NCBI GenBank assembly: GCA_035533095.1
Contig: DATLUM010000056.1
Coordinates: 1-64,000 of the forward strand
Direction: 5' to 3'
From: Acidimicrobiales bacterium
GTDB lineage: Bacteria; Actinomycetota; Acidimicrobiia; Acidimicrobiales; Palsa-688
Length of the DNA stretch: 64,000 bases
The position numbers and the translations under genes are program-made. Numbering within the stretch: position 1 is the stretch's first letter; every line of letters starts with the position of its first letter. Shown in pieces: positions 1 to 64,000 of the stretch. The notes beneath the pieces are model-generated. The model did no database searches. It was given only the letters and a program-made list of their open reading frames with translations, and was not told where the DNA came from.

Positions 1-246
1 TGCTGCTCCTGACGGGCACCAACCAGCCGAGCAACGGGTCGGCTGCCTACCTAGGGTCCCCGGTCCTCAGCCAGTCCTCAATAGGTCCTCAGAACGTCGG
101 CAAACGGCAGTAACCGACGGTCACGGCTGGATAAGGGAAAGTCCTGGTGAGAGGCCCTTTCCAAGCAATAACGGCAGGTCGCGGCCCTGGCCGTAATACT
201 TCCGCTACAAGTAGATCGCGACTGGGCCTGGCCGGTCGCGCGCCGA
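1..246. other. Non-coding left edge, no gene seen
   Basis: I see no credible gene here. Apparent reading frames are antisense shadows of the helicase operon. The stretch lies downstream of that operon. A weak inverted repeat (GGAAAG at 136-141, CTTTCC at 157-162) could be part of a terminator, but it has a long loop and no T tract. Three GTCCTCA repeats are listed separately. Confidence 0.5.
63..91. repeat. Three GTCCTCA repeats at 11-bp spacing
   Basis: GTCCTCA occurs at 63-69, 74-80 and 85-91, so the start-to-start spacing is exactly 11 bp each time. That is about one helical turn, so a protein could read all copies from one face. It may also be chance, since the motif is only 7 bp. Confidence 0.4.
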
Positions 247-516
247 TCAGCCGAGGTCCTCGTCCTCGTCGAGGAGGCCGTTCGCCGCGGCCAGCGCGGT
301 TGCGGCCCTGACCGCCTCCTCGTAGACCGCTGTCAGGTGCCGCTCGACCACCGCTGGGTCCAGGGCGAGCGGTGCCGCGCCGAGCGACCTCACCAGCGCG
401 GCCGGGTCCGGGGTGGGACGGATCCGAACGCCCTCGCTCGCTTCGGGGCTCGACTGTCCCCAGAACTTCTGCTCCGCGAGGCGGCGGCTCGCGGCGGGCC
501 GGCGACGCTTGCTCAT
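247..516 (-). CDS. Small hypothetical protein coupled to SNF2 helicase
   Basis: This encodes 89 residues. The ATG overlaps the helicase stop codon in an ATGA arrangement (513-516), so the two are probably translationally coupled. The N-terminus is very basic (MSKRRRPAASRR), followed by a KFWGQ motif, a proline-rich middle, a helical segment and an acidic tail (LLDEDEDLG). I do not recognise the family. Its place directly after a HelZ-type helicase suggests a partner or accessory role, but nothing in the sequence shows an activity. Confidence 0.7.
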   Translation of the reverse strand: MSKRRRPAASRRLAEQKFWGQSSPEASEGVRIRPTPDPAALVRSLGAAPLALDPAVVERHLTAVYEEAVRAATALAAANGLLDEDEDLG

Positions 517-3500
517 GCTGCCACCTCCTCGCCGCTCTCGTCGGTCGACTCTTCCTCGACCAGCTGGTCCTCGCGCAGACCGAGCACCGAACGCAGTTGC
601 GCCGCGTCGAGATCGCCGAGGCTGCTGCGGGCCGGGAGCACCATGCCGGCGACGCGCCTCTTGCCGGCGACGATCTCCTCCACCCGCTCGTCCACCGTGC
701 CTGGGCACACCAACCGGTGGCACATGACGGTCTTGTCCTGGCCGATCCGCCACGCGCGGTCACGTGCCTGGTCCTCGACGGCGGGGTTCCACCACCGGTC
801 GTAGAGCACGACGTGGTTGGCAGCGGTGAGGTTGAGCCCGGACCCTCCTGCCTTGATCGACAACACCAGGGCTCCGGGCCCGGTGCCTTCCTGGAACTTG
901 GTGATGAGCGAGTCCCTGACCGTACGCGAGAGTCCGCCGTGGTAGCAGCCGATCTTGACACCGGTCCTCTCGCTGAGGTGCGTCGCCATGCGCTCCCCCC
1001 ACCTGGCGAAGTGGGTGAAGATGAGGATGCGCTCGCCGGCGGCGAACACGTCGTGCACGAGTTCTTCGAGCCGGGCGAGCTTGCCGCTGCGCGCGACAAG
1101 GGTGTCCTGCTCGTCCTCCGCGCCGAGGTAGGCCGCCGGGTGGTCGCAGATCTGCTTGAGGGCGGTGATCGCCGCGAGCACCTGGCCCTTTCTCGCGTTC
1201 GAGTCCCCGTCGAGCCCGCCGGCAATGAGCCTGTCGATGACGGCCTGGTAGAGACCGATCTGCTCGGCAGTCATCGAGCAGTGGTCGAGCTTGTCAACCT
1301 TGTCCGGAAGCTCCGCGGCGATCTCCGGCTCGTTCTTGGTGCGGCGGAAGATCAACAGACCGTTCAGAGCGCGCAGCGCGTTCTCCTCGGAGGCTCGTGC
1401 CGCTGATCCCGCCTGAGGGACGGGTGCGACACTCGCATCAGTGTTGCGAGACAGCTTCTCGATGAACGCGTTGCGCGGGCCAACCAACCCGGGATTGGTG
1501 AAATCGAGAATGGCCCAGAGGTCGCCCAGCCCGTTCTCCACCGGGGTCCCGGTGAGGGCGATTCGCGAATGGGCCTGCAGCCGCCGGAGCTCGCGCGCGG
1601 TCTCGCTTTGGTGGTTCTTGATTACTTGTGCCTCGTCCACGACGACACGGCGCCACGTGATCGCCGACAGCGCGTCGATGTCGCGCACGGCGGTCGCGTA
1701 AGTCGTCAGAACCACGTCGGATGTCGCGGCGAGCCTGCCGATCGACTCGCCTTCGGCTCGGCGCGGGCCGTGGTGCATGGACACCTTCAGTCCGCGGGTG
1801 AACCTCGCCGCCTCCTCCGCCCAGTTGCCGAGAACCGCGGGCGGGCAGATGACGAGTGTGGGGCCGTGCCCGTGATCGACGAGCAGATGCGCGAGGAGAG
1901 TGGGCGTCTTGCCGAGGCCCATGTCCATCGCGAGGCACCCGCCCAGACCCGCACGGTCCAGGAACCCGAGCCAACTCGCAGCCTCCGCCTGGTAGCTGCG
2001 GAGCTGGCCGTTGAAACCGTCGGGCGTGTCTATCGGCGCCGGCGCGTGGGTCGTGGCACCGCGCAGAAGGTCCGCCGCCCAGCCGCTTCCGTCGACCCTG
2101 ACCGCACCGCCGAGCGCGGTGCCCTCGAGACCTATGGCCTGGCGGATCACCGCCGCACCGGAAAGCTGGGTGATCGACGAGCGTTCGGCCAAGGCAGCAG
2201 CAGCAGCAGCAAGGTCGGCACGATCGATGTGAACCCATCGACCTCGTACCTTCACGAGCGGCTGCGCCTCACGGGCCAGTGCTGCGATCCCCGCTGCGTC
2301 TAGTTCCACGTCGTCGAAGAACACGGACCAGCGCACGTTGGCAAGCTGCTGCACGCCGACCTGCGACGGTCCTCCGATCGCGTCGGCGTAGAGACGCAGC
2401 TGCGGGCTCGGCCGGCGAGCCGAGACCTTGGGGAGCATCACATCGAAGCCGGCGGGGCCGAGGGCCTGGCCGATGTTGAACATGAGCTCCACCGCCTCGT
2501 CGCCGTCGAGCACGACCTGCCCGCGTCTCGTCGACGGGCGACGCAGCGCGGGGATGAGGCGCTCGAGCCGGCGCAGCTGGGCTTCGACCTGCTGCGACTT
2601 GGTACCGGACGCAACGACCAGAGCGTGTTCCACCGGCATCGGGTGCTTGTCCACGCCCGTCGCTTCGACGGACAGCTGCCACCCGCCGTCGAATTCCGGT
2701 GGGTCGAGCCTTACGAGCAGACCGACGCGGTGATTCGCGGTGACTGGTGCCGCCCATCGCTTGAGGTCCTCGCCGACTCTCGACGCCGGCTCGGCGTCGG
2801 CGACGAACGGTCGACCGTCCAGACCCGAGAGCACGGCCTCCGCTATCTCGGCACGAGTCCGGGAATGCGGGGCTGCAGCCGGAGCGACCAGCCGTCCCGC
2901 CCCGGCCCTCGAAACGGCGTCGACGACCGCGGCGAGCAGCGAACGACACACGGCATCCGACTGCAATCCCGTCTGCACCGCACCGACCGCGCCCGGCATT
3001 CGGGTCACGAGCCCGTGGAGGCGTTCGCGGGAGATCAGGGCCGGAACCCAGCGGACGCGGTGACGCGACCCGGTCGGCTTCGTAGCGGACGCACCTCCCG
3101 ACGACGTGCCTCTGATCACCGGAACCATGCGGCCTTGTGCGACCAGCTCGGTACCCCAGAGGGCGACCTCGCCCATCCAGCGGAGGCTCGGTGCGACACC
3201 CTCCCGCACGTCTCCCCCGCCGATGCCCACGAGCCACCCGAGGGTCTGCGACAGCGGCGCCGATAGGGCGTCGCACTGCCCGCCGGGGGTCGCGACGGAG
3301 GCGTGGCGCTCCCAGCCGATACCCGCTGCGTCGGCCTTCGCGAGGAGCTCGTCGAGGTCGTCCGGTCCGGGAACCGCGCCGGGACCGCCGGCCCACACGA
3401 CCACGCGTCCCTCGCCCCAGGAAGCCTGGAGCAGGCAGGACCCCGGCTCGGACTCCTCGGGGGCAGCGCCGTCCGCGCTCGCGGCGGTCTCGGCGCCGGC

Positions 3501-3827
3501 TGCACTGTTGTGGTGGGGTCCGGCACCGTTGCCGCCCGCGGGCCCGAGAGCGGGGAGGTCGATGGTGTCCCCGGCGACCCGCAGCAAGGCGGCTGACAGT
3601 CGCTGCCGCTCCTCGTCGAGGTCGGAAAGGACCTGCTGACGTTCCTCTCCGGCGATCGAGGCGGCCGCGCGGAGCGCGTCGTCGGTCTCGTGGATCAGGA
3701 GTCGCAAGGCCGCGGCCCAACGGAGGGGATCGGCTCCGAGCGCGACGCGCTCAGCGTCGGAGGCCCACCCTCCGGCGTCGGCAGCAACCGCTGCTTCCCA
3801 GGCGATACGGTCCAGCTTGTTCTCCAC
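513..3827 (-). CDS. helZ: SNF2/HelZ-family DEAD-like helicase
   Basis: This 1104-residue protein is a SWI2/SNF2-type ATPase that would translocate on DNA and remodel protein-DNA complexes. Walker A (DMGLGKT) lies near residue 635, the DEAQ box (VVVDEAQVIKN) near 730, and motif III (ALTGTPVENGLGDLW) follows. The C-terminal RecA lobe carries the SGLNLT and RAWRIGQ motifs near residue 1030. The long N-terminal half matches the layout of bacterial SNF2 proteins such as mycobacterial HelZ, which carry an extra domain there. The start is GTG at 3827, with a purine-rich AAAGAGAG just upstream. The 89-residue gene follows with an overlap. The gene has no evident link to steroid metabolism. Confidence 0.93.
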   Translation of the reverse strand: MENKLDRIAWEAAVAADAGGWASDAERVALGADPLRWAAALRLLIHETDDALRAAASIAGEERQQVLSDLDEERQRLSAALLRVAGDTIDLPALGPAGGNGAGPHHNSAAGAETAASADGAAPEESEPGSCLLQASWGEGRVVVWAGGPGAVPGPDDLDELLAKADAAGIGWERHASVATPGGQCDALSAPLSQTLGWLVGIGGGDVREGVAPSLRWMGEVALWGTELVAQGRMVPVIRGTSSGGASATKPTGSRHRVRWVPALISRERLHGLVTRMPGAVGAVQTGLQSDAVCRSLLAAVVDAVSRAGAGRLVAPAAAPHSRTRAEIAEAVLSGLDGRPFVADAEPASRVGEDLKRWAAPVTANHRVGLLVRLDPPEFDGGWQLSVEATGVDKHPMPVEHALVVASGTKSQQVEAQLRRLERLIPALRRPSTRRGQVVLDGDEAVELMFNIGQALGPAGFDVMLPKVSARRPSPQLRLYADAIGGPSQVGVQQLANVRWSVFFDDVELDAAGIAALAREAQPLVKVRGRWVHIDRADLAAAAAALAERSSITQLSGAAVIRQAIGLEGTALGGAVRVDGSGWAADLLRGATTHAPAPIDTPDGFNGQLRSYQAEAASWLGFLDRAGLGGCLAMDMGLGKTPTLLAHLLVDHGHGPTLVICPPAVLGNWAEEAARFTRGLKVSMHHGPRRAEGESIGRLAATSDVVLTTYATAVRDIDALSAITWRRVVVDEAQVIKNHQSETARELRRLQAHSRIALTGTPVENGLGDLWAILDFTNPGLVGPRNAFIEKLSRNTDASVAPVPQAGSAARASEENALRALNGLLIFRRTKNEPEIAAELPDKVDKLDHCSMTAEQIGLYQAVIDRLIAGGLDGDSNARKGQVLAAITALKQICDHPAAYLGAEDEQDTLVARSGKLARLEELVHDVFAAGERILIFTHFARWGERMATHLSERTGVKIGCYHGGLSRTVRDSLITKFQEGTGPGALVLSIKAGGSGLNLTAANHVVLYDRWWNPAVEDQARDRAWRIGQDKTVMCHRLVCPGTVDERVEEIVAGKRRVAGMVLPARSSLGDLDAAQLRSVLGLREDQLVEEESTDESGEEVAA

Positions 3828-4113
3828 TCTCTTTCTGACGGTGGGACGGACCCAGGACCAGGCTTGCGCTGGACGGGCCGGCCCGCCTTGCAGGCCTGCC
3901 CGGTGGTTCCGATTCCACCAACTGGCCCCGGGCTGGCCCGGGGTCCTACCGGTTTAACCTGCTAGGGCTTCCTTCCATTCCCGGCCCTACTGCTCTACCC
4001 AAATTCCCCTCGGGCTGCGGCCGCCAGCCGCGCGCCCGGAGACTTACGTCGTCCCCTGCGCATACTCACTGTAGCCCCGGCTGGGTCGCGAACGCCAGCA
4101 TCCTCGGGTGCGG
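3828..4113. other. Intergenic region between epimerase and helicase
   Basis: This is 286 bp with no supported gene. Open frames crossing it on the minus strand are shadows of the neighbouring epimerase gene. It must hold the helicase promoter (minus strand) and the end of the side-chain operon arriving from the right. I could not pick out a convincing -10/-35 pair or a strong hairpin. Confidence 0.4.
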
Positions 4114-5019
4114 CTAGCTGGCGACCCGCGCCTCGACCATCCGTCGCATGCCGTCCTTCCAGTGGACCCGGGAGGGCCCGATCAGCTCGTTCATCAGGGT
4201 GACGTCGACGGCCACGCTCGGCAGCGCGAACTCGGTCTCCTCGAAGACGGGTTCGGAGCCGACGAGCTCCCCCAGGTACCGGCACCATTCCTGGACGCTG
4301 ACGACGTCGGGGCCGGCCCAGTTGACCGTGGGTGCGGGCACGTCTGCGATGCCGAGGAGGAGCGGGATCTGGCGGATGATGTCGTCGCTGTGGATGGGCG
4401 AGTACACGCTCTCCTCTCCCGGCAGCACCTGGATCGGCTGACCGGAGAGGATGCACTCGAGGTGGATCGAGGGCCAGGCGATGCACTCACCGAAGGGAAC
4501 GTTGAGCCGGGCGATCACTGTGGGCAGACCATGCAGGCGCGCGCTGAGTCTCGCAACGACCTCCGCCGCGATCTTCGAGATGCTGTATGTCGGCAGCAGA
4601 ACCCTGTGGTTGTCACCGAGAGGATCTGTCTCGCGCATGGGGTGAGGGCCATTCTCCTGGTACACGCCCGTCGAGGAGCAATGCAGGAACGCCTTCGCGT
4701 CCCGGCAGTGGGCCATCAGCAGACCGAGGTTCTCGGCGTTCGACGCGAGCGCGGAGGGGAAGTCGGGGGCGTGGGTGACCGCCAGGTTGATCACGTAGTC
4801 AAGCCCCTGCGGGAGGACCGATAAGTCCGGCTCCGACAGGTCGAGGGCCACGGTCGTGACGCCCGCGCTTTCGAGCGACTTCCTGGCGTTCGCGTCGCGG
4901 AACCTCGCGGCGCCCCACACCTTGCTGTTCTTGGCGAGGTGACGGACGATGGGCGATGCGACCATTCCGGTCGCGCCGACCACAAGGATCTTCTTCCCGT
5001 CGAGGTCCACGCCTGTCAT
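4114..5019 (-). CDS. NAD-dependent epimerase/dehydratase family (extended SDR)
   Basis: This 301-residue protein has an N-terminal Rossmann fold with a GATGMVA nucleotide motif near residue 15, a Ser in LHCSSTGVYQ and the catalytic pair YSISK (Tyr-x-x-x-Lys), typical of extended SDRs. It probably oxidises or reduces a hydroxyl/keto group on a steroid or a side-chain intermediate, given its place at the end of the ChsE4/ChsE5-like pair; the substrate is inference. The ATG at 5019 overlaps the stop of the dehydrogenase upstream (ATGA), which decides the start over a longer in-frame extension. It is last in the minus-strand operon that begins at 7319. Confidence 0.8.
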   Translation of the reverse strand: MTGVDLDGKKILVVGATGMVASPIVRHLAKNSKVWGAARFRDANARKSLESAGVTTVALDLSEPDLSVLPQGLDYVINLAVTHAPDFPSALASNAENLGLLMAHCRDAKAFLHCSSTGVYQENGPHPMRETDPLGDNHRVLLPTYSISKIAAEVVARLSARLHGLPTVIARLNVPFGECIAWPSIHLECILSGQPIQVLPGEESVYSPIHSDDIIRQIPLLLGIADVPAPTVNWAGPDVVSVQEWCRYLGELVGSEPVFEETEFALPSVAVDVTLMNELIGPSRVHWKDGMRRMVEARVAS

Positions 5020-6137
5020 GCCGGCCTCGCTGCCATCATCTCTCCCAAACTGACGAGGCTGGCCGTCGCGCCCCCGAGCGTCAGCTCGAGTTGCTTCGCC
5101 GCGAGGAAGTAGCGGTGGAGCGGGTACGAGCGATCGACTCCGACGCCGCCGTGGATGTGCTGTGCGGCGTGCACAACGCGCTGTCCGCCCTCGGCGGCCC
5201 AGAACTTGGCGATCGCCACCTGCTCGTCGGCCTGCCGGCCGTCCGATAGCCGCCACACAGCCTGGCGGGCGGTGAGCTGGACCGCCTCGGCGTCGATGTA
5301 CGCGTCAGCGGCTCGCTGGCCCACTGCCTGGAAGGTGGCGATCACGCGCCCGAACTGCTGGCGGCTGGCGGCATATGTCGCGGTGAGATCGACCGCGGCC
5401 TTGCATGTACCGGCCATCAGGGAACAAAGACCGGCGGTCGCGCGAGGCAACAGCCACTCCAGGATCTCACGGCCGGCGCCTTGACCGCCGAGGATCCGAT
5501 CGCCGGTGACTGTCACGCCGTCAAAGTCGAACCGGGCTTCGGGGATGCCCGTCGTCGTCTCCAGTCGGGTGAGGCTCACACCCGGCGCGGATGGGTCGAC
5601 TACTAAGATGCTGACCTCCCCCTCGCCTGTCGCGGCCGGCACGAGAACTTCGTCGGCGACAGAGCCAGCCGCCACGCAGATCTTGGTGCCATGGAGGATC
5701 CACCCGGCCCCTTCTCGGTGCGCGGTGGTCAGCGGACGGGTCGGGTCTGTCCCAGCCTCTATCAGCGCGGCAGTGAGGATCTTCTCGCCCGTGCAAAGCG
5801 GCGGAAGAAGCTCGCGCCGGATCTCAGGCGACCCGAACTTCGCGACCGGAAGCCCACCGAGGACCAGCGCGGCCCATAGCGGGACGGGCGCGGCGGCCAG
5901 ACCGGCCTGCTCCAGGAGCATCGCGACCTCGGCGAACCCGTAGCCGCTCCCGCCGTCGGACTCGTCCACCGCGAGACCGAGGAGGTTGGCGTCGGCCAGA
6001 GCGGCCCACAGCGCGCGGTCGAATCCCTCGCCGGCAGCCTGCACCTGCGCTCTGCGTTCATCGGTGAGATGGCCGGTGAAGACCTTCTCCACGGACTCGA
6101 CGACCGCCGCCTGCTCTTCGCTCAACGAAAAGTCCAT
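5016..6137 (-). CDS. fadE27: Acyl-CoA dehydrogenase, FadE27/ChsE5-like subunit
   Basis: This 373-residue acyl-CoA dehydrogenase fold protein closely resembles mycobacterial FadE27 (ChsE5), including the C-terminal HIHGGVGVD and HRYFLAAKQ motifs and the same length. In the known system ChsE4-ChsE5 is an alpha2beta2 flavoenzyme that dehydrogenates steroid side-chain acyl-CoAs during beta-oxidation. Here the partner gene lies 9 bp upstream, the order expected for the heteromer. The gene overlaps the epimerase start by 4 bp. The enzyme is soluble and FAD-dependent. The exact side-chain length it accepts cannot be read from sequence. Confidence 0.9.
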   Translation of the reverse strand: MDFSLSEEQAAVVESVEKVFTGHLTDERRAQVQAAGEGFDRALWAALADANLLGLAVDESDGGSGYGFAEVAMLLEQAGLAAAPVPLWAALVLGGLPVAKFGSPEIRRELLPPLCTGEKILTAALIEAGTDPTRPLTTAHREGAGWILHGTKICVAAGSVADEVLVPAATGEGEVSILVVDPSAPGVSLTRLETTTGIPEARFDFDGVTVTGDRILGGQGAGREILEWLLPRATAGLCSLMAGTCKAAVDLTATYAASRQQFGRVIATFQAVGQRAADAYIDAEAVQLTARQAVWRLSDGRQADEQVAIAKFWAAEGGQRVVHAAQHIHGGVGVDRSYPLHRYFLAAKQLELTLGGATASLVSLGEMMAARPA

Positions 6138-6146
6138 GCTTCACTC

Positions 6147-7319
6147 CTACCTGGACGCCCGGGGGAAGCCGAGGCCGAAAGTCGCGATGAGGTCGCGCTG
6201 GATCTCGTTGGTGCCGCCGCCGAAGGTGAGGATGAGGAGACTGCGGTAGGAGCGCTCGAGGTGGCCGCGCACCGAGTCCGGGGAACCATCGCGCAAGTAG
6301 CCGCGCTCACCGATGATCTCGAACAGGAGCCGGAAGGCCTCGAGGTAGAACTCGGTCCCGAACACCTTGACGCTGGACGCGTCCGCCACGTCGAGCCTTC
6401 CCTGCGTAGCGGTCCAGGCGACCTTCCAGTTCATGAGCCTCAGGAACTCGAGGCGCGCCCTCACGCGAGCCAGGTTCAGTTGTACCCACTGCTGGTCGAT
6501 CACCCGCGACCCGTCTGCGAGCTTGTTCTCCTGTGCCCACTGGTGGACCTCGGCCAGGGTCCTCTCGATGATCCCGGGCGAGCAGAGCGTCACCCGCTCG
6601 TGGTTGAGCTGGTTGGTGATCAGGGTCCAGCCGTTGTTCTCGCCTCCCACGAGAGCGCTGGCGGGGACCCTGACGTCGTCGAAGTAGGTCTGGTTGATGT
6701 CGTGCTCGCTCAGGAGGTGCATCGGCGTCAACGAGATCCCCGGCGTGTCCATCGGCACCGCGAAGATCGATATCCCCTTGTGCTTCTTGGCCTCGGGGTC
6801 GGTGCGTGCAGCAAGCCAGATGTAGTCCGCGCCGCCGGCGAGGCTGGTGAATACCTTCTGGCCGTTGATGACGTACTCCTCGCCGTCGCGCACGGCCGAG
6901 GTCACCAGAGCCGCGAGATCGGTCCCTGCGCCCGGCTCGGTGTAGCCGATGCAGAAGTGGATCTCGCCTTTGAGGATCTTGGGCAGGAAGTGCGCCTTCT
7001 GCTCGTCGGTCCCGAAGTTCATGATCGTCGGGCCGACGGTGTTGATGGTCAGCATCGGTACCGGGGCGCCGGCGCGCATCGACTCGTCGAAGAAGACGAA
7101 CTGCTCGATTGCCGACCGGCCCTGGCCGCCGTACTGCGTCGGCCAGCCGATCCCGAGCCATCCGTCCTCGCCCATCTGGCGAACGACCCGGCGTAGCGCC
7201 GGGCCGACGCCGTGGCTGGCTGCGAGTTCGGCCTCGACCTCAGGCGTCAGCAGCCGTTCGTAGTAGGAGCGGAGCTCGCGCCTGAGGCTCTCCTGCTCGT
7301 CGGTGTACGCGAGATACAC
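6147..7319 (-). CDS. fadE26: Acyl-CoA dehydrogenase, FadE26/ChsE4-like subunit
   Basis: This 390-residue protein is strongly similar to FadE26 (ChsE4): the N-terminal QESLRRELRSYYERLLTPE, the segment WPTQYGGQGRSA, the FAD/substrate motif YTEPGAGTDLA and the C-terminal LTFGGGTNEIQRD. It would form the ChsE4-ChsE5-type heterotetramer with the next gene and introduce a double bond into the sterol side-chain thioester. It is first in its operon. A KstR-type palindrome lies about 30 bp upstream of the ATG, so repression by the KstR-like protein encoded nearby is likely. A FadD19-like ligase is transcribed divergently from the same region. Confidence 0.92.
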   Translation of the reverse strand: MYLAYTDEQESLRRELRSYYERLLTPEVEAELAASHGVGPALRRVVRQMGEDGWLGIGWPTQYGGQGRSAIEQFVFFDESMRAGAPVPMLTINTVGPTIMNFGTDEQKAHFLPKILKGEIHFCIGYTEPGAGTDLAALVTSAVRDGEEYVINGQKVFTSLAGGADYIWLAARTDPEAKKHKGISIFAVPMDTPGISLTPMHLLSEHDINQTYFDDVRVPASALVGGENNGWTLITNQLNHERVTLCSPGIIERTLAEVHQWAQENKLADGSRVIDQQWVQLNLARVRARLEFLRLMNWKVAWTATQGRLDVADASSVKVFGTEFYLEAFRLLFEIIGERGYLRDGSPDSVRGHLERSYRSLLILTFGGGTNEIQRDLIATFGLGFPRASR

Positions 7320-7346
7320 GGCAACCCTCCCTCCGGCGAAACCATA

Positions 7347-7362
7347 TAAGAACGCGTTCTAG
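7347..7362. promoter_or_regulatory. KstR-type operator between fadE26 and fadD19
   Basis: The perfect 12-bp palindrome AGAACGCGTTCT occupies 7349-7360 and fits the published KstR motif TnnAACnnGTTnnA except for the leftmost T (an A here). It sits in the divergent promoter region of two side-chain genes. A further half-site (CGTTCTA, 7428-7434) lies just before the ligase start. A KstR-like repressor gene is about 1.7 kb away. Confidence 0.78.
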
Positions 7363-7435
7363 TTCGCCAGTCCCGCGGCTGCCTCCCGCTGGTCGGGACC
7401 CTCAGGGTTGTGGCCGAATCCGAATTTCGTTCTAC

Positions 7436-9049
7436 TTGTGGGCAGTGGAGGCGAACCTGGCTGATCTGTTCGAGTTCGCGGTCGACCATTTCGGGGACCG
7501 CGAGTACATCGTCGCCGAGGGCAAGCGGCGGACTTACGCGGAGATGGAGGCCAGGGCCAACCGCCTGGCGCATTATCTGGCGGAGCAAGGGGTGGGGCCG
7601 GGCGACCACGTGGGCATCTACGCGCTGAACTCGGTCGAGTGGGTCGAGGCCCTGTGGGCGATCTTCAAGCTTCGCGCCGTGTGGATCAACATCAACTACC
7701 GGTACGTGGCGGACGAGCTGCGTTACATCTTCACGAACGCCGACCTCGTCGGGCTGATCCACGCCCGCGAGTTCTGCCCGCGCGTCGCGGAGGTGGAGGA
7801 CGTCCTCGGCGGTTTGCGCTTCACCTTGGTGATCGAGGACGGCTCCGGCCATCAGGACGTGCGCTCCGACGCTGTCGACTACGAGAAGGCACTCGCGTCG
7901 CAGTCACCCGATCGCGACTTCGATGCGCGCTCGGGCGACGATCGGTACATCCTCTACACGGGCGGCACAACCGGGATGCCGAAGGGTGTCGTCTGGCGCC
8001 AAGAAGACGTCTTCTACGCCCTGGGTGGCGGCATCAATGCCATGACCAACGAGCGCGTCGCCGACCCGGGCGACCTGACCCGCAATGCGGCGGCCGGGTC
8101 TCCTCTCACGTTCTTGCCGGTCGCGCCTCTCATGCACGGAGCGAGCCAGTGGGGCGTGATGGGCCAGAGCTTCTCGGGCAACAAGATCGTGCTCGTGGCT
8201 CGTTTCGACGCCAAACGGGTCTGGCGCCTGGTGGAGCAGGAGAGAGTGAACTCGTTGTTCATCACCGGCGACGCGATGGGCCGTCCACTCGTCGAGGCAC
8301 TCGACGAGCCAGGCGCTTCGTATGACACCTCGTCGTTGGTGTCGATCAGCTCGACGGCGGCTGTCTTCTCGCCCTCGGTGAAGGAAGACTTCTTCCACCA
8401 CTTCCCCAACCTCTACATGACCGACTCGATCGGCAGCTCCGAGGGCGGGGCGAACGGTGTGTCCTTTGTGACCCCGGGCAGCACAGCCATGAAGGGCGGT
8501 CCGACGGTTAAGAGCCTCCGGGACACGGTCGTGCTGGACGAGAACGGCCGCATCCTCGAACCAGGGTCGGGGGTGATAGGCAAGGTTGCCCGAACCGGGA
8601 ACATCCCGATCGGCTACTACAAGGACCCCGTCAAGACAGCAGAGACCTTCCTGACGATCGACGGGGTGCGCTACGCGGTGCCGGGCGACTTCGCGACTGT
8701 CGAAGCGGATGGGACGCTCACGCTGCTCGGGCGCGGCTCGGTTTCGATCAACTCCGGCGGCGAGAAGATCTTCCCCGAGGAAGTCGAGGCCGCGCTCAAG
8801 GCCCACCCTGCGGTGTTCGACGCCACGGTCGTCGGGGCGCCGGACGAGCGCTGGGGCCAGTGCGTCGCCGCGGTAGTGCAGGTCAGGCCGGGCCAGGACG
8901 TGTCGCTCGAGGAGCTACAGGCCCACTGCAGGACGCGCATCGCCGGCTACAAGATCCCGCGCCAGCTCAACGTGGTCGACGAGATAAGGCGCTCGCCGAG
9001 CGGGAAGCCCGACTATCAGTGGGCAAAGGAAGTCGTCGCCGGGCCCTAG
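7436..9049 (+). CDS. fadD19: Steroid-CoA ligase, FadD19-like
   Basis: This is a 537-residue ANL-superfamily acyl-CoA ligase that activates a steroid side-chain carboxylate by adenylation and then CoA transfer. It matches FadD19 along its length: the P-loop-like YTGGTTGMPKGV, the TDSIGSSEGG segment, GRGSVSINSGGEKIFPEE and the C-terminal RSPSGKPDYQWAKE containing the catalytic Lys. FadD19 acts on C27/C8-side-chain acids, which fits the adjacent CYP125-like oxidase. The start is taken as TTG 7436; GTG 7445 is also possible, and neither has a strong Shine-Dalgarno. A KstR-type palindrome lies upstream. The 3' end overlaps the convergent regulator gene by 4 bp. Confidence 0.92.
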   Translation: MWAVEANLADLFEFAVDHFGDREYIVAEGKRRTYAEMEARANRLAHYLAEQGVGPGDHVGIYALNSVEWVEALWAIFKLRAVWININYRYVADELRYIFTNADLVGLIHAREFCPRVAEVEDVLGGLRFTLVIEDGSGHQDVRSDAVDYEKALASQSPDRDFDARSGDDRYILYTGGTTGMPKGVVWRQEDVFYALGGGINAMTNERVADPGDLTRNAAAGSPLTFLPVAPLMHGASQWGVMGQSFSGNKIVLVARFDAKRVWRLVEQERVNSLFITGDAMGRPLVEALDEPGASYDTSSLVSISSTAAVFSPSVKEDFFHHFPNLYMTDSIGSSEGGANGVSFVTPGSTAMKGGPTVKSLRDTVVLDENGRILEPGSGVIGKVARTGNIPIGYYKDPVKTAETFLTIDGVRYAVPGDFATVEADGTLTLLGRGSVSINSGGEKIFPEEVEAALKAHPAVFDATVVGAPDERWGQCVAAVVQVRPGQDVSLEELQAHCRTRIAGYKIPRQLNVVDEIRRSPSGKPDYQWAKEVVAGP

Positions 9050-9690
9050 CGCGGCTTCGCCTCCCCGGACAGAAGGAACCTGGCGGCGAACTCGAGTTCC
9101 TCGCCGATGCTCGCCACGGCGCGCCATCCGTGAACCCATCCGATCAGCGCCGTGAACCACACGTTGCAGAGGATCCGCACCACCGCGTCGCGCCGGGCTG
9201 GCTCCACGCCTGACAGGGCCCGGTCGAAGATCCGGATGAGGATCTCATGAACCTCTCCCTGGTAGCGACCGATCCCCGGATCGGGGCTCGCGACCGCCGT
9301 GACCAGCGCAGAGCTGATCATCTGGTTGCGCTCGACGGCCGCGCTCGCGCGGCGGACCACCTCCACCACCCGCTCCTCAGCGGTCTCCCCCGAGGGAGGC
9401 CGCTGCTCGAGCCGCCGCTCCAATTCAGAGGTCCAATCCACCAACGCGGCCGCGAGCATCTGGTCTTTGGACTCGAAGTATCGGTAGATCGTTCCCAGAG
9501 CCACCTTCGCCCGCGCCGCCACGTCGCGCATCTGCACGACCTCGTAGCCTCCCTCGGACGCGAGCTCCACCGCGGCGGCCACCATCCGGCGGCGGCGTTC
9601 GGCCTGGTTCGCGGAGAGACGCTCACCTTTGGGAGGAAGCGCTCGCTCGTCCCCGGGCTCTGTGTCCACGGCGGGGCGTGGTGAGCTCAC
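9046..9690 (-). CDS. kstR: TetR-family repressor, KstR-like
   Basis: This encodes 214 residues. The N-terminal helix-turn-helix (about residues 35-75: GGYEVVQMRDVAARAKVALGT, then IYRYFESKDQML) closely resembles KstR, the TetR repressor of cholesterol catabolism that is released by a steroid-CoA ligand. The C-terminal ligand/dimer domain is diverged but of normal length. The GTG start overlaps the upstream SDR stop (GTGA, 9687-9690), so it is co-translated with the CYP125-like operon. That operon has its own KstR-type operator at 11714, suggesting autoregulation. Its 3' end overlaps the convergent FadD19-like gene. Confidence 0.87.
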   Translation of the reverse strand: MSSPRPAVDTEPGDERALPPKGERLSANQAERRRRMVAAAVELASEGGYEVVQMRDVAARAKVALGTIYRYFESKDQMLAAALVDWTSELERRLEQRPPSGETAEERVVEVVRRASAAVERNQMISSALVTAVASPDPGIGRYQGEVHEILIRIFDRALSGVEPARRDAVVRILCNVWFTALIGWVHGWRAVASIGEELEFAARFLLSGEAKPR

Positions 9691-10439
9691 AACGTGATCC
9701 CGCCGTCCATGGTCACGATCGATCCCGTCATGTAGTGCGCCTCGTCGGACGCCACGTAGGCGAACAGGGAGGCCAGGTCCTCCGGCTGGCAGAACCCCAT
9801 CGGGGACATGTACCGGGTCAGCCGGTTCATGTCCGCCCCCTCGGGCAGGTCGGCGAAGTCCTTGATGATCGGTGTGTCCACGCCACCCGGGCAGATGGCG
9901 TTGATCCTGACCTTGCGGTCCCAGTACTCGATTGCGAGAGCCTTGGTGAGCATCACCACCCCGCCCTTCGACGCGCAGTACGCCGCCTGGTACGGCTGGG
10001 CCATCACGCCCGACGTGGACGCCGTGTTGACGATCACGCCACCCCGGTCGAGCATGTGCCGGAGAGCCGCCTGGCACACCAGGAACGTCCCGGTCAGGTT
10101 GACCCCGATGATCCGGTCCCAATCGCCGGCTGCCATGTCGACGCTGTGGTAGAAGCGCCCTATCCCTGCGATGTTGCAGACCACGTCGGGCTGCCCGTAC
10201 GCGGATACTGCGCGTTCGACCGCCTCGGCGACGCTGTCGGGCTCGGAGACGTCGCACGCGAAGCCGGCGGCGCGGCCGCCAGTGTCGGCGATGGTCGCTG
10301 CAGTGGCTTCGACCGCCTGTGCTGCCATGTCCAGACACGCCACCGCGGCCCCTTCGGACCCCAACCGGATCGCAGTTGCCCGGCCTATCCCTGAAGCAGC
10401 TCCGGTGACGATGGCGGTCTTGCCGGCGAAGCGGCTCAC
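9687..10439 (-). CDS. Classical SDR oxidoreductase in cyp125-kstR operon
   Basis: This 250-residue protein has the cofactor motif VTGAASGIGRA near residue 12, an NIAG (NNAG-like) motif, a Ser in NTASTSG and catalytic YCASK. It is probably an NAD(P)-dependent hydroxysteroid or 3-hydroxyacyl-CoA dehydrogenase, since it lies between the P450 and the KstR-like gene; the substrate is not determinable. GTG 10439 overlaps the P450 stop and its own stop overlaps the regulator start, so all three genes are translationally coupled. Confidence 0.85.
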   Translation of the reverse strand: MSRFAGKTAIVTGAASGIGRATAIRLGSEGAAVACLDMAAQAVEATAATIADTGGRAAGFACDVSEPDSVAEAVERAVSAYGQPDVVCNIAGIGRFYHSVDMAAGDWDRIIGVNLTGTFLVCQAALRHMLDRGGVIVNTASTSGVMAQPYQAAYCASKGGVVMLTKALAIEYWDRKVRINAICPGGVDTPIIKDFADLPEGADMNRLTRYMSPMGFCQPEDLASLFAYVASDEAHYMTGSIVTMDGGITL

Positions 10440-11668
10440 GGGGCGTACCTGACGGGGAGCTCCTTGATGCCGTTGATCCACGCCGAGCGCAGGCGCCTCG
10501 CCGGACCTGCCGGGGCCACCGAGGGCATATGGTCCGCGATGGCGTTGAACATCAGGTTGATCTCCATCTTGGCGAGGTTCGCCCCGAGGCAGTAATGAGG
10601 GCCGCCGCCGCCGAAACCGAGGTGGGGGTTGGGGTCCCGGGCTATGTCGAAGCGCTCCGGTTCGTCGAACACCTCGGGGTCGAAGTTGGCGGCGCTGTAG
10701 CAGATGCCGACCCGCTGGCCCCTCTTGACCTCGACGCCTCCCAGAGTCGTGTCCTCCAGGGCGGTTCGCTGGAACACGATCACGGGCGTTGCCCAACGCA
10801 CGACCTCGTCTGCGGTGGTCGCCGGCCGTTCGGCCTTGTAGAGCTCCCACTGGTCCGGGAACTGGAAGAAGCCCATCATCCCGTGAGTGATCGCGTTGCG
10901 GGTGGTCTCGTTGCCGGCCACCGCCAGAAGCAGCACGAAGAATGCGAACTCGTCGGAGGTGAGACCCCGGCCGTCGACATCGGCGGATACGAGCTTGGTC
11001 ACGATGTCGTCGCGGGGATTCTCCGTACGGTCCTGGCCCAGCGCCATCGCGTAGTTGATCAGCTCGGCGGACGCGACGACCGGATCGATGTCGTACTCGG
11101 GATCGTCGTAGGCGATCATCTGGTTCGACCAGTCGAAGATCTTCGCCCGTTCCTCCTGAGGCACTCCGATGATCTCGGCGATCGCCTGCAGCGGGAGCTC
11201 CGCGGCCACTTCTGTCACGAAGTTGCCGCTCCCACGCGAGACAGCTTCCTTGACGATCGCCTCGGCGCGCGCCGAAAGGGCCTCCTCGATCATCCGGATC
11301 GCCCTGGGGGTGAAACCGCGCGAGACGATCCGCCGCAGCTTGGTGTGGTCGGGGGGATCGACGTTGAGCATCATCAGGCGCTGCATCTCGATCTCGTCGC
11401 GCGAGATCCCCTCCATGAACCTGACGACCGCTGTGTTCTCCCAGCTCGAGTACACCTCCGGCTTCAGAGAGACCTCGCGCACCTCGGCGTGCCGGGTGAC
11501 CAACCAGAAACCCTCGTCGTCGAACCCGCCGATGCCGCGCCGCTGCGCGTTCCATGCGACGGGCGCGGCGGTGCGGAGCTTGGCGAACTCCCCGTACGGG
11601 ACGCCCGTTTCGATCAGGTCGGGGTCGGTGACGTCGAATCCAGGGGGCAACAACAGCTGCGAGCTCAC
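10436..11668 (-). CDS. cyp125: Cytochrome P450, CYP125-like steroid C26/27 oxidase
   Basis: This encodes 410 residues. It has the I-helix motif AGNETTRN, the K-helix E-x-x-R (DEVVRW) and the haem loop GFGGGGPHYCLGAN with the axial Cys. It matches CYP125A1 across most of its length (for example RGFTPRAIRM, ELPLQAIAEIIGVPQEER, RRLRSAWINGIKELPV). CYP125 oxidises the terminal methyl of the sterol side chain to the carboxylic acid, the first step before CoA ligation. GTG 11668 is chosen because GGAGG lies about 5 bp upstream. A one-mismatch KstR-type operator lies 46 bp upstream of the start. Electron-transfer partners are not in the window. Confidence 0.93.
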   Translation of the reverse strand: MSSQLLLPPGFDVTDPDLIETGVPYGEFAKLRTAAPVAWNAQRRGIGGFDDEGFWLVTRHAEVREVSLKPEVYSSWENTAVVRFMEGISRDEIEMQRLMMLNVDPPDHTKLRRIVSRGFTPRAIRMIEEALSARAEAIVKEAVSRGSGNFVTEVAAELPLQAIAEIIGVPQEERAKIFDWSNQMIAYDDPEYDIDPVVASAELINYAMALGQDRTENPRDDIVTKLVSADVDGRGLTSDEFAFFVLLLAVAGNETTRNAITHGMMGFFQFPDQWELYKAERPATTADEVVRWATPVIVFQRTALEDTTLGGVEVKRGQRVGICYSAANFDPEVFDEPERFDIARDPNPHLGFGGGGPHYCLGANLAKMEINLMFNAIADHMPSVAPAGPARRLRSAWINGIKELPVRYAP

Positions 11669-11713
11669 CTCGTCCTCCAGCGCTCCCAAGGCGAGTGGTG
11701 CCTTGGCAGCTTT

Positions 11714-11727
11714 TAGATCACGTTCTA
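11714..11727. promoter_or_regulatory. KstR-type operator upstream of cyp125 operon
   Basis: TAGATCACGTTCTA fits TnnAACnnGTTnnA with one mismatch (ATC for AAC). It lies in the gap between the echA19-like gene and the P450 start. Because the P450 operon ends with the KstR-like gene, this site would give negative autoregulation. Confidence 0.68.
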
Positions 11728-11774
11728 TTTTCGGTCGAGCGTAGCAGACCGGCTTCCTGGGACCGCCGGGCGCC

Positions 11775-12575
11775 TTACCTGCGCTGGAAGTTCGGGACCC
11801 TCTTCTCGGCGAACGCCTTCGGCCCCTCCTTCGCGTCCTCGCTGGCGAACACGGCCTGGCCGCGTGGCCACTCCTCGGCAAACGCGTCCGCCTCGGTCAG
11901 GCCGCCGGAGGTGCGCAGGGTCCTGAGGACCGCTTCCACCGCTAGCGGTCCGTTGAGGCAGATCTGGTCCGCAATCTCCTTCGCCTTTTCCAGCGCCTTG
12001 CCGTCGGGGACCACGTGGCCGATGAGTCCGAGTTCCTTGGCTTCGGCCGCCCGGATGTGCTTGCCGGTGAGAAGGATCTCCGCTGCCGCTGTGTAGGGAA
12101 TCTGGCGTGGGAGCCGCACCGCGGATCCGGCCATCGGGTACAGCGACCACCTAACCTCGGACACGCCGAAGCGCGCGCTCTCGCCTGCCACCCTGATGTC
12201 GGTCCCGAGGAGGATCTCGGTCCCGCCGGCGATCGCGACGCCTTCCACCGCCGCGATGATCGGCTTCGGTGGCCGGTCCACCTTCAAGAACCCTCGCCAG
12301 GCCAGATCCGGGTCCGCGGCCATGCGCTGCGCGGCGTCCGGGCGCGCTTCCTCCTCATCCGCGTCGCCGGCCATGGCCTTCAGGTCGGCGCCCGAAGAGA
12401 AGTTGCCTCCCGCCCCGGTGAGGATGATGCACCTGATCGAGTCGTCGGTGGCCGCCTCGGCGTAGGCCTCCACCAGGGTGACCAGCATCGTGCCGGTGAA
12501 CGCGTTCATGCGCTTCGGGCGGTTGAGAGTGAGCACCATCGTTGCGCCGGAACGCTCGACGATCACTTGGGGCAC
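11775..12575 (-). CDS. echA19: Enoyl-CoA hydratase, EchA19-like
   Basis: This is a 266-residue crotonase-fold enzyme. It is strongly similar to EchA19, which hydrates steroid side-chain enoyl-CoAs after the FadE step: [52 protein letters not shown] and the C-terminal [18 protein letters not shown] all align. The oxyanion-hole segment [14 protein letters not shown] is intact. GTG 12575 is preceded by AAGGAGG at good spacing, which decides it over longer in-frame starts. The start overlaps the SnoaL-like gene's end by 13 bp. It belongs to the operon reading 15625 to 11775. Confidence 0.92.
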
Positions 12576-13000
12576 GGAGGTTCCTCCTTGATATAGGCAC
12601 GGTCTTCGACTCTCTCCGATATGCGCCATCCCGCCGGCGTGCGCACGAGCTTGTCCCGGTACCACAGGCCGCACACCAGAAGGTGCGGGTCGTCGCCGCC
12701 GCGCAGCACCATCGGGTTGTGGCAGATGGTTCGGGCGGACGCGGTGTCGCCGTCGATGTCCACCACGCTCGACCCCACGAGGTGCTGGGAGACCTCGAAC
12801 ATCGGCATCGCCTCGGCGAGGAAGCGCTTGATCTCCTCGAGCCCGCCGGCGGCCCCTCCCATGGCGCTGTAGTCGATGTGCGCGTCCGGGGTGAAGACGC
12901 GGTCGAGCGCGTCCCAGTCCCGCTGGTCGATCGCTTGCGTGTAGCGGGCCAGCAGGTCCTGGATCTCTATCCGGTCGGATATCTCCTGAAGATCGAGCAC
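12563..13000 (-). CDS. SnoaL/NTF2-like protein
   Basis: This 145-residue protein has the typical SnoaL-like N-terminus ([28 protein letters not shown]) and the cone-shaped alpha+beta fold pattern with a C-terminal [13 protein letters not shown] segment. Such proteins act as small isomerases, hydratases or ligand binders; the substrate here is unknown. GTG 13000 follows a GGAGGA ribosome site and lies 1 bp after the ligase stop. A second SnoaL-like gene sits behind HsaA at 38031, so the locus uses this fold twice. Confidence 0.82.
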
Positions 13001-13001
13001 G

Positions 13002-14753
13002 TCAGTCCTCCTCCAAGGTCGGTGCAACCGGCTTCCCGGACGGGTTCGTAGACCTCAGAAGATGCTTGAGCACCTTGCCGGCCGCGTTGTGGGGCAATTC
13101 GGAACGGACCTCGAGGTGCGTCGGAACCTTGAAGGCGGCGAGCTCCTGCGCGACCCACTTTTGCACCTCGGGGAGGTCCACCGTCGCTCCCGGGCGGGTC
13201 ACCACAACCGCCTTGACCTCCTCCCCGAGCACCCTGTCGGGGACCCCGATCACCGCCGCTTCCGCGATCGCCGGGTGCTCGATGAGACGGTTCTCTATCT
13301 CGATCGGATAGATGTTCTCGCCGCCGCGCACGATCAGATCGGCCCCGCGGCCCTCGAGGAAGAGAAGGCCGCGTTCGATTCGCCCGAGCTCGCGGGTTCG
13401 GTACCAGCGGTCGGCGTCCAGCGCGGCCTCCGTCGCCTCCGGATCGTCCCAGTAGCCGGAGAAGTTGCTGGGACCGCGCAGGCAGATCTCTCCCACCTCG
13501 CCGGCGGGCAGCACCTCGCCTTCGGGGCCGCGCACGCAGATCTCGTATCCGGGAACGGGCGCGCCGACCGCATCGGGATGTTCCACCGCCGCCCGGCCAT
13601 CCTGGTGCGTCCCGGCGCCGCACGTCTCGGTCATCCCGTAGCCGGTCGCCATCCTGGTGACCTGAGGCAGCTTCTCCCGCACGGCGCGCCAGAGCTCCGG
13701 CTGGAACGTCGACCCGCCTCCGCCGATCCTGCGCAAGGAAGAAAGATCGAACTCGCCGAGGCGCGGGTGCTCGAGGATCCGCCACAGCTGGGTCGGCACG
13801 ATCGACCACGCAGCAGCGCGGAACCTCTCGGTCATCTCCATGTGCACCTCCGGGTCCCAGCGCCCCGCCGGCGGGTACGCGATGGTGGCGCCGATGAGGG
13901 ACCCTCCGATCAGCGCTACGGAGAAGCCCGAGATGTGGAACATCGGAGAGACGCCGATCGAGCACTGCTGGCCGGTCTGCGGCGGGCCATCGCCGGAAGC
14001 ACCGAACGTCCCCTGGCTAGAAGCCAGTTCCAGGATTGCCCCTACCTGACCCTGCAGCGCCGCCTGCATCATCATGTTCACGTGGTTGCGGTGGGTGAGC
14101 ACCGCGCCCTTGGGCCGCCCGGTCGTCCCGCTCGTGAACAGGATGCACAGGGGGTCGTCCTCGGCGATCTGGTCGAGGGGTAGGGACCTGTCATCGCCGC
14201 GTTCGACGAGTGAGTCGAAGTCGTCCTCGATGCACACGAGCGGAACGTCGATCGATCCGCCGGGGAGCCTCTCCAGGCGCCGGCGGTCCCCGAACACCAG
14301 CTTCGGGCGCGCGAGGCCGATCCCGCGGAGCATTTCCGGTCCCGTCCACCAACCGTTGAGCTCCACGACGACGGCGCCGAGACACACGGTCGCCCAGGCG
14401 ATGATGGCGTGACCGGGAATGTTGGCCGCGACGATGCCGACCCGGTCGCCCGGGCCGATGCCGAACCGGTCTGAGAGGGCACTCGCCATCCGGCGGACCG
14501 GTTCGTGGATCCCCCTGTGGGTGTAGGTGCGGTCGGGGAAGATCAGAAACGGCTGCTCGCCGAAACGGTCGGCTCCGAACTCGAGCATTTGCCGAGCCGA
14601 ACGTGGGCGGCGGGCGAACACCTGCATGTCGGCGCCGAGGACGTTCTCCTCGCGCATCTGGAACGGTGCGCCAGGTCCGGTGAGCGCGTCTCTTGCCTGG
14701 TCGGGAAGAAGCCGGTCCTCGTCCCAGCGAAGGTACGCGAGCCCCGGTGTCAC
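13002..14753 (-). CDS. Acyl-CoA ligase (ANL superfamily), steroid operon
   Basis: The protein is 583 residues if started at GTG 14753, which overlaps the amidohydrolase stop (GTGA). An internal ATG (MREENVLGADM) would give a shorter form. Adenylation motifs are LFTSGTTGRPKGAV, YGMTETCG, GRGADLIVRGGENIYP and the C-terminal LPHNAAGKVLKHLL with the catalytic Lys. It activates a carboxylate as a CoA thioester, probably a shortened side chain or another steroid-derived acid. It is not clearly FadD17, FadD19 or FadD3. The operon context with EchA19 supports a side-chain role; the exact substrate is unknown. Confidence 0.85.
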   Translation of the reverse strand: MTPGLAYLRWDEDRLLPDQARDALTGPGAPFQMREENVLGADMQVFARRPRSARQMLEFGADRFGEQPFLIFPDRTYTHRGIHEPVRRMASALSDRFGIGPGDRVGIVAANIPGHAIIAWATVCLGAVVVELNGWWTGPEMLRGIGLARPKLVFGDRRRLERLPGGSIDVPLVCIEDDFDSLVERGDDRSLPLDQIAEDDPLCILFTSGTTGRPKGAVLTHRNHVNMMMQAALQGQVGAILELASSQGTFGASGDGPPQTGQQCSIGVSPMFHISGFSVALIGGSLIGATIAYPPAGRWDPEVHMEMTERFRAAAWSIVPTQLWRILEHPRLGEFDLSSLRRIGGGGSTFQPELWRAVREKLPQVTRMATGYGMTETCGAGTHQDGRAAVEHPDAVGAPVPGYEICVRGPEGEVLPAGEVGEICLRGPSNFSGYWDDPEATEAALDADRWYRTRELGRIERGLLFLEGRGADLIVRGGENIYPIEIENRLIEHPAIAEAAVIGVPDRVLGEEVKAVVVTRPGATVDLPEVQKWVAQELAAFKVPTHLEVRSELPHNAAGKVLKHLLRSTNPSGKPVAPTLEED

Positions 14754-15625
14754 TCCCGGTCGAGCCCGAGGATCCGGGCGGCGTTGTCGTGAAGGAACTT
14801 GGGCCAGACGTGGTCGCGGAAGGGCACGGACGGCATCTCCGTCATGATTCGCTCCAGGCTCAGACCCATCGGGTAGTAACCGGCGTACAGCACCTTGTCG
14901 GCGCCCCGCGTGTTGGCGAAGTCCACCACCGCCTTGGGGTAGTACTTGGGCGCGAAAGCGGAAGTGCAGTAGTGGAGCCCGGGCCATTTGAGCATCAGCT
15001 TGACGGCGAGCTCCTCCCACGGTTCGCATCCGTGCATGGTGACGAAGGTCAGGTCGGGGAAGTCGAACATCACCTCGTCGATGAGCTCGACGTGCTGGCA
15101 CATTCCCTTCAAACGCGGGCCCGGTATGCCGGCGTTGACCCACACGGAGAGTCCCAGCTCCACGCACTTGGCGTAGATGGGGTACATCTTCTTGTCGTTG
15201 ATCGGGACCTGGGGGAAGGTCCCCGCCGGGAACACGCTGACCGCGCGCGTGCCCAGCTCCCGGTGGTCGTCGACGATCTTGCGGATGGCGTCCATCCCTT
15301 GGTTGGGGTCGACGCTGGTTCTGCCGACGAACCGGTCGGGGTGCTCTCTCAGCGCCCGGTCGGAGACCCCGTCGCGGGGCGTTCCGACTACCCCGACGGC
15401 AATTCCGTAGAGGTCCATCTGCTCGAGCGTCGAGGCGACGGGATCGATGTCGCCGGTGCGGCCCTCGGGCACGTCTTTGAACATGTACTCCGCCGGGAAG
15501 CGCATGTTCTCCTTGGACTCGCGGTCCTTGGTCTGCCGGCGTATGAAGCCGTACGTCTCCCCGAAGTCCTTGACGGGGAACCCGATCATGGTGTCGATGA
15601 TCGGCTGGCCCTCGGGCATGGCCAT
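14750..15625 (-). CDS. Amidohydrolase-related (PF04909-type) protein
   Basis: This 291-residue protein has a TIM-barrel amidohydrolase-2 pattern, for example IDTMIGFPVKDFGE at the N-terminus, GLSVWVNAGIPGP, FVTMHGCEPWEEL and the C-terminal HDNAARILGLD. The N-terminal HxH metal motif typical of the superfamily is not evident (IDTMIG instead), so metal dependence is uncertain. Members sit in actinobacterial cholesterol regulons without an assigned step. It is first in its operon and divergent from the TetR gene at 15801, with a 15-bp inverted repeat between them. Confidence 0.78.
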   Translation of the reverse strand: MAMPEGQPIIDTMIGFPVKDFGETYGFIRRQTKDRESKENMRFPAEYMFKDVPEGRTGDIDPVASTLEQMDLYGIAVGVVGTPRDGVSDRALREHPDRFVGRTSVDPNQGMDAIRKIVDDHRELGTRAVSVFPAGTFPQVPINDKKMYPIYAKCVELGLSVWVNAGIPGPRLKGMCQHVELIDEVMFDFPDLTFVTMHGCEPWEELAVKLMLKWPGLHYCTSAFAPKYYPKAVVDFANTRGADKVLYAGYYPMGLSLERIMTEMPSVPFRDHVWPKFLHDNAARILGLDRE

Positions 15626-15709
15626 ATCGGCTCCTTCACTCCTGGTCTCGTCGGCTCTGCAGAGGGGCCCCGCACCGACCCGGGCCCCCTTGGGGTGGCT
15701 ACGCTAGAA

Positions 15710-15724
15710 TCAGCTTCCAGCTGA
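15710..15724. promoter_or_regulatory. Inverted repeat in divergent TetR/amidohydrolase promoter
   Basis: TCAGCT and AGCTGA form perfect 6-bp arms around a 3-bp centre. The site lies between divergent genes, about 85 bp from each start. It is a plausible operator for the TetR protein at 15801. The adjoining CTAGAATCAGCTTCC is only a poor match to the KstR motif. Confidence 0.45.
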
Positions 15725-15800
15725 AGTCAAAGGGACCCGTGCCCGGCGCACGCGGGCCCTGCCTCCCAGATCCTCCGAACACACCTTCGACCAGAGAGAG

Positions 15801-16472
15801 GTGGCGAGAGTCCGCCCAGTGTCCAAGCGAGCCGCCACCAGAGTCACCGCCCCACCGCTTCCGGACACCCTTTCCAGCACCCAGCGGGAACGCCGGGACC
15901 GGATCGTGCAGGCGGGACTGACGCTCCTGCGAACCCACGAACACAATCAGATCCAGATGAAGGACGTGGCCGCGGAGGCCGAGGTGGCTCTAGGAACCGT
16001 CTACCGCTATTTTCAGTCCAAGGACCACCTCTTCGCCGAGGTCCTGGCGGCTTGGGGCAGCCAGCTGCGGATCAACGTGGAGCGCAAGCCTCTCAGGGGG
16101 ACCACCAACGCGGAGCGGCTCACCGACGTCCTGCACCGTTCGATGAGAGCCTTCCAGGGGTGGCCCCAGCTGGCCCGGGTGGTCATGACGCTCGAGGCGT
16201 CCGACGACCCCTTCACCCGTGAGATCTTCGCCCGCAACATGGCCCGGAACAACGACGTATACGTCGAAGCGGTGCAAGGTCTCCCCGAGAACCTCACCCG
16301 CGACGTGGTCCGGGTCGCGACCTCGGTGTTCGACCTGCAGCTGAGGCAGTGGGTGGTCGGGGCCCAGTCGATCGCCGACGTCTACGACCGGATCAGCAAA
16401 TCGGTATGGATCATCCTCGAGTTCTCCGAGCGCCTTCCCGCCGAGTCACTCGGCCACGCGGCGCTCGCCTGA
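15801..16472 (+). CDS. TetR-family regulator, second KstR-like paralogue
   Basis: This encodes 223 residues. The helix-turn-helix reads QMKDVAAEAEVALGTVYRYF, nearly the same as the KstR-like protein at 9046 (QMRDVAARAKVALGTIYRYF), so both may read related operators. The C-terminal domain differs. It does not look like KstR2, the usual HIP-operon repressor, yet it heads the HIP gene block. The start may be GTG 15801 or GTG 15819; the purine tract AGAGAGAG abuts 15801 directly, so the choice is uncertain. It is divergent from the amidohydrolase operon and 43 bp ahead of echA20. Confidence 0.82.
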   Translation: MARVRPVSKRAATRVTAPPLPDTLSSTQRERRDRIVQAGLTLLRTHEHNQIQMKDVAAEAEVALGTVYRYFQSKDHLFAEVLAAWGSQLRINVERKPLRGTTNAERLTDVLHRSMRAFQGWPQLARVVMTLEASDDPFTREIFARNMARNNDVYVEAVQGLPENLTRDVVRVATSVFDLQLRQWVVGAQSIADVYDRISKSVWIILEFSERLPAESLGHAALA

Positions 16473-16515
16473 CGCAGGATCAGCGCCACCGAGAGCCGGC
16501 ACAGAAAGGACCGAA

Positions 16516-17277
16516 TTGCCGATCAGAACGGATATCCGCGACCAGGGAATCGCCGAGGTGGTGATGGACTGCCCGCCGGTCAACGCGCTCAGGGTCGCGG
16601 AGTGGTACGGCCTGGCTGAGGCTCTTACCAGTCTCGGCCGCGACCCTGGCGTGAGGGTCGTCGTCCTGCGCGCCGAAGGCAAGGGGTTCAACGCCGGTGT
16701 CGACATCAAGGAGATGCAGGACAAGGAGGGTTTCGAGGCGCTGATCGGAGCCAACCGGGGTTGCTTCGCCGCGTTCGCCGCCGTCTACGACTGCGCGGTC
16801 CCTGTCATCGCCGCGGTCCACGGATTCTGCCTCGGCGGTGGCATCGGCCTGGTGGGCAACGCCGACGTGGTCGTCGCCTCCGACGACGCCTATTTCGGCC
16901 TTCCCGAGGTGGACAGGGGGGCCCTCGGCGCCGCCACACATCTGAGCCGTCTGGTACCCCAGCACAAGATGCGGGCCATGGTCTACACATCCGCGACGGC
17001 ATCAGCCGCCGAGCTTCTCTCATACGGCAGTGTCTGGAAAGTGACGTCACGCTCCGATCTGATCCTCGAAGCGACCTCGCTCGCAGAAACGATCGCCGCC
17101 AAGTCCCCGACCGTCATCCGCGCGGCGAAGGAGTCGCTCAACGGGATCGACCTCTGGGACGTGAAGCGCTCGTACCGCTACGAACAGGGCTTCACCTTCG
17201 AGCTCAACCTCTCCGGGGTTGCCGACGAGCACCGTGACGCGTTCGTCGCCAAGCGCGACACCGACACGACCCGATGA
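16516..17277 (+). CDS. echA20: EchA20-like ring D hydrolase (crotonase family)
   Basis: This 253-residue protein is very similar to EchA20 (Rv3550): GKGFNAGVDIKEMQDKEGFEALI, NRGCFAAFAAVYDCAVPVIAAVHGFC, FGLPEVDRGALGAATHLSRLVPQHK and GFTFELNLSGVADEHRDAF. EchA20 opens the last carbocycle in the HIP pathway as a crotonase-type hydrolase. The start is TTG 16516, preceded by AAAGGA. The stop overlaps the ipdA ATG (ATGA). The gene order echA20-ipdA-ipdB is the same as in mycobacteria. Confidence 0.94.
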   Translation: MPIRTDIRDQGIAEVVMDCPPVNALRVAEWYGLAEALTSLGRDPGVRVVVLRAEGKGFNAGVDIKEMQDKEGFEALIGANRGCFAAFAAVYDCAVPVIAAVHGFCLGGGIGLVGNADVVVASDDAYFGLPEVDRGALGAATHLSRLVPQHKMRAMVYTSATASAAELLSYGSVWKVTSRSDLILEATSLAETIAAKSPTVIRAAKESLNGIDLWDVKRSYRYEQGFTFELNLSGVADEHRDAFVAKRDTDTTR

Positions 17278-18143
17278 GCGACACCCGGACGATGAGCAAG
17301 GTGATCACCGAAGAAGAAGTGGTTGCCCAGCTTGCAGATGGCATGACCATCGGCATCGGCGGTTGGGGAAGCCGCCGCAAGCCGATGTCGATCGTGCGGG
17401 CGATCGCACGCAGCGACCTGCGCGACCTGACGATCGTGAGCTTCGCCGGCCCCGACCTCGGCCTGTTGTGTGCATCAGGCAAGGTTTCGCGCGCGCTGTA
17501 CCCGTTCGTCTCGCTCGATTCGATCGCGCTCGAACCGCATTTCCGTGTTGCCAGGCAGAACGGCATGATCGAGGACGTTCCCTGGGACGAAGGCATGTTC
17601 GTGTTGGGACTGCAGGCAGCGGCGTGGCGGGTCCCGTTCCTTCCCAGCCGGGTCGGCCTCGGCAGTGACCTGTTGGTGCACAATCGGATGCTCCAGACCG
17701 TCCGATCCCCGTACGAGGATCAGATGGAGCTGGTGGCGGTACCGGCGATCCGCCTGGATGCGGCCATTTGCCATCTAAACCGATCCGACGCCCGAGGCAA
17801 CGCCGCGTTCCTCGGACCCGACCTCTACTTCGACGACCTGTTGCTGCGAGCTGCGCCCACGCGGCGCTTCATCTCCGTCGAGAAGGTCGTGCCCACCGCG
17901 GAGCTCGCGCGAGAAGCCGGGACCGAGCTTCGCCTCCGCATCGCCAGGATGATGGTCGATGGCGTGGTCGAGCGCGCGGGCGGTGCGCTTTTCACTTCGT
18001 GCGTACCGGATTACGAGCGCGACGAGGGCCTGCAGAAGGAGTACGCCTCGGCAGCCAGGTCGGCCGAGGCGTGGGACGCTTTCAAGAAGGAATGGGTCGA
18101 CGTGAGCGAGGAAGAGTTCCAGGCGAAGGTGCGCGCCCGATGA
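17274..18143 (+). CDS. ipdA: IpdA, COCHEA-CoA hydrolase alpha subunit
   Basis: This 289-residue member of the class I CoA-transferase fold family matches IpdA (GMTIGIGGWGSRRKPMSIVRAI, SFAGPDLGLLCASGKV). IpdAB is known to be a ring-cleaving hydrolase of the final steroid ring intermediate rather than a CoA transferase. It forms a complex with IpdB, encoded next with an ATGA overlap. It starts at ATG 17274 within the echA20 stop. The enzyme is cytoplasmic. Confidence 0.94.
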   Translation: MSDTRTMSKVITEEEVVAQLADGMTIGIGGWGSRRKPMSIVRAIARSDLRDLTIVSFAGPDLGLLCASGKVSRALYPFVSLDSIALEPHFRVARQNGMIEDVPWDEGMFVLGLQAAAWRVPFLPSRVGLGSDLLVHNRMLQTVRSPYEDQMELVAVPAIRLDAAICHLNRSDARGNAAFLGPDLYFDDLLLRAAPTRRFISVEKVVPTAELAREAGTELRLRIARMMVDGVVERAGGALFTSCVPDYERDEGLQKEYASAARSAEAWDAFKKEWVDVSEEEFQAKVRAR

Positions 18144-18907
18144 TCGCCGACCTGGTCACCCGAGCGGAGGTGTGCATCGTCGCGTTGGCCGAGTGCTTCC
18201 GCGGCGATGGCGAGATCGTCGCCAACCCCATCGGGACGATCCCGATGATCTCTGGACGCTTGGCGCGCGCCAGCTTCGAGCCGGACCTGATGGTCACCGA
18301 CGGTGAAGCCTCTCTCGTGGCAGGAGACGAAGCGTTCGCATGGCCGAACGGAAAGATCGTCGAGTACTACAACCCCTACCGCTCGATGTTCGACGTGGTG
18401 TGGTCCGGCAGGCGCCACGTCGTGATGGGTGCCTCGCAGATCGACGCCTACGGCAACCAGAACTTCGCGGCCATCGGATCGGACTACCACGCCCCCAAGA
18501 CGCAGCTGATCGGGTTCCGCGGAGCTCCGGGGAACACCGTCAACCACGCAACGAGCTACTGGGTGTCAGGGCACTCCCCCAGAGTGTTCGTGGACAAGGT
18601 CGACGTGGTCACCGGTGTCGGATGGGACCGCGCGGAGGCGGCAGGGCCGGGAGCGACCGAATTCTTCGATCTCCGCCGAGTCGTCTCGAACCTCGCGGTG
18701 CTCGACTTCGGGGGTCCCTCGCACAGGATGCGGCTGCTCAGCGTCCACCCCGGGGTCACCGTGGACGAGGTGGTCGCAGCGACCGGCTTCGAGCTGGCAA
18801 TGGCTCCCGACATCATGGAGACCCGGTTGCCCAGCGCGGAAGAGCTGAGGCTGATCAGGGAAGTGATCGATCCCGACGGGCTGCGCCGCACAGAACTACC
18901 CGACTGA
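18140..18907 (+). CDS. ipdB: IpdB, COCHEA-CoA hydrolase beta subunit
   Basis: This 255-residue protein matches IpdB: EVCIVALAECFRGDGEIVANPIGTIP near the N-terminus, GASQIDAYGNQNFAAIG and the C-terminal SVHPGVTVDEVVAATGFEL. Together with IpdA it hydrolytically opens the last ring. ATG 18140 overlaps the ipdA stop. It is followed after 38 bp by the DUF35-thiolase pair. Confidence 0.94.
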   Translation: MIADLVTRAEVCIVALAECFRGDGEIVANPIGTIPMISGRLARASFEPDLMVTDGEASLVAGDEAFAWPNGKIVEYYNPYRSMFDVVWSGRRHVVMGASQIDAYGNQNFAAIGSDYHAPKTQLIGFRGAPGNTVNHATSYWVSGHSPRVFVDKVDVVTGVGWDRAEAAGPGATEFFDLRRVVSNLAVLDFGGPSHRMRLLSVHPGVTVDEVVAATGFELAMAPDIMETRLPSAEELRLIREVIDPDGLRRTELPD

Positions 18908-18945
18908 ATGGGATCCCGGACTGACGAGACGGAAGAGGTAGAGAT

Positions 18946-19410
18946 ATGACGATGAGAGTGCCTGCCGTCGAAGGTTGGCTGACGGTGGACGACCAACCGG
19001 CGCTCCTGGGAAGGAAGTGCCCGAGCTGCGGCACCTACATGTTCCCGCCCACCGGCGCCTGGTGCCCCAACCCGTCCTGCAGCTGCGACGAGCTAGAGAC
19101 CGTTGCGCTTTCGCGGACCGGGACGGTGTGGAGCTACACCGACGCCCAGTATCAGCCCCCCGCCCCTTACGTCTCCCCGACCGATCCGTACAAGCCTTTC
19201 GCGATCGCCGCAGTCGAGCTCGCCGAGGAGCGCCTCGTCGTGCTCGGGCAGGTAGCCAGCGGGTACGGGGTCTCGCACCTGCATGTCGGTGCGCCCGTCG
19301 AGCTGGTCGTGGAGCCCCTCGATTACGCGGACGAGCCGGACAAGATGGTGTGGCGCTGGAGGCCCACCTCCCCTGATGCCACAGCCGGCGGGGGGGGTGA
19401 GCCTCGATGA
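18946..19410 (+). CDS. DUF35 Zn-ribbon/OB-fold protein, aldolase partner
   Basis: This 154-residue protein has a rubredoxin-like zinc ribbon with Cys25, Cys28, Cys40 and Cys45 and then an OB fold (the DUF35 arrangement). In the known Ltp2-ChsH2 system a DUF35 domain binds the thiolase-like aldolase and helps bind CoA. Here it overlaps the next gene, an Ltp homologue, by 4 bp, so the two very likely form a complex. The RBS GAAGAGG precedes ATG 18946. The Gly-rich tail (GGGGEP) looks disordered. Confidence 0.85.
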   Translation: MTMRVPAVEGWLTVDDQPALLGRKCPSCGTYMFPPTGAWCPNPSCSCDELETVALSRTGTVWSYTDAQYQPPAPYVSPTDPYKPFAIAAVELAEERLVVLGQVASGYGVSHLHVGAPVELVVEPLDYADEPDKMVWRWRPTSPDATAGGGGEPR

Positions 19411-20597
19411 GCGGCGACGTCGCGATCCTCGGAGCGGGGATGCACCCCTGGGGCAAGTGGGGAAAGCCATTCGTCACCTACGGCGTCGCTGCCGCCCGGG
19501 CAGCTCTCGAGGACGCCGGAGTCGCCTGGAGCGACGTGCAGTTCGTCGTCGGTGGTGAAACCGTCCGCAACGGCTACGGCGGCTACGTCGCCGGATCAAC
19601 GATCGCCAGGGCGCTCGGATGGAACGGCGCCAGGGTCGCGACCTGCTACGCCGCGTGCGCATCCGGCTCGGCGGGGATAGAGGCCGCCCGCACCCGCATA
19701 CTCGCCGGGCTGTGCGACATCGCCCTGGTGGTCGGAGCCGACACCACACCCAAGGGCTTCCTCGCCCCGAACGCCGGTGAGCGCTGGGACGACCCGGACT
19801 GGCTCCGGTTCCGCCTGATCGGAGCGACGAACCCCGCGTACTTCGGGCTGTACGCCCGAAGGCGGATCGACTTGTACGGCGCGAGCCCGGCCGACTTCGC
19901 CGCTGTCAAGGTGAAGAACTCCCGTCACGGGCTGCACAACCCCTACGCCCGGTACCGCAAGGAGGTGTCCGCTGACGAGGTCATGGAGTCCCCAGTCGTC
20001 GCGGACCCGCTGAGACTGCTCGACATCTGCGCCACCTCCGACGGGGCGGCGGCAGTCGTGCTCGCGTCGATGGACGCGGCCCGCCGCCTGGGGGTGGCCA
20101 ACCCGGTTCGCATCAGGTCGGTATCCACCGTCTCCCCCACCTTCCCCAACACCGTGGTCGATCTGCCCGACATCGCGACCGACTCGGCTGCGGCGGTGCC
20201 CGCGCCGGCGCTCAGCTTCCGCGAGTCGATAGCCGCGGCGGCCTACGAAGAAGCCGGTCTCGGACCGGAGGACCTCTCGCTCGCCGAGGTGTACGACCTG
20301 TCCACTGCGCTCGAGCTCGACTGGTACGAGGACATCGGGCTCTGCCAAAAGGGTGAGGCCGAGAAGCTCCTGCACGAAGGAGTGACCACCCTCGGGGGTC
20401 GCGTCCCGGTGAACCCATCAGGTGGGCTCGCGTGCTTCGGCGAGGCGGTGCCGGCGCAGGCCGTGGCCCAGGTCTGCGAGGTCACCTGGCAGCTGCGCGG
20501 GCAGGCAGGCGAACGCCAGGTGGAGGGGGCCAAGGTGGGTCTCACCATCAACCAGGGGCTCTTCGGGCACGGGTCCTGCGTGATCCTTTCCAAGTGA
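19407..20597 (+). CDS. Ltp-type thiolase-fold protein, probable retro-aldolase
   Basis: This 396-residue thiolase-fold protein has a Cys at the usual nucleophile place (ACASG, about residue 84). The usual HDCF motif is replaced by YDLS and the GHP motif by FGEAVPA, so both thiolytic histidines are missing. Ltp2 also has YDH at the first site and works as a side-chain aldolase with a DUF35 partner. I therefore favour a lyase/retro-aldol role over thiolysis. The second Ltp2 catalytic Tyr region (GEAY) is GEAV here, so it may not be Ltp2 itself (Ltp3/Ltp4 are alternatives). It is coupled to the DUF35 gene and to ipdC by 4-bp overlaps. Confidence 0.82.
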   Translation: MSGDVAILGAGMHPWGKWGKPFVTYGVAAARAALEDAGVAWSDVQFVVGGETVRNGYGGYVAGSTIARALGWNGARVATCYAACASGSAGIEAARTRILAGLCDIALVVGADTTPKGFLAPNAGERWDDPDWLRFRLIGATNPAYFGLYARRRIDLYGASPADFAAVKVKNSRHGLHNPYARYRKEVSADEVMESPVVADPLRLLDICATSDGAAAVVLASMDAARRLGVANPVRIRSVSTVSPTFPNTVVDLPDIATDSAAAVPAPALSFRESIAAAAYEEAGLGPEDLSLAEVYDLSTALELDWYEDIGLCQKGEAEKLLHEGVTTLGGRVPVNPSGGLACFGEAVPAQAVAQVCEVTWQLRGQAGERQVEGAKVGLTINQGLFGHGSCVILSK

Positions 20598-21682
20598 GTC
20601 TCGACCCGGCGGGGGCCCTGCGCACCCCGGCGTGCGATCTGCTGGGGGTGCGCTACCCCATAGTGCAGACCGGTATGGGCTGGGTCGCCGGCGCGCGGCT
20701 GGCAGCGGCAACCTCGAACGCCGGCGGTCTCGGAATTCTCGCGTCGGCGACGATGACCTACGGGCAGCTCGAGCGCGCGATCTCCGAGGTGAGGGAGCGC
20801 ACCTCCAACCCCTTCGGCGTGAACCTTCGCAGCGACCATGCCGACGTCGAGCGGTTCGTGGCGTTGCTGGTTCGCGAGGAGGTGAGGGTCGCCAGCTTCG
20901 CCCAGGCCCCGAGCGCCGCGATCATCGGCAGGCTGAAGGACGCCGGGATCGTGACCATGCCCACGATTGCGGCACCCCGGCACGCCGAGAAGGTGGCCGC
21001 ACTCGGTGTGGATGCGATGATCGCCCAGGGTCACGAGGGTGGCGGCCACACCGGCCCGATCCCGACGAGCCTTCTTCTTCCGAAGGTCACCGCCGCGGTC
21101 GACGTGCCCGTGTTGGGTGCCGGCGGTTTTCACGACGGGAGGGGGCTCGTCGCCGCGCTCGCGTGGGGTGCCGCCGGAATCGCGATGGGGACCAGGTTCC
21201 TGCTCACCAAGGAGAGCACGGTGCCCGACGAGGTGAAGGCCCGCTATCTCGCAGCAGCGTTGACCGATACGGTCGTCACCCGTTCGATCGACGGCGCCCC
21301 ACAGCGGGTGATCCGGACCGAGCTGGTCGACCACCTCGAAGGCAGGTTCCGCCCCGCGGCGGCGATGCAGGCGGTCGCCAACGCGTTGCGGTTGAGGCGC
21401 CTGACCGACACGTCCTTGCGGGCCCTGGTCAGGGAGGGGCTCGCCATGAAGCGCAACGGGGATCTCACCTGGGCGCAGGTCGCCATGGCGGCCAACGCGC
21501 CGATGCTCACCCGAGCAACCATGGTGGAGGGGCGCCTCGAGGCCGGCATCCTCCCCACCGGTCAGGTCACCGGCCTGATCGAGGAGCTACCTACGGTCTC
21601 CGAGCTGATCGAGGAGATCGTCCGAGAAGCGACCGCGACGATCTCCTCGCTCGCCGGGAGAGCGAACCCCGACGAGCGTTAG
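20594..21682 (+). CDS. ipdC: IpdC-like flavin oxidoreductase (nitronate monooxygenase family)
   Basis: This 362-residue FMN-dependent TIM-barrel protein of the 2-nitropropane dioxygenase family has GWVAGARLAAATSNAGGLGIL at the N-terminus and the FMN motifs AQGHEGGGHTG and GAGGFHDGRGLVAAL. Its place directly beyond echA20-ipdAB fits IpdC, the flavin reductase/dehydrogenase of the HIP ring D steps. The start is GTG 20594, overlapping the Ltp stop (GTGA). It is last in the plus-strand operon and convergent with fadA6. Family certainty is high; the IpdC identity rests mostly on context. Confidence 0.84.
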   Translation: MSLDPAGALRTPACDLLGVRYPIVQTGMGWVAGARLAAATSNAGGLGILASATMTYGQLERAISEVRERTSNPFGVNLRSDHADVERFVALLVREEVRVASFAQAPSAAIIGRLKDAGIVTMPTIAAPRHAEKVAALGVDAMIAQGHEGGGHTGPIPTSLLLPKVTAAVDVPVLGAGGFHDGRGLVAALAWGAAGIAMGTRFLLTKESTVPDEVKARYLAAALTDTVVTRSIDGAPQRVIRTELVDHLEGRFRPAAAMQAVANALRLRRLTDTSLRALVREGLAMKRNGDLTWAQVAMAANAPMLTRATMVEGRLEAGILPTGQVTGLIEELPTVSELIEEIVREATATISSLAGRANPDER

Positions 21683-21686
21683 GCCC

Positions 21687-21707
21687 AGCCTCGGGAGCCG
21701 GCTGGTC
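21687..21707. terminator. Candidate hairpin between convergent ipdC and fadA6
   Basis: CCAGCC (21687-21692) and GGCTGG (21702-21707) form a 6-bp GC-rich stem with a 9-nt loop between the two convergent stops. There is no T tract. It could serve both strands. Confidence 0.45.
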
Positions 21708-22860
21708 AGCCCAGGCGCTCGATGATGGTGACGTTCGCCTGGCCGCCACCCTCGCACATGGTCTGCAGGCCGTAGCGCCCCCCGGTCCTCTCGAGCTCGG
21801 CGAGCAGCGTCGTCATGAGGCGTGCTCCCGTGGCGCCGAGCGGATGACCAAGCGAAATAGCCCCACCGTTGACGTTCACCTTCGCGTGTTCGGCCCCGGT
21901 GTCGGCCAGCCACGCCAGCACGACTGAGGCGAACGCCTCGTTGATCTCGACCAGGTCGATGTCGTCGAGGCTCATTCCGGCCTTCTCCAGCGCGTACGCG
22001 GTCGCGGGTATCGGCGCCGTCAGCATCCACACCGGGTCGGCTCCCCGGACGCTGATGTGATGGATGCGCGCGCGTGGCTTCAGCCCGTGAGTCGCGAGGC
22101 CCCGCTCGTTGACGATCAGCAATGCCGCGGAAGCGTCGGATATCTGGCTGGACACCGCCGCAGTCAGCCGCCCGCCTTCGACGAGCGTCGGCAACGACGC
22201 CATCTTCTCCGGCGACGTCCCCCTCCTCGGCCCCTCGTCTTCGGTGACTCCCGCGACGGGGACGATCTGGGTTTCGAATCTCCCTTCGTCGATCGCCCTG
22301 ATAGCCCGTTCGTGCGATTCGAGGGCGAAGCGCTCCATGTCCTCGCGGCTGATCTCCCACTTCGCGGCGATCATCTCCGCGGCGCGGAACTGCGAGACCT
22401 CCTCGCCTCCGTAGCGCGACTTCCAGCCCTCGGAACCGGAGAACGGGTCGTCGAATCCGTAGGCCTGCCCGGCGAGCATGGCGGCGGTGATCGGGATCTG
22501 GCTCATGTTCTGCACCCCGCCCGCGACCACCACGTCGCTGGTTCCACTCAGCACCGCCTGAGCCGCGAAGTGGACGGCCTGCTGGGAAGAACCGCACTGG
22601 CGGTCGATGGTCGTGCCCGGTACCTCGTCCGGCAACCCTGCAGCCAGCCAGCACGTCCGGGCGATGTCACCGGCCTGCGGGCCGATGGTGTCGACGCAAC
22701 CGAAGATGACGTCCTCAACGGCGGCGGGGTCGACACCGGTGCGTTCCATCAGCGCGTTGATCGCCGCCGCGCCGAGATCTGCCGGGTGCACGCCCGACAA
22801 GCCGCCCCCTCGCTTGCCAACCGGCGTGCGGACAGCGTCGACGATGTAAGCCTCGTTCAT
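21706..22860 (-). CDS. fadA6: Acetyl-CoA acyltransferase, FadA6-like
   Basis: This is a 384-residue thiolase with intact residues: Cys89 in DRQCGSSQQA, the NEAFAS motif, His339 in GHPLGATG and Cys369 in CEGGG. It is very similar to FadA6 over its whole length, including TTIDRQCGSSQQAVHF and ARIHHISVRGADPVWML. FadA6 performs the thiolytic step on open-chain products of ring C/D degradation. It is the last gene of the long minus-strand operon that begins at fadD3 (29369). Confidence 0.94.
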   Translation of the reverse strand: MNEAYIVDAVRTPVGKRGGGLSGVHPADLGAAAINALMERTGVDPAAVEDVIFGCVDTIGPQAGDIARTCWLAAGLPDEVPGTTIDRQCGSSQQAVHFAAQAVLSGTSDVVVAGGVQNMSQIPITAAMLAGQAYGFDDPFSGSEGWKSRYGGEEVSQFRAAEMIAAKWEISREDMERFALESHERAIRAIDEGRFETQIVPVAGVTEDEGPRRGTSPEKMASLPTLVEGGRLTAAVSSQISDASAALLIVNERGLATHGLKPRARIHHISVRGADPVWMLTAPIPATAYALEKAGMSLDDIDLVEINEAFASVVLAWLADTGAEHAKVNVNGGAISLGHPLGATGARLMTTLLAELERTGGRYGLQTMCEGGGQANVTIIERLG

Positions 22861-22873
22861 GGGGTTCCTTCCT

Positions 22874-23869
22874 CTAGATCCCTAATTCTGTCGCGACGAG
22901 CGACCTGTGCGCAGCTGCCGAGCCGTGGGCGGCCGCCAGGCACCAGACCCTCTTCAGCCACATGTGCAGCGGGTAGTCGTCGGTGTAGCCCATGGCCCCG
23001 TGGCACTGAAGCGCAACCTTGGCCGCGAAGCTGGCCGCGTCGGAGGCCATCGCTTTGGCCATCGAGATCATCCTGAGGCGGTCTGCTCCGCCAGGTTCTC
23101 CCGGATAGCAGGAGTGCGACGCGGCCCAGACGGCCGGCGCGGCGAACTCCGTGCGCAGATGAGCGTTGGCGAGATGGTGCTTGACGGCCTGGAAGCTCCC
23201 GACCGCTACCCCGAACTGCTTGCGGTCCTTCACGTACGCGACGGTCGTCTCCACGAGCGCCCGGCCCAGACCCAATAGCACCGCTGAAGAAGCGAGAGCA
23301 GCGAGCTCGTCGACACCCGCCTTCGTCGCGATCGGAACCCCTTCCCCCCGGGGTGTGACCACGGCGAGGTCCCGAGTCCGGTCGACCGACCGGACCGGCT
23401 CCAGCTCCACCTGGTCCCTCGGGTACAGGGCCGCCTCGCCATCGGAGGCGACGAGGAAGTAGCCGGCGACGGTGGAGGCGGGTGCGTGGCGCGAAGGACC
23501 CGACGCCAAGGTCACGATCGACGAGCCGTCGACGATCGAGGGCAGCACGGACGCCGGGTCGCCCGCGGCGGCGATCAGGGGGACCGCCACTGCTGCGGTC
23601 TCCATCACCGGCAGGGGCAGAGCGGCGCGGCCGCACTCGGCCAGCACCACGGCCATCGTCAAGCCGTCGAGTTGCGAACCGCCGGCGGAATCGGGGGCGA
23701 GCAACCCCTGGGCACCGACAGACGCCAGCTCGCGCCACAGCGCCAGCATCGGCTCGGCGGAGCCCACCTCCCAGCACCGCTCGAGCATCCCGCTGTCGCA
23801 GCGCTTCTCCAGCAGCGAGCCGACGGTGTCTCGGACCGCAACCTGGTGGTCCTCGAACGCGAACCTCAC
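22874..23869 (-). CDS. Acyl-CoA dehydrogenase, small subunit of IpdE-type pair
   Basis: This 331-residue protein is a short and diverged ACAD, typical of one subunit of actinobacterial steroid heteromeric dehydrogenases. Recognisable parts are GAQGLLAPDSAGGS, GSFQAVKHHLANAH and the C-terminal QCHGAMGYTDDYPLHMWLKRVW. The GTG at 23869 is chosen because it lies 2 bp after the partner's stop; the longer frame upstream is a shadow. With the 23872 gene it resembles IpdE1-IpdE2, the heterotetramer that desaturates a HIP-CoA intermediate. Which paralogue is IpdE1 or IpdE2 I leave open. Confidence 0.84.
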   Translation of the reverse strand: MRFAFEDHQVAVRDTVGSLLEKRCDSGMLERCWEVGSAEPMLALWRELASVGAQGLLAPDSAGGSQLDGLTMAVVLAECGRAALPLPVMETAAVAVPLIAAAGDPASVLPSIVDGSSIVTLASGPSRHAPASTVAGYFLVASDGEAALYPRDQVELEPVRSVDRTRDLAVVTPRGEGVPIATKAGVDELAALASSAVLLGLGRALVETTVAYVKDRKQFGVAVGSFQAVKHHLANAHLRTEFAAPAVWAASHSCYPGEPGGADRLRMISMAKAMASDAASFAAKVALQCHGAMGYTDDYPLHMWLKRVWCLAAAHGSAAAHRSLVATELGI

Positions 23870-23871
23870 GC

Positions 23872-25014
23872 CTATCCCCTCGGCAACCCGAGCAGTCGCT
23901 CGGCGGCGATGTTGCGCTGGATCTCGTTGGTCCCGGCGTAGATCGGACCCGACAGGGAGAACTCGTATCCCCTCATCCACGCGTCGTCGAGCTCACCATC
24001 GTCGCCCTGAAGAGCGAGCGCCGTATCGTGGAGCCGCACGTCCATCTCTGACCACCAGATCTTGTTGAGACTCGACTCTGCTCCTGGCTTGGCGCCGTCG
24101 ACGATCGATGTGACCGCTTGGAGAGTGAACAGCCGGTAAGCCTCCGCCTCCATCCATCCCTGCGCGACATGTTCACGCAGCGATCGGTCTGCCACCGCGC
24201 CGGCGGCGTCCTTTTCCTTGTAGAGCGAGATCAACCTGTCGGCCACCGCCAGGAAACGACCCGGCGACCTCAGTGTCAGGCCTCTCTCCGACCCTGTGGT
24301 CGCCATCGCGACCGACCAACCCTGACCCACCCCCCCGAGCACGTCGTCGTCGGTCACCTCGACACCGTCGAAGAACACTTCGGCGAATCCCTCGTCACCG
24401 TCCAGGCGGCCGAATCCCCTCACCTCGACCCCCGGAGCGTCGAGCGGGACGAGGAAGTATGTGAGACCTCGATGGCGCTTGGACTCGGGGTCTGTTCGGA
24501 ACAAGCCGAACAGGTGGGTGCAGAACGCGCCCCGCGTCGTCCAGATCTTCTGGCCGTGAAGTGCCCATCCGCGCTCGGTTCGCTCGGCCCGGCTGCTGAT
24601 GCCCGCCAGGTCGCTGCCGGCGCCCGGCTCGGACCATCCCTGGCACCACAGGTCCTCCGCGGCAGCCATGCGCGGCAGGATCCTCGACTGCTGATCCGGT
24701 GTGCCGAACTCGAAGATGCTCGGCGCGAGCAGGAAGATGCCGTTCTGTGTGACCCGTTGCGGCGCTCCTGCGCGGTAGTACTCCTCCTCGAATATCAGCC
24801 ATTGCCAGAGCGACGCGCCCCGACCGCCGTACTGCTCAGGCCACGACACGACCGCCCAGCGATCCTCGTGAAGCCGGCGTTCCCACGCGAGGTGCAGCGC
24901 GAACCCTTCGCGTGTGTCACCGGACGGGAGCGCCGGCCGGGGAACGTTCTCCTCGAGCCATGCCCGAGCCTGCGCGCGGAAAGCCTCGTCCTCCGGGCTC
25001 CACGTGAGATCCAC
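23872..25014 (-). CDS. Acyl-CoA dehydrogenase, FadE30-like, IpdE-type pair
   Basis: This 380-residue ACAD contains WPEQYGGRGASLWQWLIFEEEYYRAGAPQ, LWCQGWSEPGAGSDLAG and IYAGTNEIQRNIAAERLLGLPRG, which line up with FadE30 of the KstR2 regulon. It is FAD-dependent and likely forms the catalytic heteromer with the next gene, acting on bicyclic HIP-derived CoA thioesters. ATG 25014 lies 3 bp after the SDR stop. It belongs to the fadD3-to-fadA6 operon. Confidence 0.88.
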   Translation of the reverse strand: MDLTWSPEDEAFRAQARAWLEENVPRPALPSGDTREGFALHLAWERRLHEDRWAVVSWPEQYGGRGASLWQWLIFEEEYYRAGAPQRVTQNGIFLLAPSIFEFGTPDQQSRILPRMAAAEDLWCQGWSEPGAGSDLAGISSRAERTERGWALHGQKIWTTRGAFCTHLFGLFRTDPESKRHRGLTYFLVPLDAPGVEVRGFGRLDGDEGFAEVFFDGVEVTDDDVLGGVGQGWSVAMATTGSERGLTLRSPGRFLAVADRLISLYKEKDAAGAVADRSLREHVAQGWMEAEAYRLFTLQAVTSIVDGAKPGAESSLNKIWWSEMDVRLHDTALALQGDDGELDDAWMRGYEFSLSGPIYAGTNEIQRNIAAERLLGLPRG

Positions 25015-25017
25015 GCG

Positions 25018-25779
25018 CTACAGCTCCTCTCCGCCCGCGTCGCGAACGACCGCACCCAGCCACGCCGGCTCCTCTCCCCCGCCGTCCACGACGAGCTCGG
25101 CGCCCGTCACGTACGACACGCCGGGTGACGAGAGGAGTAGGCACGCCGCGGCCACGTCCTGTGCAGTCGCGAAGCGCCGCATAGGGACCGTCTTCTCGAC
25201 GGCGCCCGGGTTCTGCCCGTAGGTCTCCTCGAGCAGCTCCGTGCGCAACAGGCCGGGGCTCACCAGGTTCACCCGCACCTTCGGGGCCCATTCGAGCGCG
25301 AGGCTGCGGGTAAGCCCGACGAGACCGGCCTTGGCAGCCACGTAGGCGGACACGTCCTTCGAGGGGCGCATCGAGACCGTGCTGCCGATGTTGATGATGA
25401 CGCCGCCGTCGTCTTGGGCCTGCATCACCTCGTTGACACGCTGCGCCACGTAGAAGGGGCCCAGCAGGTTGAGCGCGACGACCTTCTCGAACAGGCGCGG
25501 GCTCATGGTGGCGGCCGGGGCGTAGGGCGTCCCGCCGGCGTTGTTGATTAGGACGTCGACGCGACCGTGATCGGCGACGACCGCCGACACCAGGCTGCGC
25601 ACCTGCTCCGGATCGCGGACGTCGCATGGGAAAAAAGACGCAGCCAGGGTGCCCGCAGAAGGTTGGTTGCGGCCGCAGGCCACCACGTGATCGCCGGCCT
25701 CCGCGAACGCTTCGACCAGTCCCTTGCCGAGCCCCCGCCCGCCTCCGGTCACCAGGACCACCCGCCCCACCCGGGTCAA
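25018..25779 (-). CDS. Classical SDR, HIP operon
   Basis: This encodes 253 residues with TTG 25779 as start. That TTG overlaps the preceding stop (TTGA) and has GAGG 8 bp upstream; GTG 25788 is the alternative. The cofactor motif is VTGGGRGLGKG, the NNAG motif is intact and the catalytic motif is SAYVAAK. It is a probable NAD(P)-dependent hydroxyacyl-CoA dehydrogenase of ring C/D degradation. The KstR2 regulon of mycobacteria has several such SDRs and I cannot say which one this replaces. Confidence 0.82.
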   Translation of the reverse strand: MTRVGRVVLVTGGGRGLGKGLVEAFAEAGDHVVACGRNQPSAGTLAASFFPCDVRDPEQVRSLVSAVVADHGRVDVLINNAGGTPYAPAATMSPRLFEKVVALNLLGPFYVAQRVNEVMQAQDDGGVIINIGSTVSMRPSKDVSAYVAAKAGLVGLTRSLALEWAPKVRVNLVSPGLLRTELLEETYGQNPGAVEKTVPMRRFATAQDVAAACLLLSSPGVSYVTGAELVVDGGGEEPAWLGAVVRDAGGEEL

Positions 25780-26213
25780 CGCATCCACCTCGACAACGAC
25801 TCGACCACGCACGCAGGCGCCTCCGAGCCCTCCACCTCGATGGTGATCTCGACGGTGGTCTGCACCCCGCCGGGGACCTCCACGGCCTCGGCCAGGCACG
25901 CCGAGGCACGGATCCTGTCTCCCTCGCGCACACGTGCGGGGAACCTGACCGCGCCCGTGCCGTAGTTGACGCCGCTGGATACGCCGCGCACCTCGAGCAG
26001 ATCCGGAAGGAAGCGGTTCGTCAAGGACAGCACCATCAGCGGAGGAACGTCACCGTTCGCCGCCGGCACACCTGTGGCGTCGACGAAGTCACTCACCTCC
26101 GCCGCTTCAACGGTCCCCCACGGCGTGACCCCGAGGTGGCGCCCGGCGGCACCGATCAGCTCGTCGGGTGTCTCGAAGACCGACTTCCCGGTAGTGCCCT
26201 GCCCGATGGTCAT
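25776..26213 (-). CDS. MaoC/NodN-like hot-dog protein lacking hydratase motif
   Basis: This 145-residue protein is alignable with NodN/MaoC-type (R)-hydratases such as Rv0130: FETPDELIGAAGRHLG, SDFVDATG, NYGTGAVRFPARVREGDRIRA, EVEGSEAPACVVES. After DATG the usual Asp-x4-His active-site stretch and the Gly-rich GPFGxxIAHG segment are shortened to VPAANGDVPPL. The two catalytic residues are therefore missing. It may be a non-catalytic partner subunit or a CoA-binding protein; no other MaoC is in the window. It overlaps both neighbouring SDR genes by 4 bp. Confidence 0.8.
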   Translation of the reverse strand: MTIGQGTTGKSVFETPDELIGAAGRHLGVTPWGTVEAAEVSDFVDATGVPAANGDVPPLMVLSLTNRFLPDLLEVRGVSSGVNYGTGAVRFPARVREGDRIRASACLAEAVEVPGGVQTTVEITIEVEGSEAPACVVESLSRWMR

Positions 26214-27004
26214 GGGTGCTGGCTGCTCACGCTTATGACCTCACCGGTCAGGTAGCTGGCATAGCCGCTCGCCAGGAAGACGATCACGTTCGCGACCTCC
26301 CACGGCTCTGCCGCGCGACCGAATGCCTCCCGCGACTTCAGCTCTTCGAGCAGCTCCTCGGTGGTCACCTTCGCGAGAAACGGGTGCATGGCGAGACTCG
26401 GTGCCACCGCGTTCACACGGACCCCGTAAGGCGCGGCCTCGGTGGCAGCGCACCGGGTCAGAGCCATCACACCGGCCTTCGCCGCGGCATAGTGGGCCTG
26501 CCCTTGCTGAGCGCGCCACCCCAACACCGACGCGTTGTTGACGATCACACCTTCGCCGCGTTCGCGCATGTGGCGCAGGGCGGCGCGGGTGCAGCGGAAC
26601 GTGCCGTTCAAGGTCACATCGACGACCTTGCCCCACTGCTCGTCGGTCATGTCGACAAGGTCCGCGGTCCCCCCGAGGCCGGCGTTGTTGACCAGCACGT
26701 CGATGCCGCCATGGCGGGCAACTGCGGCCGCGAAGAGTGCCTGCACCTGGGCCTCGTCGGTTACGTCGCAAGGGATCGCCAGAGGGCGCTCCCCGGCCAT
26801 AGCGGCCAACTGATCCGCCGCCTCGCTCAGACGGCGTTCGTGCGCATCGCTCACCACGACAGTGGCGCCTTCCTCCACACAGCGTCTGGCGGTAGCGAAC
26901 CCGATGCCCGTGCCCGCCGCGGCGGTCACGACGACCACCTTCGAATCGAGCAGCCCGTGGCCGGACACGTACTCCGGCTGCTTCGCCAGACCCGTGTCGC
27001 TCAA
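26210..27004 (-). CDS. ipdF: IpdF-like SDR, HIP hydroxyacyl-CoA dehydrogenase
   Basis: This 264-residue SDR has an unusual cofactor loop TAAAGTGIGFA, one residue longer than TGxxxGxG. The same loop and flanks (GHGLLDSKVVVVTAAAGTGIG, VIVNNASVLGWRAQQ, EVISVSSQHP) are characteristic of Rv3559c/IpdF. IpdF oxidises the 5-hydroxyl of the HIP-CoA-derived intermediate. The catalytic motif is AHYAAAK. The start is TTG 27004, overlapping the previous stop (TTGA); the long upstream open frame is not coding. Confidence 0.88.
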   Translation of the reverse strand: MSDTGLAKQPEYVSGHGLLDSKVVVVTAAAGTGIGFATARRCVEEGATVVVSDAHERRLSEAADQLAAMAGERPLAIPCDVTDEAQVQALFAAAVARHGGIDVLVNNAGLGGTADLVDMTDEQWGKVVDVTLNGTFRCTRAALRHMRERGEGVIVNNASVLGWRAQQGQAHYAAAKAGVMALTRCAATEAAPYGVRVNAVAPSLAMHPFLAKVTTEELLEELKSREAFGRAAEPWEVANVIVFLASGYASYLTGEVISVSSQHP

Positions 27005-27927
27005 GGCTTCGACCCCTGCGGGGGTGCCGCGCCGTAGACCGGCGCCGGCGGAGGAGCTTCCGCCAGCAGATCCTTGACAACCGCTCCGACCTCGCCAGGC
27101 TCCCACCGCGCCGCCTTGTCGAAGGTGGGCCCGTGCTGCCAACCGTCCGCCACACCGATTCGGCCGCCTTCGACCTCGAAGACCCGCCCTGTCACCCACG
27201 CGGACTCGGCCGAGCCGAGCCAGACCACCAGCGGCGAGACGTTGTCCGGGGCCATCTCGTCGAAGGCACCGGGCTCTGGAGCCTTCATCGTCTCGGTGAA
27301 CACGTCTTCGGTCATGCGGGTGCGCGCGGCGGGAGCGATCGCGTTCGCGGTCACTCCATACCGGCCGAGCTCCGCCGCTTGCACCAGGGTGAGCGACAGG
27401 ATGCCTCCCTTTGCAGCGGAATACGCGGACTGCCCGACGCTCCCGAGCAGACCGGCACCGGACGAGGTGTTGATGATCCTTGCGTCGTTGCCCCGGCCTG
27501 CCTTCGCCTCGTCACGCCAGTGCGCGACAGCCCGGCGCGCGACGCAGAAATGCCCCTTCAGGTGGACTCTCACCACGGCGTCCCACTCGTCCTCCGTGGC
27601 GTTCGCGAACATCCGGTCCCGCACGAATCCTGCGTTGTTGACCACGGCATCGAGCCGGCCAAACGACTCGAGCGCGCTGGCAACGATCCGCTTGGAACCC
27701 TCCCAGTCAGCTACGTCGTCGAAGTTGGCGACGGCCTTCCCTCCGGAAGACCTGATCTCCTCGACCACCTGCTCCGCTGGCGTGGCTGACGCGCCGGCGC
27801 CGTCGAGGGCCGTGCCGAAGTCGTTGACCACGACGGCAGCGCCTTGCCGGGCGAACTCCAAGGCATGGGCTCTCCCGATGCCGCGGCCCGCACCGGTGAC
27901 GATCACGACCCTTCCCTCGCAGATCAA
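27001..27927 (-). CDS. SDR oxidoreductase, Rv3548c-like
   Basis: This 308-residue SDR has VTGAGRGIGRAHALEFARQGAAVVVND, VVNNAGFVRDRM, HLKGHF and the catalytic SAYSAAK. The long C-terminal tail (about 40 residues, Pro/Ala rich) sets it apart from its shorter neighbours and fits the multifunctional-enzyme-2-like SDR type found in the KstR2 regulon. The likely step is oxidation of a beta-hydroxyacyl-CoA derived from rings C/D. The TTG start at 27927 overlaps the fadD3 stop (TTGA). Confidence 0.84.
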   Translation of the reverse strand: MICEGRVVIVTGAGRGIGRAHALEFARQGAAVVVNDFGTALDGAGASATPAEQVVEEIRSSGGKAVANFDDVADWEGSKRIVASALESFGRLDAVVNNAGFVRDRMFANATEDEWDAVVRVHLKGHFCVARRAVAHWRDEAKAGRGNDARIINTSSGAGLLGSVGQSAYSAAKGGILSLTLVQAAELGRYGVTANAIAPAARTRMTEDVFTETMKAPEPGAFDEMAPDNVSPLVVWLGSAESAWVTGRVFEVEGGRIGVADGWQHGPTFDKAARWEPGEVGAVVKDLLAEAPPPAPVYGAAPPQGSKP

Positions 27928-29369
27928 GACAGCACACCTCTCTCCTCTAGCGCCTTCTGGCGCAGCACGTTCTTCAGGACCTTCCCGCTGGCGTTCAAGG
28001 GCAACGCCGCGACTATCTCGACGCGCCTCGGCACCTTGAAGTTCGCCATGCGTCCACGGGCAAAGTCGATGAGCGCGTCGGCGACGACCGTCTCACCGGG
28101 CCTCGGCACGACGAAGGCCAGACCGACCTCCCCGAGTCGTTGGTCCGGCACGCCGACCACAGCTACCTGCGCCACACCGGGGAACTCCATGAGAGCTGCC
28201 TCGATCTCCGCCGGATACGCGTTGAACCCGCCGACGATGAACATGTCCTTCATCCGGTCGGTGATCTTCAGCCCGCCGTCGCCGTCCAGCATCCCCACGT
28301 CGCCGGTGTGCAGCCACCCGTCGGTGTCGATCGTCTCCGCAGTGGCCGCCTCGTCCTCGAAGTAGCCCTCCGTAACCGGGTAACCGCGTACGACGATCTC
28401 ACCGGCCTCGCCCATCGGCGTCGGTCGCCCCTGCGCGTCGACTGTGCGCACCTCGACCCCCGGTATCGCCCGGCCTGATGTAGCCGACACCACCTCGGGA
28501 GGGTCGCCGGCACGGCACATCGTCACGAGGCCGGTCGTCTCGGTCAGCCCGTAAGCTGTGAGGACGACGTCGAACCCGAGCTCCTCGCGCATTCGCCGCA
28601 GCAGCTCCACGGGGACCGCGGCCGCCCCGGTTACGGCCAAGCGCAGTGACCGCAGCTGCTCCCTTCGCTCCGGCGGGAGCGCCAGCAGCGAGTGGTAGAC
28701 GGTGGGTGGCCCGGGGAAGACGGTGATGCGTTCGCGCGCGATCAGCTCCGCCGCGCTCGACGCGTCGAACACCGGCACGGGGAACAGAGTCGCCCCGGCT
28801 GTCATCGCCGCCACGAGTCCCGCCTTGGACCCGAACGTGTGGAACAGCGGGTTGGACAGCAGGTAGCGATCCCCGAAGGTGATGCCCAGGTTCTGCGCGT
28901 AGTAGCGGTACGAACGGATCGTCGCGCCGTGCTTGAGGGGGACTCCCTTCGGGGCGCCCGTCGTACCGGAGGTGAACATGAGGTCGGACGTGTCGCCGGG
29001 TTGGACCGCCGCCGCGCGCCGGCGTGCCTCGCTGGCCGCTGCGCGTTTCCGGCCGGACTCGAGAAGCGAGCTCCACTCGGTCACCAGATCGACCGTCCGG
29101 CGCAGGTGCGGCAGCTGTTCTCCTTCGAGAGTGGCCCGGTAGTCGCGCCCGAGGAAGTCGCTGACCGTGATGAGCAGCTTGGCCCTGCTGCGGTTGAGGA
29201 TATGAGCGGCCTCGGGACCCTGGTACCGGGTGTTGAGCGGCACGAGGACACAGCCGGCGCATGCGATCCCGAGCATGGCCACTATCCAGTTCGCGGAGTT
29301 GGGGGCCCAGATCGCGACGTTGTCGCCGGGCTCGACCCCGCAGGAGACCAGAGCGCCGGCGGCATCCAT
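27924..29369 (-). CDS. fadD3: HIP-CoA ligase, FadD3-like; true start may lie upstream
   Basis: The first canonical ATG gives 481 residues. Motifs are LMFTSGTTGAPKGV, LTAYGLTETTGLVTMC, KDMFIVGGFNAYPAEIE and LPLNASGKVLKN with the catalytic Lys. It matches FadD3, which activates the bicyclic acid HIP (3aalpha-H-4alpha(3'-propanoate)-7abeta-methylhexahydro-1,5-indanedione) with CoA. About 40-46 codons upstream of this ATG still read as FadD3-like N-terminus (TIPALLEAVAAAYPEAE, ITYRELAELA) back to a TAG at 29514-29516. That stretch contains no ATG, GTG or TTG. A rare start (ATT at 29505-29507), a sequence error, or a truncated protein are the options. It is first gene of the HIP operon. Confidence 0.88.
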   Translation of the reverse strand: MDAAGALVSCGVEPGDNVAIWAPNSANWIVAMLGIACAGCVLVPLNTRYQGPEAAHILNRSRAKLLITVSDFLGRDYRATLEGEQLPHLRRTVDLVTEWSSLLESGRKRAAASEARRRAAAVQPGDTSDLMFTSGTTGAPKGVPLKHGATIRSYRYYAQNLGITFGDRYLLSNPLFHTFGSKAGLVAAMTAGATLFPVPVFDASSAAELIARERITVFPGPPTVYHSLLALPPERREQLRSLRLAVTGAAAVPVELLRRMREELGFDVVLTAYGLTETTGLVTMCRAGDPPEVVSATSGRAIPGVEVRTVDAQGRPTPMGEAGEIVVRGYPVTEGYFEDEAATAETIDTDGWLHTGDVGMLDGDGGLKITDRMKDMFIVGGFNAYPAEIEAALMEFPGVAQVAVVGVPDQRLGEVGLAFVVPRPGETVVADALIDFARGRMANFKVPRRVEIVAALPLNASGKVLKNVLRQKALEERGVLS

Positions 29370-29502
29370 GGCGAGCTCCGCCAGTTCGCGGTAGGTGATC
29401 CTGGCCTGACCCTCGACGACCGCTTCGGCTTCGGGGTACGCGGCGGCGACCGCTTCTAGGAGCGCCGGGATCGTCTGCGCGGTGGTGGCCTCTTCAAGAA
29501 CA

Positions 29503-29515
29503 AGAATAAGCTTCT
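29503..29515. promoter_or_regulatory. Operator-like repeat between divergent fadD genes
   Basis: AGAATAAGCTTCT has AGAA/TTCT arms like the KstR-type palindrome AGAACGCGTTCT but with a 5-bp instead of 4-bp centre and without the AAC/GTT core. It overlaps two direct CAAGAA copies (29494-29499, 29500-29505). It lies between the divergent fadD3-like gene and the ligase at 29551. This is a weak candidate. Confidence 0.3.
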
Positions 29516-29550
29516 AGCCTAGACGACGACACCGAGGGGGACCCACGGCG

Positions 29551-31128
29551 ATGGCACCGGCAACCGACGATCTTCACCGCCCCGCTTACGGCGGCGATCT
29601 GCTGGTTCGAGGATTGAAGCGGAACCCGTCCAAGCCAGCCGTCTACCTCGGTGACCGGGTGCTCACGTCCGCCGAGATGTCAGATGAGATCAGCAGGTGG
29701 GTCCAGGCGTACGAGGCATGGGGGATCACTCAGGGGAGCCCCACGGCGACGCTCGCAGCGAACCGTCCCGAGGTCCTCTTCGCCATCGGGGCCGGGATGG
29801 TGGCCGGCTGCCGCGGCACTGCCCTGCACCCGATGGGCTCGCTCGACGACCACTCTTACATCCTCGAGGACGCCGGTATCGAAACCTTGTTCTACGACCC
29901 CTCCACCTACGAGGAGAGGGCCATGGCCCTCAAGGAGAAGGTCCCGGGACTCAAGCGGGTTATCGCTCTGGCACCGACCGATGCCGCGGAGGACGTCCCG
30001 ACGGCGGCTGCCCGCTTCGGTACCCGCACCCTGCGCCCCGCCGGCGCAGCACCCGACGCGCCCTATTCGATCGCCTACACGGGGGGCACCACGGGCCGGC
30101 CCAAGGGTGTGGTCGGCACCTACCGGAGCATGTCGACCATGACGACGATCCAAATGGCCGAGTGGCAGTGGCCGGACGAGTTGAAGTTCCTCTGCTGCAC
30201 GCCGCTCAGCCACGCTGGCGCAGCTTTCTTCGTGCCGACACTGCTGCGCGGCGGCTCGCTCTACGTCCTCCCCCACTTCGACCCCGAGAGGGTGCTCGAC
30301 ACCATCGAGAAGCACCGCATCACCGCAACCATGCTGGTTCCGACGATGATCTACGTGCTGCTCGACCACCCCAAGACTGCGACGTCCGATCTGTCGAGCC
30401 TGCAGATGCTCTACTACGGCGCCGCTGCCATGTCGCCGACCCGTCTCGACGAGGGCATCGACCTACTCGGCCGGATCTTCTTCCAGTACTACGGGCAGGC
30501 TGAGTGCCCCATGACCATCACGGTGTTGCGAACCGAGGAGCACACCCCGGGCGACAGGGAGCGACTCTCCACCTGCGGTCGCCCCGTTCCGTGGCTCGAC
30601 GTCGCGCTGCTCGACGACGAAGGCCAGGAGGTCGCCCAGGGCGACCCTGGCGAGATCTGCGTTCGCGGCCCCCTCGTGATGAAGGAGTACCTCAACAAGC
30701 CTGAGCAGACGGCCGAAGCCCTGAGGTTCGGCTGGCTGCACACAGGCGACGTCGCCCGTGCTGACGAGGAGGGCTTCCTCACGATCGTCGACCGCAAGAA
30801 GGACATGATCGTGACCGGAGGGTTCAACGTCTTCCCCCGGGAGATCGAGGACGTCCTCTCGTCGCACCCCTCCGTGTCCGCTGCCGCTGTCATCGGCGTT
30901 CCCGATGACAAGTGGGGTGAGGCGGTGAAGGCGGTGGTCGTCCGCAAGCCGGGGAGCGAAGTGGCCGATTCCGAGCTCATAGCGCTCGCAAAGGACCGCA
31001 AGGGTCCGGTGTCCGCTCCCAAGACCGTCGACTTCGTGGACGCCATCCCGGTCAGCCCGCTCGGCAAGCCGGACAAGAAGGCGCTGCGGGCTCAGTACTG
31101 GGGCGGCGCCGACCGCATGGTCAACTAG
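29551..31128 (+). CDS. Acyl-CoA ligase (ANL superfamily), FadD8-like
   Basis: This 525-residue ligase has AYTGGTTGRPKGVV, YYGQAECPMTITVL, DRKKDMIVTGGFNVFPREIE and the C-terminal PVSPLGKPDKKALR with the catalytic Lys. It stands alone on the plus strand between two minus-strand operons. It is not obviously FadD3 or FadD19, and is closer in style to FadD8-type fatty/aromatic acid ligases. The substrate is unknown; a steroid-derived or bile-acid-type acid is plausible from context. GAGGGGG lies upstream of ATG 29551. Confidence 0.83.
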   Translation: MAPATDDLHRPAYGGDLLVRGLKRNPSKPAVYLGDRVLTSAEMSDEISRWVQAYEAWGITQGSPTATLAANRPEVLFAIGAGMVAGCRGTALHPMGSLDDHSYILEDAGIETLFYDPSTYEERAMALKEKVPGLKRVIALAPTDAAEDVPTAAARFGTRTLRPAGAAPDAPYSIAYTGGTTGRPKGVVGTYRSMSTMTTIQMAEWQWPDELKFLCCTPLSHAGAAFFVPTLLRGGSLYVLPHFDPERVLDTIEKHRITATMLVPTMIYVLLDHPKTATSDLSSLQMLYYGAAAMSPTRLDEGIDLLGRIFFQYYGQAECPMTITVLRTEEHTPGDRERLSTCGRPVPWLDVALLDDEGQEVAQGDPGEICVRGPLVMKEYLNKPEQTAEALRFGWLHTGDVARADEEGFLTIVDRKKDMIVTGGFNVFPREIEDVLSSHPSVSAAAVIGVPDDKWGEAVKAVVVRKPGSEVADSELIALAKDRKGPVSAPKTVDFVDAIPVSPLGKPDKKALRAQYWGGADRMVN

Positions 31129-31159
31129 TCGACCACGCCGGATCCCTGCCCGATCAACC

Positions 31160-32185
31160 CTACGACGCTTGCTTCGCGAGCTCCGCGGCGATCTGGATGA
31201 TCTGGTCCTCCTGCCCGCCGACCAGCCCCTGGCGGCCGCACTCGAGGAGTATCTCTGCGCCTGAAACGCCGTAGCGGTCGGCGGCGCGGTAGGCGTGCTT
31301 CAAGAAGCTGGAGTACACGCCGGCGTAACCCATGATGAGGGCGAGGCGATCCAGGGTGCACTCGCCGTCCATGACCGGCCGCACGACGTCCTCGGCGGCG
31401 TCGATGATCGCCAGGACGTCGATTCCCGTGCGGATGCCGAGGCGCTCGAACACGGCCGCCATCGCTTCGACGCTCGTGTTGCCGGCGCCGGCGCCGAAGC
31501 GGCGCGTGGAGCCGTCGACCTGGACCGCACCGGCACGAACGGCGAGAACGGTGTTGGCGACCGACAACGACAGGTTCTCGTGCCCGTGGAACCCAACCTG
31601 GGCCTCCGAGCCGATCTCGGCCACCAGCGCGGCCACCCGGTCGGAGGCGTCCTCCATGACCATGGCGCCGGCGGAGTCCACGACGTAGACGCACTGGCAC
31701 CCCGCGTCGACCATGATCCGAGCCTGCTTGGCGAGGATCTCCGGCGGCTGGCTGTGGGCCATCATCAAGAACCCGACCGTCTCCAGGCCGATCTCGCGTG
31801 CCAGGCCGAAGTGCTGCTCGGACACGTCCGCTTCGGTGCAGTGCGTCGCGATGCGGATCACCGAGATGCCGAGCTCGGCTACGGCCGTGATGTCGTCCTT
31901 GGTGCCCACTCCGGGGAGCATCAGCGCAGCGATCTTCGCCTTCTTTGCCGTCGCGACGGCGGCCTTCATCAACTTGCGTTCGTCGACGAGCGAGAAGCCG
32001 TAGTTGAACGAGCTGCCCCCCAGCCCGTCGCCATGCGTCACTTCGATCACGGGGACGCCCGCTGCGTCGAGTGCTTCCACGATCGTGATCACGTCGTCCT
32101 CGGTGAACTGGTGGCGCTTGGCGTGCGACCCGTCGCGAAGGGATGTGTCGGTGACGCGGATGTCGAGTGTGTCGGAGTAGGGCAT
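31160..32185 (-). CDS. hsaF: HsaF, 4-hydroxy-2-oxohexanoate/oxovalerate aldolase
   Basis: This 341-residue DmpG/BphI-type aldolase has the metal-binding [14 protein letters not shown] motif at the N-terminus, the [14 protein letters not shown] motif and the C-terminal LVGGQEDQI. It cleaves 4-hydroxy-2-oxoacids to pyruvate and an aldehyde, which is channelled to HsaG. It is last in the operon hsaE-hsaG-hsaF, with 4 bp between hsaG and hsaF. In the steroid pathway the substrate comes from HsaD and HsaE. Confidence 0.95.
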
Positions 32186-32189
32186 CGCT

Positions 32190-33092
32190 CTATTCTCCCG
32201 ATGAGATGTGGCGGGCGATCTCGTCGCCGACCTTCGCCGCAGCGGCCGTCATGATGTCCAGGTTCCCCGCGTATGGCGGCAGGAAGTCGCCGGCGCCTTC
32301 CACCTCCACGAAGATCGCCACCCGGCCGGTGGTTCCGCCTTTCCCGTCGGGGACCTCGTCGAACTGCGGGTCGCTTCGCATCCTGTAGCCGGGCACGTAA
32401 GCCTGTACCGATTCGACCATCTGGCGCACCGAGCGGTCGACCTTGTCGTGGTCCGCGGCCGCCGGCAGCGAGCAGAAGATCGTGTCGCGCATCATGATCG
32501 GCGGATCTGCCGGGTTGAGGACGATGATCGCCTTTCCGCGCGCCGCCCCGCCGAGGACCTCGACGGCACGTGAGGTCGTGCGGGTGAACTCGTCGATGTT
32601 CTGACGCGTTCCCGGTCCCGCCGACACCGACGACACCGTGGCGACGATCTCGGCGTAGTCGACGTCGACGACCCGCGACACCGCGTGGACCATCGGGATG
32701 GTGGCCTGCCCGCCGCAGGTGACCATGTTGATGTTCGCCTCGTTGATGTGCTCGACCAGGTTCACCGGCGGTATCACGAACGGACCGATGGCCGCCGGCG
32801 TGAGATCGATCGCCCGGATCCCCGCGTCGTGGTAGCGGGTGGCGTTGGCGCGGTGCACGTAGGCGGAGGTCGCCTCGAACACGATCTGCGGAAGTTCCGG
32901 CTGGCCGAGGAGCCAGTCGACGCCTTCGTGAGATGCCTCGAGGCCCAGGTGGCGGGCGTCCGCCAGACCCCGTGACTCGGGGTCCACCCCGACCATGTAG
33001 CGGGGCTCGATCCAGTCCGAGCGAAGCAGTTTGTACAGCAGGTCGGTACCGATGTTTCCCGAACCGACGATCGCCGCCGTCACCTTCGCCAT
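32190..33092 (-). CDS. hsaG: HsaG, acylating propionaldehyde/acetaldehyde dehydrogenase
   Basis: This 300-residue protein has the nucleotide motif [16 protein letters not shown] at the N-terminus and the catalytic Cys in [12 protein letters not shown]. It converts the aldehyde released by HsaF into an acyl-CoA, forming an HsaF-HsaG complex. ATG 33092 is chosen because [12 protein letters not shown] is the family's normal N-terminus; the longer upstream frame is noise. Confidence 0.95.
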
Positions 33093-33108
33093 AGTTCGCC
33101 TCCGTCTC

Positions 33109-33891
33109 TCATTTGAAGTTGATCGACACCCCGCCGAGCGTGTCGAAGTCGGCACGAATGTTGTCCCCAGTGGCCACGTCGTACGCGCGGGTGCACGAGC
33201 CGGGCAGCACGACGTGCCCGGCCTCGAGGCGCACGCCGAAGGCGTGAACCTTGTTGGCGAGCCACGCCACTGCCGTGACCGGGTTGCCGAGCACAGCCCC
33301 GCTGCTGCCGGTCGCGATGACGGTGCCATTGCGGCGCAGCGTCGCGCCGACGGTCCTGAGGTCGACCTGATCGATGCGGGTGGCACGGGCACCGAGCACG
33401 ACCCTGCACGACGATGCGTTGTCGGCGATCGTGTCACACAGCGAGATCTTCCAATCCCGTATCCGCGAGTCGATGATCTCGATGGCCGGGACTATGTACT
33501 CCGTGGCGCGCAACACATCCGCCGCGTTGCATCCCGGAGCCGGGAGAGACGAACCGAGGATGAACCCGACCTCGACCTCGACCCTGGGGTAGCAGAGCGA
33601 CGCGGTGTCGACCTCGTCGTCCTCGAAGACGAACATGTCGTCGAGCAGGTGCCCGTAGTCCGGCTCGTCGACGCCCATCATCTCCTGCATGGCCTTCGAG
33701 GAGAGCCCGACCTTGTGTCCCCTGATCAGGCGTCCCTCCGCGAGCCGCTTGCGGATGTTGATCAGCTGGATCTCGTATGCGTCGACCACGTCCATGCCCG
33801 GGTGATCGAGGGTCAGCGGCCCGATTGGCTCCCGTTCGCGCTCGGCGTTCCAGAGGGCCTCCGCGGCCTGTTCTCGCTGGTCAGGGGTCAT
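33109..33891 (-). CDS. hsaE: HsaE, 2-hydroxydienoate hydratase
   Basis: This 260-residue protein belongs to the 2-oxopent-4-enoate hydratase (MhpD) family. It matches HsaE closely: [54 protein letters not shown] and [15 protein letters not shown]. It hydrates the dienoate released by HsaD to the 4-hydroxy-2-oxoacid. ATG 33891 gives the usual family length (261 in M. tuberculosis); ATG 33936 would add 15 residues with no family support. It is first in the hsaEGF operon. Confidence 0.92.
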
Positions 33892-34005
33892 CCCGGGCAC
33901 CGTCCCAGGATGGCCCATCCGCATGCACCCCACCAACGGCCTGTTCCGGCCAGCGAGACGTGACCATCGGTAGGCACGGCGCGGGCGGGCCTACTGTGCC
34001 GGACC

Positions 34006-34896
34006 ATGCGGTTCACGACGATGTACTCGATGATCGACCCGTCGTACTACGCGCCCCTGGCGCAGGCCGCCGAGGAGGCCGGCTTCCACAGCATCGGGCT
34101 CGCCGACAGCATCTGCTACCCCCGCGAATCCGACTCGACCTACCCGTACACACCCGACGGCTCCCGTGAGTTCCTCGAGAACAAGGCCTTCATCGAACCG
34201 CTCATCTGCGCTGCGGCCATGGGGGCCGTGACCACGAAGATCCGCTTCCACACCGCGGTGCTGAAGCTGCCGATACGCAACCCGGTGATATTCGCCAAGG
34301 AGGTCACGTCGCTGGCGGCGATCACCGGAGGACGATTCGATCTCGGTGTCGGGATCAGCCCCTGGCCTGACGACTACGAGGTCTGCGGCGTCCCATGGGA
34401 GGGTCGGGGCCGCCGGTTCGAGGAGTGCATCGAGATCGTCGCCGCCCTGTCCAGCGGCGAGTACGTCGAGCACCGCGGGGAGTTCTACGACTTCCGCTCC
34501 ATCCGCCTCAACCCCGGTGCCCGGGTGCCCATCCTCATCGGGGGGCACTCGCAGCGCAGTCTCGAACGTGCGGCGCGTCTGGGCGACGGTTGGCTTCCCG
34601 CCGGCATGTCGACGGACGAGCTGGCGATTGCCATGTCCAGCCTTAGGGAGCTCCGCAAACGTTACGAGCGCGACCACCTACCTTTTTCCGTGCATGCGAT
34701 CTCTATGGACGCCTTCACTGCCGACGGCGTCAGGCGCCTCGCCGACCTCGGGGTCACGCACGCGGTCGGCGGGTTCAGTTCGTTCAACCCCTACGGCCGC
34801 GAGGCTGACACCGAGACGTTGCAGCAGAAGGTGGATGCCCTCAACCGCTACGCCGAGAAGGTGATAGCGCCGGTGGCTGACATCGCCGAAACCTGA
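34006..34896 (+). CDS. LLM-class F420-type oxidoreductase
   Basis: This 296-residue luciferase-like TIM-barrel protein has RFDLGVGISPWPDDYEVCG and VPILIGGHSQRSLERAARLGDGW, the pattern of actinobacterial F420-dependent oxidoreductases. A similar gene (Rv3520c) belongs to the mycobacterial cholesterol regulon without a settled step. Cofactor F420 is inferred from the family; FMN use cannot be excluded. It is divergent from hsaE and 36 bp ahead of the IclR gene, so probably co-transcribed with it. Confidence 0.83.
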   Translation: MRFTTMYSMIDPSYYAPLAQAAEEAGFHSIGLADSICYPRESDSTYPYTPDGSREFLENKAFIEPLICAAAMGAVTTKIRFHTAVLKLPIRNPVIFAKEVTSLAAITGGRFDLGVGISPWPDDYEVCGVPWEGRGRRFEECIEIVAALSSGEYVEHRGEFYDFRSIRLNPGARVPILIGGHSQRSLERAARLGDGWLPAGMSTDELAIAMSSLRELRKRYERDHLPFSVHAISMDAFTADGVRRLADLGVTHAVGGFSSFNPYGREADTETLQQKVDALNRYAEKVIAPVADIAET

Positions 34897-34932
34897 GGTC
34901 ATCGCCCTCCCACCCAGCGGTACGCTTGTGCC

Positions 34933-35832
34933 GTGGCGCTGGATGTGGGGGGCGAAGGTCGCACGACGAAGGCTGAAGCGCACGAGGACGAGCGCACCCA
35001 CCGCGAATCCGTAGCGGAGCGTATTTCAGCGATCATCGATGCGTTCGACGCCCGCTCGCCGACGCTGACTCTCAGCCAGATGACGGAGCGCACCGGGCTC
35101 CCGAAGTCGACCGTCCACCGCATGGCCGACCAGCTGGTCGACCTCCGCTGGCTGGAGAGGACGACCACGGGATACCGCCTCGGAATCCGCTTCTTCGAGG
35201 TCGGCGGCCTGGTCCACACCAGGGCCAACATGAGGGAACGGGCCCTCCCCTACCTCCAGGACCTCCAGGCGGCGACCCACCACTCGGTGCACCTCAGCAT
35301 CCTGGAGGGCGGAGAGGTCGTCATATTGGAGAAGCTCTGGGGGCACGGGGCCCCCTCGTTGCCGACCCGGGTCGGCGGCAGGATGCCGGCGCACTGCACG
35401 GCAGCCGGCAAGGTGCTCCTGGCCTTCTCGACGGACAAGGTGGTCGACGAGGTCATCAGCAAAGGACTCGAACGCCGGACCGGGCGCACGATCGTCGTCC
35501 CGGAGCTGTTCCGCCAGGAGCTTGGCACGGTACGGACCGCGCACTGGGCCCTCGAAACCGAGGAGAACATCCCCGGCACGCGCTGCGTCGCCGCACCGAT
35601 CAGGGGATCGGGAAGGGCGATCGCGGCAGTATCGGTGAGCGGTCCGGTGCACAAGATGGACGTGAGCCGGATGGTCCCGCTGGTACGCCGCTGCGCCGCG
35701 GACATCTGGAACCAGCTGTTCGGCAGGCGCAACACCGACCCGGGGAGCACGTCGGCCGAGGATTCGCGCAACCCTTGGGATGTCGGGCAATGGCGCGACT
35801 GGTTGGAGCAGGTCGCCGGCGAATGGTTGTGA
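34933..35832 (+). CDS. IclR-family transcriptional regulator
   Basis: This 299-residue protein has an N-terminal winged helix (about residues 25-85, LTLSQMTERTGLPKSTVHRMADQL) followed by the IclR effector domain with AHCTAAGKVLLAF and CVAAPIRGSGRAIAAVSVSGP. It lies beside hsaD and the divergent hsaA promoter, so control of ring A/B genes is likely. Repeats at 36751 and 36801 are candidate operators. The start is GTG 34933; the first 20 residues look disordered. The C-terminal tail (DSRNPWDVGQWRDWLEQ) is longer than usual. Confidence 0.87.
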   Translation: MALDVGGEGRTTKAEAHEDERTHRESVAERISAIIDAFDARSPTLTLSQMTERTGLPKSTVHRMADQLVDLRWLERTTTGYRLGIRFFEVGGLVHTRANMRERALPYLQDLQAATHHSVHLSILEGGEVVILEKLWGHGAPSLPTRVGGRMPAHCTAAGKVLLAFSTDKVVDEVISKGLERRTGRTIVVPELFRQELGTVRTAHWALETEENIPGTRCVAAPIRGSGRAIAAVSVSGPVHKMDVSRMVPLVRRCAADIWNQLFGRRNTDPGSTSAEDSRNPWDVGQWRDWLEQVAGEWL

Positions 35833-35848
35833 ACCGGGGCCGTGGCCT

Positions 35849-36694
35849 CTACCGGGTCAGGAACTCGGTGACAATCCGCTCGAACTCGTCCTTGCGCTCC
35901 ACCTGAGCCCAGTGCCCGCAACGGGAGAAGATGTGCAGCTCCGCGTTGGGCAGCTGCCGGAAGCCCATCAGCGCTCCCTCCACCGGCAGCATCCGGTCGT
36001 CCCGGCCCCACGTCACGAGGGTGGGCGCCTTGATTCCCTTCAGCCGTGCGTACATCGGCACCGGGTCGGGGTGCTGGCCCAGGGACGCGAATATCGCCAT
36101 GGCCGACTCGAGCGCGCCAGGAGCTTGAGCGTTGGCCAGGCGCTCCTCGATTAACGCGTCGTCGACGACGGCCTTGTTGGCGACCATGGTGTCCACCCAG
36201 GCTTCCATGGCCTTCTTCGACGGGGCCACCATGAACTCCCCGAGCCGGCGGGCGCCTTCGCTCTGCTCGGGCCCGAGCACGTTGACGGCCAGGCCGCCGG
36301 GTCCCATGAGGACCAGTCGGTCCACCTTGTCGGGGTGCGCGAGCGCGAACTCGAGTGCCACGTAGCCGCCCATGGAATTGCCGAGCAGGTGCGCCTTGTC
36401 GATACCCAGCCCGCCCATGAGGCGGGCTGTCGCCTCCGCGGCGATCTTGGGATAGGCCCTGTCGAAGTCCGGGCGTTCGCTCCTGCCGAAGCCGGGCATG
36501 TCCATCACGACCGTTCGGAACTGCTCGGCGAACACCGGGAAGTTCCCCCTGAAGTTCGACCAACCACTCACGCCCGGCCCTGAGCCATGGAGGAGAATCA
36601 GCGCCGGCCCGGATCCGGCCTCGTGGTAGTGGATCCGGTAGTCGCCCTCGAGGTAGCGGCTGGTGGCTTCGAAGTCCAACGTGGCAGCGCTCAC
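35849..36694 (-). CDS. hsaD: HsaD-like meta-cleavage product hydrolase
   Basis: This is a 281-residue alpha/beta hydrolase with the BphD/HsaD triad: Ser107 in GNSMGG, Asp232/233 in VTWGRDD and His261 in RCGHWAQ. The oxyanion region LHGSGPGVSGWSNF is also typical. HsaD hydrolyses the C-C bond of DSHA, the product of ring A extradiol cleavage, giving HIP precursor and a dienoate. GTG 36694 is chosen by length and family N-terminus. It is convergent with the IclR gene and divergent from hsaA. Confidence 0.92.
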   Translation of the reverse strand: MSAATLDFEATSRYLEGDYRIHYHEAGSGPALILLHGSGPGVSGWSNFRGNFPVFAEQFRTVVMDMPGFGRSERPDFDRAYPKIAAEATARLMGGLGIDKAHLLGNSMGGYVALEFALAHPDKVDRLVLMGPGGLAVNVLGPEQSEGARRLGEFMVAPSKKAMEAWVDTMVANKAVVDDALIEERLANAQAPGALESAMAIFASLGQHPDPVPMYARLKGIKAPTLVTWGRDDRMLPVEGALMGFRQLPNAELHIFSRCGHWAQVERKDEFERIVTEFLTR

Positions 36695-36750
36695 GGTGCC
36701 GAAGCCTACAAAGGGCGGGCGTTGCACCGGGAGGGCCGATGTCCCGGCCA

Positions 36751-36812
36751 TCGGAATGGGCACGTGGCACGCTTACCGGCGAGGCGACACACTCTTATCG
36801 TCGGAATGGGCA
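36751..36812. repeat. Pair of 12-bp direct repeats in hsaD/hsaA promoter region
   Basis: TCGGAATGGGCA occurs at 36751-36762 and again at 36801-36812, exactly 50 bp apart, in the 173-bp gap between divergent hsaD and hsaA. Spacing near five helical turns suggests two regulator binding sites on one face. The neighbouring IclR protein is the obvious candidate; this is inference. Confidence 0.6.
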
Positions 36813-36867
36813 ACCAGTCCGGCGGAAGCCCGACCCGTGGACGCTTGGTCGAGAGGAGCAAGGCGAC

Positions 36868-38031
36868 GTGAGCGAAGTCGACGTACTGGAGCGCATACGA
36901 GAGCTCACACCGGCTCTGCGTGAGCGTGCCGCGGCAGCAGAGGAGTCGCGCCGCTTGCCCGACGAGTCCGTGAAGGAGCTCAAGGAGACCGGGATCGTCA
37001 GGCTCCTGCAGCCGAAGCGTTTCGGTGGTTACGAGGCGGATCCCCGGCTGTTCTACGACTCGTTGCTCACCGTTGCAGCGTCGTGCGGGTCGACCGGTTG
37101 GGTTTGCGGGGTCGTGGGGGTGCACCCGTGGCAGATCGCTCTCTTCCCCGACGAGGTCCAGCACGAGGTATGGGACGACGATCCCGACACGTGGGTCAGC
37201 TCGTCGTACATGCCGGGTGGGCGGATGACACCGACCGACGGCGGTTACGTGCTCAACGGGAGGTGGAGCTTCTCCTCGGGTTGCGACCACTGCCAGTGGG
37301 TCATTCTCGGGGTGATCCTCGACCGCGGCGAGGGGGCGACCCCCGAGATGTGGAACGTGCTCATCCCGCGGAGCGACTACCGCATCGAGGATGTCTGGCA
37401 CACCATGGGCCTCTGCGGCACCGGCAGCAACGACATCGTCGTCGAGGACCTATTCGTGCCCTCCCACCGGACCATCGACCTGGTCAAGATGTTCTCCTGG
37501 GAGAGCCCCGGCCTGGAGGTGAACGCCTCGCCTTTGTATCGGCTGCCGTTCGGGACGATGTTCTCCAACGCGATCACGGGTGCCATCATCGGCATGGCCG
37601 AAGGGATCCTCGCGGAGAACCTGGAGTACACCAAGGCCCGTGTGAGCAAGAGCTGGGGCAAAGCGTCGGAAGATCCCTACACCGTCGCGGCCCTCGGGCG
37701 CGCGGCCTCCGAGGTGGACGCGTGCCGCACCCAGCTGCTGCGCAACATCGGCGACATGTACGAGGCCGCTGTGAAAGGTGAGACGATCACGGTCGAGGTG
37801 CGCAGTAGGGCTCGGCGCGACCAGGTCCAAGGCACCGCGCGTGCCATCGCTGCGATCGACGAGATCTTCGACCGCAGCGGCGCCGGGACCATCAACCTGT
37901 CCAACCCGATCCAGAGGCTGTGGCGCGACGCACACGCCGGACGGCATCACACCGTCAACTCGGTGGACCGCTCGCACCACAGCTTCGGCATGACGGCGAT
38001 GGGCTTCCCCCCGACCGACGTGATGATCTGA
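36868..38031 (+). CDS. hsaA: HsaA, flavin-dependent 3-HSA monooxygenase
   Basis: This 387-residue ACAD-fold monooxygenase matches HsaA: LLQPKRFGGYEADPRLFYDSLLTVAASCGSTGWVCG, LNGRWSFSSGCDHCQW, GLCGTGSNDIVVEDLFVPSHRT and HTVNSVDRSHHSFGMTAMG. It hydroxylates the aromatised ring A phenol (3-HSA) to the catechol, using reduced flavin from HsaB. The start is GTG 36868 with GAGAGGAG about 10 bp upstream. Two direct repeats lie in the promoter region. It overlaps the SnoaL-like gene (TGATG). Confidence 0.95.
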   Translation: MSEVDVLERIRELTPALRERAAAAEESRRLPDESVKELKETGIVRLLQPKRFGGYEADPRLFYDSLLTVAASCGSTGWVCGVVGVHPWQIALFPDEVQHEVWDDDPDTWVSSSYMPGGRMTPTDGGYVLNGRWSFSSGCDHCQWVILGVILDRGEGATPEMWNVLIPRSDYRIEDVWHTMGLCGTGSNDIVVEDLFVPSHRTIDLVKMFSWESPGLEVNASPLYRLPFGTMFSNAITGAIIGMAEGILAENLEYTKARVSKSWGKASEDPYTVAALGRAASEVDACRTQLLRNIGDMYEAAVKGETITVEVRSRARRDQVQGTARAIAAIDEIFDRSGAGTINLSNPIQRLWRDAHAGRHHTVNSVDRSHHSFGMTAMGFPPTDVMI

Positions 38032-38513
38032 TGGCGGCGCTCACACCCGAGGACCTCGTCGAGATCGAGGCAATCAAGGCGGTCAAGTACCGCTACATCC
38101 GGGCAGTCGACCTGAGGGACTGGGATCTTCTCGCGACAACGTTCACTGAGGACGCTTGCGCCCGCTACAGCGCGGGGAAACTCAGTTTTGACGGGCGCGA
38201 AGCGATCATCGGGTTCCTCCGTGCCTCGATGCCGCCGAGGGAGATGCTCAGCGCGCACCGGGTTCACCACCCCGAGATCGAATTGACCGGCCCGGACACC
38301 GCAACCGCTCGCTGGGCGCTGGACGACGTGGTCATCTTCGCGGCGTCCAACCTCATGATCCGCGGGGCCGCCTACTACGAGGACGAGCTGGTCAAGCTCG
38401 ACGGGGAGTGGCGGATCCGCCGGACCGGCTACCGCCGGCTCTACGAGGAGAGCCTCCAACGCGACGGGATCACCCTCACCGACGACTGGTGGGCGGAAGG
38501 CGTCACACCCTGA
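38031..38513 (+). CDS. SnoaL/NTF2-like protein behind HsaA
   Basis: This 160-residue protein has the SnoaL-type N-terminus (IEAIKAVKYRYIRAVDLRDWDLLATTFTEDA) and a central SAHRVHHPEIEL segment. It could act as a small isomerase/hydratase or bind a steroid intermediate; there is no direct evidence. ATG 38031 shares a base with the hsaA stop, implying translational coupling. It is convergent with hsaB, overlapping by 11 bp. Confidence 0.8.
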   Translation: MAALTPEDLVEIEAIKAVKYRYIRAVDLRDWDLLATTFTEDACARYSAGKLSFDGREAIIGFLRASMPPREMLSAHRVHHPEIELTGPDTATARWALDDVVIFAASNLMIRGAAYYEDELVKLDGEWRIRRTGYRRLYEESLQRDGITLTDDWWAEGVTP

Positions 38514-38976
38514 AGGTCCCGAAACCACCTCGGTAAAAGAGGAGGGGCTCGCCCTCGCACGCCTCCAGCTCGGTCACGCGCGCGATGACGAGCCAATGAT
38601 CGCCGGCCTCGTGGACCGTCTCGACCTTGCAGTCGATCCACGCGAGAACGCCCTCCAGACGCGGCGCGCCATGACCTGCAGGCGACCACCCGAGACCGGC
38701 GAACTTGTCGGCACTTGAATCCGCGAACGTGCGCGCCACTGCTTCCTGCGATGACGACAGCACGTTGATGCACAGGTTGCCCGTAAGCGACGCCTTCGGC
38801 CAGCTGGTGGACGACTTGCCCGGAGCGAGAGCTACCAGCGGCGGGTCCAGCGACAGGCTGAAGAACGACTGGCAGGTGAATCCCGCCGGCCCGTCGTCAT
38901 GCATCCCTGTCACGACCACGACGCCGCTGGCGAAGTGACCAAGGACCGTCCGGAAGCGCCCGGCGTCGAGGGTCAC
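38503..38976 (-). CDS. hsaB: HsaB, flavin reductase partner of HsaA
   Basis: This 157-residue flavin reductase-like protein has FASGVVVVTGMHDDGPAGFTCQSFFSLSLDPPLVAL at the N-terminus and the conserved LCINVLSSSQEAVARTF segment. It supplies reduced FMN/FAD to HsaA using NAD(P)H. It is on the opposite strand to hsaA, which separates the two-component pair transcriptionally. Its ATG overlaps the end of the SDR gene upstream by 4 bp. Confidence 0.9.
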   Translation of the reverse strand: MTLDAGRFRTVLGHFASGVVVVTGMHDDGPAGFTCQSFFSLSLDPPLVALAPGKSSTSWPKASLTGNLCINVLSSSQEAVARTFADSSADKFAGLGWSPAGHGAPRLEGVLAWIDCKVETVHEAGDHWLVIARVTELEACEGEPLLFYRGGFGTFRV

Positions 38977-39764
38977 GTCAGGTCTGGGAGGCCCAGCGGC
39001 AGGTTCGGGGCGGTCATCCCCCCGTCCACCTCCAGCACCTTGCCGGTGAGGTAGGAGCCGGCGTCCGACGCGAGGTAGACAATGGCGCCGGCGATGTCGT
39101 CGACGTGGCCGAGACGCCTCGCCGGCGTCATGGAGATCATCGTCTGGCGCATCTCCTCGGAGAGCACGGTAGCGAGGGCGTCGGTCTCGATGGCGCCGGG
39201 TGCGACCACGTTGACGCGGATGCGCGGGGCCAGGTCCGCGGCTACCAGCCGGGTCATGTGGATCAAGGCCGCCTTGGCCGTCCCGTACGCGACGTAGCCG
39301 CGGTCGACGAGCCTTCCGATCGCCGAGGCCACGTTCACGACCGAACCTCCGTCGCCGGAGAGCATGACCGGCGTCGCGAGGCGGGTGAGCTCGTACGCGA
39401 CGGTCACGTTGAAATGGAACGCCGCCTCGAGGTAGCGGGGGCTCGTGTCGAGAAAAGGCCGCGGCATCGTCCCGCCGACGTTGTTGACGACGACGTCGAG
39501 GCGGCCGAATTCCGATTTGGCGGCTTCGACCAGAGGCGGCAGGGAGCCGAGGTCGCTGAGATCGGCCGGCACGGCGAGCACGCGCCGGCCCGTGGACGAC
39601 CCAACCTTGCCGGCGAGCTCGGACAGGTCGCCCGCGTTCCTGGCGGAGACGACCAGGTCAGCGCCCGACTCGGCGAGAGCGAGTGCGGTGGCGGCACCAA
39701 TCCCGCGGCTCGCGCCGGTCACTATGGCGGCCCGGCCGTCGAGCCGGAGACGATCGGTGAGCAT
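38973..39764 (-). CDS. Classical SDR oxidoreductase upstream of HsaB
   Basis: This 263-residue SDR has VTGASRGIGAATALALAESGADLVVSAR, VVNNVGG, NVASAIG and catalytic VAYGTAK. It is a probable hydroxysteroid or hydroxyacyl-CoA dehydrogenase co-transcribed with hsaB, similar in style to Rv3530c-type SDRs of the cholesterol regulon. ATG 39764 is preferred; the extension to 39827 is Arg-rich and not family-like. It is divergent from the KstD-like gene, with 96 bp between. Confidence 0.82.
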   Translation of the reverse strand: MLTDRLRLDGRAAIVTGASRGIGAATALALAESGADLVVSARNAGDLSELAGKVGSSTGRRVLAVPADLSDLGSLPPLVEAAKSEFGRLDVVVNNVGGTMPRPFLDTSPRYLEAAFHFNVTVAYELTRLATPVMLSGDGGSVVNVASAIGRLVDRGYVAYGTAKAALIHMTRLVAADLAPRIRVNVVAPGAIETDALATVLSEEMRQTMISMTPARRLGHVDDIAGAIVYLASDAGSYLTGKVLEVDGGMTAPNLPLGLPDLT

Positions 39765-39860
39765 GGTCGCCGAGCGTAGGCGCCCCTCCACGGTCGTGCT
39801 CCTGGGACGTTCCGCCGAACGGGACATGCCCGGACACGCCGGCGGCGGCGCCGGTCTACG

Positions 39861-41333
39861 GTGAGCGCCGTGTCAGAAGCCACTCCCATAGCGCCGCTGC
39901 CCGAGAGGGAGGTGTCCGGCTGGGACGCCGAGGCCGACGTGGTGGTCGTCGGTTACGGCTGTGCCGGCGCGTCGGCCGCGATCGCCGCCCGCGAGCGGGA
40001 CTCCTCGGTCCTCGTCCTCGAGAGAGCCGGAGCCGGCGGCGGGGCGAGCTCGATGGCCGGCGGCGAGATCTACCTCGGCGGCGGAACTCCCATCCAGAAG
40101 GCGTGCGGCTTCGACGACACACCCGAGGCGATGTTCGCCTACCTGATGGCGGCGACCGGACCCGGCCCCAACGAGGAGAAGATCTCCGTCTACTGCGAGG
40201 GTAGCGTCGAACACTTCGACTGGTTGGTCGCATGCGGGGTGCCGTTCAAGGCGAGCTTCTACGCGACGCCGTGTTGGGAGCCGCCGACAGACGATGGCCT
40301 GGTGTACACCGGAGGTGAGAACGCCTGGCCGTTCAACGAGATCGCGAAGCCGGCGCCGCGCGGGCACGTGCCGCAGATCCAGAACAAGCGACTGATGGAG
40401 AAGTCGGGCGGCTGGATGCTCATGCACCACCTGACAGCGACCGCTGAGAAGTCCGGCGCAAAGGTGATGCCCGACTCGAAGGTCACCCAGCTCGTGGTCG
40501 GCGCAGCCGGCGAGGTCGTAGGTGTGATCGCCCGGAGCTTCGGCGAGGATAAGGCGATCCGCGCCAACCGCGGGGTCGTCCTCGCCAGCGGTGGTTTCGT
40601 TGCGAACCGCGACATGACGGCTCTCCACGCGCCTTTGATCGCCGATCAGGCGGTGCTCGGAACCGATGGCGACGATGGCACGTCCATTCGCCTCGGCCAG
40701 GGTCTCGGAGCTGCGATCGCGCACATGGACGCTGCACAGACGGCGCTGCCGAGCAACCCGCCCCTGGTGTACCCGTCCATGCTCGTCAACCGGTTCGGCC
40801 AGCGGTTCATCAACGAGGACACGTACTGCGGTCGGGTGGGGCAGGCCGCGATCTTCCACCAGCAGGCGATGTGCTCGCTCGTGCTCGACGAGGAGATCTT
40901 CGAGTCGGTTCCCGAGGCCGAACGTTGGGGAGCACGACCGACGTGGGTGTGCGAGACGGTCGCCGAGCTCGAGAAGGAGATGGAGCTGCCGGAAGGTTCC
41001 CTGCAGGCGACGGTAGAGCTGTACAACAAGCACGCCGAGCGCGGCGAGGACCTCCTGTTCCACAAGCGAGCGGAGTTCCTGAGGCCGCTCAAGGCTCCGT
41101 TCGGCGCCATCAAGCTCACCGGCCTCCCCTACAGCGTGTTCACCCTCGGCGGGCTCGTCACGACAGTGCGCGGCGAGGTGGTCGGTCCCGGTGGAGACCC
41201 GATCCCGGGGCTCTTCGCGGCGGGCCGCGCGACGTCGGGCATACCGTCGTGGGGATACTCCAGCGGCACCTCGTTGGGGGACGGCACGTTCTTCGGCCGT
41301 CGCGCAGGGCGGGCCGCGGCCGCACGCGTTTAG
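39861..41333 (+). CDS. KstD/fumarate-reductase-family flavoprotein, 3-ketosteroid dehydrogenase-like
   Basis: This 490-residue protein has an N-terminal FAD motif VVVGYGCAGASAAIAA (about residue 28), GGASSMAGGEIYLGGGT and a second FAD-contact region at the C-terminus (FAAGRATSGIPSWGYSSGTSLGDG, Tyr466). The latter aligns with the Tyr/Gly catalytic segment of 3-ketosteroid Delta1-dehydrogenases. A Delta1- or Delta4-dehydrogenation of a 3-ketosteroid is likely, which would open the B ring together with KshAB (not present here). It may be a KstD paralogue rather than KstD proper. The start is GTG 39861 or 39870. Its stop codon forms one end of a strong hairpin. Confidence 0.82.
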   Translation: MSAVSEATPIAPLPEREVSGWDAEADVVVVGYGCAGASAAIAARERDSSVLVLERAGAGGGASSMAGGEIYLGGGTPIQKACGFDDTPEAMFAYLMAATGPGPNEEKISVYCEGSVEHFDWLVACGVPFKASFYATPCWEPPTDDGLVYTGGENAWPFNEIAKPAPRGHVPQIQNKRLMEKSGGWMLMHHLTATAEKSGAKVMPDSKVTQLVVGAAGEVVGVIARSFGEDKAIRANRGVVLASGGFVANRDMTALHAPLIADQAVLGTDGDDGTSIRLGQGLGAAIAHMDAAQTALPSNPPLVYPSMLVNRFGQRFINEDTYCGRVGQAAIFHQQAMCSLVLDEEIFESVPEAERWGARPTWVCETVAELEKEMELPEGSLQATVELYNKHAERGEDLLFHKRAEFLRPLKAPFGAIKLTGLPYSVFTLGGLVTTVRGEVVGPGGDPIPGLFAAGRATSGIPSWGYSSGTSLGDGTFFGRRAGRAAAARV

Positions 41334-41355
41334 AGAGGTTCGCTGAACCTCTCTA
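41331..41355. terminator. Bidirectional hairpin terminator made of two stop codons
   Basis: TAGAGAGGTT and AACCTCTCTA form a perfect 10-bp stem with a 5-nt loop (CGCTG). The left TAG is the stop of the plus-strand KstD-like gene and the right end is the stop of the convergent EthD-like gene. There is no T tract on either side. Confidence 0.75.
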
Positions 41356-42051
41356 GTCCGGCAGCCGGTACTCCGCCGTCCACGCGATGGGCACAGGCGC
41401 GTCTATGAAGTTGGCGCAGCTCTCCATCATCCGCCGGGTGTTCTCGGCAAGGCATTCCGGGTCGCCGTCAGCGTCATAGAACACGGCCGTGTCCGACGCG
41501 GCCGCCAAAGGAAACGACTCCTCCACTACCGCGGCGAACGCCGGCGCGCCCTCGTCGAGCGGCCTCACGACGACGTTCTGCACGTAGCGGAAGCTCGACT
41601 GGGTCTCCATCGCGACCGCGGTGTGGCCGGCCTGCCACCGCCTGCGCCACTCCGCCCAGCTGAGGCCGGCGGGCACGCTCAGCGGGACGATCTGCGTGAA
41701 CCCGGTGCTCCTGCTCCCGTCGCCGGGTGCCGGCGGGCCAGTGAGTTGAAGTGCCTCGGCCACTAGGTACCCGTACCACCTTCCCTCCTCGAGCGGAGGC
41801 AGGATGTCCGCGTGTATGCCGTGCTCGCCGGCGGCGGAGACCCAGTACGAAACCATCGCGCCCACCTGCAACGAACCCGCCGCCGGCGGTATCCCGTGCG
41901 GAGGCCCGAGCGACTCGTCGAGAACGTTCACCTGGATGCACGACGCGCCGCGATGGCGCAGCTGTCCCGAGGAAGCCCCTGCCAGGTCATCCAGCAAGTC
42001 GGGCCACCCGACGGTCCCGTCGCCGGCCAGCAGTACCACTACTTTTTCCAT
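41353..42051 (-). CDS. EthD/dimeric alpha-beta barrel-like protein
   Basis: This 232-residue protein appears to hold two ferredoxin-like halves of the dimeric alpha-beta barrel type: MEKVVVLLAGDGTVGWPDLLDDL at the start, and WAEWRRRWQAGHTAVAMETQSSFRYVQNVVVRP in the second half. EthD-like proteins bind small hydrophobic ligands or act as cofactor-free oxygenases/isomerases. The role here is unknown. ATG 42051 is chosen because the family-like sequence starts there. It is divergent from the small gene at 42136. Confidence 0.7.
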   Translation of the reverse strand: MEKVVVLLAGDGTVGWPDLLDDLAGASSGQLRHRGASCIQVNVLDESLGPPHGIPPAAGSLQVGAMVSYWVSAAGEHGIHADILPPLEEGRWYGYLVAEALQLTGPPAPGDGSRSTGFTQIVPLSVPAGLSWAEWRRRWQAGHTAVAMETQSSFRYVQNVVVRPLDEGAPAFAAVVEESFPLAAASDTAVFYDADGDPECLAENTRRMMESCANFIDAPVPIAWTAEYRLPD

Positions 42052-42135
42052 GGCGACTACGCGGCCATCTCCATGGCGACACACCGTAGGCGCCGGGCGG
42101 GGAGGCCTGACAGCACGACCCACTAACGTCACCGC

Positions 42136-42315
42136 ATGGCACTGATGCTCAAGCCCGGCACGTCGTGGTGGGAGACCTACGGCCGGTGCGTCTCCGTCGC
42201 CCCCGAGGCGGTCGACTCGATGACCGAGCACCGCGATCTGCTCGCACTTCTCGAAGGCGCCGACGAGCAGCTGTACGGCAATTTCCCCAGCTACTCGCTC
42301 CTACCCGAACGTTAG
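42136..42315 (+). CDS. Small 59-residue protein, unrecognised
   Basis: The frame reads MALMLKPGTSWWETYGRCVS and ends in NFPSYSLLPER. Codon use looks like the neighbours (GC-rich third positions, Leu CTG/CTC) and the composition is protein-like, with acidic and aromatic residues rather than the Arg/Pro-rich pattern of shadow frames. It has no strong Shine-Dalgarno, so it could be leaderless. It ends 17 bp before the next gene, probably in one transcript. I do not recognise a family. Confidence 0.6.
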   Translation: MALMLKPGTSWWETYGRCVSVAPEAVDSMTEHRDLLALLEGADEQLYGNFPSYSLLPER

Positions 42316-42332
42316 GACGCGAGGAGCCCCGC

Positions 42333-43433
42333 TTGCCTTCGCCCCTCGACGAATACCCGATCCACCAGCTTCCGCTGTCGATGCGGGAGGTGGGCAGCAG
42401 CGACCGCAACTTCTACGACCGCTGCTACTTCAACGCGACCAACCGCACGAGCGACGTGTTCCTCGTGACCGGTCTCGGCGTGTACCCCAACCTCGGCGTG
42501 ACCGACGCCTACGCGACGGTCCGCGCGGCCGAGAAGCAGTGGACGGTCAGGATGTCCGACGCCCTGGGCGAGCGCGGACTGAACGCGGCGGTCGGTCCCT
42601 ACCGCGTGGAAGTGCTCGAACCGCTCTCGAAGGTGCGGCTGGTGTGCGACACACCTGAGCGGGGCGTGGCTTTCGATCTGACGTGGGACGGGTCCTTCGC
42701 GTGCGTCGACGAGCCGCGCCACCTCCTGCACTCGGGAAGCAGGGTCATCGTCGAGGGTTGCCGCTTCGCGCAGGTCGGCACCTGGTCCGGGACGCTGCAC
42801 GCCGGTGGCACCGACCACGCGGTGATCCCGGACGTTTGGCTGGGCAGCCGTGACCGCTCCTGGGGAATCCGGCCGGTGGGAGAATCCGAACCCCCGGGGC
42901 GCTCGGCCGACGACGCCCGTGAGGGCTTCTGGTGGCTGTACGTACCGGTGCGGTTCGAGGACTTCGCCCTGATCGTCATCATGCAGGAGGACCCCGACGG
43001 CACGCGAACTCTCAACGCCGCCAGCCGGATGTGGGCCGACGGTCGCCACGAGCAGCTCGGGTGGCCAGAGGTCGACATCACGTACCGCCCCGGTTCGCGC
43101 CATCCGGAGCGGGCCACGCTCCGGATGCGTACGCCGGATCGCCGCTCGATCGACGTCGAAGTAGAAACACTCACATCGGTCGCTCTGCACGTAGGCGCAG
43201 GTTACGGAGGCGACCCCGAATGGTCGCACGGCCAGTGGCGTGGTCGGAACTGGATCGACTCCGCCGTCTACGACCTCGCTGACCCGACGGTTGCGGCGCG
43301 TGTCCCGTTCGGGGTCGTCGACCACGCGGCACGAGCGATGTGCGAGGGCCAGGAGGGTTGGGGCCTGTTCGAGCACGCTTCGATCGGAAGGCACGACCCG
43401 ACGGGGTTCAAGGACTGGGCGAGCGTCGCGTAA
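42333..43433 (+). CDS. Unrecognised 366-residue protein, steroid locus
   Basis: The start is TTG 42333, 7 bp after GAGGAG; the frame upstream is Arg-rich and not coding. The protein begins PSPLDEYPIHQLPLSMREVGSS and is rich in beta-strand-like segments (SDVFLVTGLGVYPNLG, RVIVEGCRFAQVGTWSG, ALIVIMQEDPDGTRTLNAA). It has no signal peptide, membrane segment or obvious catalytic motif. The pattern suggests a beta-sandwich/lipocalin-like protein of the kind annotated as a DUF in actinobacteria. A steroid- or lipid-binding role is possible only from context. Confidence 0.72.
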   Translation: MPSPLDEYPIHQLPLSMREVGSSDRNFYDRCYFNATNRTSDVFLVTGLGVYPNLGVTDAYATVRAAEKQWTVRMSDALGERGLNAAVGPYRVEVLEPLSKVRLVCDTPERGVAFDLTWDGSFACVDEPRHLLHSGSRVIVEGCRFAQVGTWSGTLHAGGTDHAVIPDVWLGSRDRSWGIRPVGESEPPGRSADDAREGFWWLYVPVRFEDFALIVIMQEDPDGTRTLNAASRMWADGRHEQLGWPEVDITYRPGSRHPERATLRMRTPDRRSIDVEVETLTSVALHVGAGYGGDPEWSHGQWRGRNWIDSAVYDLADPTVAARVPFGVVDHAARAMCEGQEGWGLFEHASIGRHDPTGFKDWASVA

Positions 43434-43455
43434 AGAGGGTCGCAGTACCTCCTTA
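43431..43455 (+). terminator. Imperfect hairpin at end of 42333 gene
   Basis: AAGAGGGT pairs with ACCTCCTT (one mismatch, one G-T) around a short loop. It begins inside the TAA stop codon. It is the same design as the hairpins at 41331 and 44978. Confidence 0.5.
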
Positions 43456-43500
43456 AACCCCCGCCGCTTCTCGGGGCCCCTTCGGTAGCCTCGACGGAAC

Positions 43501-44967
43501 GTGTTCGCCCGCCCGATGAACCAGAAGATCGCGGTCAGCGTCGTGTTCGTCGCGGCGATGTTCATGAACATCATGGATGCCACGATCGTCAACGTCGCCC
43601 TTCCGACCCTGGGCCGCGAATTCCACGTCCGGCCGGACTCGGTCGACACCGTGGCGATCGGATACCTGGTCAGCCTCGCGGTGTTCATCCCCGCATCCGG
43701 GTGGCTCGGCGACCGTTTCGGCAGCAAGAAGGTGATGCTCACCTCGGTCGTCATCTTTACGGCTGCATCGGCGCTGTGCGGCGCCGCGACAAGCCTGCCC
43801 GAACTGGTCGTGTTCCGGATCCTGCAAGGAGTCGGTGGCGGCCTCATGGTGCCGGTCGGGATGGCCCTCCTCTACCGCACCTTCCCGCCGGCGGAGCGGG
43901 TGCGGGCGTCGAGCATCCTGGTCGTGCCGACGGCGATGGCCCCCGCGCTCGGCCCGGTCCTCGGTGGCCTGTTCGTCACCGAGGTCTCGTGGCGTTGGGT
44001 GTTCTACGTGAACCTTCCGATCGGCATAGCCGCGTTCATGTTCGGGTTCTACTTCCTGGAGGAACGGCGCGAGCACGCGGCCGGGGCCTTCGATGTCGCC
44101 GGGTTCGTGCTTTCCGCAGCGGGCCTCGGTCTGGCCATGTACGGGGTGTCGGAGGGGCCGTTCCGCGGCTGGGCCGACCCGATGATCCTCGGCACCATCT
44201 GCGCGGGGGCGCTCCTGCTGGTCGTACTCGTGTTGATAGAGCTGCGCACGCCGCAACCGATGATCGACATCAGGTTGTTCAAAGACCGGCTGTTTCGCAG
44301 CTCCTGCGTGGTGCTGGCGCTCGGGTCGGCCGCTTTCCTGGGGCTCCTGTTCCTCGTCGCACTGTTCTTCCAGGACGGGCTCGGTCTGTCCGCCCTCCAG
44401 TCGGGTCTGAGCACGTTTCCCGAGGCGTTGGGCGTGATGCTCGGCGCGCAGGTGGTGACACGCCTGCTCTACCCCGTGCTCGGCCCACGTCGCGTCATGA
44501 TCGGCGGCCTTCTCATCCTCGCCGTGACTCTCGGGCTCATGACGCTGATCGGCAGCGACACCAACCTCTGGTGGATGCGACTCCTGCTCTTCGTGAGCGG
44601 GTACGGGATGTCTCACGTCTTCGTGCCGGCACAGGCGGCAGGCTTCGCGACGATCTCGGCTGCGGACACCGGGAGGGCGTCCACGGTCTTCAACGCCCAA
44701 CGCCAGCTCGGCGGCGCCGTCGGTGTGGCGATGCTGAGCAGTGTCATCGCGGCGGTCGGTCCGGTTCGCATCGTCTCGCACCGGGTCCTGCCCAACCTCT
44801 CCTCGTATCACACGGCGTTCATGGTGGCGGCCGGCGTTGCGGTCCTCGCAGCGGTAGCCGCTCTGACGGTCAACGACTCCGACGCAGCGCACACCATGGT
44901 CCGCCGTGGCAGCGCACGCGCGACGGCCGGGGGGCAGCAGACGGCGGCCGCGCCGGCGACCGCGTGA
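43501..44967 (+). CDS. MFS drug/solute exporter, DHA2 (14-TM) family
   Basis: This 488-residue integral membrane protein has motif C-like and antiporter signatures: MDATIVNVALPTLGREF near residue 22, GWLGDRFGSKK (motif A) and GPVLGGLFV (motif C). About 14 hydrophobic segments fit the EmrB/QacA family of proton-coupled exporters. It may export toxic steroid intermediates or an unrelated compound; substrate specificity cannot be read. GTG 43501 is the start. It is convergent with the ABC operon, separated by a short hairpin. Confidence 0.88.
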   Translation: MFARPMNQKIAVSVVFVAAMFMNIMDATIVNVALPTLGREFHVRPDSVDTVAIGYLVSLAVFIPASGWLGDRFGSKKVMLTSVVIFTAASALCGAATSLPELVVFRILQGVGGGLMVPVGMALLYRTFPPAERVRASSILVVPTAMAPALGPVLGGLFVTEVSWRWVFYVNLPIGIAAFMFGFYFLEERREHAAGAFDVAGFVLSAAGLGLAMYGVSEGPFRGWADPMILGTICAGALLLVVLVLIELRTPQPMIDIRLFKDRLFRSSCVVLALGSAAFLGLLFLVALFFQDGLGLSALQSGLSTFPEALGVMLGAQVVTRLLYPVLGPRRVMIGGLLILAVTLGLMTLIGSDTNLWWMRLLLFVSGYGMSHVFVPAQAAGFATISAADTGRASTVFNAQRQLGGAVGVAMLSSVIAAVGPVRIVSHRVLPNLSSYHTAFMVAAGVAVLAAVAALTVNDSDAAHTMVRRGSARATAGGQQTAAAPATA

Positions 44968-44977
44968 GCCTGACGGT

Positions 44978-44994
44978 CTAAAGAGGCTCTTTAG
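44978..44994. terminator. Short hairpin between convergent MFS and ABC genes
   Basis: CTAAAGA and TCTTTAG form a perfect 7-bp stem with a 3-nt loop (GGC). It includes the stop codon of the minus-strand ABC gene. It is symmetrical, so it could act on both strands. Confidence 0.6.
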
Positions 44995-46691
44995 GCGAGC
45001 GAGCCCGAGCGGGCGATCGCCTTCTCGTCCGTGCCGAGATAGGAGGCGATGACAGCAGGGTGGTTGAGGACCTCGGTAGGGGTCCCCTCGGCTATGACAG
45101 AGCCGAGCTCCAGGGCGATCAGCCGGTCGCAGAGGCCGCTGAGCAGCGGCATGTCGTGCTCGATGATGAGGATCGAGCAGCCGGTGCGTTCCCGGATGCG
45201 CCGAAGCAGGGGCCCGAGAGCCTCGGTCTCCTTCTGCGCCACACCTCCGGACGGCTCGTCCAGTAGCAGCACCTTCGGATCCTGGGCCACGATGCACGCC
45301 AGGTCCACGATGCGGCGGGTTCCGGTCGAGAGCTCTCCCGTGAGCTTCTGCCGGTAGGCACCCAGGCCCATCAGGTCGATCATCTCCTCGACCACGTAGG
45401 ACATCGCCAGTTCGGACTCGTAGGACGCGGGAAGCTGCAGGGCCGCCGCGAACATGTCACGGCTGGCGAGGTGCCGCTCGCATGCCACCGCGATCGTCTC
45501 CGCGACCGTCAAGGACGGGAAGAGCAGCGCGTCCTGGAACGATCTCCCCATCGCGCCCCTTGCGCGTTGGTGCGGGGGCCAGTCGGTGACGTCGACGCCG
45601 CGGAGGATGATCCGCCCGCCGTCGGCCTCCAGGAATCCCGAGACGCAGTCCATGAGGGTGGTCTTGCCGGCCCCGTTGTGGCCGATCAGACCGACGATCT
45701 CCCCCTGGCGGACATCCAGGTCGACGTGGTCCACCGCGGTGATGCCACCGAAGCGTTTCACCAGGTCGCGGCACTGAAGCACCACTTTCGCATCGGGCGG
45801 GACGCGCGGCGCCTCTGCCTTCGCCCGGCTCTTGGTGGAGCGGGTCCTCGCGGGCTTCTTCTGCCCTTCGACGTCGAGCGCGGACTCGGCCGCGTCCTGG
45901 GCGCCGGCACCGGCGATGAACACGGACCGCAGGATGTCGGGTCGCTCGAGTAGCTCTGCAGCGGGCCCCTCGAAACGGACTTCACCCTTCTCCATGAACA
46001 CCGCGCGCTTGGCGAGGTTGAGCGCCACGTTGATGGACTGCTCGACGATCACGATCGTGGTCCCGCGGCTGTGCACCTCCTTCACGACCTCGAGGAGCTG
46101 GCCGACGATGGTCGGCGCCAGGCCAAGGGACAGCTCGTCGATCATGAGTAGCTCGGGCTGGGTCATCAGCGCGGAACCGAGCGCGAGCATCTGCTGCTCT
46201 CCCCCGGACAGGTTCCCGGCCATCTGGTTGTGGCGCTGTGCCAGGACCGGGAACAGGTCCAGCACCTCGTCGCGTGCGATCTCGATCCGCTCTTGGTCGT
46301 CGCGTATGAGCCACGCAGCCATCCGCAGGTTCTCGGCCACCGTCAACGTCGGGAAGACTCCCTTGCCGCCGGGCATCAGCGAGATCCCACGCTTTGCGGT
46401 GACGTCCGCTGACAGCTTCGTGATGTCCTCGTCCTTGAACGTCACCTTGCCGGCCTTGGGCCGCACCAGACCGCAGATGCCCTTCAACAACGTCGACTTA
46501 CCGGCACCGTTGGTGCCGAGGAGGGCGACGATCTCGTCAGGCCACACGTCGAAGTCGACCCCGAAGAGAATCTGGACGGGGCCGTAGGCCATGTCGATGC
46601 CGCGGCATGCCAGCAGAGGGTCCGTGATCGGTTCGATCTCGGTCGTCACGTCGACGACGTCCTGGTTGGGAGTCGATCGGCGGGGCGTCAA
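44991..46691 (-). CDS. Fused LivF-LivG ABC ATPase
   Basis: This 566-residue protein carries two ABC domains. Domain 1 (about 25-260) is LivF-like with Walker A GTNGAGKST at 59-67, signature LSGGEQQ at 161-167 and Walker B LLMIDE. Domain 2 (about 303-560) is LivG-like with Walker A GHNGAGKTT at 337-345, signature LSTGTRR at 454-460 and Walker B VLLLDEP. A basic linker (residues 265-300) joins them. A single chain would supply both nucleotide-binding domains of a branched-chain-amino-acid-type importer. It overlaps the permease gene by 4 bp. It is last in the operon that starts at 52086. Confidence 0.92.
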   Translation of the reverse strand: MTPRRSTPNQDVVDVTTEIEPITDPLLACRGIDMAYGPVQILFGVDFDVWPDEIVALLGTNGAGKSTLLKGICGLVRPKAGKVTFKDEDITKLSADVTAKRGISLMPGGKGVFPTLTVAENLRMAAWLIRDDQERIEIARDEVLDLFPVLAQRHNQMAGNLSGGEQQMLALGSALMTQPELLMIDELSLGLAPTIVGQLLEVVKEVHSRGTTIVIVEQSINVALNLAKRAVFMEKGEVRFEGPAAELLERPDILRSVFIAGAGAQDAAESALDVEGQKKPARTRSTKSRAKAEAPRVPPDAKVVLQCRDLVKRFGGITAVDHVDLDVRQGEIVGLIGHNGAGKTTLMDCVSGFLEADGGRIILRGVDVTDWPPHQRARGAMGRSFQDALLFPSLTVAETIAVACERHLASRDMFAAALQLPASYESELAMSYVVEEMIDLMGLGAYRQKLTGELSTGTRRIVDLACIVAQDPKVLLLDEPSGGVAQKETEALGPLLRRIRERTGCSILIIEHDMPLLSGLCDRLIALELGSVIAEGTPTEVLNHPAVIASYLGTDEKAIARSGSLA

Positions 46692-48913
46692 GACTTCACC
46701 TCCAGGGGAGCTGTCTCCGCCGCCTTGACGGAATGGGCGGAACCATTGCCGTTCCCGTGGCCGTTGGATGTCGCGGCCTGACCCGAGGCGATGGCCGTGA
46801 GAAGGTCGTCCTGGCGGCCGCCTCCGTCGGCAGCACGCTTGTCGGCGACGAGGCTCGGCACGAGGATCCCCCGCCGGCTGGCGACGACCCTCAGCAAGCG
46901 GTCCCTCACGTCATATACCACCTGGCCGAAACCACCCGGGATGACCTGAAGGACCCACAGCAATGCCGCGCCGCTGACCGCGAGGTGGAACTGTCCGAAC
47001 GCCGTGATCGACTCCAGGTACTTGAAGATGAGCACCCCGAGGAGCACGCCCGTAACCGAACCGAGACCGCCGATCACCGAGTACCCGAAGACGGTCATGC
47101 TGTCCACGGGTGCGAAACTGCCCGGGTTGAGCGCCTGAAGGAGGTAGACGTCGAGTGCGCCGGCCACGCCCGCGATCACGCCGGCCACCGCGAACCCCGC
47201 CAGCTTCACGTTGGTGGTCGGCACCGATACCGATGCAGCCGCCCGCTCGTTGTCACGCACGCCTATGAGCACACGACCCGCTCTTGCTTTTCGCATGCCC
47301 ATGGTGGCGAGGATGGTCAGAGCCAGGAATGCGAGGCAGGTGAGGTAGAGCTCGTAGTTGTTGTCCAGGTTGAATCGCTGCAGCAGCAGTGGACGCCGGA
47401 CTCCCTGGAGAGGGATCAACTGGGGGAGAGTCGACTGGTTGAGGAAGTACTGGTCGAGTGCGACCGCGACCGCAAGCGTCGTCACGGCCAGGAACAGTCC
47501 CTTGATCCTTAGAGCAGGAAGCCCGACGAGCAACGCTACCAGCGCGCCGACGGCACCCGCCGCGAGGATCACGAAGAAGAAGTCCGCGTTCCAGTGGGCG
47601 ACCATGTTGCCGCCAACGACACCCGCCACACCGGCTATGCCGAACTGTCCGAGACTTATCTGGCCGCCCCAACCGGTCAGCACCACCAGCGACACGCCGA
47701 CCATTGCCCAGACGATCGCGAATCCGGCCAAAAGCTGGTTGCTCGATCCCCATGTGTGTGGGATGACGATGAACGCTGCGATCACCGCAGCGAGGAGCGC
47801 CCGGCGGAACCAGATCACCTCGGGGAGCTTCTTCAACTCGTCCGGTATGGGCTTCAGCACGCTTACGGCGGACCACGAGGACGTGCCGGATTCCTGGGCT
47901 CTCGACAACTTCCCCGACTGGGCGAGAAGGGCGACGATTATGACCCCCAAATAGATGGGCCACACCAGGGCAGGACTTCCAGTCGTGTTCCATCGAACGA
48001 GAGAGTCCATAATTCCTAGGGCGATGCCGGCCCCAAAGGCGGTGGGCATCGACTCCATGCGCGCGACGATCGCCACTGCGAGCATGGGCACCAGGACGGT
48101 GGGGCCGTTCGAAGCAACCCCGGGCTTGACCCCCTCGAAGGGCGCGGACAGCATGTAAGTGAGGACCGCGAGAGCTCCGGCGAGGGTCCACACGATCGTG
48201 GCGAGCCGCCGGACTGGGACACCCAGCAGTAGGGCGCGGTCGCTGTTCTCGGCTGCCGCCCTGATGGCTATGCCGGCGTCTGTCCGTAAGAGGAACCAGC
48301 CGAGGAAGGCGAGCACGGCTGGCACGACGGCGACCGCGAGAATCTCGGCGCTGTGGAACGTATAGACGTCGACGTGCACTGCCACACTGAATGGTGGCGT
48401 GAATGCGCCGGTTAATGATGTGAACCCCTCCTGCTTGGACCCGAGCAACTCGAGCCCGCCGAGCACCTGGGCGAGGCCGATGCTGGCGACGAGCAGGATC
48501 AGACGGGGAGCGTTCGCAAACCGCCGGATTGTCGACACCTCGATCAGCGCGCCGAGTGCACCGCCGGCGATGACCGCGACGGGCAGCGCGATCCAGTAGT
48601 TGAGCCCGTGAACCTTCACCAGGCCGATCGCGAGGACGCCGATGATGCTCCCCATTGCGCCGTGTGCGAAGTTGATGAACCGGTTGGCACGGTACACAAG
48701 GATGAGGCCCATAGCGCCCAGGGCATTGACAGAGCCATACACAAGGCCAAGAAGGATGATCCCGATGGGGGATTTCTGGTGGACGTACCCGTGCGGTCCG
48801 GTGGTGAGGAGAGCGACGAAATAGGCGACAACCACCGCTGCGATCACCGAGGCGACCCGCGCCCGGCCCGATAGACCCCGCCAGCGTCGCAGGGCGATGG
48901 CAGCGGCACTCAT
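46688..48913 (-). CDS. Fused LivH-LivM ABC permease
   Basis: This 741-residue membrane protein joins a LivH-like half (about residues 20-330; LGLVYGSVNALGAMGLILVYRANRFINFAHGAMG) to a LivM-like half (about 370-670; WGGQISLGQFGIAGVAGVVGGN, GVRDNERAAASVSVPTTNVK). Both transmembrane domains of the importer thus come as one chain, matching the fused ATPase. The hydrophilic C-terminal tail (about 70 residues, NGHGNGNGSAHS) is probably cytoplasmic. The start overlaps the binding-protein stop by 4 bp. Confidence 0.92.
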   Translation of the reverse strand: MSAAAIALRRWRGLSGRARVASVIAAVVVAYFVALLTTGPHGYVHQKSPIGIILLGLVYGSVNALGAMGLILVYRANRFINFAHGAMGSIIGVLAIGLVKVHGLNYWIALPVAVIAGGALGALIEVSTIRRFANAPRLILLVASIGLAQVLGGLELLGSKQEGFTSLTGAFTPPFSVAVHVDVYTFHSAEILAVAVVPAVLAFLGWFLLRTDAGIAIRAAAENSDRALLLGVPVRRLATIVWTLAGALAVLTYMLSAPFEGVKPGVASNGPTVLVPMLAVAIVARMESMPTAFGAGIALGIMDSLVRWNTTGSPALVWPIYLGVIIVALLAQSGKLSRAQESGTSSWSAVSVLKPIPDELKKLPEVIWFRRALLAAVIAAFIVIPHTWGSSNQLLAGFAIVWAMVGVSLVVLTGWGGQISLGQFGIAGVAGVVGGNMVAHWNADFFFVILAAGAVGALVALLVGLPALRIKGLFLAVTTLAVAVALDQYFLNQSTLPQLIPLQGVRRPLLLQRFNLDNNYELYLTCLAFLALTILATMGMRKARAGRVLIGVRDNERAAASVSVPTTNVKLAGFAVAGVIAGVAGALDVYLLQALNPGSFAPVDSMTVFGYSVIGGLGSVTGVLLGVLIFKYLESITAFGQFHLAVSGAALLWVLQVIPGGFGQVVYDVRDRLLRVVASRRGILVPSLVADKRAADGGGRQDDLLTAIASGQAATSNGHGNGNGSAHSVKAAETAPLEVKS

Positions 48914-50595
48914 GACTGCGGGATCGGGCAGGCGGGCTTACCCGCGGGGATGTTGTTCAGGTCCCAGCGGGCATTGTTCGTGTAGTTCACGAACGCCCCC
49001 TGCTTGCTGTTGTAAGGGGAGATGGTCGTGTTGCTCCAGCAGATCTCACGCACGTCGTTGGGCGTTGTGTACTGCTGCGGGTTCCATCCCCAAAGACCGG
49101 CCGGGCCCACCCGCGGGGTGAACTTGAACATTCCCGCCTGGAAAGACGTCGGTGTGAGATTCGGGCCGGCCAACTGGATCCCGATAGCCAGCATGTCCAT
49201 CTGCAGGTAGATGAGGTTCACGAAGAACGACGGTTCGTCGCTGCGCTGGGTCTTGTAGGCCGCGTAGCCGATCGTCTGCGTGTACGGGATGCTCGGCGCG
49301 TTCGGGCTGATGCCGAAGGCGTGTGCCATGAACTTCGGGTTGTACAGCTGGCCCACGTAGTCCTGGTCGGTGAGGGCCGTACCGATATCGATGAACTCCG
49401 GGAACCAACCCTGCTGAGCGGCGGCACCGGATAGGTACACCGGGAAGATGGGATCGCAGCCGCAGATGATAGTGGTGACGCCGTCGGATTTCATCTGAGC
49501 GACGAGGTTGTCCGCATATTGCGACTCACGACCGAGGTCGAGCGGGTAGTAGTACTGCTTCGGCGTGCACCCGTGGGCACCCATTATTTGCTTGAACACG
49601 TCGGCCGAGACCTTGTAGAGCTCGTTCTCCGGGGCGATGCCTCCAAACACGCGGGGCTTCGTGTTCAGACCCGCGCCCGCGTAGACAGCGGGTGGTTGTG
49701 TCCCGCCGTTGGGTGAGCAGAGCTTGGCCACGGCATAGTTGGCGGCGGCAGTGGCCACCTTGGTGCCGTCGGTCGCGATGGACCAGTCGTATGGGGCGTG
49801 CTGAGTGTGCCAGAAGTTCGGCATGTAGGGATCGCCGAAGCCCAGGATGGCTCCCTGGCCGCCCTGCTTCCAGAGCGCGGTCGCGTACGGCTCGGATTCG
49901 GCGGTCAGGTCGGCGAAGACGTGCATGCCCCTCGCCGTCTCGGCATCCGCCTCGGCGGCCGCCTCGCCGTACCCTTGCAGCTCGTTGGAGAGCGATCCCT
50001 GGCCGGTGAAGAAGTGGAGGACGATCTTGCGGCCGTAGAACTGGAAGTGGGTGTTGAAGTAGTTCGCCAGCGCCGTCAGGGTGCGCTGGTTGTCGGCATT
50101 GCTGTCACGCAGCTGGGCTCCGGCGAGTTGGGCGAGGGTGTTCTGGAAGCTCTGGTCCGTCGTTAGGCGCACCGATACGTCGATGGTGTTCGCAGTGACC
50201 CCCTGCCAGGTGGCGCCGCCGTTGCTGCCCGAGAACGTCTCGCACGGCGGCGAGTACGGGTCACCCGGCACCTGCAGGGACTGGCCGTTGCACGCTGCCA
50301 CCGTGCCGCTGGCCGACTTGGTGGCCCCGGCCGAGGCGGCCGATCCAGCACTGCCGGCTGACCCAGCCGAGCCCGCCGTGCCACCCGTGGTGACAGCTGG
50401 GCCGCTCGATCCGGACTGCACTGCGCCGGCCTGGGTGCCAGTGCCCGCCGAGACGACGTTGGTCGTCTTCGGGATCCTCGAGGGCACCAGGAGGGCGACG
50501 ATCACGACAAGCGCCGCTAATGCAGCTGCCGGGCCGTAGCCACGCATCAACCGGTTTCGAACACCGGGCGCGGTCCCATTGGGGGAAACTGCCAT
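48910..50595 (-). CDS. ABC substrate-binding protein, membrane anchored, no lipobox
   Basis: This 561-residue protein has an N-terminal hydrophobic helix (about residues 21-38, GPAAALAALVVIVALLVP) but no lipobox Cys, so it is probably held by an uncleaved anchor. A Gly/Ser/Ala-rich linker (about 50-98) spans the cell wall, followed by a Leu/Ile/Val-type periplasmic binding fold (GVTANTIDVSVRLT, GVTTIICGCDPIFPVYL). It is larger than typical LivJ proteins and has several extra Cys. The ligand is not known. It lies 6 bp after the 494-residue secreted protein gene, in the same operon as the fused permease and ATPase. Confidence 0.86.
   Translation of the reverse strand: MAVSPNGTAPGVRNRLMRGYGPAAALAALVVIVALLVPSRIPKTTNVVSAGTGTQAGAVQSGSSGPAVTTGGTAGSAGSAGSAGSAASAGATKSASGTVAACNGQSLQVPGDPYSPPCETFSGSNGGATWQGVTANTIDVSVRLTTDQSFQNTLAQLAGAQLRDSNADNQRTLTALANYFNTHFQFYGRKIVLHFFTGQGSLSNELQGYGEAAAEADAETARGMHVFADLTAESEPYATALWKQGGQGAILGFGDPYMPNFWHTQHAPYDWSIATDGTKVATAAANYAVAKLCSPNGGTQPPAVYAGAGLNTKPRVFGGIAPENELYKVSADVFKQIMGAHGCTPKQYYYPLDLGRESQYADNLVAQMKSDGVTTIICGCDPIFPVYLSGAAAQQGWFPEFIDIGTALTDQDYVGQLYNPKFMAHAFGISPNAPSIPYTQTIGYAAYKTQRSDEPSFFVNLIYLQMDMLAIGIQLAGPNLTPTSFQAGMFKFTPRVGPAGLWGWNPQQYTTPNDVREICWSNTTISPYNSKQGAFVNYTNNARWDLNNIPAGKPACPIPQS
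50323..50385 (-). repeat. Gly-Ser-Ala repeat in the binding-protein linker
   Basis: Residues 71-91 of the binding protein are four GSA-type units in tandem (AGS repeated). At DNA level this is an imperfect 9-bp repeat, prone to slippage. It forms part of the flexible spacer between membrane anchor and binding domain. Confidence 0.6.
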
Positions 50596-50601
50596 GAGTT
50601 G

Positions 50602-52086
50602 TTACTCCTCGAAGCTTGCGGTGTTGAGGGTGCGTCGGATCATCCGCCGGTCTGCTTCGGCCAGTAGCCCGAGTAAACCGAGCACGCCCAAGCCGATCCC
50701 GAGCAGCGGTCCTGCTGCCTCAGTTGTCACTGATGCTGCCGGTACGACTCGTTGCTGGTTGTTGGAGCCCGTGGAGGACGGTCCCGATACTGCCTGCCCG
50801 GGAACCCCGGCGATTGCTGGTGTTCCCGCGGTCGCGTCCAAACCGCTGCTGCCGGGCAGGAGCGAGCTCGACCCGCTCGAAAGGCTGCCGAAGCTGAATT
50901 CGGCCAGGTTGAAGCTGTTGGTTGGGAGCGGGCCGCTGGAAGCGTTGACACCGCCGAGTGCGATGTTGAAGTAGCCGGCGGCGGTGAAGGAAGCGACCGT
51001 GATGTCGGCGACGGTGATCGGCGTGTCGGTCTGGCAGAGCGCTTGCTCGAGCTGGCCGGTCGGGTCGTTCTGCTCCACCGGGGCCAGCGAGTTCCACGGG
51101 GCTGACGTGTTGGCGAAGCCGTTCTCCAGACCGTTGGCCAGCGGGTAGTAGTTCGGCTCCACCACGCCGGAGATCACCGGGTCGGTGACCCCGTTGCGGT
51201 TGCTGTTGGGGACGACCGCGATCTGGAGCGGCGACTCGAACTGGATGCCCGACGGGTTGTACCCGGTCGGCGGGGCAAAGGTCGGGCTCGGGCCGCTGAT
51301 CGTCACCCCGATGTTGCTGAGAACCTGGTTGGCGGCGTTCAGCACCTGCGACGGGTCGGCCGTCGGGACGGCCGTTCCGTTGATCGTGGCCTGCCCGATC
51401 GTGAAGGTGCTGGTGGCCTTCCCGTTCGCCGGATAGTCAACTTGCCAGTGGAGATGGCTCAGTGTCACCAGGCCGGCGATAGTGACCTGACCGATGTCGG
51501 CGGTCGCGGCCGCGTCTCGGGCTCCGTTGACCAGACCGGACCACGCCTTGCTGGCAACACCCGATATGCCGATGAAGTTGTTGGCCGCGTTGACTGGGCC
51601 GGCGAAGGTGGTATCCGCTTCGCCGTAGGGGGTGTCCGAAGCGAGCACGTGCTCGACGCTGCCGTCAGAGTTATGGTCGCTCGGGCTGGGCCCTGCGGAC
51701 GACTGGTCGGTGCCGCCCGTGGACGGCGTCTCCGCCTGTATTGGGTCCGGCACGTAGTTCGCCAGCGCAGTCGGCTGCTGGCCGCAGTTGTAGCCCTTGA
51801 TCGACGTTCCGACCGCACCGAGATCGAGGCCCTGGGACTGGGCGCGCGCGATCTTGTCGGTGTGCCCGGCAAGAGCCTCGTCGAAGACCGCCCCGACAGC
51901 CAATGAGCCTTCGTGGGGTGTCACCTGGAAGCCCTGGGCATAAGAGGAACCGACGCCCGGGTCGCCGTCCGCGACCGCCGTCCCGCCCGTCGCCAGACCC
52001 AAGGCGCCTGCGGCGATCATGCCGCCGGCTGTGGCCGCGGCTGCCCAGCGACCGTAACGCCAGAGACCACTTCTTCGAGCGCTCAC
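50602..52086 (-). CDS. Secreted, C-terminally anchored protein of unknown family
   Basis: This 494-residue protein has a cleavable-looking signal peptide (RYGRWAAAATAGGMIAAGALGLATGGTAVA, about residues 9-40), a long Ser/Thr/Asn/Gly-rich extracellular region, and a C-terminal hydrophobic helix (about 461-478, GPLLGIGLGVLGLLGLL) followed by basic residues (RRMIRR). There is no LPXTG. It contains beta-rich stretches such as IGQVTIAGLVTLSHLHWQVDY. Being first in the ABC operon and surface exposed, it may capture or present the transported compound. I do not recognise a family, so the function is inference from context. Confidence 0.75.
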   Translation of the reverse strand: MSARRSGLWRYGRWAAAATAGGMIAAGALGLATGGTAVADGDPGVGSSYAQGFQVTPHEGSLAVGAVFDEALAGHTDKIARAQSQGLDLGAVGTSIKGYNCGQQPTALANYVPDPIQAETPSTGGTDQSSAGPSPSDHNSDGSVEHVLASDTPYGEADTTFAGPVNAANNFIGISGVASKAWSGLVNGARDAAATADIGQVTIAGLVTLSHLHWQVDYPANGKATSTFTIGQATINGTAVPTADPSQVLNAANQVLSNIGVTISGPSPTFAPPTGYNPSGIQFESPLQIAVVPNSNRNGVTDPVISGVVEPNYYPLANGLENGFANTSAPWNSLAPVEQNDPTGQLEQALCQTDTPITVADITVASFTAAGYFNIALGGVNASSGPLPTNSFNLAEFSFGSLSSGSSSLLPGSSGLDATAGTPAIAGVPGQAVSGPSSTGSNNQQRVVPAASVTTEAAGPLLGIGLGVLGLLGLLAEADRRMIRRTLNTASFEE

Positions 52087-52300
52087 TTAGCCATCCCCCG
52101 GATCCAATGACTGTCCGCAGCCGCAGCGGCCGCGGGATGTATTGAGGGACTATTCGACGGCAGCCTTACTCTGTCCTTCTGCCATAGGCCGGGCACGTCA
52201 CAGGACAACACGTTCATATCCCCCTGAATACGCCGAAACGGTACACCCGGGACCCTACCCCTTGTCCGGATGAATGATTCGGCAGGCACAGCCCGGAACT
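52087..52300. other. Promoter region of the ABC operon
   Basis: This 214-bp gap has no gene. It separates the ABC operon start (minus strand) from the end of the amidase gene, also minus strand. It includes the AACACGTT core at 52207-52214 listed separately. No clear -10/-35 pair or strong terminator was found. Confidence 0.5.
52204..52217. promoter_or_regulatory. KstR-like core upstream of the ABC operon
   Basis: The 8-bp palindromic core AACACGTT (52207-52214) matches the AACnnGTT centre of the KstR motif. The outer T and A of TnnAACnnGTTnnA are both missing (G and T here). It lies 121 bp upstream of the first gene's start. The core alone is short enough to occur by chance. Confidence 0.4.
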
Positions 52301-53716
52301 TCATTTGCGCCACTCTGGGTGGCGCCCCGCCCAGCCCCTGACCGGTTCGAGTTGGGCCGCCAGGCTGATCAGGAGGCTCTCGCTGCAAGCGGGACCGATG
52401 AGCTGGGCTCCCACGGGCAGTCCCTTCCTGGTGAATCCGGCCGGGACGCTCACCCCCGGCCACCCCAGCACGTTCCACGGCCAGGCGTACGGGCAGGCGC
52501 CGGCCATCAACTGGTCGGTGGCCCAGCCCCCGAGCCCCTCGAACGCTCCTATGGGGATGGGCGGCTTGGCGGTCGTCGGCGCCAGGATGACGTCGAAGCG
52601 TTCGAATATGCGCCCCACCCTTGCCGCGAAGAACGGCTCGAGGCGTCGCGCCAAACGAAGCGGGGGCCCGCTCAGGATGCGGCCGAGGCGACCGTTGGCG
52701 CGAGTCCTGGGGTCGAGCAGGTCTTCGTCGGGCACGCGGTTGCACCAGTCCGCCACCCCCGCTGTGGAGCGCGGGACGAAGGACAGCCCGATCAGCCCGT
52801 AAGCGGGATCCTCCTCCTCCACGTCGTGGCCAAGCCCGGCGAGGTCCTGCGCGACCGACTCGACCGCCGCGCTCACCTCGCCGTCGAGTGATGTCCTCAC
52901 GAGGCTGAAGGGGATCCGGGTGGAGAGCGCGATGCGCAACCGCCGCGGCGATCTCGTCGCCGAGGCCGCGAACGGCTCCGCCGGCGCCGGGGGCTTGTGA
53001 AGGTCCAACCGGTGGTTCCCAGTGAGCACGTCGAGCAGCAGCGCGGCGTCGCCTACGGTGCGCGCCAGGGGGCCGTACACAGTGATCCCGTTGAACGCCT
53101 CCGGGTCGGGCCAGGTGGAGATCCTCCCCCGCTGAGGTTTGATACCGACGAGGTTCGTCCAAGAGGCGGGAATTCGTACGGATCCAGCCCCGTCCGACCC
53201 GACAGCGGCCGCGACCACCCCGGTAGCTACGGCCACAGCCGATCCACCCGACGACCCGCCCGGGGAGTAGCCGGTGTTCCACGGGTTGCGAGTCGCCCCG
53301 AACGCGCTGCTCTCGGTCCATGGCCACTGCCCGAACTCAGGGCTGTTCGTCTTGCCGATCACTATGGCTCCGGCCGCTCGCAGGCGGCGAACCGCCTCGC
53401 CGTCGTCCGCCTTTGGCTCGAAGTCTCCCGCACAGCCGAAAGGAGTCGTCTCTCCCGCTATGTCGCTGTCGTCCTTGATCGCGATCGGTACCCCGAGCAA
53501 CGGGAGCCGCTCTCCCTCCGCCAGGCGTTTGTCTGCCGCCCTCGCCTCTTCGATCGCCGCATCAGCGCGCAGTACGCGGAAGGGATTCAGGACCGGCTGC
53601 ACATCTTCCGCCGCTGCGATGGCGCGTTCGACCAGCTCGACCGAGCTGACGTCTCGGTTGGCCAGCAGTTCCGCTTGGTCGGCAAGGGCGGTGAAGCGTT
53701 CGTCACCGTCGGGCAT
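52301..53716 (-). CDS. Amidase signature enzyme
   Basis: This 471-residue protein of the amidase signature family has the Ser-cis-Ser-Lys triad regions: VPIAIKDDSDIAG (Lys), and GGSSGGSAVAVATGVVAAAVGSDGAGSVRIPAS with the cis-Ser and nucleophile Ser. It hydrolyses an amide (or ester) bond; bile-acid amidases and many unrelated amidases share this fold. The order with the cyclase gene (7 bp apart) suggests one transcript. The substrate is unknown. Confidence 0.9.
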   Translation of the reverse strand: MPDGDERFTALADQAELLANRDVSSVELVERAIAAAEDVQPVLNPFRVLRADAAIEEARAADKRLAEGERLPLLGVPIAIKDDSDIAGETTPFGCAGDFEPKADDGEAVRRLRAAGAIVIGKTNSPEFGQWPWTESSAFGATRNPWNTGYSPGGSSGGSAVAVATGVVAAAVGSDGAGSVRIPASWTNLVGIKPQRGRISTWPDPEAFNGITVYGPLARTVGDAALLLDVLTGNHRLDLHKPPAPAEPFAASATRSPRRLRIALSTRIPFSLVRTSLDGEVSAAVESVAQDLAGLGHDVEEEDPAYGLIGLSFVPRSTAGVADWCNRVPDEDLLDPRTRANGRLGRILSGPPLRLARRLEPFFAARVGRIFERFDVILAPTTAKPPIPIGAFEGLGGWATDQLMAGACPYAWPWNVLGWPGVSVPAGFTRKGLPVGAQLIGPACSESLLISLAAQLEPVRGWAGRHPEWRK

Positions 53717-53723
53717 GACCTAT

Positions 53724-54746
53724 CTATTTGTGCCCGCCGCCCACCTTTTCCTTCTCGTTCGCGCGGCGAAGGACGCTGAGCTCCACGGTTCCGATCCCTT
53801 TGAGCTTGTGGGGACGGATAGGCCTGACGGTGTACCTCTCGTCGCGGGAGATGGTCTCAGCCAGGGCCGCCGACACGAGGACGGTACCGGGGCGGGCCGC
53901 CATGGTGGCGCGCGACGCGAGGTTGACCACCGGACCGTAGAGATCTCCCGATTGCGCCAGCACGCTGCCCACAGCCACGCCGACCCGCACAGAAGGAAGG
54001 TCGGGCGAGTCAAAAGACTCCGCCAGGGAGACCGCGATCTCGGCGACGAGAGCAGGGTCGGACGCGAACATGACCTCGTCGCCGATCATCTTGACCACGC
54101 GCCCCCCACCGCCGACCACGATGTCGAGGGCGAGAACCTCGAAACGCTCGATCAGCTCGGCGGTCTCGGTGTCGCTCAACTGCTCGCTGAGGGACGTGAA
54201 CCCGACAAGGTCTGCGAAACCTACGGCGACGGCCCGGCCGCTGCCCTCGCTGGCCGCCGTCTCGGCCAGCTTGCGCGAGACCGAGTCGAGCAGGTGGCGC
54301 CGGAGCAGGTATCCGACGACCGATTCCAGGTCGTCGACTCGCTGCTCGGGCGGGGTGGACAACGCCCCCTCCCGGCCGGTTGCAACATCGCTGGTAACAC
54401 GGTCGACCCAGAACCCGACGACGGCGTCCGCCATCCTCGATGCCGCGAGCCCGAGCGTGCGCGTGAGGTGGAGTATCTCGGCCGGGCTGAGCCCGTCCTC
54501 GTCCATGAGCGCCTTGGCCTTCTCCAGGGCGTGCAGGTCCTCCTCGAAGAAGGCGGCCTCGTCGTGGGGCACGTCCGGTAGGCCCATCGCTCTTCGGAGC
54601 CGCCGCGCCAGCTCCCCGTCCACACCCGCTTCCTCCGCCAGCTCGTCCGCGGTGAACTTGCGCTTGTGAGGTATCGCGCCCTCGGCGAATGCCTCGAGAG
54701 CCTGCTCTATCCGCTGCTCGGGGTCGACTTGTGGTTCTGGTTGCAC
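53724..54746 (-). CDS. Class III adenylate/guanylate cyclase with N-terminal regulatory domain
   Basis: This 340-residue protein has a C-terminal catalytic domain with metal-binding Asp179 (VGFADLVGFT) and Asp223 (MIGDEV), Lys219 as purine-specifying residue, and Asn275/Arg279 (NLASR) for the transition state. All canonical residues are present, so it should be active as a homodimer. The N-terminal 160 residues are helical with a TADELAEEAGVDGELARRLRRAMG helix-turn-helix-like start, resembling the pH-sensing domain of Rv1264. No membrane segment is visible. It is 28 bp after a small gene. Confidence 0.9.
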   Translation of the reverse strand: MQPEPQVDPEQRIEQALEAFAEGAIPHKRKFTADELAEEAGVDGELARRLRRAMGLPDVPHDEAAFFEEDLHALEKAKALMDEDGLSPAEILHLTRTLGLAASRMADAVVGFWVDRVTSDVATGREGALSTPPEQRVDDLESVVGYLLRRHLLDSVSRKLAETAASEGSGRAVAVGFADLVGFTSLSEQLSDTETAELIERFEVLALDIVVGGGGRVVKMIGDEVMFASDPALVAEIAVSLAESFDSPDLPSVRVGVAVGSVLAQSGDLYGPVVNLASRATMAARPGTVLVSAALAETISRDERYTVRPIRPHKLKGIGTVELSVLRRANEKEKVGGGHK

Positions 54747-54774
54747 TGTTTCGTTGGCTACGAGACGTACCCGG

Positions 54775-54918
54775 TCAGGACCGGTCGCGCCACCAACCCA
54801 CGAACATGCGGTAGAGGATTCCGCGCTCCGGCTGCTCCGCCGCCGGCCCTTCCGCGTAGAAACGCTGGAAGGCGGCCGTGTCGTCGGATGTAGTCGAGGT
54901 CTCCTGCGGCTCTTCCAT
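54775..54918 (-). CDS. Small 47-residue protein upstream of the cyclase
   Basis: ATG 54918 gives MEEPQETSTTSDDTAAFQRF and a C-terminus ILYRMFVGWWRDRS. The acidic N-terminal half and aromatic/basic C-terminal half could form an amphipathic or membrane-touching helix. It sits 28 bp upstream of the cyclase on the same strand. No family is recognised. The frame upstream of the ATG is Arg-rich and unlikely to be coding. Confidence 0.55.
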   Translation of the reverse strand: MEEPQETSTTSDDTAAFQRFYAEGPAAEQPERGILYRMFVGWWRDRS

Positions 54919-54995
54919 GTGAACCGATACTAAACGACCTCTCCGGCGGGGCCGACCCTGGAATTGGGACCCCACCCCTCGGCCTGATTACCCGA

Positions 54996-56201
54996 TTACG
55001 CGGCGCGTTCGAGGATGTGAACCCCGCAGGCGGAGCCGAGCCCGATCACGTGGGCGAGGCCGACCTTGGCGTTGTCGATCTGGCGGTCCTTGGCCTCACC
55101 GCGGAGGTGCTGGCAGACCTCCCAGATGTTGGCGATACCGGTCGCTGCTATCGGGTGGCCCTTCGACTCGAGGCCACCGGACACGTTCACCGGGGTCTTC
55201 CCGTCGCGCCACGTGGCACCCGACTCGAAGAACGGGACGGCCTCACCTGGCTTGCAGAGCATCAGGTTGTCGTAGTGCACGAGCTCCGCTGTTGCGAAGC
55301 AGTCGTGCAGCTCGACGAGGTCGAGATCCTCCGGGGCGACGCCGGACTGTGTGTACGCCTGCTGCGCGGCGTTCCGGGTGAGGGTGTTGACGTCGGGCAG
55401 CACCTGGCAGGCCTCCTGCCACGGGTCCGTCGTCAGGATCGATGCAGACACCTTCACCGCCCGCCGCTGCTGGTCGGGATCGAGGGTCTTGAGCTTCGAC
55501 CCGGACACCACGACCGCCGCGGCGGCACCGTCACAGTTGGCCGAGCACATCGGGCGGGTGTTCGGGTAGGCGATCATGACGTCGTTCATGATCTCGTCGA
55601 GCGTGAACTTCTTCTGGTAGGCGGCCAGGGGGTTCAGGGTGGAGTGGGCGTGGTTCTTCTCGCTGATCCGCGCGAAGAGCTCAAACGAGGTGCCGCCGTA
55701 CTTGTGCCCGTACTCCATGCCGATCTGGGCGAAGACGCCGGGCATGGTTTCCGTGCCGATTCGCCCATCGACCGGGACGACAGCACCGTAGCGACCCCTC
55801 GGCTCGTACTTGTTGGAGTCCTTCTTTGCCTGCCCACCACCACCGAGAAGTCCGGCACCTGCGAGCTTCTCCACACCGACTGCGAGGCCCATGTCGCATT
55901 CGCCGGCCTTGACCGCCATGATCGCCGTCCGCAGCGCTGTCGCGCCTGTCGCGCAGGCGTTGGCGACGTTGTAGACCGGTATCCCAGTCTGGCCGATCTG
56001 CTTCTGGACCTGCTGGCCGATCGGAGCGCCGGCGCCCATCAGGTTGCCGGCAGCCAGGACACCTACGTCTTTGACTGTCACGTCGGCGTCGGCGAGCGCC
56101 GCCATCGCAGCCTCCGCCGCCAGGTCCACCGTGTCGAGCTCGGGGTGCTTGCCGAACCTCGTCATGTGGATTCCCAGGATCCAGATGTCGTCGCTTGCCA
56201 T
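54996..56201 (-). CDS. SCP-x/Ltp1-type thiolase with intact active site
   Basis: This is a 401-residue thiolase-fold protein with Cys83 (NACATGATAL), HDCF in ELHDCFATAEL and GHP in ESKGHPIAATG. All thiolytic residues are therefore present, unlike the Ltp homologue at 19407. It would cleave 3-ketoacyl-CoA thioesters, perhaps with branched or steroid side chains. The DUF35 gene upstream (1 bp gap) is its likely partner. The gene ends 78 bp downstream of the small protein's start. Confidence 0.88.
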   Translation of the reverse strand: MASDDIWILGIHMTRFGKHPELDTVDLAAEAAMAALADADVTVKDVGVLAAGNLMGAGAPIGQQVQKQIGQTGIPVYNVANACATGATALRTAIMAVKAGECDMGLAVGVEKLAGAGLLGGGGQAKKDSNKYEPRGRYGAVVPVDGRIGTETMPGVFAQIGMEYGHKYGGTSFELFARISEKNHAHSTLNPLAAYQKKFTLDEIMNDVMIAYPNTRPMCSANCDGAAAAVVVSGSKLKTLDPDQQRRAVKVSASILTTDPWQEACQVLPDVNTLTRNAAQQAYTQSGVAPEDLDLVELHDCFATAELVHYDNLMLCKPGEAVPFFESGATWRDGKTPVNVSGGLESKGHPIAATGIANIWEVCQHLRGEAKDRQIDNAKVGLAHVIGLGSACGVHILERAA

Positions 56202-56202
56202 G

Positions 56203-56607
56203 TCAGTTCCCCTCCACGGGCTCGAAGCCGAAGCCGATCGCTTCGGTTCCCTCGTCGTCGGTCCCGACCACGTAAGTGGCGAGACGCACTTTCATTCCGG
56301 TGCGCACATGCTCGGGGTCGGGCGAAGTGTTGATCACGTTCCCCCTGACACTTGTGCCGTCGCAGTCCACCACGCCGGCCACGAACGGGACGGGAATGCC
56401 GGGCGCCGCGTAGGCGACGATCGTGTACGCACGAAGCTCGCCCTCTGTCGGGACGTCGACCTGCTTGAAACCTTCGGCCTTCCCGCAGGACGCACAGGCG
56501 TTTCTCCGGTCGAAGAACCGGGCCCCGCAGGACTTGCACTCCTTCGTCACCAGGTGGGGGTGGTCCCCGAGCACCAGGTAGTCGACCAACGGGACCTGCT
56601 GGCCCAT
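56203..56607 (-). CDS. DUF35 Zn-ribbon/OB-fold protein, thiolase partner
   Basis: This 134-residue protein has a zinc ribbon with Cys24, Cys27, Cys38 and Cys41 followed by an OB fold (TIVAYAAPGIPVPFVAGVVDCDG). In known cases DUF35 proteins bind Ltp-type thiolases and contact CoA. It is the second such pair in the window. ATG 56607 is close to a GGAGGGG ribosome site. It is divergent from the dehydrogenase at 56698. Confidence 0.87.
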   Translation of the reverse strand: MGQQVPLVDYLVLGDHPHLVTKECKSCGARFFDRRNACASCGKAEGFKQVDVPTEGELRAYTIVAYAAPGIPVPFVAGVVDCDGTSVRGNVINTSPDPEHVRTGMKVRLATYVVGTDDEGTEAIGFGFEPVEGN

Positions 56608-56697
56608 CTCCCCTCCTTATGAGGCGTTTCGGCGGCGCACGGGCGCGCGGTTGGCCACCCTACGCCAGTCCACTCCCGGGCCGCTAACTTCGGCCGC

Positions 56698-57663
56698 ATG
56701 CTCGCCGCCTACGCCGCCCGCGTCTCGCCCGACGATCCGATCTCGGCTCTCGAGGTCGGCGAACGCCCCGATCCCGAGGCGCCCGACGGCTGGGTGACCG
56801 TCGACGTGCGCGCAAGCTCGCTGAACCACCACGACGTCTGGTCGCTGCGCGGCGTCGGCCTCACCGCCGAGCAGACCCCGATGATCCTCGGCTGCGACGC
56901 CGCCGGCGTAGACCCCGAGGGCAACGAGGTGATCGTTCACGCCGTGATCGGCGACCCCAGCGCAGGGAGGGGGGACGAGACATTCGACCCGAAGCGGTCG
57001 TTGCTGTCGGAGAAGCACCAGGGGACGATCGCGGAGAAGGTCACCGTCCCCAAGCGCAACCTCGTCGCCAAGCCCGCGGAGTTGTCCTTCGAGGAGGCGG
57101 CGTGCCTTCCGACCGCCTGGCTGACCGCATACAAGATGCTCTTCAGCCGCTCGGGCCTCCGCCCCGGTGACACCGTCCTCGTGCAGGGTGCCGGCGGCGG
57201 CGTGGCGACGGCCGCGATCGCTCTGGCCAGGGCGGCCGGGTACAGGGTGTGGACCACGAGCCGCAGCGAGGCGAAACGAACCAAGGCCCTCGAGCTGGGC
57301 GCTCACGAGGTGTTCGAGTCGGGGGCGCGCCTGCCCGCCAGGGTGGACGCCGTGATGGAGAGCGTCGGGGAGGCGACCCTCGGACACTCGCTGCGGTCGG
57401 TGCGCCCGGGGGGCAGGATCGTCGTGTGCGGAGCGACTTCGGGGATGACGGTGCCGGTCGAGCTGGCACGGGTCTTCTTCCAACAGGTCGAGGTGGTCGG
57501 GTCGACCATGGGGAACCGGATCGAGCTGGAAGGGCTCGTGTCGATGCTCGTCGCCACGGGGCTGCGCCCCGTGATCGACACCGTGCTGCCGCTGGCGGAA
57601 GCCCGAAAAGGCTTCGAGCGGATGATCGGCGGAGACCTCTTCGGGAAGGTCGTCTTCGCCTGA
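56698..57663 (+). CDS. Quinone-reductase-like MDR oxidoreductase
   Basis: This 321-residue medium-chain dehydrogenase has the GroES-like N-terminal domain (SSLNHHDVWSLRGVGL, GCDAAGVDPEGNEVIVH) and an NADPH-binding domain with VQGAGGGVATAAIALARAAGY. Structural-zinc cysteines are absent, typical of the quinone oxidoreductase/enoyl reductase branch. It probably reduces an enone or enoyl thioester. It is 18 bp ahead of an acyl-CoA dehydrogenase, so an operon is likely. Confidence 0.85.
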   Translation: MLAAYAARVSPDDPISALEVGERPDPEAPDGWVTVDVRASSLNHHDVWSLRGVGLTAEQTPMILGCDAAGVDPEGNEVIVHAVIGDPSAGRGDETFDPKRSLLSEKHQGTIAEKVTVPKRNLVAKPAELSFEEAACLPTAWLTAYKMLFSRSGLRPGDTVLVQGAGGGVATAAIALARAAGYRVWTTSRSEAKRTKALELGAHEVFESGARLPARVDAVMESVGEATLGHSLRSVRPGGRIVVCGATSGMTVPVELARVFFQQVEVVGSTMGNRIELEGLVSMLVATGLRPVIDTVLPLAEARKGFERMIGGDLFGKVVFA

Positions 57664-57681
57664 CGCTGTAGGGTCCAGTAC

Positions 57682-58830
57682 GTGGAGAGGACGATCTTCG
57701 AGGAGGAGCACGAGCAGTTCCGCGCGGCGATCCGCGCGTTCTTCGAGAAGGAGGCTGTCCCCCACCAGCAGGAGTGGGAGAAGGCCGGGGTCATCGATCG
57801 GTCCCTGTTTGCCAAGGCTGGCGCGAACGGGTTCCTCGCGATGGCGGCGCCGGAGGAGTTCGGCGGTGGCGGAGTCGACGACTTCCGCTACAACCAGGTC
57901 ATCGACGAGGAGATCCAGTACCTCGGGCTGGGCGGGGCCGGCCTGGGCATCTCGCTCCACAACGACATCTGCCTCCCGTACTTCCTCACCCTCGCCGACG
58001 ACGAGCAGAAGGCCCGTTGGCTGCCTGGCATCTGCTCGGGCGAGCTCATCACGGCGATCGGCATGACGGAGCCGGGCATCGGCTCGGACCTCGCTTCGAT
58101 GTCCACGACCGCGATACGCGACGGCGACGACTACGTCGTCAACGGTGCCAAGACGTTCATCACCAATGGCATCAACGCCGATCTCGTCGTGACGGCGGTC
58201 AAGACCGACCCCTCGCAGAAGCACAGGGGTATGTCGCTCCTCATCATCGAGCGCGGGATGCCCGGGTTCGAAAGGGGGCGCAACCTCGAGAAGGTCGGGC
58301 TGCACTCGCAGGACACCGCGGAGCTGTTCTTCAACGACGTCCGCGTGCCGGTGGCCAACCGCCTGGGTGACGAGGGCACCGGATTCACCAGCCTGGTAAC
58401 CAACCTCCCGCAGGAGCGCCTGTCGATCGCGATCGCCGGCGTCGCAGCCGCGCGGGCAGCACTCGACTGGACGATCGAGTACTGCAAGGAGAGAAAAGCG
58501 TTCGGCCAGCCGATCGGCTCGTACCAGAACTCGAAGTTCGTGCTTGCGGAGTGCGAGACCGAGGTGCGTGTTGGCCAGTCATTCGTCGACGACTGCGTGA
58601 TCGCGCTGAACGAAGGCGAACTATCCGCGGAAGAAGCCGCCATGGCGAAGTGGTGGTGCACCGAGTTGCAGAAGAAGGTCGTGGACCGCTGCGTGCAACT
58701 GCACGGTGGTTACGGCTACATGCTCGAGTACCCCATCGCCCGCGCCTACGTCGACGCCCGGGTCACCACCATCTACGGCGGCACCACCGAGATCATGAAG
58801 GAGATCATCGGCAGGAGCCTCGGCTTCTAG
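57682..58830 (+). CDS. Acyl-CoA dehydrogenase (homotetrameric type)
   Basis: This 382-residue protein has conventional ACAD features: MTEPGIGSDLASMSTTAIRDGDDYVVNGAKTFITNG for FAD/substrate and the C-terminal YGGTTEIMKEIIGRSLGF. A catalytic Glu is expected in the CVQLHGGYGYMLEYPIARAY region. It resembles short/long-chain ACADs rather than the steroid-specific heteromers, so general fatty acyl or branched-chain oxidation is likely. The start is GTG 57682. It overlaps the convergent ACAD by 4 bp. Confidence 0.9.
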   Translation: MERTIFEEEHEQFRAAIRAFFEKEAVPHQQEWEKAGVIDRSLFAKAGANGFLAMAAPEEFGGGGVDDFRYNQVIDEEIQYLGLGGAGLGISLHNDICLPYFLTLADDEQKARWLPGICSGELITAIGMTEPGIGSDLASMSTTAIRDGDDYVVNGAKTFITNGINADLVVTAVKTDPSQKHRGMSLLIIERGMPGFERGRNLEKVGLHSQDTAELFFNDVRVPVANRLGDEGTGFTSLVTNLPQERLSIAIAGVAAARAALDWTIEYCKERKAFGQPIGSYQNSKFVLAECETEVRVGQSFVDDCVIALNEGELSAEEAAMAKWWCTELQKKVVDRCVQLHGGYGYMLEYPIARAYVDARVTTIYGGTTEIMKEIIGRSLGF

Positions 58831-60089
58831 ACGCCTTTCGGGGCCTGCTGGGCCATGAAACCGAACATGTAGCCGGCCACTCGGCGTATCTGGATTTCCT
58901 CGGCACCCTCGGTGATGCGGTAGCGGCGATGGTGCCGGTAGATGTGCTCGAACGGCTTGTGGCGCGAGTAGCCGAGGCCCCCGTGCACCTGCATGGCGCG
59001 ATCGGCGGCCTCGCAGCACAGCCGGTTCGCCCAGTAGTTGCACATCGATACCTGCCGGGACTGGGTGAACGGCCCGTCGCGGTCCATCAGCCAGGCCGTC
59101 TTGTGGATGAAGGCCCTCAGCATCTCGCACTGGGTCTGTAGCTCGACAAGCGGGAACTGGATGCCCTGGTTCTCAGCGAGCGCTTTGCCGAAAGGCTTTC
59201 GTTCCTTCGCGTAGGCGACCGACTCGTTGATGCAGTACTGGGCCGCGCCGAGCGATGAGGCAGCCTGGCGGATCCGGTTCTCGTTGAAGAAGTGCTGCAC
59301 GATGGCCAGACCCCGGCCCTCCTCGCCGAGGATCGCGCTGTGCGGGACCCGCACATCGGTGAGCGAGACGTGCGCGTGGTCTGTCGGCATGTTGAAGGTC
59401 CAGAGGTACTCCTCGATCTTGAACCCGGGAGAGTCGACGGGCACCAGGAACCCGGTGATCCCGCGACCGTCCCCCGGCTCGCCCGACGTGCGGGCGAACA
59501 CCAGGTCGTGGCCTGCGTGATGCACGCCGGTATTGAATGTCTTCTCGCCGTTGATGACCCACTCCTCGCCCTCGCGGCGCGCGGTCGTCTCCATGTACGT
59601 CGCATCCGAGCCGTGTGCAGGCTCGGTTATCCCGAAGGCGAAGCCACGCCGGCCGGCGGCCAAGTCCTCGATCCACTCGGCCTTCTGCTGCTCGCTGCCG
59701 TAGTGGATCATGAGAAGCAGGCCGACGTTGTTGCCGACGATCGAGTGCTCGTTTTGCAGGTCGTTGTGGAGGCCGAGCCCCTTCGTCGCGAAGTGCTCGC
59801 GGATGACGGCCATGCCGAGGTTCGTCCCGTCGCGACCGCCGTACTCGGCCGGGAACGCGTACCGGTAGTGACCGGCCTTGTCGGCCCTCCGGCGAGCTTC
59901 GGCCAGCAGCGCCTCCCATTCCCGGTTGGGCAGGCCGCCCCGGTCCCAGTCCGTCCTGGCGTCCTCGCGCCGGTGGTCGAAGAAGCGGACGTTGTCGTCT
60001 TGCTCCTCGAGCGGCTTGATCTCCGCCTCGATGTACCGGTCGAGCTCGCCGAGATACTCGGTCAGCTCCTTGGGAAGTTCGAAGTCCAT
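58827..60089 (-). CDS. Acyl-CoA dehydrogenase in kinase-DUF6285 operon
   Basis: This 420-residue ACAD contains GITEPAHGSDATYMETTARR, GLGYSRHKPFEHIYRHHRRYRITEGAEEIQIRRVAGYMFG and an N-terminal extension of about 30 residues. It is the long form found next to aminoglycoside-phosphotransferase-like genes (compare the ACAD10/11 type in which a kinase acts on a hydroxyacyl-CoA before dehydrogenation). Here the kinase-like gene lies two genes upstream. The ATG shares a base with the DUF6285 stop (TGATG). Confidence 0.88.
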   Translation of the reverse strand: MDFELPKELTEYLGELDRYIEAEIKPLEEQDDNVRFFDHRREDARTDWDRGGLPNREWEALLAEARRRADKAGHYRYAFPAEYGGRDGTNLGMAVIREHFATKGLGLHNDLQNEHSIVGNNVGLLLMIHYGSEQQKAEWIEDLAAGRRGFAFGITEPAHGSDATYMETTARREGEEWVINGEKTFNTGVHHAGHDLVFARTSGEPGDGRGITGFLVPVDSPGFKIEEYLWTFNMPTDHAHVSLTDVRVPHSAILGEEGRGLAIVQHFFNENRIRQAASSLGAAQYCINESVAYAKERKPFGKALAENQGIQFPLVELQTQCEMLRAFIHKTAWLMDRDGPFTQSRQVSMCNYWANRLCCEAADRAMQVHGGLGYSRHKPFEHIYRHHRRYRITEGAEEIQIRRVAGYMFGFMAQQAPKGV

Positions 60090-60439
60090 CAGGTGTACGT
60101 CTCCAGGTAGGTCGGGTTGTTGACTTGCAGGCGGGCCGTCACCAGCGTGCGGAGCACGCCGCGCAACTGGTAGCCGTCTTCGAGAGCACCCGACCGGATC
60201 GCGTCCGACAGCTCGCGCTCCGAGGACACCCCCAGCGACGCGAGGGCCGCATCACACAGGCGGTTGTTGTCACTGCCCAGCTGGAGCTGGCGCCTCACTA
60301 TGTTCAGCGCGTTCACCGCGACTCGCAGATGGAACCTCGGCCGGCCCGAGAGCGCGCCGGCGACGTCTTTTTCCAAGAACTCCACCACCGACTCGACGAG
60401 CTCGACAGCCGTTGGCGTCCCGTACCGGTCCGCGTTCAC
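60089..60439 (-). CDS. DUF6285-like small protein
   Basis: This 116-residue helical protein (TAVELVESVVEFLEKDVAGAL, FHLRVAVNALNIVRRQLQLG, LRTLVTARLQVNNPTYL) is of the type found between phosphotransferase and ACAD genes in many actinobacteria and proteobacteria. GTG 60439 overlaps the phosphotransferase stop (GTGA), which decides the start. The function is unknown; a complex with the neighbours is plausible. Confidence 0.82.
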   Translation of the reverse strand: MNADRYGTPTAVELVESVVEFLEKDVAGALSGRPRFHLRVAVNALNIVRRQLQLGSDNNRLCDAALASLGVSSERELSDAIRSGALEDGYQLRGVLRTLVTARLQVNNPTYLETYT

Positions 60440-61407
60440 GTCACCGCATCCAACAGGTCGAGCTCCGTCTCCGCCACCCGCCGGCCGATCGTGGCGAGCT
60501 CCACCGAGCGGTCTGAACCTCCGAGATGCCGCGACGCCTGGAGCAGGCAGATGATCCCCCACCGCAATGAGGCGAACACCTCCCACCACCGCAGCTCCTC
60601 CAGGTCAACGCCCACGCCGCATTCGTCGGAATAGGCGCCGAGCAGATCGCCGTAGTGGCCCATGCCGCCGACCGGATTCGGTCCCCTGAATCGCCAGGGG
60701 CGCGCGCACAACCATCCGAGGTCCTCCAGCGGGTCGCCACGGTGCACGATCTCCCAGTCGAGAACCGCTCTCACGCCCTCCGGACCGATGATCAGGTTGC
60801 CGAGCCGGAAGTCACCGTGCACGAGGGTCGACGGCTGCCCGCTCGATGCCGGACGGTTGCGCTGCAGGTACTTGAACGCCCACTCGAACGTCGGGACGGG
60901 CGTATCGAGAAAGCGGAATATCTCCTCCCACCTCTCGAGTTGGCCCTCCTCGGCGAGACCGGGCACCGCGTCGACCGAAGCGTTGCGGAGCCGGCCTAGG
61001 ATGCGGCCGCACTGCTCGGCGAAGACGCTGCGTGCGGTCCCGTACTCGTCGCCTCTCAGGATGTGGCGGGCGAGTGTCTCACCTTCGACGCGTTCCATGA
61101 TCATGTAGGGCGCGCCGAACGGGTCGGTCCGATCCGACGAATGCAGGATGGTGGGGACGGGAACCTTCACCGCGCCGGCAGCCTCCATCGCCGCCGCCTC
61201 GGTGCTCACTGCTACGCGGTTCGCGCCCGGTGCGGCGACGCGCAGGATGCAGCCCCGCGGAACCAAACCCGGCAGGTCGAAAGACCAGATCCGGCTGGTC
61301 GCTCCGGCGGACAGCCGCTGGATGTCGACCGGATGAACGAACGCGGGTCCGAACACTTCGTGCAAGACCTCTGCGAGGGGCCCCGGGTCTACGGCGAGGT
61401 CTTTCAC
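60436..61407 (-). CDS. Aminoglycoside-phosphotransferase-like kinase, ACAD10/11-type
   Basis: This 323-residue protein has a protein-kinase-like fold with the catalytic loop LVHGDFRLGNLIIG (H-G-D-x4-N) and VLDWE in place of DFG. The N-lobe motif GATSRIWSFDL is also present. Homologous kinase domains fused or adjacent to ACADs phosphorylate 4-hydroxyacyl-CoAs in fatty acid catabolism, so a lipid hydroxyl is a better guess than an antibiotic. GTG 61407 lies 4 bp past the tRNA; the upstream 30 codons of the open frame are the tRNA itself and are not coding. Confidence 0.87.
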   Translation of the reverse strand: MKDLAVDPGPLAEVLHEVFGPAFVHPVDIQRLSAGATSRIWSFDLPGLVPRGCILRVAAPGANRVAVSTEAAAMEAAGAVKVPVPTILHSSDRTDPFGAPYMIMERVEGETLARHILRGDEYGTARSVFAEQCGRILGRLRNASVDAVPGLAEEGQLERWEEIFRFLDTPVPTFEWAFKYLQRNRPASSGQPSTLVHGDFRLGNLIIGPEGVRAVLDWEIVHRGDPLEDLGWLCARPWRFRGPNPVGGMGHYGDLLGAYSDECGVGVDLEELRWWEVFASLRWGIICLLQASRHLGGSDRSVELATIGRRVAETELDLLDAVT

Positions 61408-61411
61408 TGAG

Positions 61412-61484
61412 AGCGGACGACGGGATTCGAACCCGCGACCCCAACCTTGGCAAGGTTGTGCTCTACCAACTGAGCCACGTCCGC
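61412..61484 (-). tRNA. tRNA-Gly (GCC anticodon)
   Basis: On the minus strand the 73-nt cloverleaf has acceptor arm GCGGACG/CGTCCGC with discriminator T, a D arm GCTC...GAGC, an anticodon stem CAACC/GGTTG with loop TTGCCAA (anticodon GCC), and a T arm GCGGG-TTCGAAT-CCCGT. CCA is not encoded. It lies directly ahead of the kinase-like gene. Confidence 0.96.
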
Positions 61485-61524
61485 AGCGGGCTTCCAAACT
61501 AGCAGACCGCGTGGCGACGGCTTC

Positions 61525-62067
61525 TCAGCGGAGCGATCTCAGGCAGAGGATATGGGGGTACTGCACGCCCGGGTAGGGAGTCTCGAACCCGACTGTTCCG
61601 TCGGGGCAGGATGGGCTTCCCGGCGTGCTCGCCACGATCTGTACGACCTTCACCACCGCAGATGAGGAGGCGCACGGAACCGGGTTCGCCGAGTACTTGG
61701 GGTGCCCCTCCGCGGTCCCATGCTGCGCCAGGCACTTGCCGAGCAGCGCGGCGGTGGCCGCTGCCTCCTTCTTGACGTTGTTTCCCGACGGCCGCATCAC
61801 CTGCACGATGGCAATCACCACCACCAAGACTGTGACCGCCAAGGGCACCAGGCGCCATGGTGTCCGCCATCCCGGCCGGGGCGTCCGCGAGCGAGCAGGT
61901 GCCGGAGTGGGCGGCTCCCAACCCTCCGGCCTGGGGGGAGCATCGACACCCGGCGACCACATGACCCACGAATCCCTGTTCGGGTCGAGGAACTCGATGG
62001 GACCCTCCCGCCCGCGCCGGCGCCACCGGATACCGCGGTGCAAGGTTTCTTCGAAGTCGGCTGGCAC
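61525..62067 (-). CDS. Single-pass membrane protein with extracytoplasmic domain
   Basis: This 180-residue protein has a cytoplasmic N-terminus (about 70 residues, Arg/Pro rich, with RGIRWRRRGREGPIEFLDPN), one hydrophobic helix (about 73-90, VPLAVTVLVVVIAIVQVM) and a C-terminal outer domain containing Cys residues (GKCLAQHG, VPCASSS, SCPDGTVG, ILCLRSL) that could form disulphides. No family is recognised. GTG 62067 is 7 bp after the Fpg/Nei stop. It may be co-transcribed with the glycosylase. Confidence 0.75.
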   Translation of the reverse strand: MPADFEETLHRGIRWRRRGREGPIEFLDPNRDSWVMWSPGVDAPPRPEGWEPPTPAPARSRTPRPGWRTPWRLVPLAVTVLVVVIAIVQVMRPSGNNVKKEAAATAALLGKCLAQHGTAEGHPKYSANPVPCASSSAVVKVVQIVASTPGSPSCPDGTVGFETPYPGVQYPHILCLRSLR

Positions 62068-62074
62068 GGTGGCC

Positions 62075-62935
62075 CTACTTCAGCAACCGGGACAGGCGCC
62101 TGTCCGCCAGCGGTTTCCCGCCCGTCTGGCAGGTGGGGCAGTACTGCATCGACTTGGTCGCAAACGACACCTCCCGCACCGTGTCCCCGCACACCGGGCA
62201 GGGCTCGCCTGAGCGACCGTGCACCGAGAGGCCGCTCCTCTTCTCGGACTTGAGGCCGCTCGCGGGGAGTCCGGCCGACCGCTCGACCGCGTCGCGCAGG
62301 ACGCCCACGAGCGCCGCATGCAGGACTGATACCTCTTCGTCGGTCAGCTTGCCCGCCGGCTTGTACGGGGACATACGAGCTGCGTGCAAGGCCTCGTCCG
62401 AATACGCGTTTCCGATCCCGGCTATCACCGACTGGTCCGTGAGAACGGTCTTCAAGTTGCCGGACCGCCCAGCCAGCGCCGCTGCCAACTGTGAAGGACC
62501 GAAGCCGGGCTCCAGTGGATCGGGCCCCAAGCGCGCCACGCCTTCGACCTCACCCACGTCTCGCGCCACCCATACGGCCAAGCGTTTCTCGGTCCCCTGC
62601 TCGGTCACGTCGAACCCGGCTCCGCCGTCCACGCCCATCCGCAAGGCCAGCGGCCCGCGGCCCGGTTTCGCCCGCGCAGGGCCCAGCTGATCCCTCCACT
62701 GGACCCATCCCCCGCGCGCCAGATGGACGACCATCGAGACGCCGGCGGCGTCGAAGATCAAGTACTTGCCCCGCCTGGCCACACCGTCGATGGCACGTCC
62801 GCGAAGCGACTCGACCGGAGGGTCGTACGTCTTCAACGCGGAGAGTGCGCCCACCTCGACGCGCTCGACTCGCCGTCCTGCGAGCTTCGAGTCGAGGAAC
62901 CCGACGAGCGCTTCGACCTCCGGTAACTCTGGCAC
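62075..62935 (-). CDS. Fpg/Nei-family DNA glycosylase
   Basis: This 286-residue protein has the N-terminal catalytic Pro-Glu helix (PELPEVEAL), the H2TH region (DQSVIAGIGNAYSDEALHAARMSP) and a C-terminal zinc finger (CPVCGDTVREV...YCPTCQTGGK). It removes oxidised bases and cleaves abasic DNA. GTG 62935 is preceded by a good AGGGGG site. The N-terminal Pro after the initiator Met fits the family's Schiff-base chemistry. It lies between dUTPase and the membrane protein on the same strand. Confidence 0.93.
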   Translation of the reverse strand: MPELPEVEALVGFLDSKLAGRRVERVEVGALSALKTYDPPVESLRGRAIDGVARRGKYLIFDAAGVSMVVHLARGGWVQWRDQLGPARAKPGRGPLALRMGVDGGAGFDVTEQGTEKRLAVWVARDVGEVEGVARLGPDPLEPGFGPSQLAAALAGRSGNLKTVLTDQSVIAGIGNAYSDEALHAARMSPYKPAGKLTDEEVSVLHAALVGVLRDAVERSAGLPASGLKSEKRSGLSVHGRSGEPCPVCGDTVREVSFATKSMQYCPTCQTGGKPLADRRLSRLLK

Positions 62936-62944
62936 CGCTACCCC

Positions 62945-63382
62945 CTAGCGGCCGGTGTGGCCGAAGCCCCCGAGCCCCCGCTCGGAAACCGGCAGTTCCT
63001 CGACAGGCCGGAAGACGGCCTGCTCGACCCTCTGGATGACCAGCTGCGCGATGCGGTCACCGCGGTGTATCTCGAAGTCCTCCTTCGGATCGGTGTTGAC
63101 CACGATGACGGCGAGCTCGTCCCTGTAGCCGGAGTCGATCAGGCCCGGGCTGTTGGCCATCGTCACGCCATGGCGCAGCGCCAGACCGCTTCGGGGCTGC
63201 ACGAAACCCGCGTAACCCTCGGGGATCGCCAGGCGGATCCCCGTCGGGATCAGCGCCCGCCCGCCCCCGGCCTCGACGACGGCGCCGACGCGCGCCACGA
63301 GGTCCGCGCCGGCGTCCCCGGTCCGGGCGTAAGACGGGAGGGGCAACTCAGGGTCCAGTACCACGACGGGCACATCGAGCAC
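62945..63382 (-). CDS. dut: dUTPase (deoxyuridine triphosphate nucleotidohydrolase)
   Basis: This 145-residue protein has all five trimeric dUTPase motifs: GDAGADL, PRSGLALRHG, GLIDSGYRDEL, GDRIAQLV and the C-terminal RGLGGFGHTGR. It hydrolyses dUTP to dUMP and PPi, keeping uracil out of DNA. GTG 63382 (VLDVPVVVL) is chosen by family N-terminus; GTG 63373 is possible. It is divergent from oligoribonuclease with a tandem repeat between them. Confidence 0.94.
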   Translation of the reverse strand: MLDVPVVVLDPELPLPSYARTGDAGADLVARVGAVVEAGGGRALIPTGIRLAIPEGYAGFVQPRSGLALRHGVTMANSPGLIDSGYRDELAVIVVNTDPKEDFEIHRGDRIAQLVIQRVEQAVFRPVEELPVSERGLGGFGHTGR

Positions 63383-63397
63383 CGGTCGAGGGTACCG

Positions 63398-63479
63398 ACA
63401 GCACGGCCCGGCGTGGGGCAGGGGCCCATCCGGGCGAAACAGCACGGCCCGGCGTGGGGCAGCGTTTCATCCGGGTAAC
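63398..63479. repeat. 41-bp tandem repeat (two copies) between dut and orn
   Basis: Copies at 63398-63438 and 63439-63479 share a 24-bp identical opening block (ACAGCACGGCCC and onwards), differ in the middle, and share CATCCGGG near the end (63427-63434 and 63468-63475). The second copy runs up to the orn start. It lies in the divergent promoter area, so copy-number change could alter expression of both genes. Confidence 0.75.
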
Positions 63480-64000
63480 GTGCCGGCGGTGCTTGCATGG
63501 ATGGATCTCGAGATGACCGGGCTCGACCCCGCCCGGCACACCATCGTCGAGATCGCAACCTTGATCACCGACGACGATCTCGAGATCGTCGCGGAGGGAC
63601 CGGACCTGGTCATCGCCGCTGACGCGGAGTCGTTGAAACTGATGGACGACGTCGTGAGGACCATGCACACGAGGAGCGGACTGCTGGCGGCAATCAAGCA
63701 GTCCGACGTCACGCTCGAGCAGGCGGGTAAGGCGACGCTCGAGTTCCTGCGCGAGCATATTCGCGTGGAGGGCAGTGTCCCTCTGTGCGGCAACTCCATC
63801 GGGACGGATCGAAGGTTCCTGGCTGCGTGGCTCCCCGAGATCGACGCCTTCCTGCATTACCGCTCGATCGACGTGTCTACGGTCAAGGAGCTGACCCGGC
63901 GCTGGTATCCCGAAGCGTTCGTCAACACCCCGAAGAAGCACGGGTCCCATCGCGCCCTGGACGACATCAGGGAGAGCGTCGCCGAGCTTCGCTACTACCG
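63480..64000 (+). CDS. orn: Oligoribonuclease (partial, runs off the window)
   Basis: The first 173 residues of a DEDDh 3'-5' exonuclease are visible. Asp9 and Glu11 (WMDLEMTGLD), NSIGTDRRFL with the third Asp, and HRALDDI with the catalytic His and fourth Asp are all present. Orn degrades RNA dinucleotides, including pGpG from c-di-GMP breakdown. The start is GTG 63480 or GTG 63489. The C-terminal few residues lie beyond the window. Confidence 0.93.
   Translation, partial: MPAVLAWMDLEMTGLDPARHTIVEIATLITDDDLEIVAEGPDLVIAADAESLKLMDDVVRTMHTRSGLLAAIKQSDVTLEQAGKATLEFLREHIRVEGSVPLCGNSIGTDRRFLAAWLPEIDAFLHYRSIDVSTVKELTRRWYPEAFVNTPKKHGSHRALDDIRESVAELRYY

Follow-up and report, generated by a model that had tools for sequence, protein, structure and literature searches.

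A DUF35 protein and a thiolase homologue with an altered active site form a candidate enzyme of steroid ring C/D catabolism

We analysed a window of 64,000 nucleotides (contig C56) from the genome of an Acidimicrobiales bacterium, a 3.4 Mb assembly of 142 contigs that is 96.8% complete. Among the matches listed for the thiolase homologue described here, the closest named relatives were Acidimicrobiaceae, Acidimicrobiales and Acidiferrimicrobium records with 81–87% identity. The window contains a run of genes resembling those for the degradation of steroid rings C and D (Table 1), within which genes for a DUF35 protein and a thiolase-fold protein, joined by a 4-bp overlap (ATGA), are placed between ipdB-like and ipdC-like genes, downstream of EchA20-like and IpdA-like genes and facing the gene for a FadA6-like thiolase. 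Both open reading frames had been proposed in a first-pass annotation of the sequence and both are present. The thiolase homologue belongs to NF004715 (709.8 bits against a curated cut-off of 424), and the DUF35 protein matched 6esq_E and ChsH2(DUF35) 6ok1_B in a phmmer search. We take the NF005925 model to represent EchA20 and, on our own reading, use FadA6 as the name for the NF005865 thiolase. The IpdA-like protein shares 51–65% identity with its counterparts in the 37 other genomes that gave a match (E ≤ 1.3e-77). One of the two acyl-CoA dehydrogenases (22874–23980) scored 114.4 bits with the IpdE2 model NF050027, under its cut-off of 450. The window also encodes an HsaA-like oxygenase (NF045629, 516.4 bits, cut-off 450), HMGL/DmpG-domain and acetaldehyde dehydrogenase-domain proteins and a FadD3-family ligase, as well as EchA19-like and CasG-like proteins, each under its cut-off.

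Table 1. Features at and around the gene pair, with positions in the window.
Feature	Position	Strand	Basis
TetR regulator, KstR-like	15801..16472	+	NF033703 97.2 bits, below cut-off 280
EchA20-like ring D hydrolase	16516..17277	+	NF005925 418 bits, cut-off 260
IpdA-like	17274..18143	+	Pfam CoA_trans; name from gene order
IpdB-like	18140..18907	+	Pfam CoA_trans; beside IpdA in relatives too; name from gene order
DUF35 protein, ChsH2-type zinc ribbon and OB fold, predicted partner subunit	18946..19410	+	154 aa; Pfam PF01796 and PF12172 (OB_ChsH2_C, zf-ChsH2)
Thiolase-fold 'lipid-transfer protein', predicted catalytic subunit	19407..20597	+	396 aa; NCBIfam NF004715 (PRK06059); Pfam Thiolase_N, Thiolase_C_1
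Cys84 codon, thiolase nucleophile position	19656..19658	+	111/111 sequences; Gly in TcLtp2 and CtSal
Y296-D-L-S299 codons, replacing HDCF	20292..20303	+	Y 110, D 111, L 110, S 107 of 111
Glu346 codon, replacing His of GHP and Ltp2 Tyr344	20442..20444	+	111/111 sequences; alignment
IpdC-like nitronate monooxygenase family protein	20624..21682	+	Pfam NMO; kept with ipdAB; name from gene order
FadA6-like thiolase	21706..22860	-	NF005865 706.8 bits, cut-off 591
Two acyl-CoA dehydrogenase genes (22874–23980 and 23872–25014)	22874..25014	-	Pfam

The thiolase homologue had been described as keeping the nucleophilic cysteine and losing both histidine motifs of thiolases, and this was found to be so: Cys84 lies within YAACASG, YDLS takes the place of HDCF at residues 296–299, and FGEA stands at residues 344–347 where thiolases have G-H-P. 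Merging identical entries reduced 130 sequences to 111, and residues were counted in the alignment of these, which includes the window protein and one 40%-identical sister sequence. None of the 111 departs from Cys84, Asp297, Glu346, His13 or Gln351; one sequence each lacks Tyr296, Leu298 and His388, and Ser299 has four exceptions. Because Cys84 and Glu346 are present in every sequence and Tyr296 in all but one, the YDLS and GEA letters are not a matter of drift. In an alignment with proven enzymes, Cys, YDLS (YDLA in a single row) and GEA characterise the window family, against Cys, HD.F and GHP in BbsB, SCP2 thiolase and 7yvy. In TcLtp2 and CtSal the Cys is replaced by Gly, the first motif reads YDHF or YDCY, and Tyr or Gln occupies the position of the GHP histidine. 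We are not aware of a thiolase that combines Cys, Tyr and Glu at these positions. Catalytic roles have been given to the YDHF Tyr, His296 and Tyr344 in Ltp2, and to Tyr302, Cys304 and Gln352 in Sal (PMC12329534). The likeness to the Ltp2 active site seen in the first-pass annotation stands in part: Tyr296 matches the first catalytic Tyr, whereas Cys84 stands against Gly and Glu346 against Tyr344. The second catalytic Tyr is indeed absent, Glu346 aligning with both Ltp2 Tyr344 and CtSal Gln352, and the caution that the chemistry may differ was well placed. A Tyr at the HDCF place is in itself no proof of an aldolase.

A sister subfamily, represented in the alignment by locus L057 and a gene on a Sphingopyxis plasmid, both about 40% identical to the window protein, has Cys, PDNS or ADNS, and GEA, with no Tyr; a DUF35 or OB-fold gene adjoins both members. 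Comparison of these sequences suggests that Cys and Glu are the older pair and that the window's family acquired its Tyr later. As the sister has the Cys and the Glu but no Tyr, a separate origin of this Tyr from that of the aldolases is probable, and the resemblance to Ltp2 and Sal at this position looks like convergence.

In a tree of 25 rows, six aldolase-like proteins, two of them proven aldolases, formed one clade (100/100) and the window family another (100/100); the family was joined to its sister (100/99), with SCP2 thiolase adjacent (90/88, not starred). A tree of 24 rows built without the catalytic columns, from which an Ltp4-like row was removed for its long branch, gave the same grouping, with SCP2 thiolase and BbsB nearest (94/94, not starred). 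PDB entries entered both trees as their aligned segments only, and an open reading frame of the own genome (L006) was shortened by its first 112 residues. With the 24 rows, the AU test rejected a grouping of the family with the aldolases to the exclusion of the sister (p 0.0019); family, sister and aldolases on one side of a branch were not rejected (p 0.138). An AlphaFold2 model of the thiolase homologue, made from 45 sequences, reached a pLDDT of 85.6 and a pTM of 0.90, with loops 54–60, 116–123, 248–250 and 254–260 below 50. Judged on this predicted model, the protein appears to have a thiolase fold: the top VIA-align match was BbsB (7pyt_B, Z 52.0, 2.2 Å over 369 residues), tied with an archaeal DUF35-linked thiolase (Z 51.5) and SCP2 thiolase (Z 51.3), and PhlC (47.2), Ltp2 (45.0) and Sal (43.0) scored lower.

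To place the pair in a pathway, we surveyed 396 genomes drawn across the actinobacterial phylum. The family exceeded the NF004715 cut-off in 34 of them, EchA20 (NF005925) exceeded its own in 37 and Ltp2 (NF005892, on which TcLtp2 scores 686.6 bits) in 33, and an IpdA match at 1e-40 was present in 38. All 34 pair-bearing genomes have both EchA20 and IpdA; as shared ancestry makes such genome counts non-independent, we add that all 19 genera with the pair fall among the 21 genera with the ring genes. Of these 34, FadA6 exceeded its cut-off in 33, all but G166, and Ltp2 in 28 (not in G000, G016, G263, G294, G374 or G382, the last just below the cut-off). The pair thus follows the ring C/D genes more closely than it follows Ltp2, and the side-chain role proposed in the first-pass annotation is not favoured. 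EchA20 occurs without the pair in three of the 37 genomes (G288, G298 and G313), and the pair is therefore dispensable or replaceable. In G313, a thiolase homologue with HDCF and GHP lies about 5 kb from ipdC, and a search with the window's DUF35 at 1e-5 found no DUF35 beside it; this single case is suggestive of a replacement of the pair. Another genome (G186) carries the sister subfamily (396 bits, below the family cut-off) and has no EchA20 or IpdA match.

Outside this survey, 17 further genomes carry the family (Myxococcota, Deltaproteobacteria, Proteobacteria, Acidobacteria and unplaced records), with EchA20 over its cut-off in 15, Ltp2 in 14 and FadA5 in 12. In four genomes, the actinobacterial G263 and G294 and, among the 17, G407 and G412, the pair and EchA20 are present while Ltp2 and FadA5 both stay below their cut-offs or are absent; in all these presence and absence counts, draft genomes may miss genes. 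EchA19-like proteins, matched at 1e-60 in all 39 genomes tested and over the cut-off in only 13, did not discriminate as a side-chain marker. The family was absent from 14 control genomes at 1e-100, and a scan of viral contigs found no relative. A plasmid search (E up to 1e-60) yielded two entries: one from Nonomuraea, 11.85 Mb long and with 71.5% identity, and the Sphingopyxis plasmid with the sister subfamily.

We compared the neighbourhoods of the 80 best named loci out of 587, many of these 80 being from Nocardioides or Acidimicrobiia. DUF35 lies upstream of the thiolase gene in 78, at a distance of -10 to 60 bp in 67; of the two loci without it, one contig starts at the gene itself (L074) and the other gave no DUF35 match (L120). 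The four-Cys zinc pattern is missing from the aligned stretch in 21 of the 78 DUF35 relatives. EchA20, IpdA, IpdB or IpdC (at least 48% identity) was found in the fetched flanks of 25 of the same best 80 loci, including records of Acidimicrobiia, Myxococcota/Deltaproteobacteria and Acidobacteria. Five loci from Myxococcota, Deltaproteobacteria and Proteobacteria records (L100, L106, L108, L114 and L116) share the order ipdA, ipdB, ipdC, echA20, two acyl-CoA dehydrogenases, DUF35, thiolase homologue, fadA6 and SDR. At loci from Nocardioides, Rhodococcus, Nonomuraea and mycobacterium-like records, the pair lies amid genes without steroid relatives. Together, co-occurrence and neighbourhood bear out the earlier placement of this thiolase-fold gene and its DUF35 neighbour in steroid catabolism, among ring C/D genes, and the assignment to steroid C/D-ring catabolism is well supported. 

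We also searched the 150 bp upstream of DUF35 for operators at 66 stand-alone and 32 ring-cluster loci (98 regions), 'stand-alone' denoting that no ring gene lay in the fetched stretch, which was short for some contigs. For KstR2 we used what we take to be the core of its operator. The KstR core searched was TnnAACnnGTTnnA (PMC1995591). KstR-like sites lay upstream of 12 of the 66 stand-alone pairs as exact matches and of 34 at no more than one mismatch, where about 1.1 were expected (background 0.0166 per region); KstR2-like sites numbered two and seven, respectively, at loci distinct from those 34. One or the other site was thus present at 41 of the 66 loci, 25 having none within one mismatch; many of these loci are from Nocardioides or Acidimicrobiia, and the counts are not independent events. 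At one mismatch, ring-cluster loci had KstR-like sites in 0/32 and KstR2-like sites in 1/32. Thirty dinucleotide shuffles of the 98 regions gave, at one mismatch, a mean of 1.5 KstR-like sites against 34 observed and 0.2 KstR2-like sites against 8. The window itself holds neither consensus, as expected inside an operon. The stand-alone operators are mostly of the KstR type, not KstR2, and KstR is described as the regulator of the side chain and rings A/B (PMC8399759).

One mycobacterium-like locus (L038) has the pair beside a divergent polA, a response regulator and a gene with an S1 domain, which we take to be rpsA. The same order of polA, S1-domain gene and response regulator is given around Rv1627c/Rv1628c (PMC1995591, PMC8856561), from which we infer that the mycobacterial pair corresponds to these M. 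tuberculosis genes. A KstR motif has been predicted between Rv1628c and Rv1629 and at MSMEG_3843, marked as the orthologue (PMC1995591, Table 3). Rv1627c has been reported as predicted to be required on cholesterol and is listed in a table of cholesterol genes (PMC6429209). Searches for Rv1627c, Rv1628c, MSMEG_3843, MSMEG_3842, RHA1_RS28520 and two EGO55 tags found no enzyme study in the accessible text of the literature, mostly papers outside subscription journals.

The active site matches neither canonical thiolases nor the known DUF35 aldolases, and the pair tracks the steroid ring pathway across several phyla. Its near confinement to degraders of the last two rings makes it a candidate for one of the enzymes still unassigned in their degradation. 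That it is a Cys-dependent enzyme cleaving a C–C bond in steroid ring catabolism is probable; covalent catalysis by the Cys is likely. More specifically, we tentatively favour, at slightly less than even chances, a single ring C/D enzyme, namely a Cys-dependent, DUF35-assisted thiolase that cleaves a C–C bond of a late acyl-CoA. Its substrate could possibly be 2-methyl-3-oxoadipyl-CoA, an assignment that we hold with more reserve. Of the thiolytic steps proposed for the pathway, the cleavage of this compound is the one with an alpha-methyl at the broken bond. SCP2- and BbsB-type thiolases accept an alpha-methyl at that position, and FadA6 or FadA5 can serve unbranched substrates; BbsB splits an alpha-branched beta-keto acyl-CoA, freeing succinyl-CoA. 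No enzyme is named for the cleavage of 2-methyl-beta-ketoadipyl-CoA in the accessible text of PMC5380842, and the step table of the steroid pathway in PMC7807495 stops at the hydratase, before that cleavage. The last steroid-ring steps are thus without assigned enzymes in the accessible parts of these papers, and the pair is a candidate. In the PhlC acyltransferase subunit, acyl-Cys88 is formed, replacement of the active-site Tyr298 nearly abolishes activity and no clear base is described (PMC6392133).

The alpha-methyl step and the acyl-Cys precedent of PhlC are the reasons for the mechanism that we propose. The thiolase-fold and DUF35 subunits would be held in one complex, and Cys84 would attack the late acyl-CoA at the C–C bond covalently to give an acyl-Cys, as in thiolases and unlike in Ltp2. 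Glu346, which replaces the GHP histidine, may serve as the base for Cys84 and as proton shuttle, and Tyr296, which replaces the HDCF histidine, may hold the thioester oxygen or the oxyanion of the leaving enolate. The end step would convert 2-methyl-3-oxoadipyl-CoA and CoA into propionyl-CoA and succinyl-CoA. Several observations stand against this reading: both canonical thiolase histidines are missing, the stand-alone operators are mostly of the KstR type, three genomes with EchA20 lack the pair, and the window holds neither operator consensus. FadA6 or a PcaF-like thiolase could also perform the end step. There is also a slim chance that the Cys-Tyr-Glu site is a new catalytic type in the thiolase fold, which cleaves a 1,3-diketone rather than a beta-keto thioester. 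Cys84 would then attack the C5 ketone of 4-methyl-3,5-dioxooctanedioyl-CoA to give succinyl-Cys84, and from it succinyl-CoA, together with 3-oxopentanoyl-CoA, which FadA6 would split into acetyl-CoA and propionyl-CoA, leaving the end products as already proposed; both histidines might have been lost in this variant because the leaving group is stabilised.

The first-pass annotation had preferred a side-chain retro-aldolase, which we have set back as the main reading because of the evidence from the Cys, the clades and co-occurrence. In such an enzyme, Tyr296 would take the proton of the beta-hydroxyl and Glu346 would protonate the enolate, the substrate being a side chain or 3-hydroxy-4-methyl-5-oxooctanedioyl-CoA. 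It is supported by the adjoining DUF35 gene, by Tyr296, which occupies the position of the catalytic tyrosines of TcLtp2 and CtSal (Tyr302 in the latter; PMC12329534), by the alignment of Glu346 with Tyr344 and Gln352 and by the AU test, which did not reject family, sister and aldolases together. However, the known aldolases have Gly where every member of the family has Cys, the catalytic Cys304 of CtSal is replaced by Leu298 and Tyr344 of Ltp2 by Glu346, and the sister subfamily has Cys and Glu without Tyr. The two groups also form separate clades, the structural Z against the aldolases is lower, and the window protein scored 134.3 bits with NF005892, against a cut-off of 469; we consider a retro-aldolase unlikely. 

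An SCPx-like side-chain thiolase, acting on the alpha-methyl beta-keto acyl-CoA of the first sterol cycle and freeing propionyl-CoA, would accord with the KstR-type operators upstream of stand-alone pairs, with the EchA19-like matches in every genome tested, few of them over the cut-off, and with the sub-threshold EchA19- and CasG-like genes of the window; SCP2 thiolases handle alpha-methyl branched substrates. It seems quite unlikely, given that ipdB and ipdC flank the pair in the window and that acyl-CoA dehydrogenase and FadA6 genes flank it in the Myxococcota, Deltaproteobacteria and Proteobacteria records, and given the four genomes with pair and EchA20 in which neither Ltp2 nor FadA5 exceeded the cut-off. 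A pair that we liken to this one by description, a lipid transfer protein and a 'benzoylsuccinyl-CoA thiolase' whose role is stated there to be not known, lies in the testosterone cluster of Novosphingobium tardaugens (PMC6895838) and argues in the same direction. The pair might instead perform another thiolytic or hydrolytic ring step, for instance one that frees acetyl-CoA from HIP-CoA or the product of IpdAB. Its position beside ipdAB, ipdC and fadA6 would fit, as would the distinct 'HIP thiolase' that PMC8399759 lists in four steroid degraders, but FadA6 is present over its cut-off in nearly all pair genomes and FadA5 could stand in for it in vitro at the IpdAB-product step (PMC5380842), and we give this possibility little credence. 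That the protein is no enzyme at all but a thiolase-fold relic with a lipid-binding or regulatory role, as its lost histidines and the family's database name could suggest, is highly improbable when the active-site letters are invariant across phyla and the DUF35 neighbour is kept.

Two identities with described pairs were rejected. The pair was not equated with Ltp3/Ltp4, since contig C133 of the same genome carries another pair that exceeds the NF006180 and NF005924 cut-offs and that we take to be Ltp3/Ltp4. Atf1–ChsH4 of M. neoaurum was set back as the same family, judged by its description, Atf1 being 56% identical to Sal1 (PMC10398937).

Compared with known systems, the window pair shares a DUF35 partner and the nucleophilic Cys with BbsAB (PDB 7pxp, 7pyt), its top structural match in a tie with two others, and differs in having YDLS and GEA for the HDAF and GHP of BbsB. 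The substrate of BbsAB is an alpha-branched beta-keto compound and its product succinyl-CoA, which would resemble the step proposed here. SCP2-thiolase type 1 (6hrv, 6hsj) likewise has the fold and the nucleophilic Cys and is the tree neighbour, but has the HDCF and GHP that are both changed in the window protein. Ltp2–ChsH2 (6ok1) and Sal–Shy (9myr) share the DUF35 partner, the steroid pathway and a Tyr at the first HDCF place, whereas they have Gly for Cys, Tyr344 or Gln352 for Glu346, a clade of their own and lower Z scores. TaBbsA and PhlB, the partner of PhlC, are both named among DUF35 proteins (PMC12329534). PhlC of Pseudomonas protegens (5m3k) has an acyl-Cys88 and an active-site Tyr298 (PMC6392133), the equivalence of which to Tyr296 is putative, and differs from the window protein in keeping His347 at the thiolase His place and in its aromatic substrate. 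Finally, Rv1627c/Rv1628c of M. tuberculosis appears from gene order to be the same pair, differing in its location outside the ipd cluster.

The acyl-CoA ligase of the window cluster scored 500.5 bits against the CasG steroid-24-oyl-CoA synthetase model, below the cut-off of 750, and because this was its closest model, its sequence suggests that side-chain genes share the window's steroid cluster. The adjacency of the amidohydrolase gene and the TetR gene was also found in L058, the closest relative among the best 80 of 587 loci (83% identical); the amidohydrolase is not known to have a role in steroid catabolism. The second SCP2-type thiolase homologue of the window, 33% identical to the one at 19407-20597, scored 322.6 bits with NF006102, under the model's cut-off, and its HDCF and GHP motifs are canonical in the alignment.

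Coordinates of the features discussed
Feature	Location	Strand	Basis or remark
Acyl-CoA ligase	13002-14720	-	Best model CasG
Amidohydrolase gene	14750-15625	-	Adjoins TetR gene
Second SCP2-type thiolase homologue	54996-56201	-	Profile NF006102, sequence alignment
Two overlapping thiolase-like genes	L003 (own genome, contig C133) 1435-3641	-	NF006180 and NF005924
Aldolase-clade protein, YDCY motif	L005 (own genome) 1483-2706	-	Alignment
Aldolase-clade protein, YDGF motif	L006 (own genome) 1081-2604	+	Alignment
MaoC, hypothetical gene, OB-fold protein, sister-subfamily lipid-transfer protein	L138 14426-17182	+	Sphingopyxis sp. FD7 plasmid pSFD01
Thiolase homologue and HMG-CoA-synthase-like gene	L139 (genome G313) 418-3034	-	Sequence

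Of the 78 DUF35 relatives at the named loci L058-L137 (best 80 of 587), 21 lack the four-Cys zinc pattern within the region covered by the alignment, and L044 and L045 have visibly lost it (alignment A2); part of the DUF35 family seems able to do without the zinc site. The pSFD01 gene group, with a Tn3-family transposase nearby, is possibly a mobile relative. The G313 ring C/D cluster lacks the DUF35/thiolase-homologue pair, and around 5 kb away lie the L139 genes, a thiolase homologue with canonical residues and a gene that reads as HMG-CoA-synthase-like, which may replace the absent pair.

The L003 genes exceeded the cut-offs of both their profiles and are perhaps the Ltp3/Ltp4 pair; in the alignment both proteins lack the nucleophile Cys as well as the histidines of the HDCF and GHP motifs. 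The L005 protein aligns a Tyr at the place of Ltp2 Tyr344, and with its Sal-type motif this single protein therefore combines features of Sal and Ltp2.
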